Positions 1-64,000 of a stretch of 64,000 nucleotides of DNA are shown piece after piece; the first letter of the stretch is position 1; every line of letters begins with the position of its first letter. The translations under genes were made by a program, and so were the position numbers. The stretch spans positions 558,001 through 622,000 of the forward strand of contig AP024675.1 in NCBI GenBank assembly GCA_025998875.1, written 5' to 3'. Source of the stretch: Bacteroidota bacterium (lineage in GTDB: Bacteria > Bacteroidota > Rhodothermia > JANXDC01). The notes beneath the pieces are model-generated. The model was not told the DNA's origin. It was given only the letters and a program-made list of their open reading frames with translations, and did no database searches.

Positions 1-194
1 AGCGCTACGGGATCAAAGTAGACGAACGGGGAAACCCCACCGAGGGCATCGCAGAGATTATCGTGGGCAAACAGCGCAACGGTCCCACGGATACCGTCTA
101 CCTGGCCTTCATCGATCGCTATGCGCGCTTTGAAAACCTGGACACGATCCATGCCCGCTATCCTGGCCCCACGCCCCTTGATGCGCCGTTTTAA
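1..194 (+). CDS. dnaB: Replicative DNA helicase DnaB, C-terminal end (partial)
   Basis: The frame beginning at base 3 is open from the window edge to TAA at 192-194. It reads the conserved C-terminal tail of DnaB: an EIIVGKQRNGPT stretch, then VYLAFIDRYARFENL. DnaB is the hexameric RecA-fold helicase that unwinds DNA at the replication fork, and this tail is the last part of its helicase domain. Only the final 63 codons are present, so nothing can be said about the N-terminal domain or inteins. The stop overlaps the likely ATG of the next gene by 14 bases, which suggests co-transcription. Confidence 0.93.
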   Translation, partial: RYGIKVDERGNPTEGIAEIIVGKQRNGPTDTVYLAFIDRYARFENLDTIHARYPGPTPLDAPF

Positions 195-1164
195 CCTGTC
201 GGCCTGTTTCCTCGCGCTGGGTATTCTCTGCCGCCCCGCCTCCGCGCAGCTCTCCTGGAGCCTGCACGGACAGGCGGGATGGACGGCCTTCGTGGGAGAC
301 TACAGGCCGGGGCCCTGGCGTCCGGGACTCGGGGTGGGATGGATGCTCCGGATTGTACCGGATGGATGGATCGGGGCGGAATGGGCCTGGGTGCCCTTTG
401 AAGCCCGGGCCCGGGGTGCACAACTCGCCCGACACCCCAATCTAGCTCCCCGGGTGCAGGCCTCCCCCCTGTACGCGGGCGTGCTGGGCCGCTGGAGCCC
501 CGCGGTGATGCAATGGTCCGGCGGGAAGCCCGTGCTGGAAGCGGGCCTCGGAGCGCTGTTTCTCGATCCCCGCGATGGGGATGGCCTTCGACTCCGCCAG
601 CGCCCCGAGACCCGGGCTCCGGGGGAATCCTACGGCGTCGTAGAGCTGGCCCTCCCCCTACGGGCCGGGGTGAGCTGGCAGCTGCACGGATCCTGGTCCA
701 TGGCCCTGCTGGGAGAACTTTTTCTGCCCCTCTCGGATTACTGGGATAACACCTCCCGGTTGGCCAATCCGCGCACGAACGATGGCCTCTGGGGGCTGCG
801 GCTGCGCCTGAGCTACGAGCGCAGGGCACCCCCTGTGAAGGGGTCCATCCCGGCCAGAGAGGACCGGGAATCGGCAGCTTTGTGGACCGTGCGCATCGTC
901 ACCCTGTCCAATCCCGGACAGGCGGCCCAGGTTCGGAGCTTCCTGCAGGCCAACGGCTGGGAAGTGGAATGGCTAGAGAAACCGGACCCCGTACATGGCC
1001 GGTTATGGGTGATCTTCTTCGGCCGTTACGAGCGGCGCGAGGCGGGGGAACCGGATCGGGCTCGGATCGAGGCCCTGCTCAACGGCTCCCCTTATTTCCG
1101 GCTGGACCCCAACCCGCCCGAGGTGGTGCTCCTGCGCACCCTACGGGCCGTGCGCAATCAATGA
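181..1164 (+). CDS. Secreted envelope protein with C-terminal SPOR-like domain
   Basis: The protein has 327 residues from ATG 181. This start is chosen because it places a clean signal peptide (MRRFNLSACFLALGILC, Ala-x-Ala before Gln) at the N-terminus. In-frame ATGs at 121 and 151 would put dnaB-overlapping residues in front of it. The middle is rich in alternating aromatic and small residues (GAEWAW, SWQLHGSW, LWGLRLRLSYE), like a short outer-membrane barrel or beta-rich domain. The last ~90 residues (WTVRIVTLSNPGQAAQVRSF, later GRLWVIFFGRY) resemble a SPOR peptidoglycan-binding domain. A role at the cell envelope or septum is inferred. The gene overlaps the end of dnaB and converges on dxs with a 7-base overlap of the two 3' ends. 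Confidence 0.7.
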   Translation: MRRFNLSACFLALGILCRPASAQLSWSLHGQAGWTAFVGDYRPGPWRPGLGVGWMLRIVPDGWIGAEWAWVPFEARARGAQLARHPNLAPRVQASPLYAGVLGRWSPAVMQWSGGKPVLEAGLGALFLDPRDGDGLRLRQRPETRAPGESYGVVELALPLRAGVSWQLHGSWSMALLGELFLPLSDYWDNTSRLANPRTNDGLWGLRLRLSYERRAPPVKGSIPAREDRESAALWTVRIVTLSNPGQAAQVRSFLQANGWEVEWLEKPDPVHGRLWVIFFGRYERREAGEPDRARIEALLNGSPYFRLDPNPPEVVLLRTLRAVRNQ

Positions 1165-3083
1165 AGGGGCCGAAGGGCAGGGCGATGGGCCTGCACAAAG
1201 GCGGCCACCCGCTCGGCGATGGAGAGGGGATCAAGACCCACCTCAGCATAAAGCTCCTCGGGGCTACCGTGCTCGATGAACCGATCCGGTAGCCCAAGCC
1301 GGAGCACGCGACCGCGGTAGCCGTGCGCAGAGAGATACTCCAGCACAGCGCTGCCGAATCCGCCCATGAGCACGCCATCCTCCACGGTAACCAGCAACTC
1401 ATAGCGTGCCATGGCTTCCTGGAGCAGCTGCTCATCAAGCGGTTTGACGAAGCGCATATCGTAGTGGGCCGCCTGGATATCCCGTTGGGCCAAGAGCTCA
1501 CGCGCCCGCAAGACGTGCTGTCCGATGTGGCCGTAGCTCAGGAAGGCCACCTCGACCCCGTCGGCCAGCTTTCGCCCCCGACCGATGGGCAGAAGCTCAA
1601 ACCCCGAACGCAGGGGCATGCCCGTTGCCGGACCTCGGGGATAACGAATGGCAAAAGGCCCATCGTGGTGCAGAGCCGTATAGAGCAGATCCCGCAGATC
1701 CTGCTCGTCCATGGGAGCGGCCACGACGATATGGGGAATACAGCGCAAATAGGCGATATCAAAAGCGCCGTGATGAGTGGGCCCGTCGGCGCCAACCAGC
1801 CCGGCTCGGTCCATGCAGAAGATCACCGGTAGGGCCTGCAGACAGACGTCGTGGATGATCTGGTCGTAGGCCCGCTGCAGGAAGGTGGAATAAATGGCCA
1901 CCACGGGACGCAATCCCTGCGTGGCCAGTCCGGCGGCAAAGGTCACCGCATGCTGTTCGGCGATGCCCACATCAAAGGCCCGATCCGGCATGGCCTCCAT
2001 GAGATAACGCACCCCGGTGCCCGAGGGCATGGCGGCCGTGATGGCGTACAGGCGCTCATCGAGCTGGGCCAGCTCCAGGAGCGTCTTTCCGAACACATCC
2101 TGCCAGTTCGGAGGCCGAGGGCCGGTAGAGCTTACCCGCGGTCGGCCGGTGATTTTGTCAAATGGGCTGCTCTGCGCGTGCCACTTGACCTGATCCTGCT
2201 CGGCGGGAGCAAAACCCTTGCCCTTGACCGTGATTACGTGCAGGAGCTTGGGTCCGGGAAGCGTACGCAGATCCTCGAGTACGCGCACAAGCCGGAATAC
2301 ATCGTGCCCGTCAATGGGACCGAAGTACCGGAATCCCAACGCCTCGAAGAACATGCCGGGCGTCAGGGCGGCTACGAGCGCATCTTCCAGGCGCGCGGCC
2401 ACATGACGGAGCTGATCGCCCAGCCCCTTCAGGTGCCCCAACCACTTCCAGACCTCATCCCGGATGCGGTTAAAGGTCTTGGTGGCCACCAGCTCGGCCA
2501 GGTACTCCTTGAGCGCGCCCACGTTGGGGTCGATGGACATCTGATTGTCGTTGAGCACCACAAGCAGATCGGTCTTGAGCGCGCCCGCGTTGTTGAGCGC
2601 CTCGAAGGCCATGCCACCCGTCAGGCCGCCGTCGCCGATAACGGCCACCACCTTGCGGTCGCGCTCGCCCTTCCGATCCCGGGCGATAGCCATCCCGAGG
2701 GCGGCGGAGATGGACGTGGAGGCGTGCCCGACCCCGAAGGTGTCATAGGGGCTTTCGCTGCGTCGGGGAAAACCGCTCAATCCCCCGTACTGGCGGTTGG
2801 TCGGGAACTGGTCCCGTCTTCCGGTCAGGATCTTGTGCCCGTAGGCCTGATGTCCCACATCCCAGACAAGCAGATCATAGGGGGTCTGGTAGACGTAGTG
2901 CAGGGCCACGGTCAGCTCCACAGCCCCGAGGCTGGCCCCGAAGTGGCCACCGATCTCGGAGATGACGTCGACGATATACTCCCGGAGCTCCTCACAGACC
3001 TGGGGCAGTCGCTCCAGGGGCAAGCGGCGCAGATCGGCGGGAGAATCGATCTGTTGTAGCAGGGGACCAGGGCTGAAGCGCAT
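1158..3083 (-). CDS. dxs: 1-deoxy-D-xylulose-5-phosphate synthase
   Basis: Dxs is a thiamine-diphosphate enzyme that condenses pyruvate with glyceraldehyde 3-phosphate, the entry step of the MEP isoprenoid pathway. The 641-residue product shows the N-terminal GHQAYGHKILTGR block and the ThDP/Mg motif GDGGLTGGMAFEALNNAG followed by an Asn-rich LNDNQMSI. The transketolase-like core has VGIAEQHAVTFAAG, and a C-terminal transketolase domain follows. ATG 3083 is preferred over upstream in-frame starts because GGAGGAG lies just upstream of it. It starts 16 bases after xseB and is the last gene of the yebC-ruvC-xseA-xseB-dxs operon; the xseB-dxs link is common in bacteria. Length matches the family (about 620-650). 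Confidence 0.96.
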   Translation of the reverse strand: MRFSPGPLLQQIDSPADLRRLPLERLPQVCEELREYIVDVISEIGGHFGASLGAVELTVALHYVYQTPYDLLVWDVGHQAYGHKILTGRRDQFPTNRQYGGLSGFPRRSESPYDTFGVGHASTSISAALGMAIARDRKGERDRKVVAVIGDGGLTGGMAFEALNNAGALKTDLLVVLNDNQMSIDPNVGALKEYLAELVATKTFNRIRDEVWKWLGHLKGLGDQLRHVAARLEDALVAALTPGMFFEALGFRYFGPIDGHDVFRLVRVLEDLRTLPGPKLLHVITVKGKGFAPAEQDQVKWHAQSSPFDKITGRPRVSSTGPRPPNWQDVFGKTLLELAQLDERLYAITAAMPSGTGVRYLMEAMPDRAFDVGIAEQHAVTFAAGLATQGLRPVVAIYSTFLQRAYDQIIHDVCLQALPVIFCMDRAGLVGADGPTHHGAFDIAYLRCIPHIVVAAPMDEQDLRDLLYTALHHDGPFAIRYPRGPATGMPLRSGFELLPIGRGRKLADGVEVAFLSYGHIGQHVLRARELLAQRDIQAAHYDMRFVKPLDEQLLQEAMARYELLVTVEDGVLMGGFGSAVLEYLSAHGYRGRVLRLGLPDRFIEHGSPEELYAEVGLDPLSIAERVAAFVQAHRPALRPLH

Positions 3084-3099
3084 CTCTCCTCCTCCGGGT

Positions 3100-3324
3100 T
3101 CAAGGGGCAATGGATTCCTCGCCTCCATCGAGGGCGATCTGGCGCACGCGCAACGTGGCTTCCTCGAGCTGGTGCAGGCAGTAACGAATCAGCTGCATGC
3201 CCCGTTCATAGAGCCGGATGGCCTCTTCGAGGCCGATCTGGGCTACGTGCGCCGATTCCAACGATTCGACGATCGTTTCCAGTTCCCGGAGGGCGTCTTC
3301 GAAGCTCTGCGCTCGTTCGCTCAT
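3100..3324 (-). CDS. xseB: Exodeoxyribonuclease VII small subunit
   Basis: This 74-residue, largely helical protein shows the family pattern FEDALRELETIVESLES followed by LEEAIRLYERGMQLIRYC. XseB subunits form a helical bundle that binds XseA and completes exonuclease VII, which degrades single-stranded DNA processively from both ends. The ATG at 3324 overlaps the xseA stop (ATGA), so the two subunits are probably translationally coupled. The length is normal for the family. Confidence 0.92.
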   Translation of the reverse strand: MSERAQSFEDALRELETIVESLESAHVAQIGLEEAIRLYERGMQLIRYCLHQLEEATLRVRQIALDGGEESIAP

Positions 3325-4508
3325 GTCTCCTCGATAGTGGCCGGAAGCCGGCCGTCATGAAACTCCAGTTCGATGCGCTCTCCCGGGGCCAGCTCCTGGG
3401 CACGGGCGGCCAGATGCCCGTTGCGCCAGACGAGCACAAAACCCCGCTCCAGCGGAGCCGTGGGCCGATGCGCCTCCAGCAGGGCGCGCAGGGTTTCAAT
3501 CCGGCTACGTTCCTGATCCAGGCGCCAGTGCATGTTGCGGTCCAGGCGCCGGGCCATCTCCAGAAGCCGAGCTTGCTGTCGCTCCAGGAGCTCCATGGGG
3601 CGATACAGGCCGTGGCGGTGGCGAAGGGCCTCCAGACGCTCCTGTTTGCCGCGCAGGACCGCCCGCAGGGCGGTCTGCAGACGCCGGGCCTGCGTCCGGA
3701 GCCGCAGGGCGAGCTCAGCCCGATCGGGCACGACGAGTTCGGCCGCGTTCGAGGGCGTGGCGGCGCGCACGTCAGCGGCCAGATCACATAAGGTGAAATC
3801 CACCTCGTGTCCTACGGCGCTGACGACCGGAATCCGGGAGGCGTATACGGCGCGCACGAGCACCTCTTCGTTGAATGCCCACAGGTCCTCGGTCGAACCA
3901 CCGCCCCGGCCTACGATGAGCACATCGACCGGTTCCTGCTCGTTGAAATAGATGATCCCGGCGGCGATTTCCTCTGCTGCCCCCGCTCCCTGCACGCGGG
4001 CGGGATAGAGGATCACCTCTACGAGTGGGAAACGACGGCCAATGATGCGCAGCATATCTTGCAGAGCCGCCCCCGTAGGGGAAGTAACAATACCGATCCG
4101 ACGGGGGAAGGCGGGCAGCGGCCTGCGGGTTTTTGCGAAAAGCCCTTCGGCCTGCAGGCGCGCCTTGAGGCGCTCGAAGGCCAATCCGAGCGCGCCCAGC
4201 CCATCGGCCTGGATCCGGTCAACCTCCAGCTGATAGCGGCCCTGCCGCTCGTAGACCGTAATCCCTCCGTGGGCCCGGACCTGCATGCCGTCTTCGGGCC
4301 GGAAGGGCATACGCCCCGTAAGGGGACGCCAGACCACGCACTCCAGACTGGCCTCGGCGTCCTTGAGCGTGAAATACCAGTGCCCGTTGCTGTGCTGGCG
4401 GAAGTTGGATACCTCTCCGGTAACCCAGACATCGTCGAATCCGAGCTCGAGGGTGAGCCGGATGGCGCGTGTGAGCTCCGCAACGGTGACGGGACGCGCT
4501 TCTTCCAT
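3321..4508 (-). CDS. xseA: Exodeoxyribonuclease VII large subunit
   Basis: The protein has 395 residues. An N-terminal OB-fold (WVTGEVSNFRQHSNGHWYFTLKD) covers roughly residues 20-100. The catalytic domain follows, with IGIVTSPTGAALQD, the conserved DVLIVGRGGGSTEDLWAFN and PVVSAVGHEVDFTLCDLAADVRAATPS blocks. A long C-terminal coiled coil binds XseB. It is the catalytic subunit of exonuclease VII, used in mismatch and cross-link repair. It is somewhat shorter than the E. coli protein (456 residues), mainly in the coiled coil. The start lies 15 bases after the ruvC stop, in the same operon. Confidence 0.95.
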   Translation of the reverse strand: MEEARPVTVAELTRAIRLTLELGFDDVWVTGEVSNFRQHSNGHWYFTLKDAEASLECVVWRPLTGRMPFRPEDGMQVRAHGGITVYERQGRYQLEVDRIQADGLGALGLAFERLKARLQAEGLFAKTRRPLPAFPRRIGIVTSPTGAALQDMLRIIGRRFPLVEVILYPARVQGAGAAEEIAAGIIYFNEQEPVDVLIVGRGGGSTEDLWAFNEEVLVRAVYASRIPVVSAVGHEVDFTLCDLAADVRAATPSNAAELVVPDRAELALRLRTQARRLQTALRAVLRGKQERLEALRHRHGLYRPMELLERQQARLLEMARRLDRNMHWRLDQERSRIETLRALLEAHRPTAPLERGFVLVWRNGHLAARAQELAPGERIELEFHDGRLPATIEET

Positions 4509-4523
4509 AGGCGTTGGGCTCTC

Positions 4524-5078
4524 TCAGGGCCGAGCGGGGGGGAGCACCCGATCCGGATGGGCCTGCACGAAAGCCCACCAGCCACGCCGGGAACCCGAAG
4601 CCAGGTAATGGCGCCGAACGTGGCAGTAGGCAACCGCCAGGGCGTCAGAGGCATCGGCCGTCGGACGTTGCCACCGGGACCCGAGCCCGAGCAGGGCGTG
4701 CAGGGTCTGCCAGACCTGTTCCTTGGAGGCGTTTCCGCGTCCCGTGGCGGCCTTTTTGATCTCCGTGGGGGGATATTCCACCACGGGAACCCCTTCGTGC
4801 ACAGCGGCCAACATGGCGGCCGCCTGAGCCCGGCCGAGCTTGAGCATGGCCTGCGGGTTTTTTCCGTAGACAGGCATCTCCAGGGCGCAGACCTCGGGGC
4901 GGTGGCTGCGGATGAGTTCCAGCAAACGCGCGTATAGCTCGGCCAGCCGCTCCCCGTGCCGCGCCCGTGAGGAGAGTTCCAGCGTACCGAAATCCCGCAA
5001 CACACAGCGCTCCGGACCTGCCTCCAGGAGGGCATACCCGGTACGATGAGAGCCCGGATCGATACCCAGCACGATCAT
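4524..5078 (-). CDS. ruvC: Crossover junction endodeoxyribonuclease RuvC
   Basis: RuvC is the dimeric resolvase that cuts Holliday junctions brought to it by RuvAB. The 184-residue protein begins with the RNase H-fold motif MIVLGIDPGSHRTGYALL (catalytic Asp7). It continues with the second acidic residue in VCALEMPVYGKNP and ends with the DASDALAVAYCH block that supplies the last acidic residues. Its ATG overlaps the yebC stop (ATGA). The length is slightly above the usual ~170 because of a basic, proline-rich tail. Confidence 0.95.
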   Translation of the reverse strand: MIVLGIDPGSHRTGYALLEAGPERCVLRDFGTLELSSRARHGERLAELYARLLELIRSHRPEVCALEMPVYGKNPQAMLKLGRAQAAAMLAAVHEGVPVVEYPPTEIKKAATGRGNASKEQVWQTLHALLGLGSRWQRPTADASDALAVAYCHVRRHYLASGSRRGWWAFVQAHPDRVLPPARP

Positions 5079-5833
5079 GCGCCCGACTCGCTCAGGGCGG
5101 CCACGGTCTCCTCGTCCATTTCCAGGTTCGTATAGACGGCCTGCACGTCGTCGAGATCTTCGAGGGCCTCGATGAGCCGGAGGGCGCGCCGGGCCGTATC
5201 CGGGTCCACCTTGACTGTGGTCGTGGGCACCATCTCAAGGGCGGCGCGCTCGATACGGAAGCCGGCCTCCATGAGGGCCTCGCGCACGGGGGCGAAAGCT
5301 TCTCGGGGCGTGGTGACCACATACACATCGCCCTCCAGGGCCAGATCTTCGGCACCCGCATCCAGAATGGCCTGCAGGAGATCCTCTTCTCGAACCCCCT
5401 CGGAGGGCACATGGATGATCCCCTTGCGCTCGAACATGTAGGCCACGCTCCCGGACGTGCCCAGGTTGCCACCGTGACGGCTGAAGAGATGGCGCACCTC
5501 GGCCACGGTGCGGTTGGGGTTGTCCGTCAGCGCATCGATGAAGATGGCCACCCCTCCCGGCGCGTAGCCCTCGTAGGTCACCTCCTGATAGGCCTCCGCC
5601 TGATCGTGGCCTGCGGCTTTTTTGATGGCTCGTTCGATATTCTCCTTGGGCATGTTCACGGCGCGGGCATTTTCAATAGCCAGCCGCAACCGGGGGTTAC
5701 CTTCCGGATCCGGCCCTCCCTCGCGCACGGCCACCGTGATCTCTCGGATGAGCTTGGTAAACAGTTTGCCCCGCCTGGCGTCGACAACGGCCTTTTTGCG
5801 CTTGATCTGCGCCCATTTACTGTGTCCCGCCAT
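5075..5833 (-). CDS. yebC: YebC/PmpR-family protein (TACO1-like translation factor or regulator)
   Basis: The true start is ATG 5833, where the protein begins with the invariant family signature MAGHSKWAQIKRKKAVVDARRG; the 38 upstream open codons lack similarity. The 252-residue length is typical. Conserved blocks include MPKENIERAIKKAAG and YEGYAPGGVAIFIDALTDNP. Family members were described as transcriptional regulators and more recently as ribosome-associated factors that help translation of difficult motifs; the sequence alone does not choose between these. It heads the operon with ruvC, xseA, xseB and dxs and has a good promoter at 5873-5903. Confidence 0.95.
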   Translation of the reverse strand: MAGHSKWAQIKRKKAVVDARRGKLFTKLIREITVAVREGGPDPEGNPRLRLAIENARAVNMPKENIERAIKKAAGHDQAEAYQEVTYEGYAPGGVAIFIDALTDNPNRTVAEVRHLFSRHGGNLGTSGSVAYMFERKGIIHVPSEGVREEDLLQAILDAGAEDLALEGDVYVVTTPREAFAPVREALMEAGFRIERAALEMVPTTTVKVDPDTARRALRLIEALEDLDDVQAVYTNLEMDEETVAALSESGA

Positions 5834-5872
5834 AGCACCCAGATCCTGCTTGTTACAGAGAGGATTCCAAAA

Positions 5873-5903
5873 CAAAGATAGGGTGCCCATCCGGCGGGCG
5901 CAA
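5873..5903 (-). promoter_or_regulatory. Bacteroidota-type promoter of the yebC-ruvC-xseAB-dxs operon
   Basis: On the minus strand TTG (5903-5901) is followed after 20 bases by TATCTTTG (5880-5873). This matches the Bacteroidota primary-sigma pattern TTG-N19-21-TAnnTTTG. It lies 39 bases upstream of the yebC ATG, which leaves a leader of about 30 bases. Confidence 0.7.
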
Positions 5904-5938
5904 TGAAAACCGGCCCGCCCCGGAAGGGCGGGCCGGTT
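5904..5938 (-). terminator. Intrinsic terminator after the RND efflux operon
   Basis: A perfect 13-bp stem (5908-5920 with 5926-5938) and a 5-base loop is followed, in the leftward reading direction, by a short T run (TTTT in GGTTTTCATT). It lies 25 bases past the RND stop codon and directly before the yebC promoter, so it separates the two leftward operons. Confidence 0.85.
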
Positions 5939-5962
5939 GCCACCCAACGCCTGCCGGCTCGC

Positions 5963-8900
5963 TCATGATTCGGAGGGCTGGCCCTCCGATACCGATACCG
6001 GAATCTCGGCCAACGGCACGGAATCCGCCAGAGTAAAGGTGCGCCGGAACCACTGACGGCCGCGCTCAACGACTACATACAGCACGGGCACCACGACGAG
6101 CGTCAGAAACGTGGATACCGAAAGCCCCACGATCACAGCCACCCCCATCGGTCCCCACCAGGCCGACTGTTCTCCCCCCCAGAAAAAGTCCGGCTCCAGA
6201 CGGGTCAACAGACCCAGAAAGTCGATGTTCATCCCCACCGTCAGGGGCACAAGGCCCAGGATCGCTGTCGAGGCCGTCAAGATCACAGGGCGCAGGCGCG
6301 TACGCCCGGCCCGGACCACCGCCTCCTCGAGGGACAACCCCCGGGCGCGTAGCAGATCGGTGTAGTCGATGAGCACAATCCCGTTGCGCACCGCCACACC
6401 GGCCAGGCTGATGATGCCCAGCCCGGTCATGATGATGGAAAACGGCATCCGAAACAGCATAAGCCCCCAGAGCACCCCGATGATCGAAAGCACCACGGAG
6501 ACGGCGATGATCAGGGGCTTGACAATGGAATTGAACTCGGCCACCATGATGAGCAAAATCAACAGCAGGGCGATCAGAAAGGCGCGGCCCAGAAACCGAA
6601 AGGCCTCCTCCTGATCCTGCCGCTGTCCGGTAAAGCGCATCGTGTAGCCCACTGGCAGCTCCACATCCCGCAGCACCGTCTGCACCTCCTGAAGCACGGC
6701 GTTGGCGTTGTATTCATCTTTGACGTTGGCCGAGATGGTGGCCACCCGATCGAGGTCCTTGCGGTTGATGGCCCCCAATCCCTCGGTGAGCTCCCATCGG
6801 GCCACGGCGCTGAGCGGGATCTGACGTCCCTCTTTGAGCACAACCAGCTCGTCGAGTACCGCCAAGGAGGCACGATCCTCCGGACTCAGGCGCACGGTGA
6901 TCGGGTATTCGTCCTCTCCGTCGCGATACTTGCCCGCCTCCACCCCGTTGATCGCGCCCCGAATAGTGGAAGCGATCATCTGGGTGTTGAGTCCGTAAAG
7001 GGCCGCCCGCTCCCGATCGACGTAGACTACAAGCTCCGGGCGCATCTCGTTCATGTCGCTTTTGAGGCCATCCAGCTTGGCATAGACAGGAGAGCGGCGC
7101 AACACCTCCAGCACCCGATCGGAGAGTTCCTTGAGCACCCGGAAGTCCTCGCCGATGATCTCGATATTGATCGGAGGACCCGTCGGCGGCCCCATCGTGT
7201 TGCGCACCACGGCCACGTCGGCCCCTGCCAGGGCGTCGGGCACCATCTCCCGGATCTGGCGAAGGGTCTCAAAGGCATCGTACTGGCGCCGGTGGTAATC
7301 GATCAGATTGAGCGTGACGCTGCCCTTGTTTAGGGCCCCACCACCGGAGAAGCCCATCGGATCCCCGCCGCCTCCGGAGATGGCCACAACGGATTCCGCA
7401 TCCTGTAGGCCAGGCAGACGACCGACAAGCGTCTCGACGGTCCGAACGGCCTCATCGGTGCGATCCAGCGTGGTGCCAGGGGGAAATTCCACGTTTACGG
7501 CGATGGTCCGTGGGGGGGTGTTCGGGAAAAACTCCACACCGGCATTCAGCACAGCAAAGAGCACGAAGGTCAGTAGCCAGATTCCGAACATACCCCCCAG
7601 CACCAGGGCCCGGTGACGCAGCCCCCAGCGCAGTAGCTGCTCATAGCGGTCCGCCAGACCGGGCATGCCGCGGCGGATAAACCAGCGGATCCCGGGTTGG
7701 AGCACCCAGCGATTGAGCACCCAGGCCAGCAGAGAACCCACCAGAAGCACCAGGAAGGTGATCCAACTCACCAGCAACGCCAGCAGGCCAAGCAGGCCCA
7801 GTCCGATCATGAGGAGCAACCTCGCGTTCCGATGCAGGCCCGGACCCGCATCCCCCTCCCGCCGCATGAAGGTGGCCGCGATGGCGGGATTCACCACAAG
7901 GGCCACAAAGAGCGAACAGGTGAGCGCGATGATGACCGTGATGGGCAGATACTTCATGAACTCCCCCACGATCCCCGGCCAGAAAAGCAAGGGGAAGAAG
8001 GCGGCCAGAATCGTGAGCGTGGCCGTGATCACGGGCACCGCCACCTCCGCCGTGGCCAGACGGGCCGCCGTGACCCGATCGTATCCCTCATCGACGTAGC
8101 GGTAGATGTTCTCCACGACCACAATGGCGTCATCGACCAGAATCCCCAGCGCCAGCACCAGGCTGAAGAGCACGATCATGTTCATCGTATAGCCCAGCAG
8201 GCTGATGACGATGAACGTCAGCAGCATGGTCAGCGGGATGGCCACCCCCACAAGCACGGCGTTGCGCACGCCCATAAAGAAGAGCAAGACGACCACCACG
8301 AGAATAAGCCCGGCGATGATGTGGTTCTGCAGATCGTGCACCATCACGGCGATCGTCTTGGACTGATCTCCCGTGATGTCGATTCGCACCCCTGGCGGCA
8401 GGCTGGCACGAGCCTGATCGAGTATCGCCTTGACCTGCTCGGCCGTTTCGATAATGTTCTCCCCGCTGCGCTTTTTGATCGAGAGGGTCACCACGGGCTG
8501 GCCATTGAGCCGGGCATAGCTGGTCCGCTCCCGGAATCCGAAATCTACCACGGCCACATCGCGCACGTAGACGGGGCGGCCGTTGAGGGTCTTAATGACC
8601 AGATCCCGGATCTGCAGCGGATCCTGAAACTCCCCGGGCACGCGCACGCTAAAGCGCCGCTGTTCGAAATCGATATTCCCTCCGGGCAGGGTCAGATTCT
8701 CAGATCGGATGGCGTTGAGCAAATCGGTGAAGGTCAAACCGTAGTGCTTAAGCCGCTTCAGGCTCGCGTATACCTGCACCTCCCGGTCCAGCCCTCCCGA
8801 AAGGGTCACCTCCAGCACCTGCGGGATCTGCTCGAATCGCTCCTTGAGATCGTCGGCAATCCTTTTGAGCGTGACCAGGCTGTAGGGGCCGGAGATGTTG

Positions 8901-9379
8901 ACCTGCATGATGGGGAACTGGGAGAAATCAATCTCCTGAATAACGGGATCGTCGGCGTCGGCCGGTAGCTTCGGCCGGGCCAGGGCGACTTTTTCCCGCA
9001 CCTTCTGCAGGGCTTCATCCATATTCGTGCCCGCGACGAACTCGACCGTCACCTGGCTGTATCCCTCGCGGGAGCGGGAGGTGATCTGTTTGACCCCCGG
9101 AATGGACTTCAACGCGGTCTCGATGGGACGGGTGATAAGGGTTTCGATGTCGCCGGGAGAGACCCCCAGATACGGGGTGGCCACGATGATGGTGGGCACC
9201 TCGATTTCGGGCGTGGACTCCTTGGGCACGGAAACATAGGCGATCAACCCGCCCACCAGGATCAGGCCCACGAGCACGAACACCGCGGTTCTGTATCGAA
9301 CGGCCAGCTCCGTCAGACCGAAACGTCGAACCAACGGAGCCCCATTTTCGTGCAATCCGCCGTTCTGAATGGAGGCCAT
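5963..9379 (-). CDS. RND multidrug efflux transporter, HAE1/AcrB family
   Basis: This 1138-residue inner-membrane proton antiporter would form the pump of a tripartite efflux system. It begins with a cytoplasmic segment and TM1 (about residues 30-50) and then VPKESTPEIEVPTI, a typical porter-domain entry. TM4 carries the proton-relay pair in ALGILVDDAIVVVEN (Asp416/Asp417). The second half repeats the architecture (SIIMTGLGIISLAGVAVRNGIVLIDY). The length exceeds the usual ~1040 because of a longer loop with extra hydrophobic segments around residues 520-580. It starts 11 bases after the adaptor gene and is last in the operon tetR-outer membrane factor-adaptor-pump. The substrate cannot be read from the sequence. 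Confidence 0.95.
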   Translation of the reverse strand: MASIQNGGLHENGAPLVRRFGLTELAVRYRTAVFVLVGLILVGGLIAYVSVPKESTPEIEVPTIIVATPYLGVSPGDIETLITRPIETALKSIPGVKQITSRSREGYSQVTVEFVAGTNMDEALQKVREKVALARPKLPADADDPVIQEIDFSQFPIMQVNISGPYSLVTLKRIADDLKERFEQIPQVLEVTLSGGLDREVQVYASLKRLKHYGLTFTDLLNAIRSENLTLPGGNIDFEQRRFSVRVPGEFQDPLQIRDLVIKTLNGRPVYVRDVAVVDFGFRERTSYARLNGQPVVTLSIKKRSGENIIETAEQVKAILDQARASLPPGVRIDITGDQSKTIAVMVHDLQNHIIAGLILVVVVLLFFMGVRNAVLVGVAIPLTMLLTFIVISLLGYTMNMIVLFSLVLALGILVDDAIVVVENIYRYVDEGYDRVTAARLATAEVAVPVITATLTILAAFFPLLFWPGIVGEFMKYLPITVIIALTCSLFVALVVNPAIAATFMRREGDAGPGLHRNARLLLMIGLGLLGLLALLVSWITFLVLLVGSLLAWVLNRWVLQPGIRWFIRRGMPGLADRYEQLLRWGLRHRALVLGGMFGIWLLTFVLFAVLNAGVEFFPNTPPRTIAVNVEFPPGTTLDRTDEAVRTVETLVGRLPGLQDAESVVAISGGGGDPMGFSGGGALNKGSVTLNLIDYHRRQYDAFETLRQIREMVPDALAGADVAVVRNTMGPPTGPPINIEIIGEDFRVLKELSDRVLEVLRRSPVYAKLDGLKSDMNEMRPELVVYVDRERAALYGLNTQMIASTIRGAINGVEAGKYRDGEDEYPITVRLSPEDRASLAVLDELVVLKEGRQIPLSAVARWELTEGLGAINRKDLDRVATISANVKDEYNANAVLQEVQTVLRDVELPVGYTMRFTGQRQDQEEAFRFLGRAFLIALLLILLIMVAEFNSIVKPLIIAVSVVLSIIGVLWGLMLFRMPFSIIMTGLGIISLAGVAVRNGIVLIDYTDLLRARGLSLEEAVVRAGRTRLRPVILTASTAILGLVPLTVGMNIDFLGLLTRLEPDFFWGGEQSAWWGPMGVAVIVGLSVSTFLTLVVVPVLYVVVERGRQWFRRTFTLADSVPLAEIPVSVSEGQPSES

Positions 9380-9390
9380 AGCGCGTCTCC

Positions 9391-10500
9391 TTATTGCGTC
9401 GAAACGGGTCGGGCGAGGTTGAGGATACGAACCGGATCGTTGGGATTGAGCCGCTCAAAGCCGGTCTTGATGAGGAGCTCTCCGGGCTGGAGTCCTCGCT
9501 GCACGACCACATTCCCCTCGTTTTCTGGACCCAGCTCGACAAGGCGCGCCTCGGCTCTGTAGGAGCCATCGGGCTGAGGAACGGCCACAAAGACCTGGAA
9601 CCCGTTCTCGGTCCGGTTGAGCACGGCCTTGGGGATGGCAAGCACCCGGGGCAGCCGCTCAAGCAACAGATGCAGCTCCGCCACCATCTCCGGCTTGATC
9701 AGCCCCCGTGGATTGCTCAGCTCCACCTCGATGGGCAGGGTGCGGTTCTGCCCGTCCAGGGCAGCGCCCACATAAGCGATGCGCCCCTGGAAGGTGCGGC
9801 CGGGCAGGACATCGAAGCGGAGCTCTACCGGCATGCCCGTTCGAATTCGCTCGGCCCACTGCTCCGGTACGCCGGCGACAACCCGGATGCGATCGATCTG
9901 TAGCAGGCGCACCACGGGCGCTCCGGGCGCGGCCATTTCGCCCTCGCGCACAAAGAGCCGCTCAACGACCCCGGACACGGGGGCGCGTATTACGGCTTTC
10001 TCCAACCGGGCCTCCAGGGTCTGGAGTTTGGAGAGCGCCGCGGCGTAGTTGTATCGGGCCTGCAGGTATTGCAGTTCGGTGCCTATGGAGTCCTCCTCCC
10101 ACAGGCGCCGCTGGCGTTCGTATGTCTCTCGGGCCAGCTCGTAGGCAGCCCGGGCCTCCTGCAAAGCGGCCCGCAGCAGGGTATCGTCGATCTTCATGAT
10201 CGGCTCCCCGGCCCGCACATACCTGCCCTTGTCGGCATACACCTGCGCTACCCTTCCCCCCTCCTCTGCGGCCAGCCGCAGGTCATGGTAGGCGGTGGCC
10301 GTGCCGACCAGCCGCAGGAGCACTTCGAAGGGCCCGGGCTCCAGGCGCACCACCTCGACGTTGATCGTTCGCGCCGAAACAGCCGATGCCGGGGAGGTGG
10401 AGGCCGGACTACCGGCACCGGCGGACTGCGAAGCGGGACGGCATCCGAGCATGAAGAGCACACCGCCCAGCAATGCCCCGAAAAGACGGTTCATGAACAT
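9391..10500 (-). CDS. RND efflux periplasmic adaptor lipoprotein (membrane fusion protein)
   Basis: This 369-residue protein has a lipoprotein signal (LFMLGC lipobox near residue 19, Cys retained), so it is probably anchored in a membrane and bridges pump and outer-membrane channel. The order is typical of HlyD/AcrA adaptors: a barrel-sandwich half (VAQVYADKGRYVRAGEPIMKID), a helical hairpin around residues 100-165 (coiled coil with ELARETYERQRRLWEEDS), the second lipoyl half (VIRAPVSGVVERLFVREGEM), and beta-barrel plus membrane-proximal domains. Two close starts, 10500 and 10494, are possible. It lies between the outer-membrane factor and the pump with gaps of 14 and 11 bases. Confidence 0.93.
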   Translation of the reverse strand: MFMNRLFGALLGGVLFMLGCRPASQSAGAGSPASTSPASAVSARTINVEVVRLEPGPFEVLLRLVGTATAYHDLRLAAEEGGRVAQVYADKGRYVRAGEPIMKIDDTLLRAALQEARAAYELARETYERQRRLWEEDSIGTELQYLQARYNYAAALSKLQTLEARLEKAVIRAPVSGVVERLFVREGEMAAPGAPVVRLLQIDRIRVVAGVPEQWAERIRTGMPVELRFDVLPGRTFQGRIAYVGAALDGQNRTLPIEVELSNPRGLIKPEMVAELHLLLERLPRVLAIPKAVLNRTENGFQVFVAVPQPDGSYRAEARLVELGPENEGNVVVQRGLQPGELLIKTGFERLNPNDPVRILNLARPVSTQ

Positions 10501-10514
10501 GATGATCGGCTCCT

Positions 10515-11888
10515 TTATCCGTTTTCCTCTACGTCCGGCACATACCCCATGGCTCGATCTAGGTCGGCGCGGGCCACAAGGGCGTCGTAGACAGCCTGCA
10601 GCCGGTTAACCTCGGCCTGCGTGAGCAGGAGCTCGGCATCCTGCAGCTCCAGCTGGCTACCCATTCCCTGCCGATAGCGCGCCCGGGCGATCTCATACCC
10701 CCGGCGCGCCTGCTCCACGGTTCGGTTCTGGGCCTCCAGGCGGGCCAGGGCCTCACGCAGGTTGCCGATGAGCGTGCGTAGCTCCGCCTTGGCCAGCTCT
10801 TCAAGCTGCTCCTGCTGCGCCAGGACCTGCTGGTACCCCACCCGGGCCTGCTCCACCCGGGCCAGGCGGCGGAACCCGGAGAAGATGGGCACCTGCAGCT
10901 GGATACCTATGGCCAGGCTGTTGACAAAGCGCTGTTGCGGATCCCCCATGCCGAAGAAACGAAACCGCTCCCCCTGCGCCTGCCCCTGCCAGCTGGCAAA
11001 AGCATACAGGCTCGGGTAAAAGCTGGCCCGCTCGGCGGCCACGCGCTGGGCCTCCAGCTGAGCCCGGATGCGGACCTGACGCAGGTCCGAGCGCCGCTCG
11101 CGGGCTACGGCGAAGGCCTCCTCCAGACTCGGAATCGGCCGCGTATCCGCATACACCAGCGCCCCACCGACCTCCAGAGGTGCAGCCACATCGATGCCAA
11201 TCTGCGCCTTGAGCGCGTTCTTGGCCGCCTCCACGGCGTTTTGCGCCCGGATGAGCTGAGGCCTGAGGTTGGCCAGCTGTACCTCCAGACGCAACACATC
11301 GTAGCTGGAGACCATACCCTGCGCCTCCAGCGCTCGCGCCTCCCGTAGAGCGGCTTCCGTGCGCTCTATGCTCTGCTCGATGAGCCGCACCTGCTCCTGG
11401 GCCAGCAAGACGCCATAAAAGGCCCGCTTGACGGCCGTCACCACCTCCAGCCTGGAACCCCGAAAGGCCTCTTCGGCGAAATCCTCATAAACGCGCGCCA
11501 CGCCGAGCCCGATGAAAACCTGCCCCTGAAAGAGCGCCTGGCGCACCGTGATCCCCGTACTCCAGGCATTCAGCGCCCCCACAGTGATGGGCCGCAGAGG
11601 ACGCTCTCCGTTCGGACCCGGTTCGGCAGTAAAATCCGGAAAGAAGAAAACAGGACGCTTCACGTTGTTGGTGTACTGGGCCTGGGCGGAAAACTCCGGG
11701 TACACGTTACCCCAGGACTCCCGCACCTGCTGCTGGGCACGCTCCCATTCCAGCTGTGCCACGCGAAGCTGTCGGTTCCGATCCAGCGCCAGGGCGATGG
11801 CCTCCTCCAGCCGAAGCGGCTTTCCGGGACCCTGCGCCCCTGCGAGCATCGGCCATAGCCCGATGAGCGAACACAAGATATGGCGCAT
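10515..11888 (-). CDS. TolC-family outer-membrane efflux protein
   Basis: The 457-residue protein has a Sec signal (MRHILCSLIGLWPMLAGAQG). The duplicated TolC/OEP pattern follows, starting with LRLEEAIALALDRNRQLRVAQ and repeating coiled-coil helices with beta segments in between. It would form the outer-membrane duct of the tripartite pump encoded downstream. It starts 21 bases after the tetR stop, so it is the first structural gene of the efflux operon. It is distinct from the second TolC-like gene at 24.9-26.2 kb. Confidence 0.93.
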   Translation of the reverse strand: MRHILCSLIGLWPMLAGAQGPGKPLRLEEAIALALDRNRQLRVAQLEWERAQQQVRESWGNVYPEFSAQAQYTNNVKRPVFFFPDFTAEPGPNGERPLRPITVGALNAWSTGITVRQALFQGQVFIGLGVARVYEDFAEEAFRGSRLEVVTAVKRAFYGVLLAQEQVRLIEQSIERTEAALREARALEAQGMVSSYDVLRLEVQLANLRPQLIRAQNAVEAAKNALKAQIGIDVAAPLEVGGALVYADTRPIPSLEEAFAVARERRSDLRQVRIRAQLEAQRVAAERASFYPSLYAFASWQGQAQGERFRFFGMGDPQQRFVNSLAIGIQLQVPIFSGFRRLARVEQARVGYQQVLAQQEQLEELAKAELRTLIGNLREALARLEAQNRTVEQARRGYEIARARYRQGMGSQLELQDAELLLTQAEVNRLQAVYDALVARADLDRAMGYVPDVEENG

Positions 11889-11909
11889 ACGTATGCTTCC
11901 TCTGGATTT

Positions 11910-12539
11910 CTACGTTCTGGGTAGCAAGCCCTCGAACAGGACCGATATGACGAAATCGGCCAGTTCCCCGGGGGGCGGGATGGGCTCCTCCTGACGGGCG
12001 GCTAGCATCATATAGTGATGCACGGCCCCCAGGATCATGTACACCACCCCGTCGGGCGATAAAGGCCGGATCTGACCCCGCTGGATTGCCTCCTCCAGCG
12101 GCCTGCGGAGTATCGCCACCAGCTGCTGATGCCTGTGCATCCAGTAGCGACCCTCCTCCCGCTGGGAAGCCTCCAACAACAGGCGTTGGCCCTCCTTGAT
12201 GAGGATGCGAAACAGGTCCAGGTTCTCCTGAAAGAGCTGAATGGATTGGAGCATGTACTGGCGATATTTTTCCTGCAGAGGCAACTGACCGACCATGGTG
12301 GCCTCGGCCAACCTCAGGGCCTTTTCGTAGACCTCATCAAGAATGCTGAAGAAAAGCTCCTGCTTGCTGGAGAAGTAGTTGTACACCGTACCCTTACCCA
12401 GTTGGGCGCGGTGGGCGATCTCCTCCAGCGTGGCACCCTCGTAGCCCCGCTCAGCGAAAATCTGCCGCGCGGCGGCCAGCAATTCGGCCCGTCGCTGCTG
12501 CTTCTCCCGCTCTCGGCGCGAAAGCTCGCTATCCCCCAT
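11910..12539 (-). CDS. TetR/AcrR-family transcriptional repressor
   Basis: From ATG 12539 the protein has 209 residues. The N-terminal helix-turn-helix (RAELLAAARQIFAERGYEGA, then LEEIAHRAQLGKGTVYNYFSSKQELF) is a clear TetR DNA-binding domain. The all-helical C-terminus would be the ligand and dimer domain. An in-frame ATG at 12560 is less likely because it lies inside the first operator palindrome. The gene heads the efflux operon, and two TGACCnnnnGGTCA palindromes lie directly upstream. This fits autoregulation and repression of the pump, relieved by a pump substrate or lipid-like ligand (inference). The same double operator lies in front of the 26.2 kb operon, which has no tetR of its own. 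Confidence 0.93.
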   Translation of the reverse strand: MGDSELSRREREKQQRRAELLAAARQIFAERGYEGATLEEIAHRAQLGKGTVYNYFSSKQELFFSILDEVYEKALRLAEATMVGQLPLQEKYRQYMLQSIQLFQENLDLFRILIKEGQRLLLEASQREEGRYWMHRHQQLVAILRRPLEEAIQRGQIRPLSPDGVVYMILGAVHHYMMLAARQEEPIPPPGELADFVISVLFEGLLPRT

Positions 12540-12559
12540 GCCTGTTCCCGCTACCAGCA

Positions 12560-12592
12560 TGACCAATGGGTCACTTTATGACCGACGGGTCA
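12560..12592. promoter_or_regulatory. Double TetR-type operator upstream of the efflux operon
   Basis: Two perfect 5-bp-arm palindromes of form TGACC-N4-GGTCA lie at 12560-12573 (centre AATG) and 12579-12592 (centre GACG). Their centres are exactly 19 bp apart. The 5-base spacer between them reads TAAAG on the minus strand. They sit 20-53 bases upstream of the tetR ATG. Two facing sites on nearly the same helix side are typical for TetR-family dimers binding in pairs. Confidence 0.8.
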
Positions 12593-12697
12593 TAAACATG
12601 GGATATCCGCTGCAAGTTCCCCGCGGCGCCTTTCCGGATCGAAGGTCGGGGGAACGGGTTAAACGTTTTCCAGAGAAGCGGTGTCTAATGGCGTGTG

Positions 12698-13291
12698 ATG
12701 AGCGAACAGGCGCCCGACAAAGCGCTCCAGCAGGCCGATGAGGCCTTACTCCTGGAGGCCTTTCGCAATGGCCATCGCGAGGACGCCTTCAGCGAGCTTG
12801 TGCGTCGATACCAGGAACGCATCTACCGGCTTATTCGTCGGATGGTGCGCGATCACGAGACGACCGATGACCTGGTTCAGGAGGTCTTCGTGCGAGTATG
12901 GGAAAGCCTGGATCGGTTTCGCGGCCAGGCGGGTCTGTATTCCTGGATCTACCGGATCGCGGTCAACACGACCATGAGCCATTTCCGTCGGGAGCGCCTT
13001 CGGCGCTGGATACGTCTGGAAGAGATATTCCCGGGCCCGACGGATCCCTCCAGCAACCCGGCCGAGGCGGTGGAACGGCAGGAGCGGGAAGCCCTCCTGG
13101 CACAGGCCCTGAAGCGACTCCCTCCGAAACAGCGGCTGGTCTTCAGCCTGCGCTATTTTGAGGAGCTTTCTTACGAGGAGATCGCCGCCTTACTCGATAC
13201 CAGCGTGGGGGCGTTGAAGGCCAACTACCACCATGCCGTGCGCAAACTGGCCCACTACCTGCCTGAAGAGATCCGGAGTCAGGAGCTATGA
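12698..13291 (+). CDS. ECF-type RNA polymerase sigma factor (cassette A)
   Basis: This 197-residue protein contains sigma region 2 (AFSELVRRYQERIYRLIRRM, then TTDDLVQEVFVRVWESLDRF and the WIYRIAVNT block) and region 4 (LKRLPPKQRLVFSLRYFEEL, then SYEEIAALLDTSVGALKANY). It lacks regions 1 and 3, as expected for the extracytoplasmic-function class. ATG 12698 is preferred over an overlapping GTG at 12695. Upstream, TTAAACGTTTT and TGTCTAAT near 12658-12690 could be a self-recognised ECF promoter (weak). It overlaps the next gene by ATGA, and the three-gene set resembles the cassette at 35.2-37.2 kb. Confidence 0.93.
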   Translation: MSEQAPDKALQQADEALLLEAFRNGHREDAFSELVRRYQERIYRLIRRMVRDHETTDDLVQEVFVRVWESLDRFRGQAGLYSWIYRIAVNTTMSHFRRERLRRWIRLEEIFPGPTDPSSNPAEAVERQEREALLAQALKRLPPKQRLVFSLRYFEELSYEEIAALLDTSVGALKANYHHAVRKLAHYLPEEIRSQEL

Positions 13292-13623
13292 GCTCTCCTT
13301 ACACCGTACCGGAAGGATACTTCGATACCCTGCCGGAGCGCATCCGGGCCCGGATTCGGGTTCATGAGCACCGGAAACGCCGGCGCCGCCGTGCGGGGGT
13401 GGCAGCCCTTGTGTTGACGATCCTGCTCATCGGCGGTATATGGTTGTGGCCCTCCCGGAACTCGAACCTCGCCTTTGAGGACATTTGGACGCTACAGCTT
13501 ATGCACACGGGCTACGATGCGGCCTTGCTGTGGATGGATCCCGCCTTCGGCGGAGAGGGGCTCGGAGAATACCCGAATCCGGAACCCCCGCCTGCGCTAC
13601 AGCTGGAATACGAACAACCGTAA
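13288..13623 (+). CDS. Small single-pass membrane protein, candidate anti-sigma factor
   Basis: The protein has 111 residues. A cytoplasmic N-terminus of ~35 residues begins SSPYTVPEGYFDTLPERI and ends in a strongly basic RKRRRRR run. One membrane segment follows (about 37-54, VAALVLTILLIGGIWLW), then an acidic outer tail. The VPEGYFDxLPERI start is a motif I associate with small Bacteroidota membrane proteins encoded after ECF sigma genes. It begins inside the stop of the sigma gene (ATGA). I infer that it holds the sigma factor at the membrane; no zinc-binding ASD motif (HxxxCxxC) is visible, so this is not the classic ZAS type. Confidence 0.6.
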   Translation: MSSPYTVPEGYFDTLPERIRARIRVHEHRKRRRRRAGVAALVLTILLIGGIWLWPSRNSNLAFEDIWTLQLMHTGYDAALLWMDPAFGGEGLGEYPNPEPPPALQLEYEQP

Positions 13624-13639
13624 AGGAGCACAAGATCCC

Positions 13640-14107
13640 ATGCGCCTGTGGATTGTCTTGAGCATGCTGTGCCTCTATGGCGTCTTCGCCCCCGATGGGG
13701 TCATGGGACAGGAGCTCGATTCCCTTCCCCCTACCCAGCGTCTGGAACAGATGCACCGTCGCTTTCTCATGAACCGTCTGGCCCTGCCGCCGGATCGCGC
13801 CCAGAGCTTCTGGGCGTTGTACCGCACCTACACGCGCGAACTCAACCGGCTCCGCCAAGAGCGCATTCGGCTCAACCGAGAGCTGCGCTATGAGCGGGAC
13901 TTCGGCACCGACGAGGCCCGCCTGGCCGAGCTCGCCCTAACGGTGGCCACCTTCGAGGCCCGTATCGCCGAGCTCAAACGCCGCTACTACCAGCAGTTCC
14001 GTGAACTCCTGGGCCCGCGTGGGCTGGCCGCTTTGGTCATCAGCGAGCAGGACTTCTTGCTGGAGCTGGACCGCATGCGCCGCGGATCTGAACGTCCTCG
14101 CTTCTGA
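13640..14107 (+). CDS. Secreted Spy/CpxP-like helical protein
   Basis: ATG 13640 is preceded by AAAGGAG and gives a signal peptide (MRLWIVLSMLCLYGVFAPDG, cleavage near MGQ). The mature part (155 residues in total) is helical and charged: LEQMHRRFLMNRLALPPDRA, then FWALYRTYTRELNRLRQERI. This is the shape of periplasmic Spy/CpxP or metal-resistance sensor proteins, though the LTXXQ repeat is only loosely present (LPPDRAQSFW). It follows the sigma and membrane genes by 16 bases and is probably in the same operon. An envelope stress sensing role is inferred from context. Confidence 0.6.
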   Translation: MRLWIVLSMLCLYGVFAPDGVMGQELDSLPPTQRLEQMHRRFLMNRLALPPDRAQSFWALYRTYTRELNRLRQERIRLNRELRYERDFGTDEARLAELALTVATFEARIAELKRRYYQQFRELLGPRGLAALVISEQDFLLELDRMRRGSERPRF

Positions 14108-14116
14108 GCATCCTGC

Positions 14117-14147
14117 TTGTCTGGCTGTCCCCGCTGCGTTAACTTTT
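14117..14147 (+). promoter_or_regulatory. Promoter of hemL
   Basis: TTG (14117-14119), a 20-base spacer and TAACTTTT (14140-14147) match the TTG-N19-21-TAnnTTtG pattern found at other genes here. The leader to the GTG start of hemL would be about 130 bases. It contains complementary patches (GTGCTC with GAGCAC, CTGCC with GGCAG), but I recognise no riboswitch in it. Confidence 0.55.
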
Positions 14148-14284
14148 CCGCCCTGCCGGGCCCGGGCGAACAGATCGGGGCCGTGCTCCAGGTGCCCATA
14201 CCCCCATCGACCCCCTTCTTCTGCCGGGGAAATGGGAACGGAAGAGCCTCACACCCCGTTCGGGCAGAGCACAGGGAGATTGTG

Positions 14285-15580
14285 GTGAGGTCCATCGCAC
14301 GCAGCGAAACGCTTTTTGCGCGCGCCCGGAATTGTATACCGGGCGGGGTCAATTCCCCTGTTCGCGCCTTCCGAGCTGTGGGAGGCACCCCGCGCTTCAT
14401 CGCCCGGGGAGAGGGTCCCTACCTGTATGATGTGGACGGCAATCGGTATATCGATTACGTGTGCTCCTGGGGGGCGCTGCTCTTCGGGCATGGCTTTTCA
14501 CCGGTTCGGGAGGCCCTGCTGGAGGCCATGGGACGGGGCATTTCCTATGGCGCGCCCACGGAGGCGGAAGTGGAGCTGGCCGAGCTCATCTGTCGGCTGG
14601 TGCCCTCGATAGAAAAGGTCCGCCTGGTCAACTCAGGCACCGAGGCCACCATGAGCGCCGTTCGCCTGGCGCGCGCCTGTACAGGCCGTCCCCACATCGT
14701 CAAGTTCGAGGGTTGCTACCACGGACATGCCGACAGCTTCCTCATCGGCGCTGGATCCGGGGCGCTCACCCTGGGCGTGCCCTCCAGCCCCGGGGTGACC
14801 CCGGGTGCGGCTCGGGACACCCTGCTGGCCCCGTATAACGATCTGGAGGCGGTGGAAGCCCTTTTTGCGGCCCACGGGGGACAGATTGCCGCCGTTATCG
14901 TCGAGCCCGTTGCGGGCAACATGGGTTGTGTGCTGCCCCGCCCCGGATTTCTGGAGGGGCTTCGGCGGCTCTGCGATCGGCATGGGGCCCTGCTGATCTT
15001 CGATGAGGTGATGACGGGCTTCCGGCTCGCCCCGGGAGGAGCCCAGGAGCGCTATGGGGTGATCCCGGATCTGACCACGCTGGGCAAAATCCTAGGCGGC
15101 GGCCTGCCCATCGGGGCCTACGGGGGACGGCGGGAGCTTATGGATCAGGTTGCTCCGGAAGGGCCCGTCTACCAGGCCGGCACGCTATCGGGAAACCCGC
15201 TGGCCGTGGCCGCCGGAAAGGCCATGCTGGGATCGATCCTGGCCGATCCGGGACTCTATGATCGCCTGGAAGAGCAAGCCGGCATGTTCGAGGCTGAGCT
15301 GCGGGCGCGCTTTGCCCGCTTCGGGGAGCCCGTCTGGATCAACCGCGCAGGATCCATGATGGGCATCTTCTTTAGCGCTGAGCCCGTCGTGGACTACCGC
15401 TCCGCCACCGGATCGGACACCCGGCGCTTTGCCCGCCTCTTCCACGCCCTGTTGCACGAGGGCGTCTATCTGCCTCCCTCGCCTTTCGAAGCCTTTTTCC
15501 TTTCGACCGCGCACACCGAAGCTGTCCTGGAAGCCACCCTTGAGGCTGTATCCCGGGCTCTAGAAGGCCAATCCGGATGA
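14285..15580 (+). CDS. hemL: Glutamate-1-semialdehyde 2,1-aminomutase
   Basis: HemL is the PLP enzyme that makes 5-aminolevulinate from glutamate-1-semialdehyde in the C5 route to haem and related tetrapyrroles. The protein shows [24 protein letters not shown] at its start, [17 protein letters not shown] (phosphate cup), HGHADSFL, and the lysine block [18 protein letters not shown] that carries the Schiff-base Lys. A GTG start at 14285 with an AGGGAG site upstream gives 431 residues, matching the family (~427). The open frame continues upstream without similarity, and no ATG is better placed. Confidence 0.95.
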
Positions 15581-15617
15581 AAATCTGGCGAAATCGCTCC
15601 TGGCCGGCCCCGGTGTC

Positions 15618-15647
15618 TTGTTAACGGATCTTTTTCTCCTATATTAA
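15618..15647 (+). promoter_or_regulatory. Promoter of the FAD monooxygenase gene
   Basis: TTG (15618-15620), a 19-base spacer and TATATTAA (15640-15647) fit the window's promoter pattern. This AT-rich patch stands out in the 94-base gap between hemL and the next gene, and it is followed by GGGGGAG, the ribosome site for ATG 15675. Confidence 0.65.
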
Positions 15648-15674
15648 CTGTAAGGCCACAGGGGGAGAACGGCC

Positions 15675-16880
15675 ATGGATCAGCAGATCGATGTACTCGT
15701 CGTCGGAGCCGGCCCGGTGGGGATGTGGACGGCGCTTCGGTTACGACAACTCGGAGTCCAGAAAATCCTCCCCATCGACCGCACCCACCGCATGCACCTG
15801 CACAGTTACGCCCTGGCCCTGCATGGCCGCACGCTCGAACTCCTGGAAAAGGCGGATCTGTTGCAGGAAGTGCTCGCCCGGGGCCACCGCATCGAACGCA
15901 TCGCCCTCTACGAGGGCGACCGCCTGCAGGCCGAACTGGACCTTACCGCCCTGCCCGGATCCCACCCCTATGTGCTCGTATTGCCCCAGAGCACCCTGGA
16001 GGCCATTTTCGAGCATCACCTGCGGGCCCATCACACCCCGGTTCGGTGGCAGGAGGAACTGCTGGAGGCGGAAATGGGCCCTCGCTCGGTACGCGCCCGC
16101 ATCGGAACCATCAGCCAGGGCATGCAGGGATATCCCATACTGGAGCTCGTCGAACACATCGGACACCTCCGGGACCTGGAGGCCCGGTTTGTTGTGGGCG
16201 CGGACGGATTGCATTCCCGCATGCGTCAGCTCCTGGAGATCGACTATCCGCTACTCGGAGAGCCCACCTATTGTACCTTCTTCGAATTCCACACCGCCGA
16301 ATCCCTGCCCGATGAGATGCGGCTACAGTTCGACGGCGCCCTCCGCAGTGCGCTCTGGCCCATAGGCCAGGGCCGTTACCGGTGGATATTTCAGATCGAG
16401 GCCGCTGAGGCCGATCGCCCCATCAGCTCAGAATGGTTCGATGAGCTGCTGCGCAGTCGGGCGCCCTGGTGGGCGGATGTGCCCCGGGAGGTCGTATGGA
16501 TGTCCAAGGCGTGCTTTGAGCCTCGTCTGGCAGAACGCTTCGGCTCAGGTCGATGCTGGCTCCTGGGGGATGCGGCACACCTGACCTGGCCCTTCGGGGT
16601 ACAGAGCATGAACCGGGGCATAGAAGAAGGGGAGGCGCTGGCCAGGGCCCTGCACGGGGTACTGCACGGGGGCGCCCCGGAAACGGCGCTGGAAATCTGG
16701 GCCGAGGAAGCTCGACGTTCCTGGGAGGCCCTGCTCGGCATCACGGCCCAACCCGAAGACGCGGGGGCCAGCGCCTGGATCTTGAGTCATCGATTCGAGT
16801 TGCTCTACAGCCTGCCGGCCACCGGAACAGATCTGGAGATGCTCCTGCACCAGGTGGGTCTGCGCTGGCGGGCATCCTGA
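15675..16880 (+). CDS. FAD-dependent monooxygenase (PheA/TfdB or UbiH-like)
   Basis: This 401-residue protein starts with the Rossmann dinucleotide motif VLVVGAGPVGMWTALRLRQLG. It has the mid-protein FVVGADGLHSRMRQLL (DG motif of group A flavin hydroxylases) and the C-terminal GD motif CWLLGDAAHLTWPFGVQSMN that contacts the FAD ribityl chain. Such enzymes hydroxylate or epoxidise aromatic or isoprenoid substrates with NAD(P)H and oxygen; the substrate cannot be named from this sequence. It has its own promoter and converges on the glycosyltransferase operon. The 15-base gap has only a weak hairpin (CCTGA...TCAGG). Confidence 0.88.
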   Translation: MDQQIDVLVVGAGPVGMWTALRLRQLGVQKILPIDRTHRMHLHSYALALHGRTLELLEKADLLQEVLARGHRIERIALYEGDRLQAELDLTALPGSHPYVLVLPQSTLEAIFEHHLRAHHTPVRWQEELLEAEMGPRSVRARIGTISQGMQGYPILELVEHIGHLRDLEARFVVGADGLHSRMRQLLEIDYPLLGEPTYCTFFEFHTAESLPDEMRLQFDGALRSALWPIGQGRYRWIFQIEAAEADRPISSEWFDELLRSRAPWWADVPREVVWMSKACFEPRLAERFGSGRCWLLGDAAHLTWPFGVQSMNRGIEEGEALARALHGVLHGGAPETALEIWAEEARRSWEALLGITAQPEDAGASAWILSHRFELLYSLPATGTDLEMLLHQVGLRWRAS

Positions 16881-16895
16881 GGGGGAACCGTCCCG

Positions 16896-18068
16896 TCAGG
16901 CGGATACGGATACCGAGGCGGACAGGCGGACCGCATCCTGATAATGCCCCAGCAGCTCCGCCATCACCCGTTCCCAGTCGAAGGTCTCTGCCCAGCGTCG
17001 GGCCTCCTGCCCCATCTGCCGTCGTAACGACTCATCGGAGATCAGCACCTCAAGATGGGCCACATACGTATCCACCTCGTAAGGCGGACAGAGGAAGCCC
17101 GTCTCCCCGTGGCGCACCAGGGAACGGCTTCCGGCTGCATCGGCGCAGACCACGGGAAGGCCACTTGCCATGGCCTCCAGGGTGACGTTTCCGAAGGTTT
17201 CCGTATCGGAGGGGAAGAAAAAGATATCGCTGGAAGCATACCCGGTGGCGAGTGCTTCCCCGCTCTGATGCCCCAGAAAACGGACAAAGGGCAGCGCGCG
17301 TTCCAGCTCTTCTCGCTCAGGACCGTCCCCAATGATCACCATGCGCACCCCCGGTCTGAGCTCCCGCAGGCGCTGGAAGACCTCCCGCAGCGTGGGCAGG
17401 TTCTTCTCCTGCACCAGACGGCTAACGAAGGTCACGATCTGGTCTTCCGGACCCGCGCCCACGGATCGACGCCAGGCCTCGGATCGACGGCCGGGATGAA
17501 AGAGCTGGGTATCCACGCCGCGCGCCCACCGGCGGATTTCCGTCTCCACCCCATGGGCGCGCAGCTCCTGTTCCATCTCCGGGGTGGGCACATAGACGTG
17601 CTGGCACTGGTTGTAAAACCAGGCGAAGTAGCGCCAGCTGGTGGCCTCTAATCCCTGCAGGTGGTAGTATTTGAGGTAACTAGCAAAATGGGTATGGTAA
17701 GAGGCCACGACCGGAATCCCGTGCTCCCGGCCATATCGCAGGGCCATCAGCCCCAGGAGGTCAGGGGTGGCCACGTGCAGGAGCGTAGGTCTAAAGGCGC
17801 GCAGCCTGCGCCAGAGCCGGGGAGAAAAGGGCAGAGAAAACCGATACTCGGCTCGTCCCGGAATGGGGACAGAAAAAACGGGGACCAGCTCGCCCTCCGG
17901 TTGCAGGGCGGCCCGAGGGGCAGCGGGACAGAAAACCAGAACGGGGATCCCCTTTCTGCGCAGAAATCGCACCATTCGGTTCAGCGTAAGCGCCACCCCG
18001 TCGGGGATGTAATGGTAATTGCCCGTGAAAAGGGCCACCCGCAACGGTTCGCAATCAGCGATGCTCAT
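16896..18068 (-). CDS. GT4-family glycosyltransferase, SqdX/MgtA-like
   Basis: This 390-residue GT-B enzyme begins LRVALFTGNYHYIPDGVALT, the acceptor-domain start typical of glycolipid mannosyl- or sulfoquinovosyl-transferases. The C-terminal donor domain has the family pattern SDTETFGNVTLEAMASGLPVV (EX7E motif). Such enzymes usually add a sugar from a nucleotide donor to a lipid at the inner face of the membrane. It lies 12 bases after the MMPL transporter gene and is the last gene of the eight-gene operon that starts at 26219. The acceptor and sugar are unknown; glycolipid assembly is inferred from the subfamily look and neighbours. Confidence 0.9.
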   Translation of the reverse strand: MSIADCEPLRVALFTGNYHYIPDGVALTLNRMVRFLRRKGIPVLVFCPAAPRAALQPEGELVPVFSVPIPGRAEYRFSLPFSPRLWRRLRAFRPTLLHVATPDLLGLMALRYGREHGIPVVASYHTHFASYLKYYHLQGLEATSWRYFAWFYNQCQHVYVPTPEMEQELRAHGVETEIRRWARGVDTQLFHPGRRSEAWRRSVGAGPEDQIVTFVSRLVQEKNLPTLREVFQRLRELRPGVRMVIIGDGPEREELERALPFVRFLGHQSGEALATGYASSDIFFFPSDTETFGNVTLEAMASGLPVVCADAAGSRSLVRHGETGFLCPPYEVDTYVAHLEVLISDESLRRQMGQEARRWAETFDWERVMAELLGHYQDAVRLSASVSVSA

Positions 18069-18080
18069 ACATCCAGTAAG

Positions 18081-20651
18081 TTACGATGCAGCCGGCGAGG
18101 ATGCACGCCCCGAGGTGGGCACCAGCCACCCCCTTTTCGGAAGCCGTCCCCTATCTTCCAGGTACTGCAGCAAGGCCGGTTGGAGCAAAAGGGCGCTGAG
18201 CAGGGTCAGGCCCACCCCGAAGAAGGCGACAAAACCCATGCTCCAGAGGCCGGGATGCAACGTGGTAAAAAGCCCTCCGAAGCCGAGCATAGTCGTGCTC
18301 GAGCCGATGGTGATGTGCTCTCCTGTGCTGCGCAGCACCCACCGAAGCCGACCTGGCCCCTCTTCCTGATAGCGGTGCGTAATATGCACCCCGTTATCTT
18401 CCCCGATGCCCAGCACGGCGGGCAAAACGGTGATATTGTACAGGTTGAAGAGCATCCCGAAGAGCCCCATGAGCCCGAAAAGCCACCAGAATCCCAGGAG
18501 CAGGGGCAACATGGCAATAAGGGTCCAGCCCAGCGATCCGAAGGTCAGCCACATCAAGGCGACGATCACCATCAGCGTACCTCCGATCATATAGGGCATC
18601 TCGGCCTCCATGAGTTCGATCATTTCGGCCGCGACGATGGAGGAGCTGGCCGCATAATAGACTTTGCCGTTGGGCAACACGACCCGTCCCACATCTTCCT
18701 TGAAGGCGATGGAGTTGCGCACATCCGATAGACCCACGGCGGGGTAGACCACGACGAAATTGCCCACCGTGCCGGCGCGGGTTAGGAAGAGCTGCTTGAG
18801 ATAGTCAGGCACCTCCTCAGCCCGCAGGGGACGGTCCACCTGAGCCGCCTCACGCAACTGCTCCAGCAACGCGCGCGTCTGCGCATCGGCCGCCTGCAGG
18901 AGAGGGTCCTCCAGCAACTGCCGGATTTCGGCCAGCAGGGCCAGTTTGCGGCGCTGGGCTTCGGGATCGGCGGGAAGCCGTTCGGCCAGAGCCTCTACGG
19001 AAAGGATCGTCGGAGAGGTGGAGTCCTGCTCCATGCGCTGACGCAACACGGCCGCCACCGCGGCCGCATCCTCCGGGCTATCGGTGACGATGTAGGCGGG
19101 ATTACGCTTCTGCACATATCCGAAGACCCGCACCTCCAGCTCGCGCAGGTGGGCGTACTCGGCAAACTCGGGCTCGAGCTTACCGAAGTCGTACTCGAAT
19201 CCCAGACGAGGAAGCGCAAGCAGACACAGGAGGGATATCCCCAGCCCCATGCCCAGCACAAGGCGCGGGGCCGGAAAGCGCCCCTCGCCCCGGCCGATCA
19301 CCTCCTGCCTGCGCGGGGGTAGATGCAACAGGCCATAACGCTCGACCAGCACCAACAGGGCGGGCAGGACCAGCAGGGCACTGAGCAGAGCGGATAGAAC
19401 ACCGGTTCCGGCGATAAAGCCGAATTCCGAAAACCCACGAAATCGAGCCAGCACCAGCACGTACAGGGAGGCCGCCGTGGTCAGAGCGCTTGTGGCGATG
19501 GCCGGTCCCGCCCAGCGCACCACGTGCTCCAGAGCCGAGAAGATATCCTCCCCTTCGGTGCGCAGTTCCACATAGCGGGCATAGGCGTGGATGCTGTAGT
19601 CGATCCCCATCCCGAAGAGGATCACAAACAGCACGGCGGTCATGAGGTTGAGTTTGCCGAAAAGCCACCACGCCAGCCCGAACGTCCAGCTAAGCCCCAT
19701 CAGCAGGGGCAGACCAATGAGCAGCAGGGTCAATGGCACGCGCAGCAATTCCTCCAGGTAAGCGCGCCGCTTCGAGGTCCCGGCTCGTATGCGTGCCCGG
19801 GCGGTCTTGAGCCAGAAGTACCCGGTAAGCAGGGCCAGTACGCCCGAAAACCCCGCGGCGAAGCTGGAAAACACATCATGCGTGATGGCCTCTACCTCAA
19901 AGAGCCGCCTCCGCATCCGTCCCCCGAGCTCGAGACGCATCTCGGGATGATAGCGTTGCGGCTGTAGCTGCTCGATTAGCCGCTCCAGCTGCTCATAGAC
20001 CCGCCGCACGTATCCGACGTCCGTCTCGCCCCCCGTGGGGATCAGCTCGACGATCATGATCGTGCTATCGTCGGATACGGGGTAGCGTTTGGGCAGGATC
20101 GTGTTGTAGGCGTCCTGTAGCAGGCTTCGCTCCCGCACCTGGAGCGCCTGTTCGAGGCTGTCGGGGGCTTCTTCGAGCTCGAAGAAAAACGGGTTAAGAC
20201 GCAGGCGGGCGCGTTCGGCCTCCCGTTCCAGGAAGCGCTTCAGCACCTGCAGTTCCTGTTCTGTAGCCAGATACAGGGCTCGATGACGAAACGGGCCCGG
20301 ATCGCGCTCGAAGTCGATGCGCCGGAAAAGCGGCTCTCCGGTAAGCGTATCCCGGAGCAGCCGGGCCCGCTTAATGGCCTCTCGGGCGAAGGCCAGATTG
20401 GCCTCGAAAGAAGGGCTCTGGATGATGAGCTGCACCCTGGATTCGGCCCCCAGAGTCTGACGGAGGCGATCAAGGGCGACTACGCTCGGATGATCCGGGG
20501 GCAGGAGATTGGCCAGATCCGTATCCACGCGCAACCGCAGGCCGTAATAGCCCCCCCAGAAAGCAAGCAGACCGGCTATAAGCAGCATCCAGGTGGGATG
20601 CCGGTACAGACGCACCAGATACGGGGCCAATCGGGCAAAGAGCGCGTTCAT
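18081..20651 (-). CDS. MMPL-type RND transporter (HpnN-like, putative lipid exporter)
   Basis: The 856-residue protein has RND topology: TM1 (about 20-38), then LRLRVDTDLANLLPPDHPSV, a start shared by hopanoid-type and MmpL-like RND proteins. Two clusters of TM helices follow. One contains LFVILFGMGIDYSIHAYARY and the second VLPAVLGIGEDNGVHITHRY, each with the acidic residues of the proton relay. At ~860 residues it is shorter than drug pumps and fits the lipid/MMPL branch. Its ATG overlaps the stop of the DUF3047 gene. An MlaC-like gene in the same operon recalls the HpnM/HpnN pairing, so export of a lipid or glycolipid is the working inference. Confidence 0.88.
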   Translation of the reverse strand: MNALFARLAPYLVRLYRHPTWMLLIAGLLAFWGGYYGLRLRVDTDLANLLPPDHPSVVALDRLRQTLGAESRVQLIIQSPSFEANLAFAREAIKRARLLRDTLTGEPLFRRIDFERDPGPFRHRALYLATEQELQVLKRFLEREAERARLRLNPFFFELEEAPDSLEQALQVRERSLLQDAYNTILPKRYPVSDDSTIMIVELIPTGGETDVGYVRRVYEQLERLIEQLQPQRYHPEMRLELGGRMRRRLFEVEAITHDVFSSFAAGFSGVLALLTGYFWLKTARARIRAGTSKRRAYLEELLRVPLTLLLIGLPLLMGLSWTFGLAWWLFGKLNLMTAVLFVILFGMGIDYSIHAYARYVELRTEGEDIFSALEHVVRWAGPAIATSALTTAASLYVLVLARFRGFSEFGFIAGTGVLSALLSALLVLPALLVLVERYGLLHLPPRRQEVIGRGEGRFPAPRLVLGMGLGISLLCLLALPRLGFEYDFGKLEPEFAEYAHLRELEVRVFGYVQKRNPAYIVTDSPEDAAAVAAVLRQRMEQDSTSPTILSVEALAERLPADPEAQRRKLALLAEIRQLLEDPLLQAADAQTRALLEQLREAAQVDRPLRAEEVPDYLKQLFLTRAGTVGNFVVVYPAVGLSDVRNSIAFKEDVGRVVLPNGKVYYAASSSIVAAEMIELMEAEMPYMIGGTLMVIVALMWLTFGSLGWTLIAMLPLLLGFWWLFGLMGLFGMLFNLYNITVLPAVLGIGEDNGVHITHRYQEEGPGRLRWVLRSTGEHITIGSSTTMLGFGGLFTTLHPGLWSMGFVAFFGVGLTLLSALLLQPALLQYLEDRGRLPKRGWLVPTSGRASSPAAS

Positions 20652-21436
20652 CTCAGGGGTATCAGCTCTGTGGCCAGCTCCGGACGCTCCAGAGCGATCA
20701 GGTTATCGAAATCCGCCAGGGACTGATCCCGCACGGAATCGGAATCCGACCATAGCCCTATGGCGAGCACCACCTCCGGAGGTTCAGCGCCAAAAAGGCG
20801 GCGGTAATCTTCCCGCACGTTGCGCACCACCGTTCTCCACTGACCCAAGCCCCCCGATCCGCTGGCGACTACGACGACCTTCAGGTTGCCGAAGATCCCT
20901 TTGCTCACCACGGTCCCCTCCGGGAGGGTACTACTCCAGACATACCGGATCGTGCGCGGTATGCCGAGGGCGTTCACGGAAAAGGTGATCATCACGCCTG
21001 CGGCGGAATCATCCAGATGGCCTTGGTCCTCCCGCGCCCCCACGGGGAGCCGATGCAGACGCCAGTTCCAGTGAAGCACGGGATAGGCACGTAGGTTCCA
21101 CGACCGACGCTCTGCATTGGGATAGAGGATGTATGTCCAGGCCCGCCGGGTATGGACGCGTACAAACTGGTTGTCGCATTCCCGCAATATCCGGAACGGA
21201 TATCGGCCGGAGGCCGTATCGGAAGCCACAATCGGGCGCAGCCGGCGATCTTCCAGCACCCTCCAGGCCGACGGCCAGAGCCCGACCCGCTCGGACTCGA
21301 AGTCCTCGATTACCACCACAGCGGGCGGAAGGGGCGATCGCAAAGGGGGAAGACAATCCCCACCGCGGAAACCCGAACCCTGAGCTCCGCCATGCCAGAA
21401 CCAGGAGAAGAGCACCAGTACAGGAAACCCCATCAT
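20648..21436 (-). CDS. Secreted DUF3047-family protein
   Basis: This 262-residue protein has an N-terminal signal (MMGFPVLVLFSWFWHGGAQG). The body shows DUF3047 features: an IEDFESE start, the central YVWSSTLPEGT, then VRNVREDYRRLFGAEPPEVV and a GLWSDSDSV near the end. The family is usually exported and has no established function; a beta-sandwich carbohydrate-binding-like fold is plausible. It directly abuts the membrane protein gene (no gap) and overlaps the transporter by ATGA, so it is strictly part of the operon. I infer that it handles the exported product in the periplasm. Confidence 0.7.
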   Translation of the reverse strand: MMGFPVLVLFSWFWHGGAQGSGFRGGDCLPPLRSPLPPAVVVIEDFESERVGLWPSAWRVLEDRRLRPIVASDTASGRYPFRILRECDNQFVRVHTRRAWTYILYPNAERRSWNLRAYPVLHWNWRLHRLPVGAREDQGHLDDSAAGVMITFSVNALGIPRTIRYVWSSTLPEGTVVSKGIFGNLKVVVVASGSGGLGQWRTVVRNVREDYRRLFGAEPPEVVLAIGLWSDSDSVRDQSLADFDNLIALERPELATELIPLR

Positions 21437-22411
21437 TCAAGCAGCCCGGGCTTGTTCGGGTAAGGAGACTGCCTGTTTAAACGCCCTTCTCCTGTCCGGG
21501 TTGCCCATCTGCAGAGCGAGCACAAGCACGTTGAGCGTTTTTTCCAACACAATCTGGGTAAGCAGCAGCGCCGCTACAGAGGCCGAGGAAAAGTTTAGCG
21601 AGCTGGCCAGCATGACCTGGAGGTTCATCACAAGCACCTCCTTTCCCGGAAGACCGGGCAGGCGGGCAGAGAGGATATCGACCACCAGCAGGGTAAACAA
21701 CCCCTTCAGGGGCACCCCCGGGGCCCCCGCATACCACATGCCGATCGTGCATATATGCACCAGAAGCAGCCGCCCGGCGTGTATACTGGCCAGCTCCAGC
21801 AAAACCCGGCCCGGAAGATGAAAGACAAAACGCCGGAACCGATATCCCGCTACCCCCAGGATCGCCCCCAGCACGGCCAGCCCTGCCCAGGAGGTCCACT
21901 CCCATCGGGGCAGGATCCGATCGGCCAGCGTGGCGTTGCCTATCAGCAGCAGGCCCACCAGGCTCAGGGCAAGCAGGGTGGATATACCCGCTGAAAGCAG
22001 GTTGTTATCCTTGATCCCCTGCCAGACCGCCCGGGTCGGGAGACCCAGCCTGCGCTGAGCCCAGAAAAACAGGTATGCCTCTCCGGAGTAGCCCAGCAGA
22101 TCCCGGTTGTAGACCCGCTTGAGCAGAAAGGTCCGCAGTCCCTCCGAGAACGGGAAACGCCAGATCCGGCGATATACCCATAGCTCCGAGACCGGGAGGG
22201 ACAGGTAGGAGAGCGCAAAAAACCCGTAAAACCAGGGGGAATCAGGCAGCTGTTCAAGGATCCGCCCCCAGCCCACGTGGCTCAAATGGTAGACGGATAC
22301 CGCTACCGCCGCCATGAAGCATAGGTACGAAACCCATCCTCCGATTCGGGAGAACATCTGGCTCCAGGGACGATCACGCCCGTAGACGATCCGCTGCGCA
22401 AGCCTCTTCAT
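21437..22411 (-). CDS. Polytopic membrane protein, LPG-synthase/flippase-like
   Basis: The 324-residue protein has about seven or eight hydrophobic segments (for example WVSYLCFMAAVAVSVYHL, STLLALSLVGLLLIG and GLFTLLVVDIL). The stretch LLGYSGEAYLFFWAQRRLGL recalls the conserved GE-containing motif of lysylphosphatidylglycerol-synthase TM/flippase-like proteins (UPF0104). That assignment is tentative. It overlaps the upstream GT2 gene by ATGA and abuts the DUF3047 gene. In this operon it is a good candidate for turning a lipid-linked sugar across the inner membrane, but no direct evidence is in the sequence. Confidence 0.6.
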   Translation of the reverse strand: MKRLAQRIVYGRDRPWSQMFSRIGGWVSYLCFMAAVAVSVYHLSHVGWGRILEQLPDSPWFYGFFALSYLSLPVSELWVYRRIWRFPFSEGLRTFLLKRVYNRDLLGYSGEAYLFFWAQRRLGLPTRAVWQGIKDNNLLSAGISTLLALSLVGLLLIGNATLADRILPRWEWTSWAGLAVLGAILGVAGYRFRRFVFHLPGRVLLELASIHAGRLLLVHICTIGMWYAGAPGVPLKGLFTLLVVDILSARLPGLPGKEVLVMNLQVMLASSLNFSSASVAALLLTQIVLEKTLNVLVLALQMGNPDRRRAFKQAVSLPEQARAA

Positions 22412-23199
22412 GGGCTCTGCTCCCGTTGCAACTCCGCCTCGTGGCGCAGAACCTCCCGGTCAGAGGAAAAGAGGGCAAAACTGGCCCGCTCGGCTTCGCT
22501 GAGCCGAAAAGCGGGGTGGTACCAGAGCGAACCGCGGATCCGGGCATATCCATAGCCCAGACAACCGAGGGGATGATTGCGCAGCCGGTTCAAAAAATGG
22601 GTCAGCTCCCAGGTATTGCGACCGTGATAACATCGGATAAACAGATAGGCGTACTCCCGGCCCAGGAGGCGTACGCGCCTCGACCACCAGCGATCTCGAT
22701 AGGCGGTATCCTCCTGACGGGCCCAATCCGGATAGCGTATTGCGGCTTCGCGCCGGTGCAGAATCGTCCCCGGCGTGCCCCGGCGGATCTGCGCGCGAAA
22801 GGGACGGCTTCTCCAGGTGGGCAAGTCCAGATGCACCAGCGTGTAGCGCAAGAGCACGGCATCATAGCCCTGCAGGGCATAATGCATCTGCACCCGGATA
22901 CGATCCGGATGATACCAGTCGTCATCGTCCCACTGGAGGCAGAACTCCCCTGTGGCCAGCTCCAGGCTGATATTGCGCAGCGCGCCCAGACTCAGACGGG
23001 GCCGACGGCCGATGCGCTCATAGCGCACCTGATCCGGAGGCAACTCCGCGAGCATCGGGCTCAGATCTGTCTCTCCATCGTCGACGACGACGAGCTCCCG
23101 GTTAGGCCAGTTCTGGCGCTGAAAACAACGCACGGCCTGCCTGACCCACTGCGGCCGATCGGCGGTGACCATCAGACAGCTAACCCGAGGCAGGCTCAT
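22408..23199 (-). CDS. GT2-family glycosyltransferase
   Basis: This 263-residue GT-A enzyme opens with PRVSCLMVTADRPQWVRQAV and has RELVVVDDGETD (nucleotide-sugar site). The acidic metal motif sits in ATGEFCLQWDDDDWYHPDRI. It has no membrane helices. The family moves a sugar from a nucleotide donor to many kinds of acceptors. It is the second of three glycosyltransferases in the operon; both its ends overlap neighbours by ATGA, so expression is tightly coupled. Confidence 0.9.
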   Translation of the reverse strand: MSLPRVSCLMVTADRPQWVRQAVRCFQRQNWPNRELVVVDDGETDLSPMLAELPPDQVRYERIGRRPRLSLGALRNISLELATGEFCLQWDDDDWYHPDRIRVQMHYALQGYDAVLLRYTLVHLDLPTWRSRPFRAQIRRGTPGTILHRREAAIRYPDWARQEDTAYRDRWWSRRVRLLGREYAYLFIRCYHGRNTWELTHFLNRLRNHPLGCLGYGYARIRGSLWYHPAFRLSEAERASFALFSSDREVLRHEAELQREQSP

Positions 23200-24239
23200 G
23201 AGACCACCGCATCCTCCACTGCTCGCGTTTCCGATACGGAAGCCTCACCACAGGGGGCTTGCTGCTGAAGCAGATGGGCCCATACCCGATCGGCGAAGGC
23301 ATAAAACGGACCTTTTTCGCGCAGAATGCCGAAATGCAGCGCATAGGGCGTTACGTACATATAATCCCCCCATCCGGGCAGGAGACTCAAGAGGCCCATA
23401 AGCAGCGTACGCAGCCAGACAGGCCTATAGGCCCGCATGGCGTACAGCAGAGGACGGGAATAGTAGAGCACGGAGACCTCTCGGAAGTCGGGATCGTACC
23501 GGGTGAAATCCGAGACGAAATCCAGCTGGGGGCTTTCCTGCCCCTGCAGCCAGGGGAAAACGGGCAAGTTCAGGCTGGCCATAGCCATGGCCAGGCTCCA
23601 TTCGGCCGATTCCTCGGATCGTCCCGCCTCCTGTCTGCGGCTGCGGAAGTGCGTCCGAGACATCTGGCTCAGGAAATACGAGGCCAGATCGCCGACCTGA
23701 CGGGCCAGATCCCGATCCTGGGCGAACATCATGCCCGCCTGGACCCGGCTCAGATACGTGAGCCCGAACCGGCTAAGCGTACGCGCTCGCCGATTGAGCA
23801 CCCAGTCCCAGATCACGCGCACATCTTTGGGACCTCCGAAGAAGACATCGGCGATTTGGGTGCCCGTGATCGTAAACGGGTAGGCCCGCAGGTGGTGCCA
23901 GAGGGGATCCGGAGGCCGACACCAGACCAGATCGGCATCCACATAGAGGGTGCGCTCGAAGGGCAGATACCGGTAAAAGTTGTGTTTGAAACCGACCACG
24001 GAGGCATGTTCGGACGCTAGCGGCAAGACCACATCGAACAGCTCCCGCAGGCCATGTTCGACCAGCGCGGCCTGATGCGCCTCCGTGCACACCAGCGCAA
24101 CCGGCCTCTGGGTATCATACCGGCGCAGGGTCGTCAGGGAGGCTACCGCATGTCGCAGATAGCGCAGATCTCCGTAGGAGACGTAGAGATAGCCCTCTTG
24201 GCCAAATGATTGTGGAATCCAATCCTGGGACATGTTCAT
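23196..24239 (-). CDS. GT8-like glycosyltransferase (nucleotide-diphospho-sugar transferase fold)
   Basis: ATG 24239 is chosen because AAGGAG lies 6 bases upstream and family-like sequence begins here (QEGYLYVSYGDLRYLRHAV); the open frame upstream runs into mlaC. The product has 347 residues. The DXD metal site is in RTLYVDADLVWCRPPDP, and a later YLSRVQAGMMFAQD resembles the acceptor-side block of GT8-type enzymes. The C-terminal third is less conserved. It starts 16 bases after the MlaC-like gene, the only non-overlapping junction in the upper part of the operon. Confidence 0.8.
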   Translation of the reverse strand: MNMSQDWIPQSFGQEGYLYVSYGDLRYLRHAVASLTTLRRYDTQRPVALVCTEAHQAALVEHGLRELFDVVLPLASEHASVVGFKHNFYRYLPFERTLYVDADLVWCRPPDPLWHHLRAYPFTITGTQIADVFFGGPKDVRVIWDWVLNRRARTLSRFGLTYLSRVQAGMMFAQDRDLARQVGDLASYFLSQMSRTHFRSRRQEAGRSEESAEWSLAMAMASLNLPVFPWLQGQESPQLDFVSDFTRYDPDFREVSVLYYSRPLLYAMRAYRPVWLRTLLMGLLSLLPGWGDYMYVTPYALHFGILREKGPFYAFADRVWAHLLQQQAPCGEASVSETRAVEDAVVS

Positions 24240-24255
24240 CTGGCTCCTTCTTTGC

Positions 24256-24873
24256 TCAGGAAGAGGCAGAGCGCGCCCGGCGCTGCAGGCGTTCCAGGAG
24301 GTAATTGAATCCACGGGTGCGCAGTACAGGCTCGAAGGAGCGCCGATAGCTCTGCGCGGTGCTGACCCCGTCGAGCAGATAATCGACGATGAGCCATGAG
24401 GCACCCCGTTTTCGCAACACATAGTCCACGCGCACCGTGGTGCGCTCCAGCGTGGCGCGTGTTTCCACGTAGGCGGAATCGCCGCTTACCCGAACGGCCT
24501 CGTATGAGACGCGGGCGCGGTAAATATCCAAATCCTTCAGGGAATTTTCCTCAATGACCTGCCGAAAAACGGCGACAAACCGGGCCCGCTCCTCCGGGCT
24601 GATGCGACCCCACCAGGCTCCCAGCGCCATGCGGGCCATGGCCTCGAAATCCATGAGCTCGGTGAGCACCTTTTTGAGCCGCTCTCGCTGCTCGGACGTG
24701 GGGGTCGTACCCCGGGGCCCCAGAATGGCCTTGATCTGCCGATCCCGGCCCTCGAGGAGGGAGCGGAGGCGGGCCTCTTCACTACTCTGGGCAACCGGCT
24801 CAGGCTCCGGCAAGCCGGGATTCAAGGACAGGATGCCGCACCATGTCAGCAAAGCTATGAGCAGAGGCCTCAT
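24256..24873 (-). CDS. MlaC/Ttg2D-like periplasmic phospholipid-binding protein
   Basis: This 205-residue protein has a signal peptide (MRPLLIALLTWCGILSLNPG). The MlaC pattern follows: FEAMARMALGAWWGRISPEE then RARFVAVFRQVIEE, a central strand-rich segment, and VRVDYVLRKRGASWLIVDYL leading into GVSTAQSYRRSFEPVL. In E. coli MlaC ferries phospholipids between outer and inner membrane complexes; the related HpnM is linked to hopanoid transport. No MlaA, MlaB, MlaD, MlaE or MlaF homologue is in the window, so here it probably works with the operon's RND transporter and TolC-like protein (inference). It overlaps the TolC-like gene by ATGA. Confidence 0.88.
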   Translation of the reverse strand: MRPLLIALLTWCGILSLNPGLPEPEPVAQSSEEARLRSLLEGRDRQIKAILGPRGTTPTSEQRERLKKVLTELMDFEAMARMALGAWWGRISPEERARFVAVFRQVIEENSLKDLDIYRARVSYEAVRVSGDSAYVETRATLERTTVRVDYVLRKRGASWLIVDYLLDGVSTAQSYRRSFEPVLRTRGFNYLLERLQRRARSASS

Positions 24874-26219
24874 GATTCTCCCCTTTTCTGGTGCATCAGC
24901 GCTTCATACAACCTGCCCGAGGCGCGCTGCAGGCGCAACCAGGCCAGGTATCGCTCATAGAGCACTGTATAGAGGTTGCGGCGGAGCTCAAGGCGGGCCT
25001 GCACGGCTTCGACGAGATCCTTGGCGCTGCCGAGATCCAGGTCGAAGTTGATCTCTTCGGTGCGCAACCACTCGTTGGCGACCCGCAGCGCGCGCTCCAG
25101 AGCCACAGAGGCGCTGTCTTTGGCCCGAAACTCGCTCCAGGCCTGGGCCACTTCCGCCTCGACAGCCCGTTTGAGCGCTTCGTACTGGGCGCGCACCTGC
25201 TCCCTACGCAGACGGGCTCGGTCCAGGGCCAGAGCGGTCAGGCGAAAGTTCAGATTCTGCCGGATCACGATCCCGGCCCCGATATAGCGGGCATTCATGG
25301 GATCGTAAACAAAGGGATTGCGGAAACGGGACACATGCGGAGCCAGGCTCAATTCCGCGCGCACACCCAGCAGGACCTGGGGCAAGCGGTCTAGGCGCGT
25401 GACCCGATACGTAGCCTCGGCCGCCTCCATAGCGGCGCGCAGGCCAAAGAGCTCAGGTCGGTAGGCGAGGGCCAGAGCCTGATATTCCTCCAGGGGACGA
25501 ATCGGAAGCGGGATGCGCTGCAGGGCGGAATCGAGCGGACGGATCTGGACTGAGGATGAGAGGCCAAGCTGCAGTCGCCATCCCTCCTGAAGCACCCTGT
25601 GCTGGCGTTCCAGCTCGAGGGCCTGCAGGCGCAACTGCTCCTCGAAGAGCCTGGCCTTGTACAGATCCGCCTGCCGAACCCCCTCTGCGCCCTCAGCCAG
25701 CAGGCTATCGAGCAGCCGGAGGGCGCGCCGCAGCAGTCCCTCGGCCTCTTGACGCAGCTCATCGAGGGCCTGCACGTACAAGGTTCCGTAATACAACTGC
25801 GCCACGCGCCAGGCCACTTCTTCCCGCTGCCGCAGCCAGTTCTGCTCGGCGGCCTCCTGGAGGGCAGAGGCAGCCTCTTGAAGTATTTTCGTTCGATTCC
25901 ACAGGTAGATGGGCTGCACCCCCTCGACGACCCACTGCGTGAAGGGACCTGGACGGGACCAATCCCAGCCGAGATCGGGATCCCGATAATCACCCTGAGC
26001 AGCGGGGGTGAGGGTCAGAAACCCGCGCAGGTTGATCTCCGGAATCCACCGCAGTGCGCGGGCGCGCTCCCGATCCACCGCGGCCGCCTCTATATCGGTG
26101 GCCGCCGCCTGCAAATCCGGGGCCTGCTCAATGGCTCGCTGCAGGGCCTGTGATACAGATACGACCAGCGAATCGGCCCCCCACCACAGGCCTATTCCCC
26201 ACACCCATCCGATGAGCAT
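24870..26219 (-). CDS. TolC-like outer-membrane channel protein, first gene of the glycosyltransferase/export operon
   Basis: The 449-residue protein has a short signal (MLIGWVWGIGLWWGADSL) and the duplicated helical/beta pattern of outer-membrane efflux proteins. It begins VSVSQALQRAIEQAPDLQAA and includes NLRGFLTLTPAAQGD and later LNFRLTALALDRARLRREQV. Its ATG lies 35 bases from a double TetR-type operator. It is separate from the drug-efflux TolC at 10.5-11.9 kb. As first gene of an operon with an MlaC-like carrier, three glycosyltransferases and an MMPL transporter, it may form the outer-membrane exit for the product. No adaptor (HlyD/AcrA) gene is in the operon, which is unusual. Confidence 0.85.
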   Translation of the reverse strand: MLIGWVWGIGLWWGADSLVVSVSQALQRAIEQAPDLQAAATDIEAAAVDRERARALRWIPEINLRGFLTLTPAAQGDYRDPDLGWDWSRPGPFTQWVVEGVQPIYLWNRTKILQEAASALQEAAEQNWLRQREEVAWRVAQLYYGTLYVQALDELRQEAEGLLRRALRLLDSLLAEGAEGVRQADLYKARLFEEQLRLQALELERQHRVLQEGWRLQLGLSSSVQIRPLDSALQRIPLPIRPLEEYQALALAYRPELFGLRAAMEAAEATYRVTRLDRLPQVLLGVRAELSLAPHVSRFRNPFVYDPMNARYIGAGIVIRQNLNFRLTALALDRARLRREQVRAQYEALKRAVEAEVAQAWSEFRAKDSASVALERALRVANEWLRTEEINFDLDLGSAKDLVEAVQARLELRRNLYTVLYERYLAWLRLQRASGRLYEALMHQKRGES

Positions 26220-26254
26220 AGACGATCATGTTCGTCCGTATGGCGTCCCAACTC

Positions 26255-26287
26255 TGACCGGCCGGTCAGTTTACGACCGCACGGTCG
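26255..26287. promoter_or_regulatory. Double TetR-type operator upstream of the export operon
   Basis: A perfect palindrome TGACC-GGCC-GGTCA lies at 26255-26268 (extended to 16 bp by flanking C/G), and CGACC-GCAC-GGTCG lies at 26274-26287. The centres are 19 bp apart and the 5-base spacer reads TAAAC on the minus strand. This is the same layout as at 12560-12592. It lies 36 bases upstream of the TolC-like gene and 49 bases upstream of the hbd promoter, so it could act on either direction; proximity favours the leftward operon. Confidence 0.78.
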
Positions 26288-26335
26288 CGAGGGCGTTAAC
26301 GTATCCTGCCCCGGCGAGGTTCCTTTTGCTTCGGA

Positions 26336-26367
26336 TTGCACCCCTCTCCAGCAGCTGCGTAGCTTTG
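26336..26367 (+). promoter_or_regulatory. Promoter of hbd / acyl-CoA dehydrogenase
   Basis: TTG (26336-26338), a 21-base spacer and TAGCTTTG (26360-26367) fit TTG-N19-21-TAnnTTTG very well. Just past the expected start a 6-bp hairpin (GCGCCA 26369-26374 with TGGCGC 26381-26386) would cap the messenger's 5' end. A GGGAGAAAAGAG ribosome site precedes ATG 26449. Confidence 0.7.
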
Positions 26368-26448
26368 GGCGCCATCCATTTGGCGCGGCCTCTCAAAGCC
26401 AGACAGGCAGTTGCCTTCTTTTAGACGAACCAGCGGGAGAAAAGAGAC

Positions 26449-27315
26449 ATGGCCCTGCCTGAAAGCATAGCCGTGGTGGGTGCGGGCACGATGGGAAACG
26501 GCATCGCCCACGTATTGGCCCTGCATGGGTTTACGGTGCATCTTGTGGATATTTCCCCTCAGGTCCTCGAACGCGCGCTGGCCACGATCGGGCGCAATCT
26601 GGATCGGCAGATCCGCAAAGGCCTCATCACAGAAGCGGAGAAAACAGCCACCCTGGGACGCATCCGACCTTACACGGATCTAGCCGCCGCCCTATCGGGG
26701 GTGGCCTTTGTGATCGAAGCCGTACCGGAGCAGGTAGAGCTCAAGCTGGACATGTTCCGCCGCTTCGATGCGCTCACCGCTCCGGAGGTCGTTCTGGCCA
26801 GCAACACCTCCTCGATCTCGATCACGCGCCTGGCTTCGGTCACGAATCGAGCGGAACGGGTGATCGGCATGCATTTCTTCAACCCCGTTCCTGTTATGGC
26901 GCTTGTGGAAGTCGTTTCGGGAATGGAAACCTCCGAGGAGACGGTTTGTCTGGTCGAGGAGTTGGCCCGAGCCCTGGAGAAAACCCCGGTGCGTGTGCGG
27001 GATTTTCCCGGTTTTGTCTCCAACCGGGTGCTCATGCCCATGATCAACGAGGCGATCTGGTGCCTCTATGAGGGGGTGGCCACCCCGGAGGCCATCGACC
27101 AGGTCATGCGGCTGGGCATGAACCATCCCATGGGCCCCCTGCGGTTGGCCGACCTGATCGGATTGGATGTATGCCTGCATATCTTGAACGTGCTCTATGA
27201 GGGCTTCCGGGATCCCAAATACCGGCCGTGTCCGTTGCTGGTCAAAATGGTAGAGGCCGGTCGACTGGGCGAAAAAACCGGACGGGGCTTTTACGAGTAT
27301 AACCAGCACCAGTAG
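26449..27315 (+). CDS. 3-hydroxybutyryl-CoA (3-hydroxyacyl-CoA) dehydrogenase
   Basis: This 288-residue enzyme has the NAD-binding motif IAVVGAGTMGNGIAHVLAL, then VIEAVPEQVELKLDMF, the catalytic-region pattern VLASNTSSISITRLASVTN with RVIGMHFFNPVPVMALVEVV, and a C-terminal helical dimer domain (DFPGFVSNRVLMPMINEA). It oxidises 3-hydroxyacyl-CoA to 3-ketoacyl-CoA in beta-oxidation or the reverse in butanoate metabolism. It is the short stand-alone (Hbd/PaaH) form. It is followed after 14 bases by an acyl-CoA dehydrogenase; no thiolase or enoyl-CoA hydratase is in the window. Confidence 0.95.
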   Translation: MALPESIAVVGAGTMGNGIAHVLALHGFTVHLVDISPQVLERALATIGRNLDRQIRKGLITEAEKTATLGRIRPYTDLAAALSGVAFVIEAVPEQVELKLDMFRRFDALTAPEVVLASNTSSISITRLASVTNRAERVIGMHFFNPVPVMALVEVVSGMETSEETVCLVEELARALEKTPVRVRDFPGFVSNRVLMPMINEAIWCLYEGVATPEAIDQVMRLGMNHPMGPLRLADLIGLDVCLHILNVLYEGFRDPKYRPCPLLVKMVEAGRLGEKTGRGFYEYNQHQ

Positions 27316-27329
27316 CAGGAGCAACCCCC

Positions 27330-28508
<1,179 letters not shown>

Positions 28509-28514
28509 GTTGCG

Positions 28515-28550
28515 CAAAAAGCCGCGCCCCGAAGGCGGGGCTTTTTGTTT
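28515..28550. terminator. Bidirectional intrinsic terminator between acyl-CoA dehydrogenase and alaS
   Basis: A hairpin with CAAAAAGCC (28515-28523) pairing with GGCTTTTTG (28539-28547) has a shorter inner GCC/GGC stem. It is flanked by A and T runs, so it can stop transcription from the rightward hbd operon and from the leftward alaS gene. The two genes converge here. Confidence 0.85.
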
Positions 28551-28564
28551 CCGCACAGCGGAAG

Positions 28565-31261
28565 CTAGGCAAAAACCCCCGCAATGCGCTCGGCCACGCT
28601 GGCCAGTACGGCATCGAGCCGAGAGGGATCTCGCCCTCCGGCTGTAGCGAGCGTGGGCTGTCCTCCCCCACCTCCCCCGAGCTCACGGGCGAGCTCGGAA
28701 ACCAGCCGACCGGCGTGCAATCCCCGCTCCCGGACCAGATCTTCTGACACCGTGGCCAGCAGCAACACCTTCCCCTCCGGTGTGACGGTACCGAGCACCC
28801 CCACCGAACCCGCTCCGAGCCGGTCGCGCAGGTAGTAGCCCAGCTGCTTGAGCGTCTCGAGATCCTCTACCTCCAGACGCGCCGCCAACAGCCGCACGGG
28901 GCCTACGCTCTGCAGGCGGCTCGCCAGCAGGCTGTCTACTTGCGCCTGGGCGATGCGCAGTCGCAGGCGGGCCAGTTCCCGCTCCAGCTGCCGTTTGGCC
29001 TCGGCCAGCTCATAGACCTCTTCGGCTATGGAGCGCTGTGAGGTACGGAAGAGCTCTCGGATCCGGGCCAGCTCGGTTTTTTCCTGCCGCAGTACAGCAT
29101 CCGCTGCCGGCCCCACCACGGCCTCCAAGCGCCTCACCCCGGCGGCGACGGCCTCTTCGTCGAGCAGACGAAAGTAGCCGAGCTCTCCGGTGGCGTCCAC
29201 ATGGGTACCCCCGCAGAGCTCGATGGAGAATTCCGGATCGAAGGTGATCACGCGCACGCGATCGCCGTACTTCTCCCCGAAGAGCGCCCTCGCCCCCCGG
29301 GCCAGGGCCTCCTGCAGGGGGACGTCCCGCTCCTCGATTTTCGGGATGTTTTCCCAGATCTTCTCGTTGACCAGCCGCTCGATCGCCTCCAGCTGCTGCG
29401 TCGAGAGCCGTTCGAAATGGGAAAAATCGAAGCGCAGCCGGTCCGGGGCCACAAGCGAACCCTTTTGGGCCACATGCTCGCCCAGCAAGCGCCGCAGGGC
29501 GGCATGGAGCAGGTGTGTGGCCGTATGATGCCGTTTGGCCCCTTCGCGCCAGTCCCGGTCCACCAGCGCCTCAACGGGCTCATCGGGCCGCTCCGGAAGC
29601 CGATCGACCACGTGCACGATATGCCCGTTGCGCCTCTGTACATCCAACACCCGCACGGGATCTCCCGTGGAGGAGACAAGGAGCCCGCGATCCGCGACCT
29701 GGCCACCGGATTCGGCATAAAACGGGGTCACGTCCAGCAGGAGCTCGTAGCGATCTCCCATAGAGCGCCAGGCCATGATGCGAGATCGTGTCTTGAGCGT
29801 GTCGTATCCCACAAAGTGGGAATCCGGTCCCGTCTGGAGCACGATCCATTCCTGCCCCAGCTCGTGCTGGGCCCGGAACTGCCCGCTGGCGCGCGCCCGT
29901 TCCCTCTGCTCCCGCATGAGCGCTTCGAACCGGGCGGTATCGACCTCAAGCCCGCGTTCCCGGGCCATGAGCGCGGTCAGATCTATGGGAAAGCCGTAGG
30001 TGTCGTGCAGAAGGAAGGCCGTCTCGCCGTCGAACATCCTCTGGCCGGCGGCCTTCAGTTCGGCGGCCCGCCGCTCGAAGAGCTCGATACCCCGTCCGAG
30101 GGTGCGCAGAAAGGCCTCCTCTTCGGCCCGCACAACGCGCGATACGTAGTCGGCCTGTTGGCGGATTTCGGGGAAGACGTCCCCCAGGGTATCAGCCAGC
30201 ACGGGCACCAGCGCATGGAGAAAGGGCTCCCGGAAAGCAAGCACCTGATATCCGTAGCGCACCGCGCGGCGCAGCAGACGACGCACCACATATCCGCGAC
30301 CCTCATTGGAGGGCGGAGCCCCGTCGGCCGTGGCGAACGAAACGGCGCGCACGTGATCGACGGCCACGCGCATGGCCACGCGCACGCGCTCGCGCTCCTC
30401 CTCGGGCAACCGAATACGATCGTATCCCTCCACCTCCGGGCGCGGGATCAGCTCGGCCAGCCGCTCCAGAAGAGGCGCAAAGATATCCGTATCGTAGTTG
30501 GAGCTTTTGCCCTGCAGAACGGCCGTGATGCGCTCAAAGCCCATCCCGGTATCGACGTGCCGTGCGGGAAGCGCCTCCAGGGCCCCGTCGGGGCGACGGT
30601 TGAACTGGATGAAAACGAGGTTCCAGATCTCCATCACCCGAGGATCGCCCCGGTTGACCAGCGCGGCGCCCGGCAGTTGCCGACGTTCGGCCTCCGGACG
30701 CAGATCGATATGGATCTCCGAGCAAGGTCCGCAGGGACCGCTCTCGCCCATCTCCCAGAAATTGTCCCGCTTGCCGAAGCGAAGCACATGGGTCGGATCG
30801 ATATCCGTAACCTCTGTCCAGAGTCGGGCCGCCTCCTCATCCGGTTGCAAGTTTTCCTCCGGATCCCCGGCGAACACGGTTGCATACAGCCGATCGGGGG
30901 GCAATCCCCATACCCGGGTAAGCAGTTCCCAGGCCCAGGCGATGGCCTCGCGCTTGAAGTAATCGCCAAAGGACCAGTTGCCGAGCATCTCGAAGAAGGT
31001 GTGGTGATAGGTATCATGCCCCACCTCTTCGAGGTCGTTATGTTTGCCCGATACACGGATGCATTTCTGCGTGTTGGCCGCCCGCCTGTACGGGCGGGTG
31101 CCCAGCCCCAAGAAAACGTCTTTGAATTGGTTCATGCCCGCGTTCGTAAAGAGCAGCGTGGCATCGTCCCTGGGCACCACGGGGGCGGAGGGCACGATCT
31201 CGTGCCCTCGGGCGCGAAAGAAGTCCAGAAATTCCTGTCGGATCTGGCGGGACGTTTTCAT
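28565..31261 (-). CDS. alaS: Alanyl-tRNA synthetase
   Basis: AlaRS charges tRNA-Ala and clears mischarged Ser/Gly. From ATG 31261 the protein has 898 residues. It contains the class II aminoacylation domain (FLDFFRARGHEIVPSAPVVP, motif 2 around HTFFEMLGNWSFGDYFKREA), the editing domain with zinc ligands in HHTATHLLHAALR and ELCGGTHVDATGELGYFRLL, and the C-terminal DHHA1-like C-Ala domain (GGGGGQPTLATAGG). The upstream open codons before MKTSRQIRQEFLDFF are not conserved, and the promoter lies there. The tRNA-Ala in this window (42.1 kb) would be a substrate. Confidence 0.97.
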   Translation of the reverse strand: MKTSRQIRQEFLDFFRARGHEIVPSAPVVPRDDATLLFTNAGMNQFKDVFLGLGTRPYRRAANTQKCIRVSGKHNDLEEVGHDTYHHTFFEMLGNWSFGDYFKREAIAWAWELLTRVWGLPPDRLYATVFAGDPEENLQPDEEAARLWTEVTDIDPTHVLRFGKRDNFWEMGESGPCGPCSEIHIDLRPEAERRQLPGAALVNRGDPRVMEIWNLVFIQFNRRPDGALEALPARHVDTGMGFERITAVLQGKSSNYDTDIFAPLLERLAELIPRPEVEGYDRIRLPEEERERVRVAMRVAVDHVRAVSFATADGAPPSNEGRGYVVRRLLRRAVRYGYQVLAFREPFLHALVPVLADTLGDVFPEIRQQADYVSRVVRAEEEAFLRTLGRGIELFERRAAELKAAGQRMFDGETAFLLHDTYGFPIDLTALMARERGLEVDTARFEALMREQRERARASGQFRAQHELGQEWIVLQTGPDSHFVGYDTLKTRSRIMAWRSMGDRYELLLDVTPFYAESGGQVADRGLLVSSTGDPVRVLDVQRRNGHIVHVVDRLPERPDEPVEALVDRDWREGAKRHHTATHLLHAALRRLLGEHVAQKGSLVAPDRLRFDFSHFERLSTQQLEAIERLVNEKIWENIPKIEERDVPLQEALARGARALFGEKYGDRVRVITFDPEFSIELCGGTHVDATGELGYFRLLDEEAVAAGVRRLEAVVGPAADAVLRQEKTELARIRELFRTSQRSIAEEVYELAEAKRQLERELARLRLRIAQAQVDSLLASRLQSVGPVRLLAARLEVEDLETLKQLGYYLRDRLGAGSVGVLGTVTPEGKVLLLATVSEDLVRERGLHAGRLVSELARELGGGGGGQPTLATAGGRDPSRLDAVLASVAERIAGVFA

Positions 31262-31288
31262 AGGGCGCACTTCGTACCGCTGGTTTCC

Positions 31289-31320
31289 CAAAAGTACACC
31301 GGAAGCCCTTCCGAGCACAA
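31289..31320 (-). promoter_or_regulatory. Promoter of alaS
   Basis: On the minus strand TTG (31320-31318) is followed after 21 bases by TACTTTTG (31296-31289), an exact TAnnTTTG box. It lies 27 bases before the alaS ATG. Confidence 0.65.
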
Positions 31321-31337
31321 ACGAAACGCGCCCGCAT

Positions 31338-31356
31338 GGAGGGCGGCCCGCCCTCC
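31338..31356 (-). terminator. GC-rich hairpin downstream of fabI
   Basis: GGAGGGC (31338-31344) and GCCCTCC (31350-31356) form a 7-bp stem with a 5-base loop in the 153-base gap between fabI and alaS. There is no T run after it, so if it stops fabI transcription it does so weakly or with help. Confidence 0.4.
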
Positions 31357-31414
31357 CCCCAGGAGGGGGCGCTCACTGCTCTGGGGACTGGGCGGTATTG
31401 GCCGGGCGCGAGCC

Positions 31415-32269
31415 TTAGCCTGCCTTTTCCGCCTTTTCGGCCGCTTCGGCCTGCAGGGCCCGCTCAAAAAGGGCCATGAGCTCCTCGCTCATGCCCATCG
31501 TGGAAAACCCCCCGTCGTGGTAGAGGTTCTGCATCGTAACCTTGCGCGTCAGGTCCGAAAGCAGGGTGACGACGTAATCGGCGCAGTCCTCGGCCGTGGC
31601 GTTGCCCAGAGGGGCAAGCCGATGGGCGAACTCGAACATGGCATCAAAGCCCTCGATTCCGGAACCGGCCGTGGTGCGCGTGGGGCTCTGGCTGACCGTG
31701 TTGACCCGAATGCCTCGCTTGCCCAGACGGGCGCCGAAATTGCGCGCGATGGATTCCAGAAGCGCTTTGGCATCGCACATATCCGAGTAGCGAGAGAAGA
31801 TGCGCTGAGCGCCGATATAGGTCAGGGCCACGATGCTGGCCCCGTCGTTGAGTACCGGAAGCGCATGGTGAATGATGCGATGCAGGGAGATGGCCGAGAT
31901 GTCCAGGGTTTTCACGTACCAATCGTAGTTGAGCGCCTCATAGGGCCGACCCTTGCGGATGTTGAGCGACATGCCGATGGAGTGTACGATGAAATCGACC
32001 CCCCCGAAGTGCTCGCGGGCCACCTCGAATACCCGTTTTACGTCCTCATCGCTTGTGGCGTCGGCGTAGACCACGGGCGCATCTCCGCAGAGCCGGGCCA
32101 GCTCCTCAACTTTTCCAAAACGCTGGGTTACCGGGGCATTGGAGATAACGAAGCGCCCCCCTTCGGCGTAGACAGCCAGCGCGATATGCCAGGCAATGGA
32201 GTGTTCATCCAGCGGCCCGAAGATGACCCCCTTTTTCCCTTCCAGTAGGCCGTAGAACTTCCGACGCAT
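31415..32269 (-). CDS. fabI: Enoyl-[acyl-carrier-protein] reductase
   Basis: FabI reduces enoyl-ACP with NADH in the last step of each fatty-acid elongation round. The 284-residue product has the nucleotide-binding start GVIFGPLDEHSIAWHIALAV, VDFIVHSIGMSLN, and the catalytic Tyr-x6-Lys in SRYSDMCDAKALLESIARNF, followed by RVNTVSQSPTRTTAGSGIEG. ATG 32269 follows a GGGGGA site. The open frame extends upstream through its promoter without similarity. The C-terminus has an Ala/Glu/Lys-rich tail (about 15 residues). It is divergent from the aminotransferase gene. Confidence 0.95.
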   Translation of the reverse strand: MRRKFYGLLEGKKGVIFGPLDEHSIAWHIALAVYAEGGRFVISNAPVTQRFGKVEELARLCGDAPVVYADATSDEDVKRVFEVAREHFGGVDFIVHSIGMSLNIRKGRPYEALNYDWYVKTLDISAISLHRIIHHALPVLNDGASIVALTYIGAQRIFSRYSDMCDAKALLESIARNFGARLGKRGIRVNTVSQSPTRTTAGSGIEGFDAMFEFAHRLAPLGNATAEDCADYVVTLLSDLTRKVTMQNLYHDGGFSTMGMSEELMALFERALQAEAAEKAEKAG

Positions 32270-32295
32270 ACGCAGTCCCCCTTCATGTGGCCGGC

Positions 32296-32327
32296 TAAAG
32301 GTAGCCCGGGCCGCAGAGGTCGGGCAA
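32296..32327 (-). promoter_or_regulatory. Promoter of fabI
   Basis: TTG (32327-32325), 21 bases, then TACCTTTA (32303-32296) on the minus strand. It lies back-to-back with the rightward promoter at 32343-32374, so the two divergent promoters share a 156-base region. Confidence 0.6.
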
Positions 32328-32342
32328 GACAGCAGGATGATT

Positions 32343-32374
32343 TTGCCCTGTGCGGAGGAGGCCCAATATATTCC
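32343..32374 (+). promoter_or_regulatory. Promoter of the aminotransferase operon
   Basis: TTG (32343-32345, inside TTTTG), 21 bases, then TATATTCC (32367-32374). The leader to ATG 32426 is about 45 bases and contains AAGGAG at 32412-32417. Confidence 0.6.
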
Positions 32375-32425
32375 GATACCCGGCCTACACCTTCCCGCGC
32401 GAACGCAGAACAAGGAGCGCTGATC

Positions 32426-33634
32426 ATGTCGGTTCTGAGTCCCCCCGTTGCCCGGCGTGTCCGGGAGCTGACCCCTTCGCAGACGCTGGCCATGACGCAT
32501 CGGGCTATGGAGCTCAGAAGGCAGGGGAAACCGATTGTAAGCCTGAGTGCCGGAGAGCCGGACTTCGATACCCCTGACCACATCCGAGAGGCGGCCATCG
32601 AAGCGATCCGGAGCGGCTTCACGCATTATACCCCCAATCCAGGCATTCCGGAGCTACGGGAGGCCATCGCGCGCAAGCTGCTTCGGGACAACGGGCTTCA
32701 GTACGAACCCCGACAGATCCTCTGTTCGTCCGGAGCCAAACAATCCCTCGTACTGGCCGTGCTGGCCCTAGTCAACCCCGGAGAAGAAGTCCTCATCCCC
32801 ACCCCGTACTGGACCACGTATCCGGAAATGGTCAAGCTTGCCGGTGGGGTTCCACGATACCTGAAGACGGGTCCGGAGACGCGTTTCAAGATCACGCCCG
32901 AACAGCTGGAGGCCGCCATCACCCCCCGCACGCGGCTGCTTATGCTCTGCTCGCCTTCCAATCCCTCGGGCATGATCTATACGGAAGCCGAGCTCCACGA
33001 TCTGGTCGAGGTATTGCGGCGCCATGAACAAGTCTGGGTGCTCTCCGATGAGATTTACGAATACCTGGCCTACGAGCTGCCACACATGAGTATCGCCAGC
33101 CTGCCGGGCATGCAGGAGCGCACGGTTGTGGTCAACGGCTTCTCCAAGGCCTACGCCATGACGGGCTGGCGTCTTGGCTACGCAGCCGGGCCGCTTCCGG
33201 TCATCGAGGCCATGGAAAACCTGCAGGGCCAGATGACCTCGGCCCCAAACTCGATCGCCCAGAAAGCCGGGGTGGCCGCGCTTGAGGGGCCCCGAGAGCC
33301 CATTGAGCGGATGCGGGAGGCGTTTCGCAGGCGCCGCGATTTTCTGCACGCGGCCATCAGCCGCATCCCGGGCCTCGACTGCCCCAAACCCGAGGGGGCC
33401 TTCTATCTCTTTCCCAACATCTCGGCGTATCTGGGCCGCCGCACCCCGGATGGACACATCCTGCAAACAGCCGAAGAGCTGTGCCTTTACTTGCTGGAAA
33501 CCCAGCTGGTGGCCCTGGTCCCAGGAGAGGCCTTCGGAGACCCAACCTGTGTGCGCATCTCTTATGCCGCCTCCGAGGCCGAACTACAAGAGGCGGTCCA
33601 TCGGATCGAAGCCGGTCTGCGCGCGCTGCGATGA
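32426..33634 (+). CDS. aspC: Class I/II pyridoxal-phosphate aminotransferase (aspartate aminotransferase type)
   Basis: The 402-residue protein starts at ATG 32426 after AAGGAG. It shows SLSAGEPDFDTPDHIREAAI, SSGAKQSLVLAVLALVNPG, SPSNPSGMIYTEAEL, LSDEIYEYLAYEL, and the Schiff-base lysine in VVNGFSKAYAMTGWRLGYAA. The ending LVPGEAFGDPTCVRISYAAS carries the substrate-carboxylate Arg. This is the Ib subgroup common in thermophiles and Bacteroidota, which transfers amino groups between aspartate and 2-oxoglutarate, sometimes with broader specificity. It overlaps the DUF4296 gene by ATGA and heads a three-gene operon. Confidence 0.93.
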   Translation: MSVLSPPVARRVRELTPSQTLAMTHRAMELRRQGKPIVSLSAGEPDFDTPDHIREAAIEAIRSGFTHYTPNPGIPELREAIARKLLRDNGLQYEPRQILCSSGAKQSLVLAVLALVNPGEEVLIPTPYWTTYPEMVKLAGGVPRYLKTGPETRFKITPEQLEAAITPRTRLLMLCSPSNPSGMIYTEAELHDLVEVLRRHEQVWVLSDEIYEYLAYELPHMSIASLPGMQERTVVVNGFSKAYAMTGWRLGYAAGPLPVIEAMENLQGQMTSAPNSIAQKAGVAALEGPREPIERMREAFRRRRDFLHAAISRIPGLDCPKPEGAFYLFPNISAYLGRRTPDGHILQTAEELCLYLLETQLVALVPGEAFGDPTCVRISYAASEAELQEAVHRIEAGLRALR

Positions 33635-33975
33635 GGGCCCGCCTGGGGCATAGGGTCTCTTCTGCCCGGAGATGGGCATATTGCCTCGGGGTCGGAGGTA
33701 TTGTCCTGCTTTCCGGATGCGCGCGCCGGGAACCGGAGCTCTCTGAAGACCTGCTGGGTCGGCTCATCGCCGAAGCGCATCTCCTGGAAGTGCGCTATCC
33801 CAACCCCCGAATGCGGGATTCCGCTTTTGCTGCCATCTGTCGCTCCTACGGCGTGGACACAAGCCGCTTCTATGCGGCCTATCGGAACGCCGTATCCGAT
33901 CCCGAACGCCTGCGCGCGCTCATGGAGGAGGCCCTGCGCTGGCTGGAGGGAACCGACACCACAGGGGTTCCATAA
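33631..33975 (+). CDS. DUF4296-family lipoprotein
   Basis: This 114-residue protein has an N-terminal lipoprotein signal with lipobox LLSGC (Cys near residue 30). The mature part begins LSEDLLGRLIAEAHLLEVRY and includes FAAICRSYGVDTSRFYAAYR, matching the pattern of DUF4296, a family found almost only in Bacteroidota. Its function is unknown. It starts within the stop of the aminotransferase gene (ATGA) and is followed after 3 bases by the kynureninase-like gene, so all three are co-expressed. It is a useful lineage marker. Confidence 0.75.
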   Translation: MRARLGHRVSSARRWAYCLGVGGIVLLSGCARREPELSEDLLGRLIAEAHLLEVRYPNPRMRDSAFAAICRSYGVDTSRFYAAYRNAVSDPERLRALMEEALRWLEGTDTTGVP

Positions 33976-33978
33976 ACT

Positions 33979-35238
33979 ATGGCGGAAGATCTGAGCCATC
34001 GGTTTCGAGAGCGGTTCTTCGTCCCCGACGGGGCGATTGAATTGCGCGCCTTCACCCATGGACTCATGCCCCGAACGGTGCCCGAGATGATGGCCCGGTT
34101 TCTGGAGGACTGGCGCCGATTCGGGGTGGAGGCCTGGAACCGAATCCCGAATCACTGGGATCCCGAAGATCCAACGCCGGTGGGATGGTGGAATTTGCCC
34201 GAATATCTGGGCGATCGCTTTATTGCCCCGCTCATCGGCGCGGAAGCGGGCACCTGCATCCTGCTGCCCAACGTACACTGGGCCGTAAGCGCGCTGCTCT
34301 CCTGTCCGGAGCCGTTTCTGGGGCGACGGCGCCTGGTGTACACCGCCGCGGAATTCCCCTCGGTGAGCCACACCGTACCGCGGTGGGCTCAGGCCATGCG
34401 GTGGGAGGCGGTGGCCGTCCCCTTCCCCGGTTCCGGAAGCACGCTGCGCGCCATGCTGCGCGCCATCACGACCCGCACCGCACTGGTTTTCGTCAGCCGG
34501 GTGACGTTTCTCTCTGGAGAACGCCTCTCCGATGGGGCGCTGGAGGCGATCGCGGAACGCTGTCGCCAGACCGGCGCCCTACTCGTGCTCGACGGCTATC
34601 ACGCCGTAGGGGCAGAGCCATTCCGGGTACACGATCAGGGCATAGACCTCTTCGTCGGTGGGTTGCTCAAGGAGGGGTGTGGATCGACGGGGAACGGCTT
34701 CCTCTACATTCGCCCCGGTCTGGAACTCACGCCGCGTCTGGGGGGCTGGACAGGCGAGGGAGATCCTTTCGCCTTCGGTTCCGAATACCGGCCCCATCCC
34801 GTGGTGCGCCGTCGCTTTCTGGGCGGCACCCCGGCCATCGCCCCCCTCTATCACGCTGTAGAAGGGGTGCGCATCCTGCTCGAGGCCGGACTGGAGGCGA
34901 TTCGACTGGACAATCTGGCCAAAACCGGATGGCTCATCGACGCCCTCGCCCCCCTGGAGGCCGAAGGCCTGCTTGAGATCATCTCTCCCCGAGATGACGA
35001 ACGTCGGGGTCCGATGCTCGTGCTTCAGATCCCGGAGGCCAGCCGCATGGCTTCCTGGCTTGCCCAAAACGGGATTTTCGTCGACAGTCGGCAGAACCGC
35101 CGCCTCCGGCTGGCCCCTTTCATCTGGAATTCCTACGACGAACTTGCCCACGTGCGCGCGGCCCTCGAAGAGGCGCTGCGCACCGAAGCCCATCTGCGGG
35201 ATCCGATCCCGACATCCGGGAATCGGGTTGTTCCGTGA
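33979..35238 (+). CDS. Kynureninase-like PLP-dependent enzyme (aminotransferase class V fold)
   Basis: The protein has 419 residues. The large PLP domain shows CILLPNVHWAVSALLS, TALVFVSRVTFLSGERLSDG, LLVLDGYHAVGAEPF (Asp that contacts PLP) and the likely Schiff-base lysine in FVGGLLKEGCGSTGNGFLYI. The C-terminus has RLRLAPFIWNSYDELAHVRA. It resembles kynureninase and related class V enzymes. No other kynurenine-pathway gene is nearby, so a different beta-lyase or desulfurase-like substrate is possible. It is the third gene of the aminotransferase operon and ends back-to-back with a leftward gene. Confidence 0.75.
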   Translation: MAEDLSHRFRERFFVPDGAIELRAFTHGLMPRTVPEMMARFLEDWRRFGVEAWNRIPNHWDPEDPTPVGWWNLPEYLGDRFIAPLIGAEAGTCILLPNVHWAVSALLSCPEPFLGRRRLVYTAAEFPSVSHTVPRWAQAMRWEAVAVPFPGSGSTLRAMLRAITTRTALVFVSRVTFLSGERLSDGALEAIAERCRQTGALLVLDGYHAVGAEPFRVHDQGIDLFVGGLLKEGCGSTGNGFLYIRPGLELTPRLGGWTGEGDPFAFGSEYRPHPVVRRRFLGGTPAIAPLYHAVEGVRILLEAGLEAIRLDNLAKTGWLIDALAPLEAEGLLEIISPRDDERRGPMLVLQIPEASRMASWLAQNGIFVDSRQNRRLRLAPFIWNSYDELAHVRAALEEALRTEAHLRDPIPTSGNRVVP

Positions 35239-35667
35239 CTAAGAGGCCACGCGCACAAACGTAACGGGCATGGAACGCCCTCCCATACCCATGGTCATGG
35301 TGCCCACGAGCTGTTCACCTTTGAGCTCCAGCTCCATGCGGGTCCGGATGGTGCGTTCCTGCCCATCGGGGGTCTGAACGGTGCGTTCCTGCTCGAGAAT
35401 GAGCTTGTTGTTACTGAGCTCGACTTTCTGGAACGGCACCTTGCCCTGGGGGGTCGACCAGTAGGCCTGTAGTCCCGCCTCGGTTTGTTCGATGACGAGC
35501 TGGCGCTCGCCCATCTGGCCCATCATACGTCCCCCCATAGGCCGATCACCAGGAGGCTGCTGCATCTGCAGCTTCCAGGCTCCGAGCAGCTGTCCCGAAT
35601 CGAGCGTCTGAGCGCGGGCCACAGAGAAGGTGGCAAGCAGAACACAGAGGCTCAAAAGCGTGCGCAT
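35239..35667 (-). CDS. Small secreted protein of unknown function (cassette B)
   Basis: ATG 35667 has GGAGG upstream and gives a signal peptide (MRTLLSLCVLLATFSVARAQ). The mature 122 residues begin with LDSGQLLGAWKLQMQQ, carry a methionine-rich stretch (GGRMMGQMGERQ) and a second near the end (GTMTMGMGGRSM), and are otherwise strand-like. The LxGAWKL start and length recall lipocalin-like or metal-binding secreted proteins, but I do not recognise the family. Methionine clusters can bind Cu(I), so a copper or redox stress role is possible. It is the last gene downstream of an ECF sigma factor, 16 bases after the Spy-like gene. Confidence 0.6.
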   Translation of the reverse strand: MRTLLSLCVLLATFSVARAQTLDSGQLLGAWKLQMQQPPGDRPMGGRMMGQMGERQLVIEQTEAGLQAYWSTPQGKVPFQKVELSNNKLILEQERTVQTPDGQERTIRTRMELELKGEQLVGTMTMGMGGRSMPVTFVRVAS

Positions 35668-35683
35668 AAGACATCCTCCTTGG

Positions 35684-36127
35684 CTATTGGCGTACGGTAT
35701 CCCGCGCCCCCGGAGCGGGGAGATGCAGGGTATCGTTCCTACCTCTTCGTTCTCCATCCCGAAACCGGTGGCGGCGTTGCCGGTACAGGGTCTCTAGGCG
35801 TTCCCATTGCGCTTCGGTGAATACCGGTCGGATCTCCTCCCGGTAGGCCTGCGCGAGCGTTCGCAGTTCCTGACGGAAGCGCTGACGCAGGGCGTTCATC
35901 TGCGCCGCATGCCGATCGGTGATCGCTTCCAGCTGACGCATTTGCTCCGTGCTGAGGCCGAGCTCCTGACGCACTTTTTGCCAGTTTCGGCGCTCGAGCA
36001 GAAGGAACTCCGGCCCCCCCCGAAAACGGGGGAAAAGGAAAAAACGGTCCAGCAACACGCCGACCCCTATCCCGGCGGTGAAGATAAACAGGCCCAGCAG
36101 CACAGGCCAGATCCAGTGCCATTTCAT
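35684..36127 (-). CDS. Membrane-anchored Spy/CpxP-like protein (cassette B)
   Basis: This 147-residue protein has one N-terminal membrane segment (about 5-27, IWPVLLGLFIFTAGIGVGVL). A helical periplasmic part follows with LGLSTEQMRQLEAITDRHAA and PVFTEAQWERLETLYRQRRH, two copies of the LTxxQ-like signature of Spy/CpxP and metal-resistance sensor proteins. Such proteins bind unfolded proteins or metals and tune envelope stress signalling. It overlaps the membrane protein gene by ATGA and lies in the ECF sigma operon. Confidence 0.75.
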   Translation of the reverse strand: MKWHWIWPVLLGLFIFTAGIGVGVLLDRFFLFPRFRGGPEFLLLERRNWQKVRQELGLSTEQMRQLEAITDRHAAQMNALRQRFRQELRTLAQAYREEIRPVFTEAQWERLETLYRQRRHRFRDGERRGRNDTLHLPAPGARDTVRQ

Positions 36128-36495
36128 GGAGCTATTTCCTCTAAGTGCGTGCTCTCCAGCAGAAACGGCCCGACGGCATCGACCGTAAGGGGCTCGGAGG
36201 AAAGAACCACGACCTCAAAGCGCGTGGGAGCTTCCGGACTGCCCCAGATCCATTCGGGCTCATGCCCCTGTCGGGCTGCTGCCCAGGCCAGAACCCAGAA
36301 GATCACGGCCGCTGCGGCGGCCCAGCGCCACAGGCGTCGGGCCAGATGTTCGATCCCGTAGACCCCGCCACGGGCGCGAGGCAGCGTCTCGGCCCAGAAG
36401 CGTTCCAGGGCTTGATCACAGGAGGCCGGATCGGGTATGCGGCGCGCCTCCCGAAGAAGCGCCCGATAGCGATCGGCCCAGAGAGTACGTTTCAT
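36124..36495 (-). CDS. Single-pass membrane protein, candidate anti-sigma factor (cassette B)
   Basis: The 123-residue protein has a cytoplasmic, basic and helical N-terminus (RTLWADRYRALLREARRIPD), one membrane segment (about 58-76, WRWAAAAAVIFWVLAWAA) and a periplasmic tail. ATG 36495 lies inside the sigma stop (ATGA), the usual sigma/anti-sigma arrangement. No HxxxCxxC zinc motif is visible. Its position and topology match the 13.3 kb protein, though their sequences are not obviously similar. Anti-sigma function is inferred. Confidence 0.55.
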   Translation of the reverse strand: MKRTLWADRYRALLREARRIPDPASCDQALERFWAETLPRARGGVYGIEHLARRLWRWAAAAAVIFWVLAWAAARQGHEPEWIWGSPEAPTRFEVVVLSSEPLTVDAVGPFLLESTHLEEIAP

Positions 36496-37151
36496 GACCA
36501 GAATGCCTCCGTATGCGTTCGCAACCACTCCATGATCTTTCTCCGCGCCCGGAAAATACGGGTCTTGACTGTCCCCAGCGAGGTTCCCGTAATCCGGGCG
36601 ATGCTCTCATAGTCGAACCCCTCTATATCCCGGAGCACAAGCGCCTCCCGCAGCGCCTCGGGCAGGGCGTGGATGTAGCGCCACAGCTGTTCCCGCGCCT
36701 CCGCGCGCTCCAGCTCCTCATGGGGGGATAGAACGGGCTCCATGTAGCCGTCCAGGTGTTCGGGGCCTGGATCCGGAGCGCGATAGCGATCCCTGACCTG
36801 TCGGCGGCGCAAGAGGTCACGCGCATGATTGAGGGCGACCCGGTAAGCCCACGTGCCGAATTGGGCCTCCTGGGCGCGGAAATCGGCCAGATGCTGGTAG
36901 ATTTTGAGCATGATCTCCTGCAGGGCATCGGCCGCCTCTTCGGTATGCCCCAGTACGGAGTACACGAGCCGATACAAACGGCCGTAATGCCGACGCATGA
37001 GGATGGCAAAGACCCGATCTCGATCGGCCTCATGCTGACGAAACCGTTCTACCAGCGCATTGTCCGTCCAATCCTCCAATCGGAGCACGGGTCTCGTAAG
37101 GCCGCTTTTCCGTTTTTTAGACGTCTTCCCCATGGGGAAAGTTCTTGGCAT
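36492..37151 (-). CDS. ECF-type RNA polymerase sigma factor (cassette B)
   Basis: The 219-residue protein has sigma region 2 (FAILMRRHYGRLYRLVYSVL, EEAADALQEIMLKIYQHLAD, FGTWAYRVALNHARDLLRRR) and region 4 (ALPEALREALVLRDIEGFDY, ESIARITGTSLGTVKTRIFR). ATG 37151 is preferred because AGAAGG lies upstream; a TTG farther up and ATG 37133 are alternatives. A 20-residue basic N-terminal extension (MGKTSKKRKSG) precedes region 2. It is the first gene of a leftward cassette (sigma, membrane protein, Spy-like, secreted protein) and is divergent from the histidine kinase gene. Confidence 0.92.
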   Translation of the reverse strand: MPRTFPMGKTSKKRKSGLTRPVLRLEDWTDNALVERFRQHEADRDRVFAILMRRHYGRLYRLVYSVLGHTEEAADALQEIMLKIYQHLADFRAQEAQFGTWAYRVALNHARDLLRRRQVRDRYRAPDPGPEHLDGYMEPVLSPHEELERAEAREQLWRYIHALPEALREALVLRDIEGFDYESIARITGTSLGTVKTRIFRARRKIMEWLRTHTEAFWS

Positions 37152-37246
37152 CTCGAAGCCTTCTGGCAAGGGTTTTGCTTCTCGATCTATTCCGGTGACC
37201 CACCCCCCCAGGGTACCCTATACGCACGGAGGGTAGATACAAAACC

Positions 37247-40200
37247 ATGCCTCAGATGGGCAAAAATGTAGCTCCCGAGCCCCTGCCGCCCCAGGAGCGG
37301 CGCCGTCTGGAGGCCCTGGCGCGCTATCAGATCATGGATACCCCGCCGGAGCCCATGTTCAATCGGATCGCGGATCTGACGGCGCGCATCTTCGGGGTGC
37401 GGCTGGCTTTCGTTGAGCTCGTCGACGAACGACGCATCTGGTATAAAGCCTGTGTGGGTTTTGATCGCAGCGAGGTGCCGCGAGAGGGGACACTGGCCGA
37501 TCTGGTCGTGCGCACCGGAGAGGTGCTCATCGTCGAAGACGCCTCCCGGGATGTCCGCTTTCAGGATAGCCCCTATGTGAGCGGTCCACCGTATGTGCGT
37601 TTCTATGCGGCCGCCCCCCTCATCACCCCGGATGGGTTCGTCATCGGCGTTCTGGCCATGGCCGACCCGCAAGTCCGGAGCCTGAACGAAAACGAGCGGC
37701 GCATCTTTCTGGAGATGGCCCAGCAGACCATGAACGAAATCGAGCGTCGCTATGCGCTGCTGGAGTTGCAGGCCTCCGAACAGCGGATCAAGAGCATCCT
37801 GGAATCGTCCGGCGATATCATCTTCACCCTGGACGCCGAGCATCGGATCACGTACCTCAACCCGGCCGCCGAACGGTTCCTGAGGCTGGATCGAGCCACC
37901 CTGCTGGGGCGTCACTTCTGCGAGCTCGTTTTGCCTGGATTTCGTCGGCCGCTCTGCTATGCCCTTAAGGCGCATCTGGAGGACCCCGGAGGCGAGATGC
38001 GCGTGGAGGTTCCCCTCTCGATCCTCGGAGAGGGCCAGCGCTGGTTGTCGATCCACCTCACCCGGCATTCCGAACACGACGCACCGGGCTTTTTTACCGG
38101 CGTAGCCCGGGATGTGACGGACCGGCGGGAGGCCGAAGAGCGCCTCCGACAGAGCGAAGAGCGCTTTCGTCTGGCTTTATCGTTCCTGCAAGACGGGGTC
38201 GTGCTTCTGGACCCGAATGGGCAGGTGCTCATCTACAACCCCGCCATGGAACGGCTCACCGGCTACAGCGCAGAAGAGATCCAGCAGACGGACCTGCACA
38301 TCCTGCTCTACCCGGATACGGAGGAACGACAGCGCGTCCTCAACGGCCTGCTGGACCTACTCCGAAGCGGAAAAACCCAGCACCTGGAGGCCTCCATAAG
38401 GCGCAAGGACGGATCGCGCCGCATCGTACAGATCGCCTCCTGTCTGGTGCCCTACGAGGGCAAGTCCATGCTACTGAGCACCTATCGGGATGTAACCGAT
38501 CGGCATGAGGCCCAGCAGGCCTTGCAACGCCGGGATGCCATCCTGGGCGCGATCGCGGATATGGCCGATAAGCTGCTGCGCACCTCCGATACACGGGGGA
38601 CCATCGGCCAGACGATCAGCCAATTGGCCCACATCACGGGCGCAGAGCAGGCCGCCCTGTGGCGCTATGAGGAAGCCGATAGCCCGCTCCGACTGGAGCT
38701 CTCCTGGCAGAGGGGCGAGGCATCGGCCGCACTTCCCGATACGCTCCCTCTGCTCTGTCCCCGAGCGAAGCCCTCAGAGGGCTTCTTCCTCTGCCAGCAC
38801 GACGAACCCGAAGCGGAGGCCACCAGCGACATAGGCCTGCTCGGGATCAAGACCCTGGCCGGAGTGCCCGTTTTCGTAGGGGGTATGCTCTGGGGCGTGC
38901 TCACCCTGCATCATACCCACCCTTACTCTTGGTCGGAGGCCGAACGCGACGCGCTCATGACCGCAGCCGGGCTCATCGGCGCGGCGCTACAGCACGAACG
39001 CAACGAATCCGCCCTTCGGCAGGCCAACCGCATGCTCCAGGAGCAGACGCGGGAGCTGGCCAGGGCTCGGGATGAGGCCCAGCAGGCCAACCAGGCCAAA
39101 AGCCAGTTTCTGGCCAACATGAGCCATGAGCTGCGCACCCCCATGAACGCCATCATCGGCTATACCGAGCTCCTGGAGGAGATCGCCGAGGAAAACGGGC
39201 ACACGGAGTATCTGGCCAACCTGAAGAAGATCCACACGGCCGCCCGCAACCTGCTGGCCATTATCAACGATATCCTGGATCTGTCCAAAATCGAGGCCGG
39301 ACGGCTGGACCTGTTCGTGGAAGAATTCGAGCTGGACTCCTTCCTGGAAGAGCTTCAGCATACCGTCCAGCCCTTGATGGAAAAAAACCAGAACCGCTTC
39401 GAGCTGCGCGGGCTGCGCCGGGCGCGCCTGCGGCAGGATCAGACCCGGTTGCGGCAGGTTTTGCTCAACCTGCTCTCCAACGCGGCCAAATTCACCGAAA
39501 ACGGACGCGTCATCCTGCGCATACGACGCCAGCGCTCTTCTTCCGGCGTTCCGGAGCTCGTCTTCCAGGTCCAGGATACCGGAATCGGTATCGCTCCGGA
39601 ACATATGCCTCACCTGTTCGAGGAGTTTCGGCAGGGGGATATGTCGACGACGCGTAAATACGGAGGTACGGGACTGGGCCTGGCCATCTCCAAAAGGCTC
39701 ACCACCATGATGGGTGGAGAGATCTCCGTACAGAGCACCCCGGGTGAGGGCTCTACGTTCACCGTACGCATCCCCCAATTTCTCGCCCCGGATGGCTCCA
39801 CCCCGAGGTCTTCTGCCTCCGTGCCCCGGGCTCTGCTCGGCAGCGATGAACCCGTAGTGCTGGTCATCGATGACGATCCCTCTGTGGGCGAACTCATCCG
39901 CTATCACCTGGGCCGGGAGGGTTATCAGGTGGTCTACGCCTCCTCCGGCGAGGAGGGCCTGGCCTGGGCGCGCCAGCTCCGACCGGCGCTCATTACGCTC
40001 GATATCCTCATGCCCGGACAGGACGGCTGGAGCGTCTTGCGCGCACTCAAAAGCGACCCCCAGACGGCCTCCATCCCGGTGGCGATACTCAGCTTCCTGG
40101 AAGAGCGCCAGCTTGGCTATCTGCTCGGCGCGGACGAGTACCTGCTCAAGCCCATCGATCGGGAACAGCTCCTGCGGCTGGTGGCCCGATATACGCCTTT

Positions 40201-40606
40201 ATCCCGGCCGGGCCGAGCGCTTGTTGTGGAGGATGATAACGCGCTGGCGGAGTTGATGGAGCAGGTCATCGCCTCGGAGGGATGGGCAGTAGAGGTAGCC
40301 GCCGACGGGCGTGCGGCCCTGGAAGCTGTCGCCCGGCAGCGGCCGGATGTGATCTTTCTGGACCTCATGCTCCCGGAGCTGGATGGCTTCCGGGTCCTGT
40401 ACTATCTGCGGCAAGAACTGGGCTGGCGGGATATTCCGATCGTGGTCGTCACGGCCAAAACGCTGACCCGAGAGGAAATCGCCTATCTGGAAAGCGGGGT
40501 ACAGTGGATCCTGCACAAAGGGGGATATGGCCAGGGTAGCCTGCTGGGGGAAATCCGCCGCCTGATTCGAAATGTGAGCCCCTTTGTCAAGGCAAAGCCG
40601 GGGTAG
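37247..40606 (+). CDS. Hybrid sensor histidine kinase, GAF-PAS-PAS-GAF-HisKA-HATPase-REC-REC
   Basis: The protein is 1119 residues with no membrane helix, so it is a cytosolic sensor. Order: GAF (about 30-165, [20 protein letters not shown]), PAS (about 178-295), PAS (about 303-420), a second GAF (about 430-590) and a coiled coil. HisKA follows with phospho-acceptor His627 in [20 protein letters not shown], then HATPase (N box [13 protein letters not shown], then [15 protein letters not shown] and [10 protein letters not shown]). Two receiver domains have phospho-Asp at about 919 (ITLDILMPG) and 1039 (IFLDLMLPE). The second receiver has HKGG where others have the conserved KPxxxxxL, so its Lys context is altered. 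Two more phosphorelay genes follow within 20 bases. Confidence 0.92.
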
Positions 40607-40610
40607 TAGA

Positions 40611-40976
40611 GTGCGGATTCTGCTTGTAGAGGACAACGAGATGAACCGGGATATGCTCTCACAGCGGCTCCAGCGACGGGGCTTTACGGTCCTCCTGGCC
40701 GCTGATGGGGCCGAGGGCGTTATGCTCGCTCGCCGCGAACGCCCTGATCTGGTGCTCATGGACCTGAGCCTGCCCATTATGGACGGCTGGGAGGCCACCC
40801 GGCAACTGAAGTCCGATCCGGAGACGGCGCACATCCCGATCGTCGCCCTCTCAGCCCACGTGCTGCCGGCGGAGCGAGAACGAGCCCGGGCGGTCGGGGC
40901 CGACGCCTACGCCACCAAACCGATCGACCTGCCCGAGCTCCTGGCCCTGATCGAACGGCTCATCGGCAAGCCCTAG
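40611..40976 (+). CDS. Stand-alone response regulator receiver protein (CheY/DivK-like)
   Basis: The protein has 121 residues from a GTG start 4 bases after the kinase stop. A single receiver domain has the acidic pocket ILLVEDNEMNRD, phospho-Asp51 in VLMDLSLPIMDGWEA, the Ser/Thr switch in IVALSAHV and the Lys in YATKPIDLPEL. There is no output domain, so it probably passes phosphate between the hybrid kinase and another protein, as DivK does. It is co-transcribed with both flanking kinases. Confidence 0.9.
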   Translation: MRILLVEDNEMNRDMLSQRLQRRGFTVLLAADGAEGVMLARRERPDLVLMDLSLPIMDGWEATRQLKSDPETAHIPIVALSAHVLPAERERARAVGADAYATKPIDLPELLALIERLIGKP

Positions 40977-40993
40977 CGTGCGGGCTCGAGGAC

Positions 40994-42100
40994 ATGCGAG
41001 AACGAACACCCTATATCCTGATTGTCGACGACAACGAGCTCAACCGGGATCTGCTCCTGCAACGGCTCCGGCGCGAAGGCTATGAGCTCGAGGTGGCCGA
41101 AGATGGCCCTTCGGCCCTAAAGAAGATCAGCCAACGGCTGCCGGATCTGATCCTGCTCGACATCATGATGCCGGGCATGAGCGGATATGAGCTCATCACC
41201 CGCCTGCGGGCCGATGAGCGCACCCGGGAAGTGCCCGTCATCCTGGTATCGGCCCGAAGCGAGACGGAGGACATCGTCCAGGGGTTGGAGCTGGGGGCCA
41301 ACGACTATGTAACCAAACCCATCAACCTGGCCGTACTCCGGGCGCGTATTCAGACTCAGCTGCGCCTGAAGCGCTCCCTGGAGGAGGTGCGCACACTCGA
41401 TCGGCAGAAACAGGAACTGCTCTCTATTGTCTCCCACGACCTGCGTTCCCCCCTTTCCGGCATCGCCGGATTGGGCCGCCTGCTCCTCACAGGCGAGCTG
41501 GGCCCTCTGACGGAACCCCAGCAGGAGGCGCTACAAGACATCACCCGAACAGCAGAAAGGCTTTTGGAACTGGTCAATACGCTCCTGGACTGGTCCCGCC
41601 TGGAGTCCGGCCATCTGAAGCTGGCCCGCAATCCCGTAGAGCTCCGCTCCATCCTGATTGAGACCCTCCAGGCCCTGCGCGGAGCCGCCTCCGACAAACG
41701 GATCGAGCTCCTCCTGGAGGCCTCCGAGGAAGTTCCCCTCCTTGGGGACGAAACGCGTCTTTTTCAGGTCTTTAGCAACCTGATCGGCAATGCGATCAAG
41801 TTCTCCAGCCCGGGCGGAAAGGTGCTTGTGCGGCTGTGCAGAGACCGCGAGGCGGCTTGCGTGGAGGTGCTCGATGAGGGTCCGGGTATACCCGAATCGG
41901 AGCGGGACCGTATTTTTGAGCGCTTCTACAGCCGCGGGCACAATGGCCAGAAGGGCCTTGGATTGGGGCTCTACATCTGCAGGGCCATTGTGGAGCAGAT
42001 GGGCGGCCGGATCTCCGTAACGAACCGTCCTGAGGGAGGTGCCTGCTTCCGGGTCTGTTTGCCTGTGTCCTCTCCTCTTCCCGAGTATGTCCGATCGTAA
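40994..42100 (+). CDS. Response regulator-histidine kinase fusion (REC-HisKA-HATPase)
   Basis: The protein has 368 residues. An N-terminal receiver (ILIVDDNELNRD, Asp56 in LILLDIMMPG, Lys in YVTKPINLAVL) is joined by a helical linker to a HisKA domain (His148 in LLSIVSHDLRSPLSGIAGLG) and a HATPase domain (NLIGNAIKFSSPGG, DEGPGIPESERDRIF, GLGLGLYICRAIVEQMGG). A kinase whose activity is set by an N-terminal receiver fits a downstream position in a phosphorelay fed by the upstream hybrid kinase and CheY-like protein. The gene ends just before the tRNA-Ala promoter (TTG at 42103). Confidence 0.92.
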   Translation: MRERTPYILIVDDNELNRDLLLQRLRREGYELEVAEDGPSALKKISQRLPDLILLDIMMPGMSGYELITRLRADERTREVPVILVSARSETEDIVQGLELGANDYVTKPINLAVLRARIQTQLRLKRSLEEVRTLDRQKQELLSIVSHDLRSPLSGIAGLGRLLLTGELGPLTEPQQEALQDITRTAERLLELVNTLLDWSRLESGHLKLARNPVELRSILIETLQALRGAASDKRIELLLEASEEVPLLGDETRLFQVFSNLIGNAIKFSSPGGKVLVRLCRDREAACVEVLDEGPGIPESERDRIFERFYSRGHNGQKGLGLGLYICRAIVEQMGGRISVTNRPEGGACFRVCLPVSSPLPEYVRS

Positions 42101-42102
42101 CC

Positions 42103-42134
42103 TTGCGCCCCCCCTCGGGGCGGGCGTATATTTA
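42103..42134 (+). promoter_or_regulatory. Promoter of tRNA-Ala and ffs
   Basis: TTG (42103-42105), 21 bases of GC-rich spacer, then TATATTTA (42127-42134). Transcription would begin around 42141, a few bases before the mature tRNA 5' end, typical of a strong stable-RNA promoter. Confidence 0.7.
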
Positions 42135-42143
42135 GGCCGCTTT

Positions 42144-42218
<75 letters not shown>

Positions 42219-42224
42219 AAAAAG

Positions 42225-42321
42225 GGTAAGTCCTGTACGGCCAGCTCCCGCTGAACCCCGCCAGGCCCGGAAGGGAGCAACGGTAGGCGGTTGTAGCGGC
42301 GCGATACAGGGGAGCTTACCC
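42225..42321 (+). ncRNA. ffs: Signal recognition particle RNA, small bacterial (4.5S) type
   Basis: The core CAGGCCCGGAAGGGAGCAAC, followed by GGTAGGCGG, is the conserved SRP domain IV (symmetric and asymmetric loops and a GGAA tetraloop) that binds Ffh. The 5' GGGTAAG (42225-42231) pairs with CTTACCC (42315-42321), closing the ~97-base rod, and TTTTTT follows. This RNA and Ffh target inner-membrane proteins to FtsY and the translocon. The 7-base spacing after tRNA-Ala and the lack of a separate promoter suggest a shared transcript. Confidence 0.95.
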
Positions 42322-42328
42322 TTTTTTG
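42314..42328 (+). terminator. Terminator of the tRNA-Ala/ffs transcript
   Basis: The closing helix of the SRP RNA (GGGTAAG with CTTACCC) is followed at once by a run of six T (42322-42327), so the mature RNA's own stem doubles as the terminator hairpin. Confidence 0.75.
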
Positions 42329-42359
42329 CTGTCTGTCGGCGGCCGGATCCGAGGGCGCC

Positions 42360-42794
42360 TTACTCCGAGACGTGCGGGGGCCTTCTTGCCCGCCACCCCG
42401 CCTCGAGGGAGAGCTTACCTCCCCCCTGCAGCAGGAATCCCAGCGCCACGGCCGCGTACAGGAGCGCCAGCTCGCGCTCCGCAAACGGATCTCCGGCGTG
42501 CCGGATGAAGGCGGCCACGAGCATGGTAATCAGGATAAAAAACGCGGCCGGACGGGTAAACATCCCTACGGCCAGCAACAGGCCGCCCACGAGCTCGGAA
42601 AGCGCGGCCAGGCCGGCGAACAGCTCCGGAAGCGGAAACCCCATGCGCTCCACCGAGCCCACAAATCGCTCCCAGCGGCCGGGCTCAAAGAGCTTGGGCC
42701 ATCCGTGCGTCATCATCCCCAGGCCGGCCAATACCCGGAGCGGTACCCAGCCGTAGGGGGCCAGGGTTTCCAGAAGGGGAAAGGAAAAGCGCAT
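42360..42794 (-). CDS. DoxX-family membrane protein
   Basis: This 144-residue protein has four hydrophobic segments. The DoxX pattern is visible: PLRVLAGLGMMTHGWPKLFE near the start, then LAALSELVGGLLLAVGMFTR, and FILITMLVAAFIRHAGDPFA with ELALLYAAVALGFLLQGGGK at the end. DoxX proteins are small inner-membrane proteins linked to quinone- or thiol-redox processes and stress; the exact role is unsettled. It stands alone on the minus strand, divergent from the Nudix gene. Confidence 0.88.
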   Translation of the reverse strand: MRFSFPLLETLAPYGWVPLRVLAGLGMMTHGWPKLFEPGRWERFVGSVERMGFPLPELFAGLAALSELVGGLLLAVGMFTRPAAFFILITMLVAAFIRHAGDPFAERELALLYAAVALGFLLQGGGKLSLEAGWRARRPPHVSE

Positions 42795-42839
42795 ACGCTG
42801 CCTCCCGCTCAGTAGGGGCCCATTTTAGAAAGGGCTTCC

Positions 42840-43616
42840 ATGCAGAAGCAATCCCCTTTCGCCTGGATCGATGCGCTGGCTGCCCGTCTGCAGGGCCCCT
42901 TGCCCGGTCTTGCCGCTCAGCTGGAGGCTTTCCCCGGCGCCTCGCAACGGCCCGGTATGGAGCACCTCGATCCGGTCACTTTCCGGCCGGCGGCCGTCCT
43001 CTTCCTGCTCTATCCCCACCGGGGTCGGTGGTATTTTCCTCTGGAGAAACGACCCGAGGAGCTCCCCGCTCATCGGGGGCAGATCGGGCTTCCAGGCGGC
43101 GCCATGGAGCCCGGGGATCGATCTCCGGAGGAGACGGCCCTGCGCGAAGCCGCCGAAGAGGTGGGGCTTGACCCTTCAGCGCCCATCCCGATCGGACGCC
43201 TATCCCCGGTCTGGATTCCCGTTTCTCGCTTCCGCGTAACACCCGTGGTGGCCTGGATGCGGCGGCGGCCCTCTTTTCTCCCCAACCCGCAAGAGGTGGT
43301 CCGGCTCCTGGAGGTACCTGTAGAAGCTTTGCTGGACGCAGGTCGCTTTCGGGTGGAGCGATGGATCCTGCAGGGACGGCCACAACAGGTGGGCTGTTTT
43401 TACTTCGACGGAGAGCGCGTATGGGGCGCCACGGCGATGATCCTCTGTGAGTTTCGCGCTCTGTTGCGTCAGCTCCTCGATGATCCCCGACAGGCACGCC
43501 TGTTGCCCTTTGCCCACGCACAGGAGATCTTTATAATATCGAGCCGCAGGCGAGAAGAAACCGATGAAGGTCATCGAACACCTGCAACGGGCCCGGGAGA
43601 CGCTCCTCAGCTATGA
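42840..43616 (+). CDS. Nudix hydrolase, CoA pyrophosphatase-like
   Basis: The 258-residue protein has a Nudix box in HRGQIGLPGGAMEPGDRSPE followed by ETALREAAEEVGL, preceded by AAVLFLLYPHRGRWYFPLEK. This is the pattern of the NudL/CoAse branch, which cleaves CoA and acyl-CoA to 4'-phosphopantetheine and 3',5'-ADP. The last ~30 residues (SSRRREETDEGHR onwards) are polar and not family-like, and they overlap the start of metF by 53 bases. That may be natural read-through into a late stop, or the stop may have been lost. Confidence 0.87.
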   Translation: MQKQSPFAWIDALAARLQGPLPGLAAQLEAFPGASQRPGMEHLDPVTFRPAAVLFLLYPHRGRWYFPLEKRPEELPAHRGQIGLPGGAMEPGDRSPEETALREAAEEVGLDPSAPIPIGRLSPVWIPVSRFRVTPVVAWMRRRPSFLPNPQEVVRLLEVPVEALLDAGRFRVERWILQGRPQQVGCFYFDGERVWGATAMILCEFRALLRQLLDDPRQARLLPFAHAQEIFIISSRRREETDEGHRTPATGPGDAPQL

Positions 43617-44523
43617 GATCATTCCCCCCCGGCGGGGCGGCAATATCGAGGACATCTTCGCGCTCGTAGAACAGCTGTTGCCCTTTGACCCTCCTTTTAT
43701 CGATGTGACCAGCCATGCGGCGCAGGTCGAATACGAGGAGCTACCCGACGGCACCTGGCGACGGCGCGTCATCCGCAAACGGCCCGGCACGATCGGCCTG
43801 TGCGCAGCGATTCAGAATCGCTACAACATCGACACCGTGCCCCACCTGCTCTGCCGCGGCTTCACCCGGGAGGAAACGGAAGATGCGCTCATCGAGCTCC
43901 ATTATCTGGGCATCCACAACGTGATGGCCCTGCGCGGAGACGATCCCGGATTTCGCAAAACGATCACCGATGGACGCTCCTGCAACGAATACGCTGTGGA
44001 TCTGGTACGCCAGATTGTGAACATGAACCGGGGGCGCTATCTGGAGCCCGATTTGCTGGATGCGGCGCCCACGGACTTCTGCATCGGCGTTGCGGGCTAT
44101 CCCGAGAAGCATTTCGAAGCCCCAAACATGGAGCGCGATCTACGGCATCTGAAGGCAAAGGTAGATGCCGGAGCGCACTACATCGTCACGCAGATGTTCT
44201 TCGATAACCGCAAATACTTTGACTTCGTGGCGCGCTGCCGGGCCCTGGGCATCGAGGTGCCCATTATCCCGGGCATCAAGGTGCTGAGCAAAAAGACCCA
44301 GCTGCAGTCCATTCCCAGCCGTTTTCATGTCGAGATCCCGGAAGAACTGGCCGCCGAGATCGAGGCTGCGCCCCCGGAGCACGTCCTCGATGTGGGCGTG
44401 GAATGGGCCATCCGGCAGTGTGTGGAGCTCATGGAGCAGAGGGTGCCGTGCATCCACTTCTATATTATGCAGGACGCCTCGGCCGTGATCCGGGTCATCG
44501 AGGGTCTGCGCAAGCTGGCCTGA
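43564..44523 (+). CDS. metF: 5,10-methylenetetrahydrofolate reductase
   Basis: MetF is an FAD-containing TIM barrel that makes 5-methyl-THF for methionine synthesis. The 319-residue product starts KVIEHLQRARETLLSYEIIP (catalytic Glu in YEI-PP). It shows PFIDVTSHAAQVEYEELPDG, GIHNVMALRGDDP and HYIVTQMFFDNRKYFDFVAR. The length is between the E. coli (296) and longer forms. It starts inside the Nudix frame and is followed by a TPR gene whose likely CTG start overlaps its stop. Confidence 0.95.
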   Translation: MKVIEHLQRARETLLSYEIIPPRRGGNIEDIFALVEQLLPFDPPFIDVTSHAAQVEYEELPDGTWRRRVIRKRPGTIGLCAAIQNRYNIDTVPHLLCRGFTREETEDALIELHYLGIHNVMALRGDDPGFRKTITDGRSCNEYAVDLVRQIVNMNRGRYLEPDLLDAAPTDFCIGVAGYPEKHFEAPNMERDLRHLKAKVDAGAHYIVTQMFFDNRKYFDFVARCRALGIEVPIIPGIKVLSKKTQLQSIPSRFHVEIPEELAAEIEAAPPEHVLDVGVEWAIRQCVELMEQRVPCIHFYIMQDASAVIRVIEGLRKLA

Positions 44524-45902
44524 ACAGGATCCTGCTCTGCCTCTGCTTGGCGCTGAGCCTTCCCGGCCCGCTTGCCGCCCAGAACCCATCCGAGGAAGCG
44601 GAGCGCTACATGGAGCGCGCCTCTGAGCTGGGCGGACGGGGACGCTACGCGGAGGCCGCGCTGTTGTACGGCAACGCGGCGCGCCTGTTTGCGCAAACCG
44701 GCCGCCGAGAGGCCGCCGTAATCGCCTACGACAGCCTGGGCCAGTGCCTGATGCGCCAGAGTCGTTTCTGGGAAGCGCTGGAAGCCTACAACGCCGCGCT
44801 CCAGCTAGACTTGAGCTATCTGCGGGCATACCTGGCCAAGGCGCGCCTGTATCTGGACACCCGACAGCCCCGCAACGCACTCACCGCCCTGGAAGAGGCC
44901 GAAAAGCTGGCGCCGGATCACCTGGAGCGGCTGCAGCTGTTGGGACGAGTCTATCTTATGCTGGGCCAACCGGCCGAGGCCGCGCAGGTCTGGAAACACA
45001 TCATCCGACTCGACCCCCGCCCGGAACGGCAACTGGCCCGCTGCATGGTGCTGGAAGCCTGGCGCGAACAGCTTCAACAGCTCCAGGCCCCCGATAGCCT
45101 GCACCGGACCGTGGCGCTGGAGCTGGGGCATTGCTACCTGGCGGCGGGCGAACCGGAAAAGGCCGCTCTCTACTTCCAGGAGGCCATGCGAAAGCTCACC
45201 CCGGAGCCCTTTTTAGGATTGGCCCGGGCACGTCTGGCACAGGGGAACCGAACAGAGGCGCAAGCTGTGCTCGAACAGGCGATCGGACTAGCTGAGCAAG
45301 CGCCGGATCCGGCGGCGGTATACCGTCAGCTCGCCGAGCTCTTCGATGCGGCTGGCGCCCCGGATCGGGCTGTGCGCATGCGCCAGCGCGCCCTGGAGAA
45401 AGAGATCCGGCAGCAGGTTCAGCGTTCCGCTGTTTCCCTGCAGCAGGCCTACGAGCGCTCGCTGTTCTGGTGGCAGCTGGAGACCGGTTACGGCTGGTGG
45501 ATGCGCTTCGACCCTTCCGATCCGCTACAGATCCGCTCCCACTGGCAAGCCCGACAAACTTACTGGAACGCCCAGCTTACGGTGCGCATTCTGCGCAGCC
45601 CCCTGCAGGCCGGTCTGGGATATAGCCAGGACGGGGCGGAGAGGTGGCAGTATCTGTATGGCAGCCTGGGGGTGAACTTCACCGATCCCTATGAGGCCTT
45701 CAGCTGGGTTCTGGTACCCGCCTTTCGCTACGGAGCCAACCCCCGCAATCTGAACTCTTTTACCTACGAGTTTCACCTGCTTCTGGGGATCCGACTGTTG
45801 TTTTTGTCCCTGGGAGGAGAGCTGGTCCTGCATCGTCCGCTTCCGGACGAAGCCGCCTGGCGAGCCCTGACGGGCGCCTTTCTGCGCCTGCACCTAAATT
45901 AG
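44520..45902 (+). CDS. Secreted TPR-repeat protein with C-terminal beta-rich domain
   Basis: The signal peptide reads NRILLCLCLALSLPGPLAAQ and starts exactly at the metF stop. The only start codon that fits is CTG 44520, overlapping as CTGA; the nearest in-frame ATG (44403) would put 39 non-signal residues first. About 460 residues. Tetratricopeptide-type helical repeats run from ~residue 25 to 305 (YMERASELGGRGRYAEAALL, SLGQCLMRQSRFWEALEAYN, AYLAKARLYLDTRQPRNALT). The last ~120 residues (WWQLETGYGWWMRFDP onwards) are aromatic and strand-like, resembling an outer-membrane barrel fragment. The role is unknown. Confidence 0.72.
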   Translation: MNRILLCLCLALSLPGPLAAQNPSEEAERYMERASELGGRGRYAEAALLYGNAARLFAQTGRREAAVIAYDSLGQCLMRQSRFWEALEAYNAALQLDLSYLRAYLAKARLYLDTRQPRNALTALEEAEKLAPDHLERLQLLGRVYLMLGQPAEAAQVWKHIIRLDPRPERQLARCMVLEAWREQLQQLQAPDSLHRTVALELGHCYLAAGEPEKAALYFQEAMRKLTPEPFLGLARARLAQGNRTEAQAVLEQAIGLAEQAPDPAAVYRQLAELFDAAGAPDRAVRMRQRALEKEIRQQVQRSAVSLQQAYERSLFWWQLETGYGWWMRFDPSDPLQIRSHWQARQTYWNAQLTVRILRSPLQAGLGYSQDGAERWQYLYGSLGVNFTDPYEAFSWVLVPAFRYGANPRNLNSFTYEFHLLLGIRLLFLSLGGELVLHRPLPDEAAWRALTGAFLRLHLN

Positions 45903-45903
45903 C

Positions 45904-46743
45904 TCATCGCGATAGCTTGCGCAGGACGCGGCGAAAGATCTCCGTCATCTTGGGCTCGGCCTCCTGGGCGGCGGCAACCACCTCCTCGTGTGTGAGGGGC
46001 TTTAAGGCTTCCGGGAAGCATTCATCCGTGATCACGGAGATCCCCAGCACCCGCATATTCATGTGCCGGGCCACGATCACCTCCGGTACGGTGGACATGC
46101 CCACCGCGTCGGCTCCGATCCAGCGCAGAAAGCGGTATTCCGCGCGTGTTTCCAGGTTCGGACCCGCCACCGCCACGTAGACCCCCTGCTGGAGCTTGAT
46201 TCTCGCCTCCAGGGCGGCTTCTTCGGCCAGCCGACAGAGCTCCGGATCGTAGGGCGCGCTCATGTCCGGAAAACGCGGGCCCAGCTCCGGGTCGTTGGGC
46301 CCGATCAAGGGGTTATCGCCCAGCAGGTTAATGTGATCGACGATGAGCATAACATCCCCGCGCCGGAACAGGGGATTCATCCCCCCCGCCGCGTTGGAGA
46401 TCAACAGCGTATCGACGCCCAGTTTTTTCATCACCCGAACGGGATAGGTGATCTGCTGCATCGTATACCCCTCGTAGTAATGGAAGCGCCCCTGCATGGC
46501 CACCACAGGGTGTCCCTCCAGGTGGCCAAACAGAAGGCGGCCGCTATGCCCCTCCACGGTCGAGAGGGGAAAATGGGGGATCTCCTGGTAGGGCACCACC
46601 TGGCTTAGCTCGATATCTTCGGCCAGCGCCCCCAGCCCGGTCCCAAGAATGATCCCGATCCGGGGCTCCAGGGTCGTGCGAGAGCGCAGAAATTCCAGGG
46701 TCTCTCGAAGCTGCTGGCGCAGCGCTTCCACGGAGATGGGCAT
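45904..46743 (-). CDS. Purine nucleoside phosphorylase, trimeric type I
   Basis: This 279-residue enzyme cleaves (deoxy)inosine or guanosine to base plus (deoxy)ribose-1-phosphate. Motifs are [16 protein letters not shown] (phosphate site), [72 protein letters not shown] (base-site Glu) and [15 protein letters not shown]. It converges on the TPR gene with 1 base between stops. The DivIVA gene lies 67 bases upstream on the same strand. Confidence 0.95.
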
Positions 46744-46810
46744 GGGTCAACTCCTCTCTTTGAAGACTCCGGGGGCGAATTTGCGCCGACCGGTTCGGAT
46801 ACCGCAAGGC

Positions 46811-47467
46811 TCACTCCAGCTGATCCAGAATACGCCGAATCTGGCGGATCTCCTCTTCCGGGGTCACGGCAGGAGAGGGGCGAAGATCGGGGATCGGGGG
46901 GGCGGCGGGAGCTTCCCCCGCGGAGGGGGCTTGTTTCTGAGCGGCCGGCTCTTGCTCCAGCTCGGGGTCTAGTGACAACGACGGGCCGGAACCCGCATCG
47001 GCCCGCGTGGGCTCATCGGCCTCGGCCTCGAAGCGTTCCAGAAGGCGCAGTTCCGCCTCCAGAAGCGTACGGATTCGGGCCAGGATTTCCTGTCGCTGCC
47101 CGATGAGGCGGGCCAGCTGGGCCTGTAGCCGGGTGCGCTCCTCATGGGCGCGCATCAACAGCTCCCGTGCCTTGAGCTCGGCCTGATCCAGAAGCACCTG
47201 CGCCCGTTGTTCCGCATTGCTCACCAACTCGCGGGCCATCTCTCGAGAGGTGGCCAGAGTCTGCTGCAGGGCATCTTCCACCTTCTGGTAGTGCTCCAGC
47301 CGCTCCTGAAGCTCGCGGACCTGCCGACGCAGGGACTCGAGCTCTTCTTCCTGCTGTTCCCAGTACGTGGCCAGCGCACGCAGAAAGGCGTCTACCTCTT
47401 CGGGGTCGTATCCGCGCATCTTGCGCGCAAAACGCTGCTTGCGGATATCCTGAGCCGTCAGACGCAT
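46811..47467 (-). CDS. DivIVA-domain coiled-coil protein
   Basis: A GGAGAG site 7-12 bases upstream selects ATG 47467 over ATG 47473, giving MRLTAQDIRKQRFARKMRGY. This is the DivIVA N-terminal lipid-binding motif (IRxxxFxxxxRGYDxxEVDAFL). The 218-residue protein continues with a long coiled coil (about 35-150, rich in E, L, Q, R) and a disordered Pro/Ala tail that ends in an acidic helix (EEEIRQIRRILDQLE). DivIVA proteins sense negatively curved membrane at poles and septa. It is divergent from the TonB receptor gene. Confidence 0.87.
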   Translation of the reverse strand: MRLTAQDIRKQRFARKMRGYDPEEVDAFLRALATYWEQQEEELESLRRQVRELQERLEHYQKVEDALQQTLATSREMARELVSNAEQRAQVLLDQAELKARELLMRAHEERTRLQAQLARLIGQRQEILARIRTLLEAELRLLERFEAEADEPTRADAGSGPSLSLDPELEQEPAAQKQAPSAGEAPAAPPIPDLRPSPAVTPEEEIRQIRRILDQLE

Positions 47468-47551
47468 GGCCATCTCTCCGATCCCGGTTGCCTTGAATAT
47501 GGCCTTTTCCCCGCTGCGGCGCAACCGGGGCAGGAACTTCGCCCCGGAAAC

Positions 47552-47578
47552 CGAACGTTTCACGTTCGAAGAAACGTG
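47552..47578. promoter_or_regulatory. Overlapping inverted repeats in the divIVA-TonB receptor intergenic region
   Basis: CGAACGT (47552-47558), a 3-base gap and ACGTTCG (47562-47568) form a perfect 17-bp palindrome. An overlapping one pairs ACGTTTC (47555-47561) with GAAACGT (47571-47577). The block ends 14 bases before the receptor ATG, so it could be a repressor operator or a messenger hairpin covering the start. Confidence 0.5.
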
Positions 47579-47591
47579 CGCGGGAAACCCC

Positions 47592-50165
47592 ATGATCCTC
47601 TCATATAGAGGCCTTGTGCTCCTTCTTTTTGTGCTCCTTCCCGTAGGGATACGAGCCCAGAACGCGATCGTGCTCGGCCGTGTGATCGATCAGCAGAGCG
47701 GAGAAGGCCTTCCCGGAGCCGCCATACGGGTTCTGGACACCCCGATCGGCACAGCTACCGACAACCAGGGGCGGTTTCGCCTCGGAGGGCTTAAGCCTGG
47801 CTCCTACCGGCTGGAGGCCCGCATGCTGGGCTACGAGCCCCAGCTGCAGCAGGTAACGCTCCGGCCCGGAAGCACAGTCGAACTGCTCTTTGCCCTCCGC
47901 GAACAGGCCATCGAGATCGCCCCCGTGGAGGTGACGGCCGAACTGGTGCGCGATGCCCGGCGCACAGAGGCGGGCATCGTATCCCTGGAACCCCGCGCCG
48001 CGCGGGCGTTGGCCGGTGGATTTGAAGACGTGTTGCGCGCGCTACAGGTCGCCCCGGGCGTGATCGCCACCGGGGACTTCAGCGCCCAGCTTACCGTACG
48101 GGGAGGAGGTCCGGACCAAAACCTGATCCTGATCGATGAGGTCGAGGTCTTCAATCCGTATCGGCTCTACGGCACGATCTCCATGTTCAATCCGGCCCTC
48201 GTAGCCGATATTACCCTGCTGACCGGTGGATTTCCGGCCCGATACGGAGACCGGCTCTCCAGTGTGCTGGCCGTCACCCAACGAGAGGGCAGTCGGGCTG
48301 CGTCTTTCTCCGGAAACGCGAACATCAACATCGCCAGCGCCAATATCGTGGCCGAAGGCCGTCTGCCCTGGGAGGGATCCTGGCTGCTAAGCACGCGCCG
48401 TACGTACTACGATCTGATCGTGGGCCCGATCGTCAAATCGGCCGGCCTCCTCCAGGGCGACGTGGCGTTCCCGAACTTCTTCGATGTGCAGGCAAAGCTC
48501 CTCTTTCGCCCCCAACCCGCACACACCGTGGCGCTGAACGGGATTCTGAGCCGGGATGCCTTCGACCTCTACACAGCGGCTCAGGACACCTCCAGCCGAC
48601 TCCGGCGGCTGGAGGCGCAGGATCTTACCCGCAACGACGTACTGGCCCTGAGCTGGACGTATGCCCCTTCGGGACGCTGGGGCATGCGCTGGACCGCTTC
48701 CTGGTATCGCAACGGGGGCCGCTCCAACTTCGGGGCCGAATTCCTCCCCCGCGACGCTTCCCGGGATCTGCAGATCGTCGTCCGGGACACGGTCAATACG
48801 TTCACCTTCGAGTACGACCAGGCCTTCTCGTTTGCCAAGTGGAGCCTGGCCGGCCGGTTTTTTGGGCAATGGCATGACCATGAACTGGAGTTCGGACTGG
48901 GTGCTGATCTGCTGGAAAACGGGCTTTCTTATGAGCTGCGCCTGCTTAATGCGTTTTCGCGCGCCCTCTTTCAGGCTGTCCAGCAACTTCCCCGAGGGCC
49001 CGGAGCGTTTCCGGAACGCATCGATCAGCGCAGCCGCTATGAGCGCATGCACGTCTTCCTGCAGGATCGCTTCCGCATCGGCCAGCGGCTATACGCGCAA
49101 CCGGGCCTGCGGCTGGACCACTACGGCCTGCTGGGGAAACGCTACCTCTCCCCCCGCCTGAATCTGTCTTATCAGGTCGAAGATCAGACCACCCTGCGAG
49201 CCGCCTGGGGGATCTTCCGGCAATCGCCAGGGCTGGAGAAGCTCATCGATCAGAGCGTGGTTTTCGATTTCTCCAACCCCACGCGGCTGAGTCGGCTGCA
49301 GGCGGAGACCGCTTTTCACTACGTTCTGGGCCTGGAACGGTGGCTTGACAGGCGCTGGGTGCTGCGCCTGGAGGCCTACTACAAGCATATGCGCGACCTC
49401 CTGGTGCAGAGCAAAACCGTCCGGCCTGTATGGCGGGCCGAGCCCCTGCCGGGAACCGAAACTCGACCCAACGATCCGAGTGCCTACAGGATCGTGCAAC
49501 GCTATGAGGAGGTGCTCGAGGCCCTTCCGGTCAACGCCGGACGAGGCCGGGCCTATGGGATCGAGCTCGTCGTGGAGAAGCGCCGCTCCGGCCCTCAGGA
49601 CCGGCTCAACGGCTGGATGAGTTACGCCTACGCGCACGCGTATCGGGAGCGAGACGGGTATCGGATCCCCTTCCACTACGACCGTCGCCATGTGGCCAAT
49701 CTCGTGCTGCAATACCGCATCGGCCGCGCCTGGGAGCTCGGACTCACCTGGCGCTACGGCTCCGGCTTCCCCTACACGCCCGCCATCGGGTACGAGCCTC
49801 TGGTGGTAAGCGAACTCAACACGGCCGATCCCTCCCGTCCCCCGGAGGTGCGCATCGCCACCCATGCCGTCACGGGGCTGGTGCGCTACCGACCCGTCTT
49901 CGGTCCGGAATCCCAACAGAACAGCGCCCGCCTTCCGGACTACCACCGTCTGGACGTGCGCCTAAGCTATCGGATTAAGCGAAGCGCAACCCGCTGGGAG
50001 CTGTATCTGGACGTGATCAACCTGTATAACCGCAAAAATGTGCTCTCCTATCGCTACCGCGTAGAGGTTGATCCTTCACGGCCGCAGGACCGGCCCCGAC
50101 TCGTCCGGGAAGCGACCACGATGTTTCCCATCCTGCCCACATTGGGCTTCAACGTGGTCTTCTAG
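47592..50165 (+). CDS. TonB-dependent outer-membrane receptor with carboxypeptidase-regulatory-like domain
   Basis: ATG 47592 gives a signal peptide (ILSYRGLVLLLFVLLPVG, cleavage after IRAQ). The 857-residue protein has a carboxypeptidase-regulatory-like beta-sandwich (GRVIDQQSGEGLPGAAIRVL, about 25-105) and a plug domain (LRALQVAPGVIATGDFSAQL, TVRGGGPDQNLILIDEVEVF, GGFPARYGDRLSSVLAV). A long beta-barrel ends in GFNVVF with a terminal Phe, the barrel signature. No SusD partner follows, so this is not a Sus-type glycan pair; siderophore, vitamin or peptide uptake is possible. No clear ribosome site is seen, and inverted repeats lie just upstream. Confidence 0.92.
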   Translation: MILSYRGLVLLLFVLLPVGIRAQNAIVLGRVIDQQSGEGLPGAAIRVLDTPIGTATDNQGRFRLGGLKPGSYRLEARMLGYEPQLQQVTLRPGSTVELLFALREQAIEIAPVEVTAELVRDARRTEAGIVSLEPRAARALAGGFEDVLRALQVAPGVIATGDFSAQLTVRGGGPDQNLILIDEVEVFNPYRLYGTISMFNPALVADITLLTGGFPARYGDRLSSVLAVTQREGSRAASFSGNANINIASANIVAEGRLPWEGSWLLSTRRTYYDLIVGPIVKSAGLLQGDVAFPNFFDVQAKLLFRPQPAHTVALNGILSRDAFDLYTAAQDTSSRLRRLEAQDLTRNDVLALSWTYAPSGRWGMRWTASWYRNGGRSNFGAEFLPRDASRDLQIVVRDTVNTFTFEYDQAFSFAKWSLAGRFFGQWHDHELEFGLGADLLENGLSYELRLLNAFSRALFQAVQQLPRGPGAFPERIDQRSRYERMHVFLQDRFRIGQRLYAQPGLRLDHYGLLGKRYLSPRLNLSYQVEDQTTLRAAWGIFRQSPGLEKLIDQSVVFDFSNPTRLSRLQAETAFHYVLGLERWLDRRWVLRLEAYYKHMRDLLVQSKTVRPVWRAEPLPGTETRPNDPSAYRIVQRYEEVLEALPVNAGRGRAYGIELVVEKRRSGPQDRLNGWMSYAYAHAYRERDGYRIPFHYDRRHVANLVLQYRIGRAWELGLTWRYGSGFPYTPAIGYEPLVVSELNTADPSRPPEVRIATHAVTGLVRYRPVFGPESQQNSARLPDYHRLDVRLSYRIKRSATRWELYLDVINLYNRKNVLSYRYRVEVDPSRPQDRPRLVREATTMFPILPTLGFNVVF

Positions 50166-50169
50166 GCCC

Positions 50170-53016
50170 TCAGCGGCTCAGATACAGAGAGCGGATCTTA
50201 TAGGGGCGCTGAAAATGCTCATCGCGGAGGTCGCGCACAAAGACGATCGCCTCTCCCGTCGACTTCATCTCCGGGCCCAGCTCGCGCTCAACCTCCGGGA
50301 ATTTTTCAAAGGAGAAGACGGGCTCCTTGATCGCATACCCCTCCAGACGCGGCTGCAGAAGATGACGAAACTCGCGCAGTTTGCGTCCGAGCATAAGGCG
50401 TGTGGCGATATCGGCCAGCGGCACCCCCGTGGCCTTGGCCACAAAGGGCACGGTGCGGCTGGCGCGAGGGTTGGCCTCGATGACATAGACCACTTCGTTC
50501 TGCACGACAAACTGTACGTTGATGGCGCCCACTACCTGAAGCCTTCGGGCGATACGCTCGGTGTAATCCCGTATCGTGGCCTGGATCTCCTCGGAGAGGG
50601 AAAACGGGGGTAAGACGGCCGTCGAATCTCCGGAGTGCACACCGGCCGGCTCGATGTGCTGCATGATCCCGCCGATGTAGATCTCCTCCCCGTCGAAGAG
50701 CGCATCCACATCGACCTCGATGCCGTTTTCCAGAAACCGGTCGATGAGCAGTACATTATCCGGCAACATCTCGTAGATGCGCTGCACGTAGGCGGCCAGC
50801 TCCTCATCGTTGACCGCAATGCGCATGCCCTGGCCGCCGAGCACATAGCTGGGCCGGACCAGCACAGGGTATCCAATCCGGCGAGCTACATTGATTGCCT
50901 CCCCCACGGAATGGGCCACCCCGTAGGGCGGATACGGAATGCCCAGTTCCCGGAGCAGATCGGAAAACTTACCCCGGTCCTCGGCCAGATCCAGGGACTC
51001 GAAGGCCGTGCCCAGAATCGGGAACCCGTGCTCGTGTAGCTTCTGGGCCAGTTTGAGCGCGGTCTGTCCCCCGAGCTGGACAATCACCCCTATCGGCTGC
51101 TCATGTTCCAGAATATCCCGCACCCGCTCCCAGTACAGGGGTTCGAAATAGAGCTTATCGGCCACATCGAAGTCGGTCGATACCGTCTCCGGATTGCAGT
51201 TGATCATGATCGCCTCATAGCCCTCCTGGCGCGCGGCCAGCACCCCGTGGACACAGGAATAGTCGAACTCGATGCCCTGTCCAATCCGATTCGGCCCGCT
51301 TCCCAGGATGACCACCTTGGGCCGATCGGAGCGAACGGATTCGTTCTCCGGCGGATTGCCCCAGGCGTCCTCGCGCTCGTAGGCGGAGTAGTAATACGGG
51401 GTCTCCGCCGGAAACTCCGCCGCACAGGTGTCCACGAGTTTGAATACGGGCCGTATCCCCCAGGACTGGCGCAGCTTGCGCACCTCCTCTTCCCTCACTT
51501 CGCCCTGCAGGAGATGGGCGATCTGGGCATCCGAAAAGCCGGCTTGCTTGAGCTCCAGGAGGAAGTCCCGGGGCAGGGTGCGCGGCGTATACCGACGGGC
51601 TTCTCGTTCCAGCTCGACCAGATAGCGGATCTGATGCAGGAACCAGGGGTCGATGCGCGTGATGTCATAGACCTCTTCGACCGAAGCCCCGAGCGCGAAG
51701 GCGTTTCGGATCTGCAGAAGCCGATCCCAGTACGGCCTGCGCAGGCGTTTGCGCACAAGCTGGGGATCGAGCACATCGCGGCCGTCCATGCCCAGCCCAT
51801 CCCGGCCGACCTCGAGCGACTGCCAGGCCTTCTGCAGGGCTTCCAGGAAGGTCCGGCCAATGGCCATCACCTCGCCTACGGCCTTCATCTGCATGCCGAG
51901 CTCTTCATCGGCGCCCGGGAATTTGTCGAAGTTCCACCGGGGGATTTTGACCACCACATAGTCGAGCGCGGGCTCGAAGCAGGCGCTTGTGGTGCCCGTA
52001 ACATCGTTGGGCAGCTCATCGAGCGTGTATCCGATGGCCAGTCGGGCGGCAACCTTGGCGATGGGATACCCTGTGGCCTTGGAGGCCAGGGCCGAGGAGC
52101 GGCTCACCCGTGGATTAATTTCAATGGCCACCATGCGCTCCGTCTTCGGGTCCACAGCAAACTGCACGTTGCACCCCCCGGCGAAATTGCCGATGGAGCG
52201 CATCATCCGGATCGCCATATCGCGCATCTGCTGATAGAGGCGATCACTCAACGTCTGCGCGGGAGCCACGGTGACGGAATCCCCGGTATGAATGCCCATG
52301 GGGTCGACGTTCTCAATGGAGCAGACGATAATCACGTTATCGTGGCGATCGCGCAAAAGTTCAAGCTCGAACTCCTTCCAGCCGTAGATGGACTCCTCGA
52401 TGAGCACCTCGTGCACGGGGCTCATCTCCAGACCTCGGAGCACTCTGCGCTCGAACTCCTCCCGCGTCCAGACGATCCCGGCCCCGGTTCCCCCGAGGGT
52501 AAAGGAGGGCCGGATGACAAGGGGGAAACCGATCTCCTCGGCAATCTCCTTGGCTTCCAGCAGGCTGCGGGCCAGACGGCTGCGCGGGATATCGATGCCG
52601 ATGCGCATCATAAGGTCTCGGAAGGCCTGCCGATCTTCCGTGATGCGGATGGCGGTAATGTCGGCCCCGATAATCTCAATACCCTGCTCGCGCCAGAAGC
52701 CCTCATTTTCCAGTTCCACGGCCAGGTTGAGCGCCGTCTGCCCGCCCATGGTGGGCAGCACGGCGTCTGGTTTCTCTAGTAGGGCCACCTCACGCACGTT
52801 TTCCGCGCTCAGAGGCCGCAGGTATACCCGATCGGCTATCATGGGATCGGTCATGATGGTGGCCGGATTGGAGTTGATAAGCACCACCTCAATGCCCTCG
52901 GCACGCAGGGCACGACAGGCCTGGGTGCCGGAGTAGTCGAATTCACAGGCCTGTCCGATCACAATTGGACCGGAACCGATGATGAGGACCTTGCGGATGT
53001 CATCACGTTTCGGCAT
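50170..53016 (-). CDS. carB: Carbamoyl-phosphate synthase large subunit, short form without allosteric domain
   Basis: CarB makes carbamoyl phosphate from bicarbonate, ammonia (from CarA) and two ATP for pyrimidine and arginine synthesis. The protein has two ATP-grasp halves. The first (from [20 protein letters not shown]) includes [11 protein letters not shown] and ends near residue 400. An oligomerisation region follows. The second half (from [20 protein letters not shown]) has [20 protein letters not shown] and [20 protein letters not shown]. It ends at residue 948 shortly after [10 protein letters not shown] with a 20-residue tail, so the ~130-residue C-terminal MGS-like allosteric domain of E. 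coli CarB (1073 residues) is absent. Similar short forms are known to me from Bacteroidota. It starts 6 bases after carA. Confidence 0.95.
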
Positions 53017-53022
53017 GGCACC

Positions 53023-54141
53023 TCAACAGGCTACTTTCTGTGTGACATACACCTCCAGTCGGGCCCGAAACTCGTCGAAGAGGTAGCGGCTATCGTGGGG
53101 GCCTGGACAGGCTTCCGGGTGATACTGCACGCAGAAGGCGTTGCGCCCCACAAATTCGAGCCCTTCGACGGTGTGATCGTTCAGGTTGAGGTGGCTGATC
53201 CGGGCCACCGTGGGATCTATGGAATCGGCCGCTACGGCGAAGCCGTGGTTCTGCGTGGTGATCTCTACACGGCCCGTCTGCAGGTTTTTGACCGGATGGT
53301 TGGCCCCGCGATGTCCGGTGTGCATTTTGTAGACCGTACAACCCGAAGCCAGGGCCATCAGCTGATGTCCCAGGCAGATCCCGAACAGGGGCAGGTCGGT
53401 CTGCTCCAGGAAGAAACGCACAGTCTGGATCGCATACGGCATCGCGTTCGGATCGCCCGGCCCGTTGGAGAAAAACACCCCGTCCGGGTTCCAGGCCAGC
53501 ACGGCCTCCACAGGTGTACGGGCCGGAAAGACGCGCAGCGTGCATCCGCGACTGCGCAGCTGCTCAAGAATACTGCGTTTGACCCCGTAGTCGTAGACCG
53601 CCACCCGAAAGGGACCATCGGAGGGCAATTCGTAGGGGTCCGGCGTGCTCACCCGGGAGGCCAGCTCCAACCCCTGCATGGAGGGCCAGCGGCGCGCTTT
53701 TTCCACCAGGCTTTCGTTGTCCAGATCTACTGAGGAAATCACCGCGTTCATGGCCCCCTTGTGCCGCAACAGCCGCACGAGCATGCGCGTATCGACGCCC
53801 GTGATCCCCACGATCCCGTGGCGGTCCAGCCATTCATCCAGCGAGGTGTCCGCATGCGGGTTCGAGTAGACGTACGAAAAGGCGCGCACAATTACGCCCT
53901 GCACCATAGGGCGGGGAGCCTCGGAATGCTCTTCTGTAACCCCGTAGTTGCCGATATGGGGATAGCTCATCATCATGAGCTGGCCGTAATAGGACGGATC
54001 GGTGAAGATCTCCTGATATCCCGTCATGCTCGTATTGAAACACAGCTCCCCGGCCGCCTCTCCCAGACGACCGATAGCCCATCCGGATACCACCGTACCG
54101 TCGGCCAGAGCCAGCTTGGCGGGAACCCGTTTGTGCGGCAT
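53023..54141 (-). CDS. carA: Carbamoyl-phosphate synthase small (glutaminase) subunit
   Basis: This 372-residue protein takes ammonia from glutamine and channels it to CarB. It shows GWAIGRLGEAAGELCFNTSM then TGYQEIFTDPSYYGQ, the class I glutaminase motif LPLFGICLGHQLMALASG (nucleophile Cys), and the His/Glu part in NHGFAV and YHPEACPGPHDSRYLFDEF. ATG 54141 is chosen for its GGAGG/GAGGTG site; ATG 54159 six codons earlier has none. It is the first gene of carAB. The 190 bases upstream contain TACAAT (54292-54287, minus strand) as a possible -10 box. Confidence 0.95.
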   Translation of the reverse strand: MPHKRVPAKLALADGTVVSGWAIGRLGEAAGELCFNTSMTGYQEIFTDPSYYGQLMMMSYPHIGNYGVTEEHSEAPRPMVQGVIVRAFSYVYSNPHADTSLDEWLDRHGIVGITGVDTRMLVRLLRHKGAMNAVISSVDLDNESLVEKARRWPSMQGLELASRVSTPDPYELPSDGPFRVAVYDYGVKRSILEQLRSRGCTLRVFPARTPVEAVLAWNPDGVFFSNGPGDPNAMPYAIQTVRFFLEQTDLPLFGICLGHQLMALASGCTVYKMHTGHRGANHPVKNLQTGRVEITTQNHGFAVAADSIDPTVARISHLNLNDHTVEGLEFVGRNAFCVQYHPEACPGPHDSRYLFDEFRARLEVYVTQKVAC

Positions 54142-54331
54142 CACCTCGTCACCCTCCATATGTTTTCATGCCTGCCCCAGAGCCCACGGAAGATGCATGC
54201 CTCTCAGGGGAAACGCATCCCCTCGGCGCCCCCTCGATGCAGGACGTCACGCCCCTCGTCTTGGAGCAAGGGCCGACCGAGCCGGCATTGTAGCGAAGCT
54301 CCGTCCCCCCTATCCAGAACCCGACGGACAT

Positions 54332-54356
54332 AAAAAAAGCGGCGCTGCGGCCGCTT
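54332..54356 (-). terminator. Intrinsic terminator, minus strand
   Basis: AAGCGGC (54343-54337 side) pairs with GCCGCTT (54356-54350 side) around a 6-base loop, and seven T follow on the minus strand (54338-54332). It ends the candidate small RNA and any read-through from the CDF gene, and it shields carA. Confidence 0.85.
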
Positions 54357-54493
54357 GCGAAGGACGTCAGAGGCTTTCTTCCACTTCCCGGATGCCATAT
54401 CCCCCTGCCGATCGCAAGCAGACCTGCCACGGCGCCAGCGTCCTGGCCTCGTCGTCGACGGGATATGAGCAACTGCCCGGGCATCGAGTATTC
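54332..54493 (-). ncRNA. Candidate structured small RNA, ~160 bases
   Basis: The minus-strand unit begins about 6 bases after a promoter box (TATCTTCG at 54506-54499) and ends in a hairpin plus seven T. A long helix is visible. CCCGGG (54481-54476) pairs with TCCGGG (54392-54387), TGC (54471-54469) with GCA (54395-54393), and CATATCCC (54467-54460) with GGGATATG (54403-54396). That makes 17 pairs with two bulges. The apical ~56 bases contain GCCAG/CTGGC (54447-54443 with 54438-54434). Length and a long rod are reminiscent of 6S RNA, but I cannot confirm that. The alternative is a carA leader with an attenuator. Confidence 0.5.
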
Positions 54494-54498
54494 GGGCG

Positions 54499-54530
54499 CG
54501 AAGATAAGAAACCGAGCTATCCGCTGGCAA
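54499..54530 (-). promoter_or_regulatory. Promoter of the candidate small RNA
   Basis: TTG (54530-54528), 21 bases, then TATCTTCG (54506-54499) on the minus strand. It has the same shape as the yebC and alaS promoters and starts 13 bases after the CDF stop codon. Confidence 0.6.
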
Positions 54531-54542
54531 CCCCGGGAGCAT

Positions 54543-55580
54543 TTAGGCCTCATGTTCTGCGCCAATCGTCGAGCCGACGGCTCTCAGCTGTACATCCAGC
54601 GGGGCCTGCAGTACCGCTCCATTCCAGGGAAGCAACCGCACCAGCGGGGCGCTGCGGACCGGACAATCCGGCATACCGCAGAGTGCACAGCAGGCCGGCC
54701 AACAGGGCTCGGTATGCACGATGACATCTACCGGCTCCGGCCACTGCGCCCGGAAGAGCTCGTAGATAGCATGTTCCGCTTCATGACTCTGCTGCAGCGT
54801 CCAGTAGAAGGGCAAAATGAGATGAAAGTCCACGTGCAGCACGGCCCCACTGCGCCAGGTTCTGAGCCGATGGGGGGCAATCCAGCCCGGTTGCCGACTC
54901 TGTTGGAGCAGAAGCGCTATCCGCTCCAGCGTCTCCGGATCGGCCTCATGCATCAGACCCGCTATCGCCTCTCGGACCAACCCGTAACCCGCTCTCAGGA
55001 TATGGACGCCCACGCCGAGTGCCACCAGGGGATCCAACCACCATAGGCCCGTAAGCCGCACAAGCCCCAGCCCGAGCACCACGCCAGCGCTCGTATAGGC
55101 ATCACTGAGGACATGATGTCCGCTTGCGCGCAGGGTGGCCGATCGGGTTCGACGTCCCGTATGCAGCAGGTAGAGGCCCAGTAGCGCGTTTGCCAGCCCC
55201 GCGCCGGCGACCAGCGCAATACCCGTCTCCAGCCGCTCCAGAACGGCTCCACGCCAGAGCGCTTCCAGCGCTTTATAGCCAATGGCACCGCCGGCCAGCA
55301 TGATGAGCGAACCCTCAAAACCGGCCGAGAAGAATTCGATCTTCCCGTGCCCGTAGGGATGACTCTGGTCCGGAGGGCGGGCGGCGATATGCACGGAGAT
55401 GAGGGCCAGCAGGGCGGCCACGACATTGATAATGGACTCCAGAGCGTCGGAGAGTACCGCAGTAGACCCCGTCAGCGTAAAGGCGAAAAACTTCACCCCC
55501 AGCAGCACCAGCCCTACGGCAAGACTCCACCGTGCGGCCCGGAGTCGGTTGGGGACGTCGAGTTGTTCCTGTGCCTGCAT
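54543..55580 (-). CDS. Cation diffusion facilitator (CDF) metal transporter
   Basis: The 345-residue protein starts at ATG 55580. Six membrane segments are seen. TM2 carries GSTAVLSDALESIINVVAA and TM5 carries SGHHVLSDAYTSAGVVLGLG, the His/Asp metal site of Zn/Cd/Fe exporters. An HPYGHGKIEFFSAG loop lies between. The cytoplasmic C-terminal domain (about 225-300) is followed by a cysteine-rich tail (CWPACCALCGMPDCPVR) that could bind metal; similar tails occur in Bacteroidota CDF proteins. Zinc or related divalent metal export by proton exchange is the family role. Confidence 0.93.
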   Translation of the reverse strand: MQAQEQLDVPNRLRAARWSLAVGLVLLGVKFFAFTLTGSTAVLSDALESIINVVAALLALISVHIAARPPDQSHPYGHGKIEFFSAGFEGSLIMLAGGAIGYKALEALWRGAVLERLETGIALVAGAGLANALLGLYLLHTGRRTRSATLRASGHHVLSDAYTSAGVVLGLGLVRLTGLWWLDPLVALGVGVHILRAGYGLVREAIAGLMHEADPETLERIALLLQQSRQPGWIAPHRLRTWRSGAVLHVDFHLILPFYWTLQQSHEAEHAIYELFRAQWPEPVDVIVHTEPCWPACCALCGMPDCPVRSAPLVRLLPWNGAVLQAPLDVQLRAVGSTIGAEHEA

Positions 55581-55586
55581 CAGAGG

Positions 55587-55594
55587 CAAAGATA
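55587..55594 (-). promoter_or_regulatory. Possible -7 box of a near-leaderless CDF transcript
   Basis: TATCTTTG (55594-55587, minus strand) is an exact TAnnTTTG box but lies only 6 bases before the CDF ATG, so transcription would start at or next to the start codon. There is no TTG at the right distance, only the T run of the upstream terminator, so confidence is limited. Confidence 0.4.
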
Positions 55595-55611
55595 CGCCGC
55601 CGCATCCAAAG

Positions 55612-55637
55612 AAAAAGGCCCGGCGCCTGGCCGGGCC
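55612..55637 (-). terminator. Terminator of the flagellar operon
   Basis: GGCCCGGC (55637-55630 side) and GCCGGGCC (55624-55617 side) form a perfect 8-bp stem with a 5-base loop, followed by five T on the minus strand. It lies 23 bases after the flgE stop codon. Confidence 0.88.
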
Positions 55638-55659
55638 CTGCGGGGGAGGGAGAAAGAGA

Positions 55660-57009
55660 TCACCGTTTGAGCTGTACGGTTTCCTGAAGCATCTCATCCG
55701 AGGTGGTGATGATCCGGGCGCTGGCCTGAAAACCGCGCTGGGTGACGATCATGTCCGTAAACTCGCTGGCCAGGTCCACGTTGCTCATCTCCAGCGCCCC
55801 GCTGACCATAGTGGTCGCGGTATCTTCTCCGGCCCGGTAGAAGACGATGGGCCCTGAGGTCGAGTTGGCCCGGAAAATACCGTCTCCGATATGCTCCAGA
55901 CCCTGCTGGTTGGGCACATCACCCACAGCCAGCTGCGCGATCGGACGGCTCTGGCCGTTGCTGTAGAGCACCTCCAGAACCCCGCGAGAATCGATCCGGA
56001 AGGTCACGAAGTCCCCTTTGGGGAACCCATCCTGCGACTCCACGCGAGCTGTGGAGGCGCCTTCATACTGGACCAGCTGCCCCAGCTCGAGCTGGATTGT
56101 CTGGTTGCCCAGCGGACCCGCTCCGTCGGGATCGAACTCGACCTCCAGGCGCGTATCCCCGGAAGCGAACGGGATCAATCGCCCCTGGGCATCAAACTCA
56201 AGGGGGATCGTGACCGCATCCGCATCCGAGTCCGTATCCGCCGGAACGCTGCCCGTCGGCTGTCCGATCGCAAGAAAGCCGCCCGTATTGTCTTGCACCC
56301 GAATTACGGCCTCCCACTGGCTGGCACCCACCCGACGGAATTCGACGGTCATCGTGCGCGCCACCCCCTGGGCGTCATAGATGACCGTCGAAATCGTGTG
56401 CGCTTCCGGCTGGCTTGCCGCATAGAGGGGCAGAGAAGCGTTCAGGTTGCCCGTCACCCGAACGAGCTGGGTCTCCTTGGGCTCCGATACCCCATAATCC
56501 CCCAGGCGGATATCCGTAAGCTTGCGGTTCAGATCGTAGATGATGCGACCGTCGGGATCGCGCTGCACGTTCCCGGAGCCGTCGATGCGGGGGTAAAAGA
56601 GCCAGCCCTGTACGTTGAACCCGTTTACGTTGACCAGCTCGCCTTTGCTGTTGAACTGGAAATTGCCCGCGCGCGTGAGCACGGTCTCCTGGCCCTTGCG
56701 CAAGACGAAAAAGCCGGGCCCATCGAGCGCCACATCGGAAGGGATGTTGGTCGACTCAAAAGAACCCTGCGTGAAGCGCCGGTCTATGGAGGCCACAGCC
56801 ACCCCGAGCCCGATCTGGGCGGGATTGATGCTGCCTCCCACCGCGCCCCTGCCCGAGCCGAGCAGGCTCTGCCCGAGCAACTGGGCAAACGTCACGCGCG
56901 AGCTCTTGAAGCCGATCGTGTTCACGTTGGCGATGTTGCTGCCCACTACATCCATGCGGGTCTGATGCGACCGCATGCCCGAAACGCCCGAATACAGAGA
57001 TCGAATCAT
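55660..57009 (-). CDS. flgE: Flagellar hook protein FlgE
   Basis: The protein has 449 residues. The N-terminal rod/hook signature is IRSLYSGVSGMRSHQTRMDV followed by GSNIANVNTIGFKSSRVTFA. The FlgE-type LDGPGFFVLRK, TRAGNFQFNSKGELVNVNGF and the C-terminal helix SNVDLASEFTDMIVTQRGFQ, ASARIITTSDEMLQETVQLK also appear. It polymerises into the hook that joins the rod to the filament. A very strong AAGGAGGTGA site precedes ATG 57009. It is the last gene seen in the leftward flagellar operon and is followed by a terminator. The 103 bases upstream hold no other gene. Confidence 0.95.
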   Translation of the reverse strand: MIRSLYSGVSGMRSHQTRMDVVGSNIANVNTIGFKSSRVTFAQLLGQSLLGSGRGAVGGSINPAQIGLGVAVASIDRRFTQGSFESTNIPSDVALDGPGFFVLRKGQETVLTRAGNFQFNSKGELVNVNGFNVQGWLFYPRIDGSGNVQRDPDGRIIYDLNRKLTDIRLGDYGVSEPKETQLVRVTGNLNASLPLYAASQPEAHTISTVIYDAQGVARTMTVEFRRVGASQWEAVIRVQDNTGGFLAIGQPTGSVPADTDSDADAVTIPLEFDAQGRLIPFASGDTRLEVEFDPDGAGPLGNQTIQLELGQLVQYEGASTARVESQDGFPKGDFVTFRIDSRGVLEVLYSNGQSRPIAQLAVGDVPNQQGLEHIGDGIFRANSTSGPIVFYRAGEDTATTMVSGALEMSNVDLASEFTDMIVTQRGFQASARIITTSDEMLQETVQLKR

Positions 57010-57112
57010 GACGTCACCTCCTTATGTGGTCTGCTTGTGTTTGCGGCTTCTGTCGTTCCGCCGCACCCGGGCCCCCCGTTTCGGGTCCAGCCCTTCTGCA
57101 GCGTATCGCGCC

Positions 57113-57499
57113 TCATCGCAGAATCAGCGCACTGTCGATCTGGGTGAAGACGCGCTCCCGCATCGTTTCCGCATCCACGGCGGTTACTACGGTTCGATTG
57201 GGCACGTTGACCACGAAGGCCGCTCGGGGATGGAGCACCAGGCTATCGCGAGCCCCCTTGCGGGCCAGCTGATCGATCGCCCCCCGGAGCATCTCCAAAT
57301 CCGTTGGGCTGAGCTCAATGGCTCGCTCCGTGAGACGCTCCAGCGCATGGGCAGAAAAACGCACCCCCGTATCCTGTTGCCGATACCGCTCAACGAGGTG
57401 AGCAAAGGAAGGCCCTTCTCGTGCCGTCGGCGAGCGATTGGCCACCCCGCCCATCGAAACGGCGGGGTCGACGCGACGCAACAGCTCCTGTACCGTCAT
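57113..57499 (-). CDS. Flagellar operon protein, TIGR02530-like
   Basis: The 128-residue protein has the pattern VRFSAHALERLTERAIELSP, VLHPRAAFVVNVPNRTVVTA and RERVFTQIDSALIL. I recognise this as the small protein found between flgD and flgE in many flagellar operons (TIGR02530). Its function is not established; a role in hook assembly is inferred from its place. It starts 4 bases after the flgD stop. Confidence 0.8.
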   Translation of the reverse strand: MTVQELLRRVDPAVSMGGVANRSPTAREGPSFAHLVERYRQQDTGVRFSAHALERLTERAIELSPTDLEMLRGAIDQLARKGARDSLVLHPRAAFVVNVPNRTVVTAVDAETMRERVFTQIDSALILR

Positions 57500-57503
57500 A
57501 ACC

Positions 57504-58202
57504 CTACCCTCCTTGCTGCTGAGGTTGTCGGATTTCCTCGATCGCGCTCAAATCCACAGCGATATCTCCGATCCAGATCTTGGTCCCCTCGGCTGTGTAC
57601 TGCACTCGCGTAATCGGCCCCAGAAGAAAGACCGCGGCGGAGACCGACTGCCCGGCGTTGTGGGCCTCTATACGAACCCGATAGAGCCCCTTCGGCAGCT
57701 GTCGACCCTGATCGTCCATCCCGTCCCAGAGCACTTCCTGCATCCCCTCCGGACGAGCACCCAGCTCCAGGGTGCGCACGGTGCGGCCTGAAGCATCCAG
57801 AATACGTATCGCAACCGTATCGGCATGACCGGAAAGCGAAAAGGGGATTGTGGCCGGCTTTGCTCCATCGAAAAGCACCGCTTCGGCTTGCACTCGGGCT
57901 TCTTTGCCGACCAGCCCGGCCACAAGCAGGTGATAGAGACTCTGATTCCAGAGGCCCAGCGCCTGAAAATGCCGGACGATGCCCTGGTTGAGCTGGATCA
58001 ATTGCTCTACGGAGGAAAACTGAGCCAGCTGGGCGGCAAACTCCTGTCCTTTGAGGGGATTGGTCGGGTCCTGATTGCGCAGCTGGGTGACGAGCAACTT
58101 CAGAAACTGATCCCGATTGAGCTCGGTCCGGCGGCTGGCCTGAACGAGCGCATCAACCTGCGGATTTGGCCCGCTGTCCAGAGAGGGAACCTGAAGCGGC
58201 AT
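57504..58202 (-). CDS. flgD: Flagellar hook assembly scaffold FlgD
   Basis: This 232-residue protein has the conserved start LNRDQFLKLLVTQLRNQDPT, then NPLKGQEFAAQLAQFSSVEQ, that marks FlgD. A beta-sandwich FlgD-Ig-like domain follows (LGARPEGMQEVLWDGMDDQG, then YRVRIEAHN). FlgD caps the growing hook and is replaced by hook-associated proteins. The C-terminal ~35 residues (YTAEGTKIWIGDIAVDLSAI) are a separate short extension typical of operons with the TIGR02530 gene. Confidence 0.93.
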   Translation of the reverse strand: MPLQVPSLDSGPNPQVDALVQASRRTELNRDQFLKLLVTQLRNQDPTNPLKGQEFAAQLAQFSSVEQLIQLNQGIVRHFQALGLWNQSLYHLLVAGLVGKEARVQAEAVLFDGAKPATIPFSLSGHADTVAIRILDASGRTVRTLELGARPEGMQEVLWDGMDDQGRQLPKGLYRVRIEAHNAGQSVSAAVFLLGPITRVQYTAEGTKIWIGDIAVDLSAIEEIRQPQQQGG

Positions 58203-58213
58203 AGTATCTCCTC

Positions 58214-60196
58214 CTAGGCTACGAACTCGATGCTGTTATACCCCCACCAACGCGGCCGATGGAATTGGCCCTCCCGCTGGGCATCCTCTACCTCGCCCGG
58301 CATCGCCCCGAGAAAATCGGGTAAACGGGCAACAGAGCGCGCAGAACCTGACCGGGCCTCTGCATACGTGTCCCTTCCGGATCCGAACGCCCCCCCTTCC
58401 TGCAGGTTCACCTCCACCTGCAACCCGAGGCGCTCCTCCAGCTCCTGACGCAGTCCGCCCAGAACAGGCCGAAGCGCGTCCCGGAGCGCGGGATCCGAGG
58501 TGCTCAGGCGTAGCTCCAGTTTCTCGGATCGGTCGCGCATCTCTACCAGGATGCCCCCCTGCCACTCGGGAAGTCGTACCTCGAAACGCAACGGCGGGGA
58601 AAGCGCCAGCCGTTGCGCCTCACTCAGAACATGGCGCAGCACATGTTCCAGCCTGCCGGCCCATAGGGCGGCGGCCGATCGCTCCCCGTGGGGCTTTTCC
58701 TGTGGGGGAGCGGCAAGCTGGGAAAACTCCCGGGGAGTGGATTCCTCCGATCCCCCAACCGAGCTCACCTCCATACCCTCCCCATCCTTCCCCAACGGAT
58801 CCGACCGCCGGGGAAGATCCGCATCCGCCTCGGGGGCTTCCGATTGCGCCCCATCCCTGCGGGGTGAAGCTCCCCCCGCACCCGGACTCGGCCCCCCGTC
58901 CCGCAGAACCGGGTCGGGGGCGGGGGACTGGCCCGGGCCGGAATCCGATACGGATTCCGAACTCAGGGCCTGAACATCTGGCGAAGATGAGAAGCCCCCC
59001 ACCTTCTGGGGGGGTTCAGTCTGAACCCCGAGGCCCATCCCGGCCGACGCAGCACGGCCCTCTTGGGTCCGGGGAATGGCAGAGAAGTAGGGGAGATGCT
59101 GTAGGAGGGTGCCCTTCTCAGGCTGATTCGGCACGAAAAGCCGCACCTCTATGGGCTCTGATTTCGCCCCCGGCTCACCGCGCTCTTGAGGGATCCGGAA
59201 CTCCTCTACCCGAACTGCATAAAGCCAGCCTTCGGCCGGTCCCAGCACCTCCCTCCGCCCGGCCGGTACGGAAACAGCCCGGCCCTGCAGAGGTATCGGG
59301 GAGGAAAAAACAGCTCGAACCTCGCCTGCGCCGCCTGTGGGCGGAAGCGGACCCCGGTCCTGGGGGTCGAAGGGGACCGAAAACTCAGGAGAAGAGGAGG
59401 GGGACCCTCCAGCGGCCACTTCGATCTTCACGTTCGGGTCCAAAGGGACTGAAAACTCGGGGGAAGACCGATGCGGAAGGGCTCCGTGGTATACCGGGCG
59501 GGGCCAATCCGGCCGATCCCGCTCCACCCCGAGGTCGAATCGGCGATTGGCCTCCACGCCCGGGAGACGGACCTGATCTCCGTGCTCGGAGACATATCCG
59601 ACCGGAAGGTGCGCTTTCCCGGTAAGTTGGGGCATATCCTCGCCCCCAACGCCGGAGGACGCCGAAGAGGCCTCCGGACCGGCTACCGGGATCCGGTCTG
59701 TTTTCGCGGATAGGATCTCTGCCGCATATCCCCGGATCCGGGCAGTCCCTTCGGGCTCACCTTCCGGCGAGAGTCGCTCCGGTTGCTCTGCCATCAACAC
59801 GCCCCGCTCCGATCCCGAAGCAGGGCGCTCTGGAGCGGACTTCTGGGCCAGCGAAAGCCCTGCAGTAAACGAATCTGAAGCCTCTATGCCCTCGCTGGCG
59901 GCTTCCGGGATGCCGGACTGCCCTTCGGCGGAGGGCTGAAGGAGGCCTCCGGCCAACAAACCGGCCTCCGGGCCGAGGAGCTCCAGATCCGAGGCCACCT
60001 CCGAGATCGAGGGCGTCCCAGACGGAGGCCTATCGGCAAAGCGCACTTCCGGGGCCGGAGCCAGAGGCAATATGCCATCTAGGCACTGGGCCAGCAAAGT
60101 CCAGAAATCGCCCGGGGGATCGGGTTCCTGCCCGGGGTAGCCATCCGGGCTTACTTCCATGGGAAGTGCGGACAAAGACAGCAAACGTGCATCCAT
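58214..60196 (-). CDS. fliK: Flagellar hook-length control protein FliK
   Basis: The 660-residue protein is almost entirely low-complexity (Pro, Glu, Ser, Gly) in its first ~520 residues, as expected for the extended FliK ruler. A compact C-terminal domain follows (FEVRLPEWQGGILVEMRDRS, EKLELRLSTSDPALRDALRP, LQVEVNLQEG). FliK measures the hook and switches export from hook to filament proteins. A short internal repeat (SSPEFSVP, twice) lies near residues 245-280. The C-terminal tail lacks the usual glutamine-rich end. It lies 11 bases upstream of flgD. Confidence 0.87.
   Translation of the reverse strand: MDARLLSLSALPMEVSPDGYPGQEPDPPGDFWTLLAQCLDGILPLAPAPEVRFADRPPSGTPSISEVASDLELLGPEAGLLAGGLLQPSAEGQSGIPEAASEGIEASDSFTAGLSLAQKSAPERPASGSERGVLMAEQPERLSPEGEPEGTARIRGYAAEILSAKTDRIPVAGPEASSASSGVGGEDMPQLTGKAHLPVGYVSEHGDQVRLPGVEANRRFDLGVERDRPDWPRPVYHGALPHRSSPEFSVPLDPNVKIEVAAGGSPSSSPEFSVPFDPQDRGPLPPTGGAGEVRAVFSSPIPLQGRAVSVPAGRREVLGPAEGWLYAVRVEEFRIPQERGEPGAKSEPIEVRLFVPNQPEKGTLLQHLPYFSAIPRTQEGRAASAGMGLGVQTEPPQKVGGFSSSPDVQALSSESVSDSGPGQSPAPDPVLRDGGPSPGAGGASPRRDGAQSEAPEADADLPRRSDPLGKDGEGMEVSSVGGSEESTPREFSQLAAPPQEKPHGERSAAALWAGRLEHVLRHVLSEAQRLALSPPLRFEVRLPEWQGGILVEMRDRSEKLELRLSTSDPALRDALRPVLGGLRQELEERLGLQVEVNLQEGGAFGSGRDTYAEARSGSARSVARLPDFLGAMPGEVEDAQREGQFHRPRWWGYNSIEFVA
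59364..59467 (-). repeat. Imperfect 32-base direct repeat inside fliK
   Basis: Bases 59364-59395 and 59436-59467 match at about 27 of 32 positions and are 72 bases (24 codons) apart, so the reading frame is kept. Each encodes SSPEFSVP followed by Phe or Leu and Asp-Pro. It looks like an in-frame duplication in the ruler region, which could change its length. Confidence 0.7.
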
Positions 60197-60199
60197 GTT

Positions 60200-60787
60200 C
60201 TACCGGCTCCTGACCATTTGCTGAATGAGCGCGGCGGCCTTTTCCGGCGGCATGGCCCGCAGCAGCAGAGGCCGTCTATTTTCTTCAACCTCCCAGAAGA
60301 GCTGCTGCAGGACGGAATAGTCGAGCTGCTCCAGAATGCGGCTGAGCTCTTCGGGCTTGAGGCGAGCAAGGCTTGAGGCCAGCTCCTGCAGACGGGAAGG
60401 GCTCATGCGGGGAGCCGCCGCACTGCGCGGCGCCGGAGACGCAGCCTCCTGCATCCGCCTGAATTCGGCCTCCAGAGCGGCCAGGCGTATGCGCAGCTGG
60501 GCGAGCGAATCCCAGACGGCCTCCGGGATCATCTCCCCGCTGGAGAGGGTCCGCAGGCTATCCTCAACGGCCCGCGTGCTGTCCGGATTCGGGCCCGATT
60601 CCCGGAAGATCTGGTGCAGGGAATCCGGAGCCGCCGCCCGTCGCAGGGAATCCAGCGCAACCAGATAAGCCTCTGGACTCGCATACCCCTTCAGGCGTGG
60701 ATAGAGGAGGTACATTCCGTACATAAGCCCCAGGAATGTCAGCGGAGCGCCTACTCCCAGACCGATATAGAGCAGCACCTGCTTCAT
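60200..60787 (-). CDS. MotE-like flagellar protein (MgtE-N-like domain)
   Basis: This 195-residue protein has one N-terminal membrane helix (about 5-27, VLLYIGLGVGAPLTFLGLMY) and a coiled-coil middle. A C-terminal MgtE-N-like helical repeat follows (LASSLARLKPEELSRILEQL, MPPEKAAALIQQM). This is the layout of MotE, which in Rhizobia stabilises the motor protein MotC; homologues are common beside fliJ and fliK. No stator genes are in the window. It overlaps fliJ by ATGA. Confidence 0.7.
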   Translation of the reverse strand: MKQVLLYIGLGVGAPLTFLGLMYGMYLLYPRLKGYASPEAYLVALDSLRRAAAPDSLHQIFRESGPNPDSTRAVEDSLRTLSSGEMIPEAVWDSLAQLRIRLAALEAEFRRMQEAASPAPRSAAAPRMSPSRLQELASSLARLKPEELSRILEQLDYSVLQQLFWEVEENRRPLLLRAMPPEKAAALIQQMVRSR

Positions 60788-61230
60788 CGCCCCCCTCCAT
60801 GCTGAGGAAAGCGGATGCGCTGGATGGCGAGCTCGTCGAGCTCAGCCCCCTCCTGACGTTCGAGTTCCTGGTGGAATCGCTCCCAGGCACGCTCTCGGAG
60901 GCGCTCCAAGACCTCGTGTGCCTGTCGGGCCCGAATCCATCGGTCCTGTATCTGCTTCCAGCGTTCTTCCGCCCATGCCGCCTTCCTTCGATGCTCCTCA
61001 AGCGCCTCGAGCTCCTGCAGGATGTAGCCGTGCAGGGCCCGCCAGAGGGCCGGCTGATGCCAGTCTACGGCCCGATGCAGGGAGGCCTCAAAGCGCTCCC
61101 GATGGCTTTCCAGCTCCTGTTGAGTTTTCTCCCACTGGTGCCGTGCCTCCAGGGCGCGCGCTCGTTCCAGGCGCTCCTGATGGGCCCGTACCCGACGCAG
61201 GGTCTCCAGAGGGAAACGAAACCGCCTCAT
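60784..61230 (-). CDS. fliJ: Flagellar export protein FliJ
   Basis: The protein has 148 residues and is almost wholly coiled coil: RFRFPLETLRRVRAHQERLE at the start and RERAWERFHQELERQEGAEL, DELAIQRI at the end. It shows the FliJ pattern of an Arg-rich N-terminus and two long antiparallel helices. FliJ is the stalk-like rotor of the export ATPase and helps open the export gate. It overlaps both fliI (ATGA) and the MotE-like gene (ATGA). Confidence 0.87.
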   Translation of the reverse strand: MRRFRFPLETLRRVRAHQERLERARALEARHQWEKTQQELESHRERFEASLHRAVDWHQPALWRALHGYILQELEALEEHRRKAAWAEERWKQIQDRWIRARQAHEVLERLRERAWERFHQELERQEGAELDELAIQRIRFPQHGGGR

Positions 61231-62561
61231 TGCCCCTCCGTATTGCCCATAACCGCCTCTTCGAGCCAGCTGAGCGTTGGCGCTCCATCGGGGGCGGCGA
61301 ACATATCCTGCACCAGGAAGGCGCGCAGGGCCTCGATGCGCTCCAGGGCCCGATCGATCCGGGGATTTGATCCCCGCACGTAGGCGCCGATGTGGATAAG
61401 ATCCTCGGCCTCGGCGTACGTGGCCAGTAGCGCGCGCGCCTCCTGGGCCAGCCGTCGATGTTCCGGGGAGACGATGCGGGGCATCACCCGGCTGGTGCTG
61501 GCCAGCACGTCGATGGCCGGATAATGCCCCCGATGCGCCAGCCGACGAGAGAGCACAATGTGCCCATCGAGAATGCCCCGCACCGCATCGGCGATGGGCT
61601 CATTGAGGTCATCCCCCTCGACGAGCACCGTATACAGCCCCGTGATCGTGCCCCTCGGACCAGGACCGGCCCGCTCGAGCAGACGGGGCAGCAGGGCGAA
61701 GACGCTCGGCGTATAGCCCTTCGTGCTCGGCGGTTCCCCGGAAGCCAGACCGATCTCCCGCTGGGCCATAGCCACCCGGGTGACGGAGTCCATCATCAGC
61801 AACACGTCCTGCCCCTGATCGCGGAAGTACTCGGCGATTGCCGTGGCCACAAAGGCGCCCTTGACCCGACTCATTGCGGCCTGATCGCTGGTAACGGCCA
61901 CCACCACGGATCGGGCCAGGCCCTCGGAGCCGAGATTGTCTTCGATGAATTCGCGCACCTCACGCCCCCGCTCCCCGATGAGCGCGATCACGTTCACATG
62001 GGCCGAACTGCGGCGGGCGATCATCCCGAGCAGTACGCTTTTGCCCACTCCGCTACCGGCGAAGATGCCCACGCGCTGTCCTTTGCCGATGGTGAGCAGC
62101 CCATCAATGGCCCGGATGCCCGTATGGAGCGCCTCCCGGATAAGGGGCCGGCTCATCGCCGGAGGGGGATCCCGGTGCACGGGATAGAACTCATCGCAGA
62201 AGATCGGCCCCTTGCCATCCAGAGGCCGTCCGGCCGCATCGATGACGCGTCCCAATAGCTCCGGCCCCACGGGCACGCGCAGGGGTTGGGTGCTCCGGCG
62301 CACCCAGGCGCCCTGCCTCAACCCCACGACTTCTTCCAGGGGCATAAGGAGGGTGAGTTCGTCTCGAATCCCGATAACCTCAGCCGGCACCGTGCGCTCC
62401 GCCTCGAGCGCGATCTGGCAGAGCGCCCCCACAGGGGCATCCAGCCCCGTGGCCTCGACAAGCAGGCCCACCACAGAGCGCACCCGCCCATAGCAGAGGG
62501 GCTCGACGACAAGCTGTGCACTTGCCTCCTCCAGCATCCGATATAGCTCAGTCCACCTCAT
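61227..62561 (-). CDS. fliI: Flagellum-specific ATPase FliI
   Basis: The 444-residue F1-type ATPase has Walker A in GIFAGSGVGKSVLLGMIARR, Walker B around GQDVLLMMDSVTRVAMAQRE, and the EIGLASGEPPSTKGYTPSVF and REVREFIEDNLGSEGL blocks of the type III export family. It powers export of hook and filament subunits. It overlaps fliH by 14 bases at the upstream side. Its length matches the family. Confidence 0.96.
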   Translation of the reverse strand: MRWTELYRMLEEASAQLVVEPLCYGRVRSVVGLLVEATGLDAPVGALCQIALEAERTVPAEVIGIRDELTLLMPLEEVVGLRQGAWVRRSTQPLRVPVGPELLGRVIDAAGRPLDGKGPIFCDEFYPVHRDPPPAMSRPLIREALHTGIRAIDGLLTIGKGQRVGIFAGSGVGKSVLLGMIARRSSAHVNVIALIGERGREVREFIEDNLGSEGLARSVVVAVTSDQAAMSRVKGAFVATAIAEYFRDQGQDVLLMMDSVTRVAMAQREIGLASGEPPSTKGYTPSVFALLPRLLERAGPGPRGTITGLYTVLVEGDDLNEPIADAVRGILDGHIVLSRRLAHRGHYPAIDVLASTSRVMPRIVSPEHRRLAQEARALLATYAEAEDLIHIGAYVRGSNPRIDRALERIEALRAFLVQDMFAAPDGAPTLSWLEEAVMGNTEGQ

Positions 62562-63261
62562 CGGTCCAGCGCAGTTCCTCTTCTATCTGCCGGAGCGCCT
62601 CCCGGAATCGAAGCACGTATTGGTTCGATGCCGTCTGCACAAGAAACTCCCCCGGCCTCAGGTCGGCATCTTCGATCCAGCGCAATCCGGCCCGTTCTAC
62701 CTGAAATCGCTGTGCCCAGCCCGGAGGAACATGCACGGTAATGGGTTGCGCCTCGGCAAGACGGGCCAGCACCCCGTCGAGCCGGCGCCTGAGGACCGGC
62801 TCCAGGCGTTCTGGATCCAGCGGCATATCCAGAATTTTCTCCGCCAGACGCAGGGCGAGCCGGACGGTCATGCGGGCCATGGCTTCCTCGAAGGCCTCCA
62901 GTTCCGCCTGCAAGCGCGTCAACTCCCCCTGCAGGCGGGCTTCCAGCTCCTGAAGCCGTTCCCGATAGCGAGACTCGTACTCCTGAGCGGCCTTTTGGTA
63001 GCCTTCGGCAAAGCCCTCGGCTCTGATCAGTTCGCAATGCCGCTCCAGCCCCTCCTGCGAAGCGAGCTCTTCGTCCTTTTCCGCCCGGCGCTCGGCCTCC
63101 GCAGGAGCCTGCTCGACCTCTTCTTCCCCCCCGAGGGGCTGTTCCCCCTCATCCAGTGGGGGAAAGCAGGCCGGCGGATACAAGGGGATCTCAGCCGGCT
63201 CGGGAAGCACCCGAAAGCCGCCCCGACGGATGAGGACCGCGATGCCGCTCATAGTCGCCAT
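62548..63261 (-). CDS. fliH: Flagellar assembly protein FliH
   Basis: The 237-residue protein has a Glu/Ala-rich coiled coil (about 70-150, with RAEGFAEGYQKAAQEYESRY and small-residue spacing) and a compact C-terminal domain (LALRLAEKILDMPLDPERLE, RAGLRWIEDADLRPGEFLVQ) that binds FliI. It regulates the export ATPase and anchors it to FliN. Its position between fliG and fliI is standard. It starts 3 bases after the fliG stop. Confidence 0.87.
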   Translation of the reverse strand: MATMSGIAVLIRRGGFRVLPEPAEIPLYPPACFPPLDEGEQPLGGEEEVEQAPAEAERRAEKDEELASQEGLERHCELIRAEGFAEGYQKAAQEYESRYRERLQELEARLQGELTRLQAELEAFEEAMARMTVRLALRLAEKILDMPLDPERLEPVLRRRLDGVLARLAEAQPITVHVPPGWAQRFQVERAGLRWIEDADLRPGEFLVQTASNQYVLRFREALRQIEEELRWTDEVD

Positions 63262-63264
63262 ATC

Positions 63265-64000
63265 TCAGATGTATTCTTCTTGCCCGCCTCGGGAGATCGT
63301 GATCTCTTCGGCCTCCTCGAGCTGCCGGATCGTACGCACGATGGCGTTCTGGGCCTCTTCCACATCCCGCACCCGAACTGGGCCCAGATAGGTCATCTCC
63401 TCTTCGAGCATCTCGGCCGCGCGCTGGGACATGTTCGACTTGAACTTCTGGCGCAGATCTTCGCTTGCCCCGCGTAGCGCGATGGCCAGCTGACGCATGT
63501 CGATCTCGGCCAGAATGCGCTGAATGGCCTGATCCGGAAGGCCCAGGATGTCTTCGAAGGTGAACATGAGGTTTTTGATCTTGTCGGCCACTTCGGGATC
63601 CCGCCGCGAGAGGGTTTCCATGATGTGCCGTTCGGCCTGTCGGCTGACCAGGTTCAGGATAGCCGCCGCCGCATGGGGCCCTCCGGTATCGCTGAGCCGG
63701 GATCCGAAGATGTTGCCCATCTGGGAACGGATCACCTCCTCGATCTCGTGGACCAATTCGGGCGGGGTTTTGCCCATCGTGGCCAGCCGGTAGGTGATCT
63801 CCGCCTGCAGATCGGGGGGGAGGCTGGAGAGCACCTCGGCGGCTTTGGCGGGATTGAGCTTGGCCAAAATGAGCGCGGCCACCTGGGGATGCTCGCTCTG
63901 AATGAAGTTCACCAGCTGGGCCGTCTCCACGGTCTGCAGCAGGTAGAAGGCGCTCACTTTCGTGGCCGCCTCGATGCGCATGATGATCTCCTCGGCCTTT
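63265..64000 (-). CDS. fliG: Flagellar motor switch protein FliG (partial, runs off the window)
   Basis: About 244 codons of the C-terminal part are seen; the start lies beyond base 64000, as the frame stays open to the edge with family-like sequence (KAEEII before the first internal Met). The middle and C-terminal armadillo domains are visible: EHPQVAALILAKLNPAKAAE, MGKTPPELVHEIEEVI, and FTFEDILGLPDQAIQRILAE with the torque-helix charges in LRGASEDLRQKFKSNMSQRA. FliG is the rotor ring protein that meets the stator and sets rotation direction. The family length is ~330-340 residues. Confidence 0.94.
   Translation of the reverse strand, partial: KAEEIIMRIEAATKVSAFYLLQTVETAQLVNFIQSEHPQVAALILAKLNPAKAAEVLSSLPPDLQAEITYRLATMGKTPPELVHEIEEVIRSQMGNIFGSRLSDTGGPHAAAAILNLVSRQAERHIMETLSRRDPEVADKIKNLMFTFEDILGLPDQAIQRILAEIDMRQLAIALRGASEDLRQKFKSNMSQRAAEMLEEEMTYLGPVRVRDVEEAQNAIVRTIRQLEEAEEITISRGGQEEYI

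Follow-up and report, generated by a model that had tools for sequence, protein, structure and literature searches.

Gene content and layout of the locus

Eight open reading frames on the minus strand tile positions 16896-26219 of the 64-kb stretch of DNA analysed here (the window). Their products and order, which bear out those proposed by a first-pass annotation, are given below in order of transcription, together with the regulatory and neighbouring features discussed in the text.

26255..26268, no strand: palindrome TGACCGGCCGGTCA resembling an operator, 35 nt before the first codon of the operon
24870..26219, minus strand: TolC-like outer-membrane efflux protein, 449 aa; PF02321 108 bits; signal-like N-terminus
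24256..24873, minus strand: MlaC-like periplasmic lipid carrier, 205 aa; PF05494; signal-like N-terminus
23196..24239, minus strand: GT8-like glycosyltransferase, 347 aa; invariant DxD; class-specific family
22408..23199, minus strand: GT2 glycosyltransferase, 263 aa; PF00535 56 bits; invariant QWDDDDW
21437..22411, minus strand: polytopic membrane protein, 324 aa; predicted fold like that of the MprF flippase
20648..21436, minus strand: DUF3047 protein, 262 aa; PF11249 104 bits; signal-like N-terminus; jelly roll
18081..20651, minus strand: MMPL/HpnN-type RND transporter, 856 aa; PF03176 111 bits
16896..18068, minus strand: GT4 glycosyltransferase, 390 aa; PF00534/PF13439 134/126 bits; EX7E motif
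12560-12573 and 12579-12592, no strand: two tandem TGACCNNNNGGTCA sites around the TetR gene start
11910..12566, minus strand: TetR-family regulator; PF00440 63 bits; heads an RND-HlyD-TolC efflux operon
9391-10500: HlyD-type gene, in a separate operon

Four of the seven junctions overlap by ATGA (24870-24873, 23196-23199, 22408-22411 and 20648-20651), one fewer than had first been counted, and one abuts, as reported (21436/21437, between the polytopic protein and DUF3047). The remaining two are gapped, by 16 nt between the MlaC-like and GT8-like genes and by 12 nt between the MMPL and GT4 genes. The GT8-like gene likely starts at the ATG at 24239, which has an AAGGAG ribosome site before it; the list of open reading frames had placed the start at 24422. 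The dosage of the eight genes may be fixed, as the first-pass annotation suggested. Scans for promoters and terminators gave matches at chance level. Searches of the eight genes with Pfam and NCBIfam returned no adaptor, in agreement with the first-pass annotation.

The motif TGACCNNNNGGTCA occurs three times in the window against 0.05 occurrences expected. One of these sites is the palindrome at 26255..26268, which is also the genome's only exact TGACCGGYCGGTCA, and the sister genome L031 has the tandem pair, too, with identical 19-nt spacing. Because this candidate operator is common to both, the operon can be linked to the nearby TetR-RND pump, and the TetR regulator probably controls the two jointly.

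Protein families and predicted folds

Pfam matches confirmed the first family calls for the TolC, MlaC, GT2, DUF3047, MMPL and GT4 proteins; those of the GT8-like and flippase-like proteins, which have no Pfam or NCBIfam match, received indirect support only. The best NCBIfam match of the TolC-like protein is TIGR01844, at 66 bits, below the cut-off of 225. The MlaC-like protein exceeds the Pfam cut-off of 26 for PF05494 with 105.7 bits, and its relatives in a profile search of the PDB are MlaC/Ttg2D. In the MMPL protein two stretches exceed the cut-off for PF03176, and the intramembrane aspartate pair D351 and D752 is invariant in an alignment of 16 sequences. This protein falls far short of the HpnN cut-off of NF052374 (122 of 1100 bits), and the HpnN structures 5khn/6wu0 are its nearest solved relatives in a PDB profile search.

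The absence of a match for the GT8-like protein extends to the Pfam glycosyltransferase family 8 domain, and a PDB sequence-profile search with its family was likewise of no use. The DxD motif (D101, D103) is invariant in an alignment of seven sequences, and some family members weakly match the nucleotide-sugar transferase models PF03407/PF11051. The conserved DxD provides indirect support for a GT-A nucleotide-sugar transferase in general. Among the matches listed from a 297-genome sample of the phylum, the family is confined to the class. The GT2 enzyme has an intact DDDDW motif, within a QWDDDDW that is invariant in the alignment, and the EX7E motif of the GT4 enzyme is intact by eye. For the latter, the best of 42 families in NCBIfam is NF053787, GlcN-phosphatidylglycerol synthase, at 180 bits, below the cut-off of 480.

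A Pfam search with the family of the polytopic protein yielded chance matches only. Its predicted model (pLDDT 84) found a sole convincing match among PDB folds, MprF (7duw; probability 1.00, E 3e-3, TM 0.62), the runner-up having an E-value of 0.42. The predicted fold, at this modest E-value, indirectly supports an MprF-type lipid flippase. The predicted model of the DUF3047 protein (pLDDT 90.5) is a jelly roll of the carbohydrate-binding type, similar to CBM11/28/30 and to the beta domain of glucuronyl C5-epimerase; a PDB sequence-profile search with this family gave no useful match. DUF3047 is scarcely mentioned in the literature searched, and a first plausible role for it would be to bind glycans in the periplasm next to an MMPL transporter.

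Conservation in the class Rhodothermia

At least six members of the set co-occur in relatives, the support that the first-pass annotation had called for: all eight genes are present in the sister genome L031, and seven of eight lie within about 18 kb in two genomes of another family (L035 and L036). DUF3047 is located no more than 1 kb from MMPL in 31 of 39 genomes, and in 26 of 30 loci TolC-MlaC stands immediately upstream of GT8. Several families have the genes in two separate modules, TolC-MlaC-GT8 and DUF3047-MMPL, that lie tens of kilobases or more from each other. Across 60 genomes of the class, DUF3047 and GT8 are both present in 37 and both absent in 14, leaving 9 discordant. They have been gained and lost together on the MMPL tree, where GT8 tracks DUF3047 in six of eight independent pairs and moves opposite to it in none (median p 0.03); the same test for the flippase-like gene was not significant. 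Plasmid searches returned distant DUF3047 matches, for the most part from proteobacteria, one weak MMPL match and no relative of GT8. In the non-subscription literature that we searched, the gene set is not described, though it may be known elsewhere.

Probable absence of lipid A

LpxC was found in none of the 60 class genomes, nor was LpxB over its cut-off, while the controls for both were positive. The LptD model matched none of the 60, but neither did it match the Bacteroides control. Since LpxC and LpxB are absent from all genomes searched, the class probably lacks lipid A. We came across no explicit statement to this effect in the non-subscription literature searched. Assembly of an LPS core was rejected as a role for the operon, given that the lipid A genes LpxC/LpxB were not found. 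The operon bears on the question of how two-membraned bacteria that have no LPS supply their outer leaflet.

A proposed route for an envelope glycolipid

The first-pass annotation proposed an operon for making and exporting a glycolipid or other glycoconjugate of the envelope. This is supported by the co-occurrence of the genes, by the correlated gains and losses of DUF3047 and GT8 and by the predicted flippase and glycan-binder folds, the product itself being putative. Specifically, we give about an even chance to cytoplasmic synthesis of a glycolipid, followed by flipping and by export via the HpnN-like RND transporter with an MlaC carrier and a TolC-like partner. The GT4 enzyme, judging from its family, would add a sugar to a membrane lipid in the cytoplasm, and the GT2 and GT8-like enzymes would extend or decorate this sugar-bearing lipid, their substrates being presumed. 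The MprF-fold protein may then flip the glycolipid to the periplasmic leaflet, from where the HpnN-like MMPL protein, driven by the proton gradient, would extract it from the inner membrane. In the periplasm, the DUF3047 jelly roll beside the transporter could bind the sugar part while MlaC would shield the lipid part and ferry it. The TolC-like protein would act at the outer membrane. A single operon would thus combine sugar transfer and lipid flipping with carriage across the periplasm.

As these bacteria lack LpxC and LpxB, the product probably belongs to a non-LPS outer surface, and the operon is a testable candidate for what coats the cells of a class seemingly devoid of the usual LPS genes. 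In a bolder version, which we hold to be unlikely, the glycolipid of many Rhodothermia takes the place of LPS in the outer leaflet by an uncharacterised route comprising an MprF-like flippase, an HpnN-like RND transporter with a glycan-binding DUF3047 protein, an MlaC shuttle and an adaptor-free acceptor of the TolC family. A role as the sole LPS substitute is disfavoured because between a quarter and a third of the class has lost the set.

Alternative explanations

The clusters of relatives hold further surface-glycan genes, which also count in favour of the glycolipid route: Wzi, Wzx, sulfotransferases, a glycerophosphotransferase of the CDP-glycerol type, and an inositol-phosphate synthase plus nucleotidyltransferase. 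The adjoining Wzi and Wzx suggest that a capsule is made there, too. Together with the sulfotransferases, the glycerophosphotransferase and the carbohydrate-binding-type fold of DUF3047, the Wzi and the Wzx flippases would fit a capsule or exopolysaccharide system. The product of the transferases would then be a polymer or oligosaccharide, to which DUF3047 binds in the periplasm; TolC, joined by Wzi in relatives, would serve at the outer membrane, and MMPL and MlaC would supply or recycle a lipid anchor. However, the compact operon of the window has no polymerase, co-polymerase, Wza or Wzx, and MlaC, an HpnN-like MMPL protein and a lipid-flippase fold suit a lipid cargo better. We therefore regard this as a possible, minority explanation.

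MMPL was found in 57 of the 60 genomes, also where the transferases are gone, and thus also works without the remaining genes. This retention and the MlaC and HpnN-like parts would agree with lipid trafficking of the Mla/HpnN kind for upkeep of the outer membrane, the glycosyltransferases modifying nothing but ordinary head groups. Such a role is distinctly improbable for an operon that carries three transferases but no MlaFEDB-type genes, and it leaves the joint gain and loss of GT8 and DUF3047 unaccounted for.

Aryl-polyene clusters are accompanied by MMPL proteins, and Rhodothermia make acyl glycosyl carotenoids. Both would suit the export of a glycosylated pigment or secondary metabolite, such as a salinixanthin-like acyl-glycosyl carotenoid or a lipid resembling aryl polyenes, to which we assign little probability, as carotenoid and polyketide genes are absent from the operon and from the recurrent neighbours scanned.

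The MlaC and MMPL proteins had initially been said to recall HpnM and HpnN, and these are indeed their top NCBIfam matches, at 67.5 of the 160 bits required (TIGR03481) and 241 of 752 (TIGR03480). No hopanoid genes were seen among the window genes scanned, as first noted, and the squalene-hopene cyclase model TIGR01507, which gave a sub-cut-off signal in two control genomes, had no match in the whole genome and reached its cut-off in none of 20 relatives. With both cut-offs widely missed and the cyclase not found, a standard HpnM/HpnN exporter joined to unrelated transferases, the outcome that the first-pass annotation had set against its own proposal, is extremely improbable and was rejected.

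Comparison with known systems

MprF is a lysyl-phosphatidylglycerol synthase/flippase. Its flippase part is matched by the fold predicted for the 324-aa membrane protein, which has no synthase domain and is 18% identical to MprF in the structural alignment. The operon resembles tripartite RND pumps such as AcrAB-TolC in combining an RND transporter and a TolC-like protein, but it has no membrane-fusion adaptor and its transporter is of the MMPL rather than the AcrB type.

An HpnN-like RND transporter and a periplasmic protein of the MlaC family are shared with HpnM/HpnN, of which HpnN is needed for the outer-membrane localisation of hopanoids (Doughty et al. 2011, cited in PMC10942540). Here, however, the pair scores below both family cut-offs, comes without a hopene cyclase and shares its operon with transferases, a flippase-fold protein, DUF3047 and TolC. 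Sterol transport by BstA/BstB/BstC in Methylococcus capsulatus (PMC10942540) is similar in pairing an HpnN-like inner-membrane RND transporter with a periplasmic carrier and an outer-membrane-associated protein; yet BstB and BstC belong to other families, the Bst cargo is a sterol, and our MMPL protein scores 151 of 1400 against BstA. Finally, in the mycobacterial glycolipid exporters MmpL3/MmpL12, the latter a transporter of lipooligosaccharides according to PMC12507525, an MMPL-family transporter is likewise found with glycolipid-building genes. These exporters represent another MMPL subfamily in another envelope, whereas the operon described here has MlaC and TolC partners.

Operon layout and protein families

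Eight successive minus-strand open reading frames lie in the gene order proposed by the first-pass annotation. The genome that carries them is complete (2.35 Mb); among the genomes compared, the closest to it is a congener, followed by other members of its class. The class is taken to be Rhodothermia, because the MMPL protein matches just two contigs of a named genome collection, both from Rhodothermus (~50% identity). The operon and the features discussed with it are as follows.

26219 to 16896, minus strand: eight genes in series, TolC-like, MlaC-like, GT8-like, GT2, polytopic (flippase-like) membrane protein, DUF3047, MMPL/RND (HpnN-type transporter), GT4
15675-16880: FAD monooxygenase gene, convergent flank of the operon
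26449-28508: fatty-acid-oxidation genes (3-hydroxyacyl-CoA and acyl-CoA dehydrogenase), transcribed away from the operon, with the candidate operator lying between
12560 and 12579 (12560-12592): tandem pair of TGACCNNNNGGTCA where a TetR gene begins
26255-26268: single TGACCNNNNGGTCA site, 35 nt ahead of the operon

The junctions comprise four ATGA overlaps, one abutment and two gaps of 16 and 12 nt. Five overlaps had been claimed, but the most probable start of the GT8-like gene is 24239, preceded by AAGGAG and beyond the MlaC stop. Scanning of window genes revealed no further recognisable surface-glycan gene. At 55660-57009, a gene for a flagellar hook protein of FlgE type fits the flagella reported for the class.

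Pfam backs six of the eight family assignments. The nearest NCBIfam models are HpnM and HpnN for the MlaC-like and MMPL proteins and GlcN-phosphatidylglycerol synthase for GT4, with all scores far under the cut-offs. No Pfam model covers the GT8-like family, which has an invariant DxD and weak matches to nucleotide-sugar transferase models, while GT2 retains DDDDW and GT4, judged by eye, EX7E. The MMPL protein carries two invariant aspartates within GxGID and GIGxD motifs, which we take to be the proton relay of MMPL transporters.

Two predicted folds bear on function. For DUF3047, the predicted structure (pLDDT 90.5) resembles the carbohydrate-binding modules CBM11, CBM28 and CBM30 as well as the beta domain of glucuronyl C5-epimerase; this fold suggests, but does not prove, glycan binding, since jelly rolls of ciliary proteins match too. 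For the polytopic protein (pLDDT 84), the sole convincing match is the MprF lipid flippase.

Conservation and linked inheritance

Across 60 genomes (the own genome and 59 relatives), the MMPL clade is present in 57, against 44 with the GT8-like gene, 40 with the flippase-like gene and 39 with the matching DUF3047 subtype, which in 31 of these lies <1 kb from MMPL. TolC and MlaC stand immediately upstream of the GT8-like gene in 26 of 30 loci read. The sister genome has all eight genes in identical order, and two members of another family (L035, L036) hold seven of the eight inside about 18 kb. Other families have the set split, the TolC-MlaC-GT8 and DUF3047-MMPL modules being ~35-280 kb apart or on different contigs. 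Among the matches listed from a search of 297 genomes of the phylum, the GT8-like family is confined to the class.

Inheritance of the two modules is linked. Presence or absence of DUF3047 and the GT8-like gene is concordant in 51/60 genomes. With the MMPL gene tree used in place of a species tree, eight independent genome pairs differ in DUF3047, the GT8-like gene changing in parallel in six and oppositely in none (median p 0.03); the flippase-like gene follows the same direction, short of significance. Despite near-identical MMPL, G028 differs from the class genomes G006, G012 and G051 in whether DUF3047 and the GT8-like gene are both present or both absent.

Another, full-length DUF3047 subtype occurs in 21 class genomes (L001-L021) and did not adjoin MMPL in any of five loci read (L051-L055). 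Some relatives (G008, G014, G022, G053) have a second copy of the MMPL clade at a separate locus.

Clusters in relatives additionally carry Wzi, Wzx-type flippases, sulfotransferases, CDP-glycerol-type glycerophosphotransferase, HTTM proteins, and myo-inositol-phosphate synthase with a nucleotidyltransferase, none of which were found within the 64-kb window. Such neighbours suggest lipids or glycans of the cell surface, which may carry inositol in some lineages. In five examined genomes without this DUF3047 subtype, the GT8-like and the flippase-like gene, MMPL still adjoins the inositol-phosphate synthase and nucleotidyltransferase, and gene content hints at an inositol-bearing lipid as MMPL cargo in the genomes of L096-L099 and L107. 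At these loci, a probably secreted ~350-aa protein is also a neighbour.

Candidate operator

Three copies of the palindrome TGACCNNNNGGTCA are present in the window, where 0.05 would be expected. The TetR gene is the first gene of an AcrB-HlyD-TolC (RND pump) operon (5963-12566). In both species of the genus, this gene and the eight-gene operon have a candidate operator in common. In the sister locus, L031, the pair before TetR lies at 17156-17188, again with 19-nt spacing, and the pre-operon site at 4840-4853, with one mismatch. Because the sites recur at both operons and the arrangement is repeated, co-regulation of the pump operon with the eight-gene operon, or with the divergent fatty-acid genes, appears likely. 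In the sister genome, too, the site separates the operon from divergently oriented dehydrogenase genes.

Lipid A and hopanoid genes

LpxC was found in none of the 60 class genomes by a search that was positive in E. coli, Caulobacter, Synechococcus and Bacteroides, and LpxB had no match above cut-off in any of them; Rhodothermia are therefore probably without lipid A and classical LPS. LptD likewise had no match in the 60, but its model also failed to detect the Bacteroides control. We found no statement to this effect in the open-access literature, which is no proof of novelty. One Salinibacter genome paper describes O-antigen clusters in which glycosyltransferases and sulfotransferases abound (PMC6060240), and a passage of PMC6508672 cites a sulfonolipid in Salinibacter. 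The operon is unlikely to be a sole or essential LPS substitute, since the GT8-like gene is missing from about a quarter of the genomes and this DUF3047 from about a third, both being gained or lost within genera. A hopanoid exporter, as HpnM and HpnN might recall, was rejected: the proteins miss those cut-offs, and hopene cyclase was absent from the own genome and not above cut-off in 20 relatives.

Proposed function

The earlier idea that the operon makes and exports a glycolipid or other envelope glycoconjugate holds, and has gained support from conservation, linked inheritance, the two fold matches and the missing hopanoid route; gene set, gene order and LpxC/LpxB absence complete the observed part of the case. 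Synthesis would begin with GT4 acting on a membrane lipid and continue with GT2 and the GT8-like protein, which would lengthen the glycolipid before the MprF-like protein flips it. The HpnN-like MMPL, together with DUF3047, could then extract the glycolipid for carriage by MlaC to the outer membrane, where the TolC-like protein would receive it. This scheme is weakest on which lipid is involved and on how TolC would act with no adaptor; sharing of the HlyD adaptor from the probably co-regulated pump operon is conceivable but speculative. We class the operon as a novel variation on lipid export by MMPL-type transporters, not as a system of a kind of its own.
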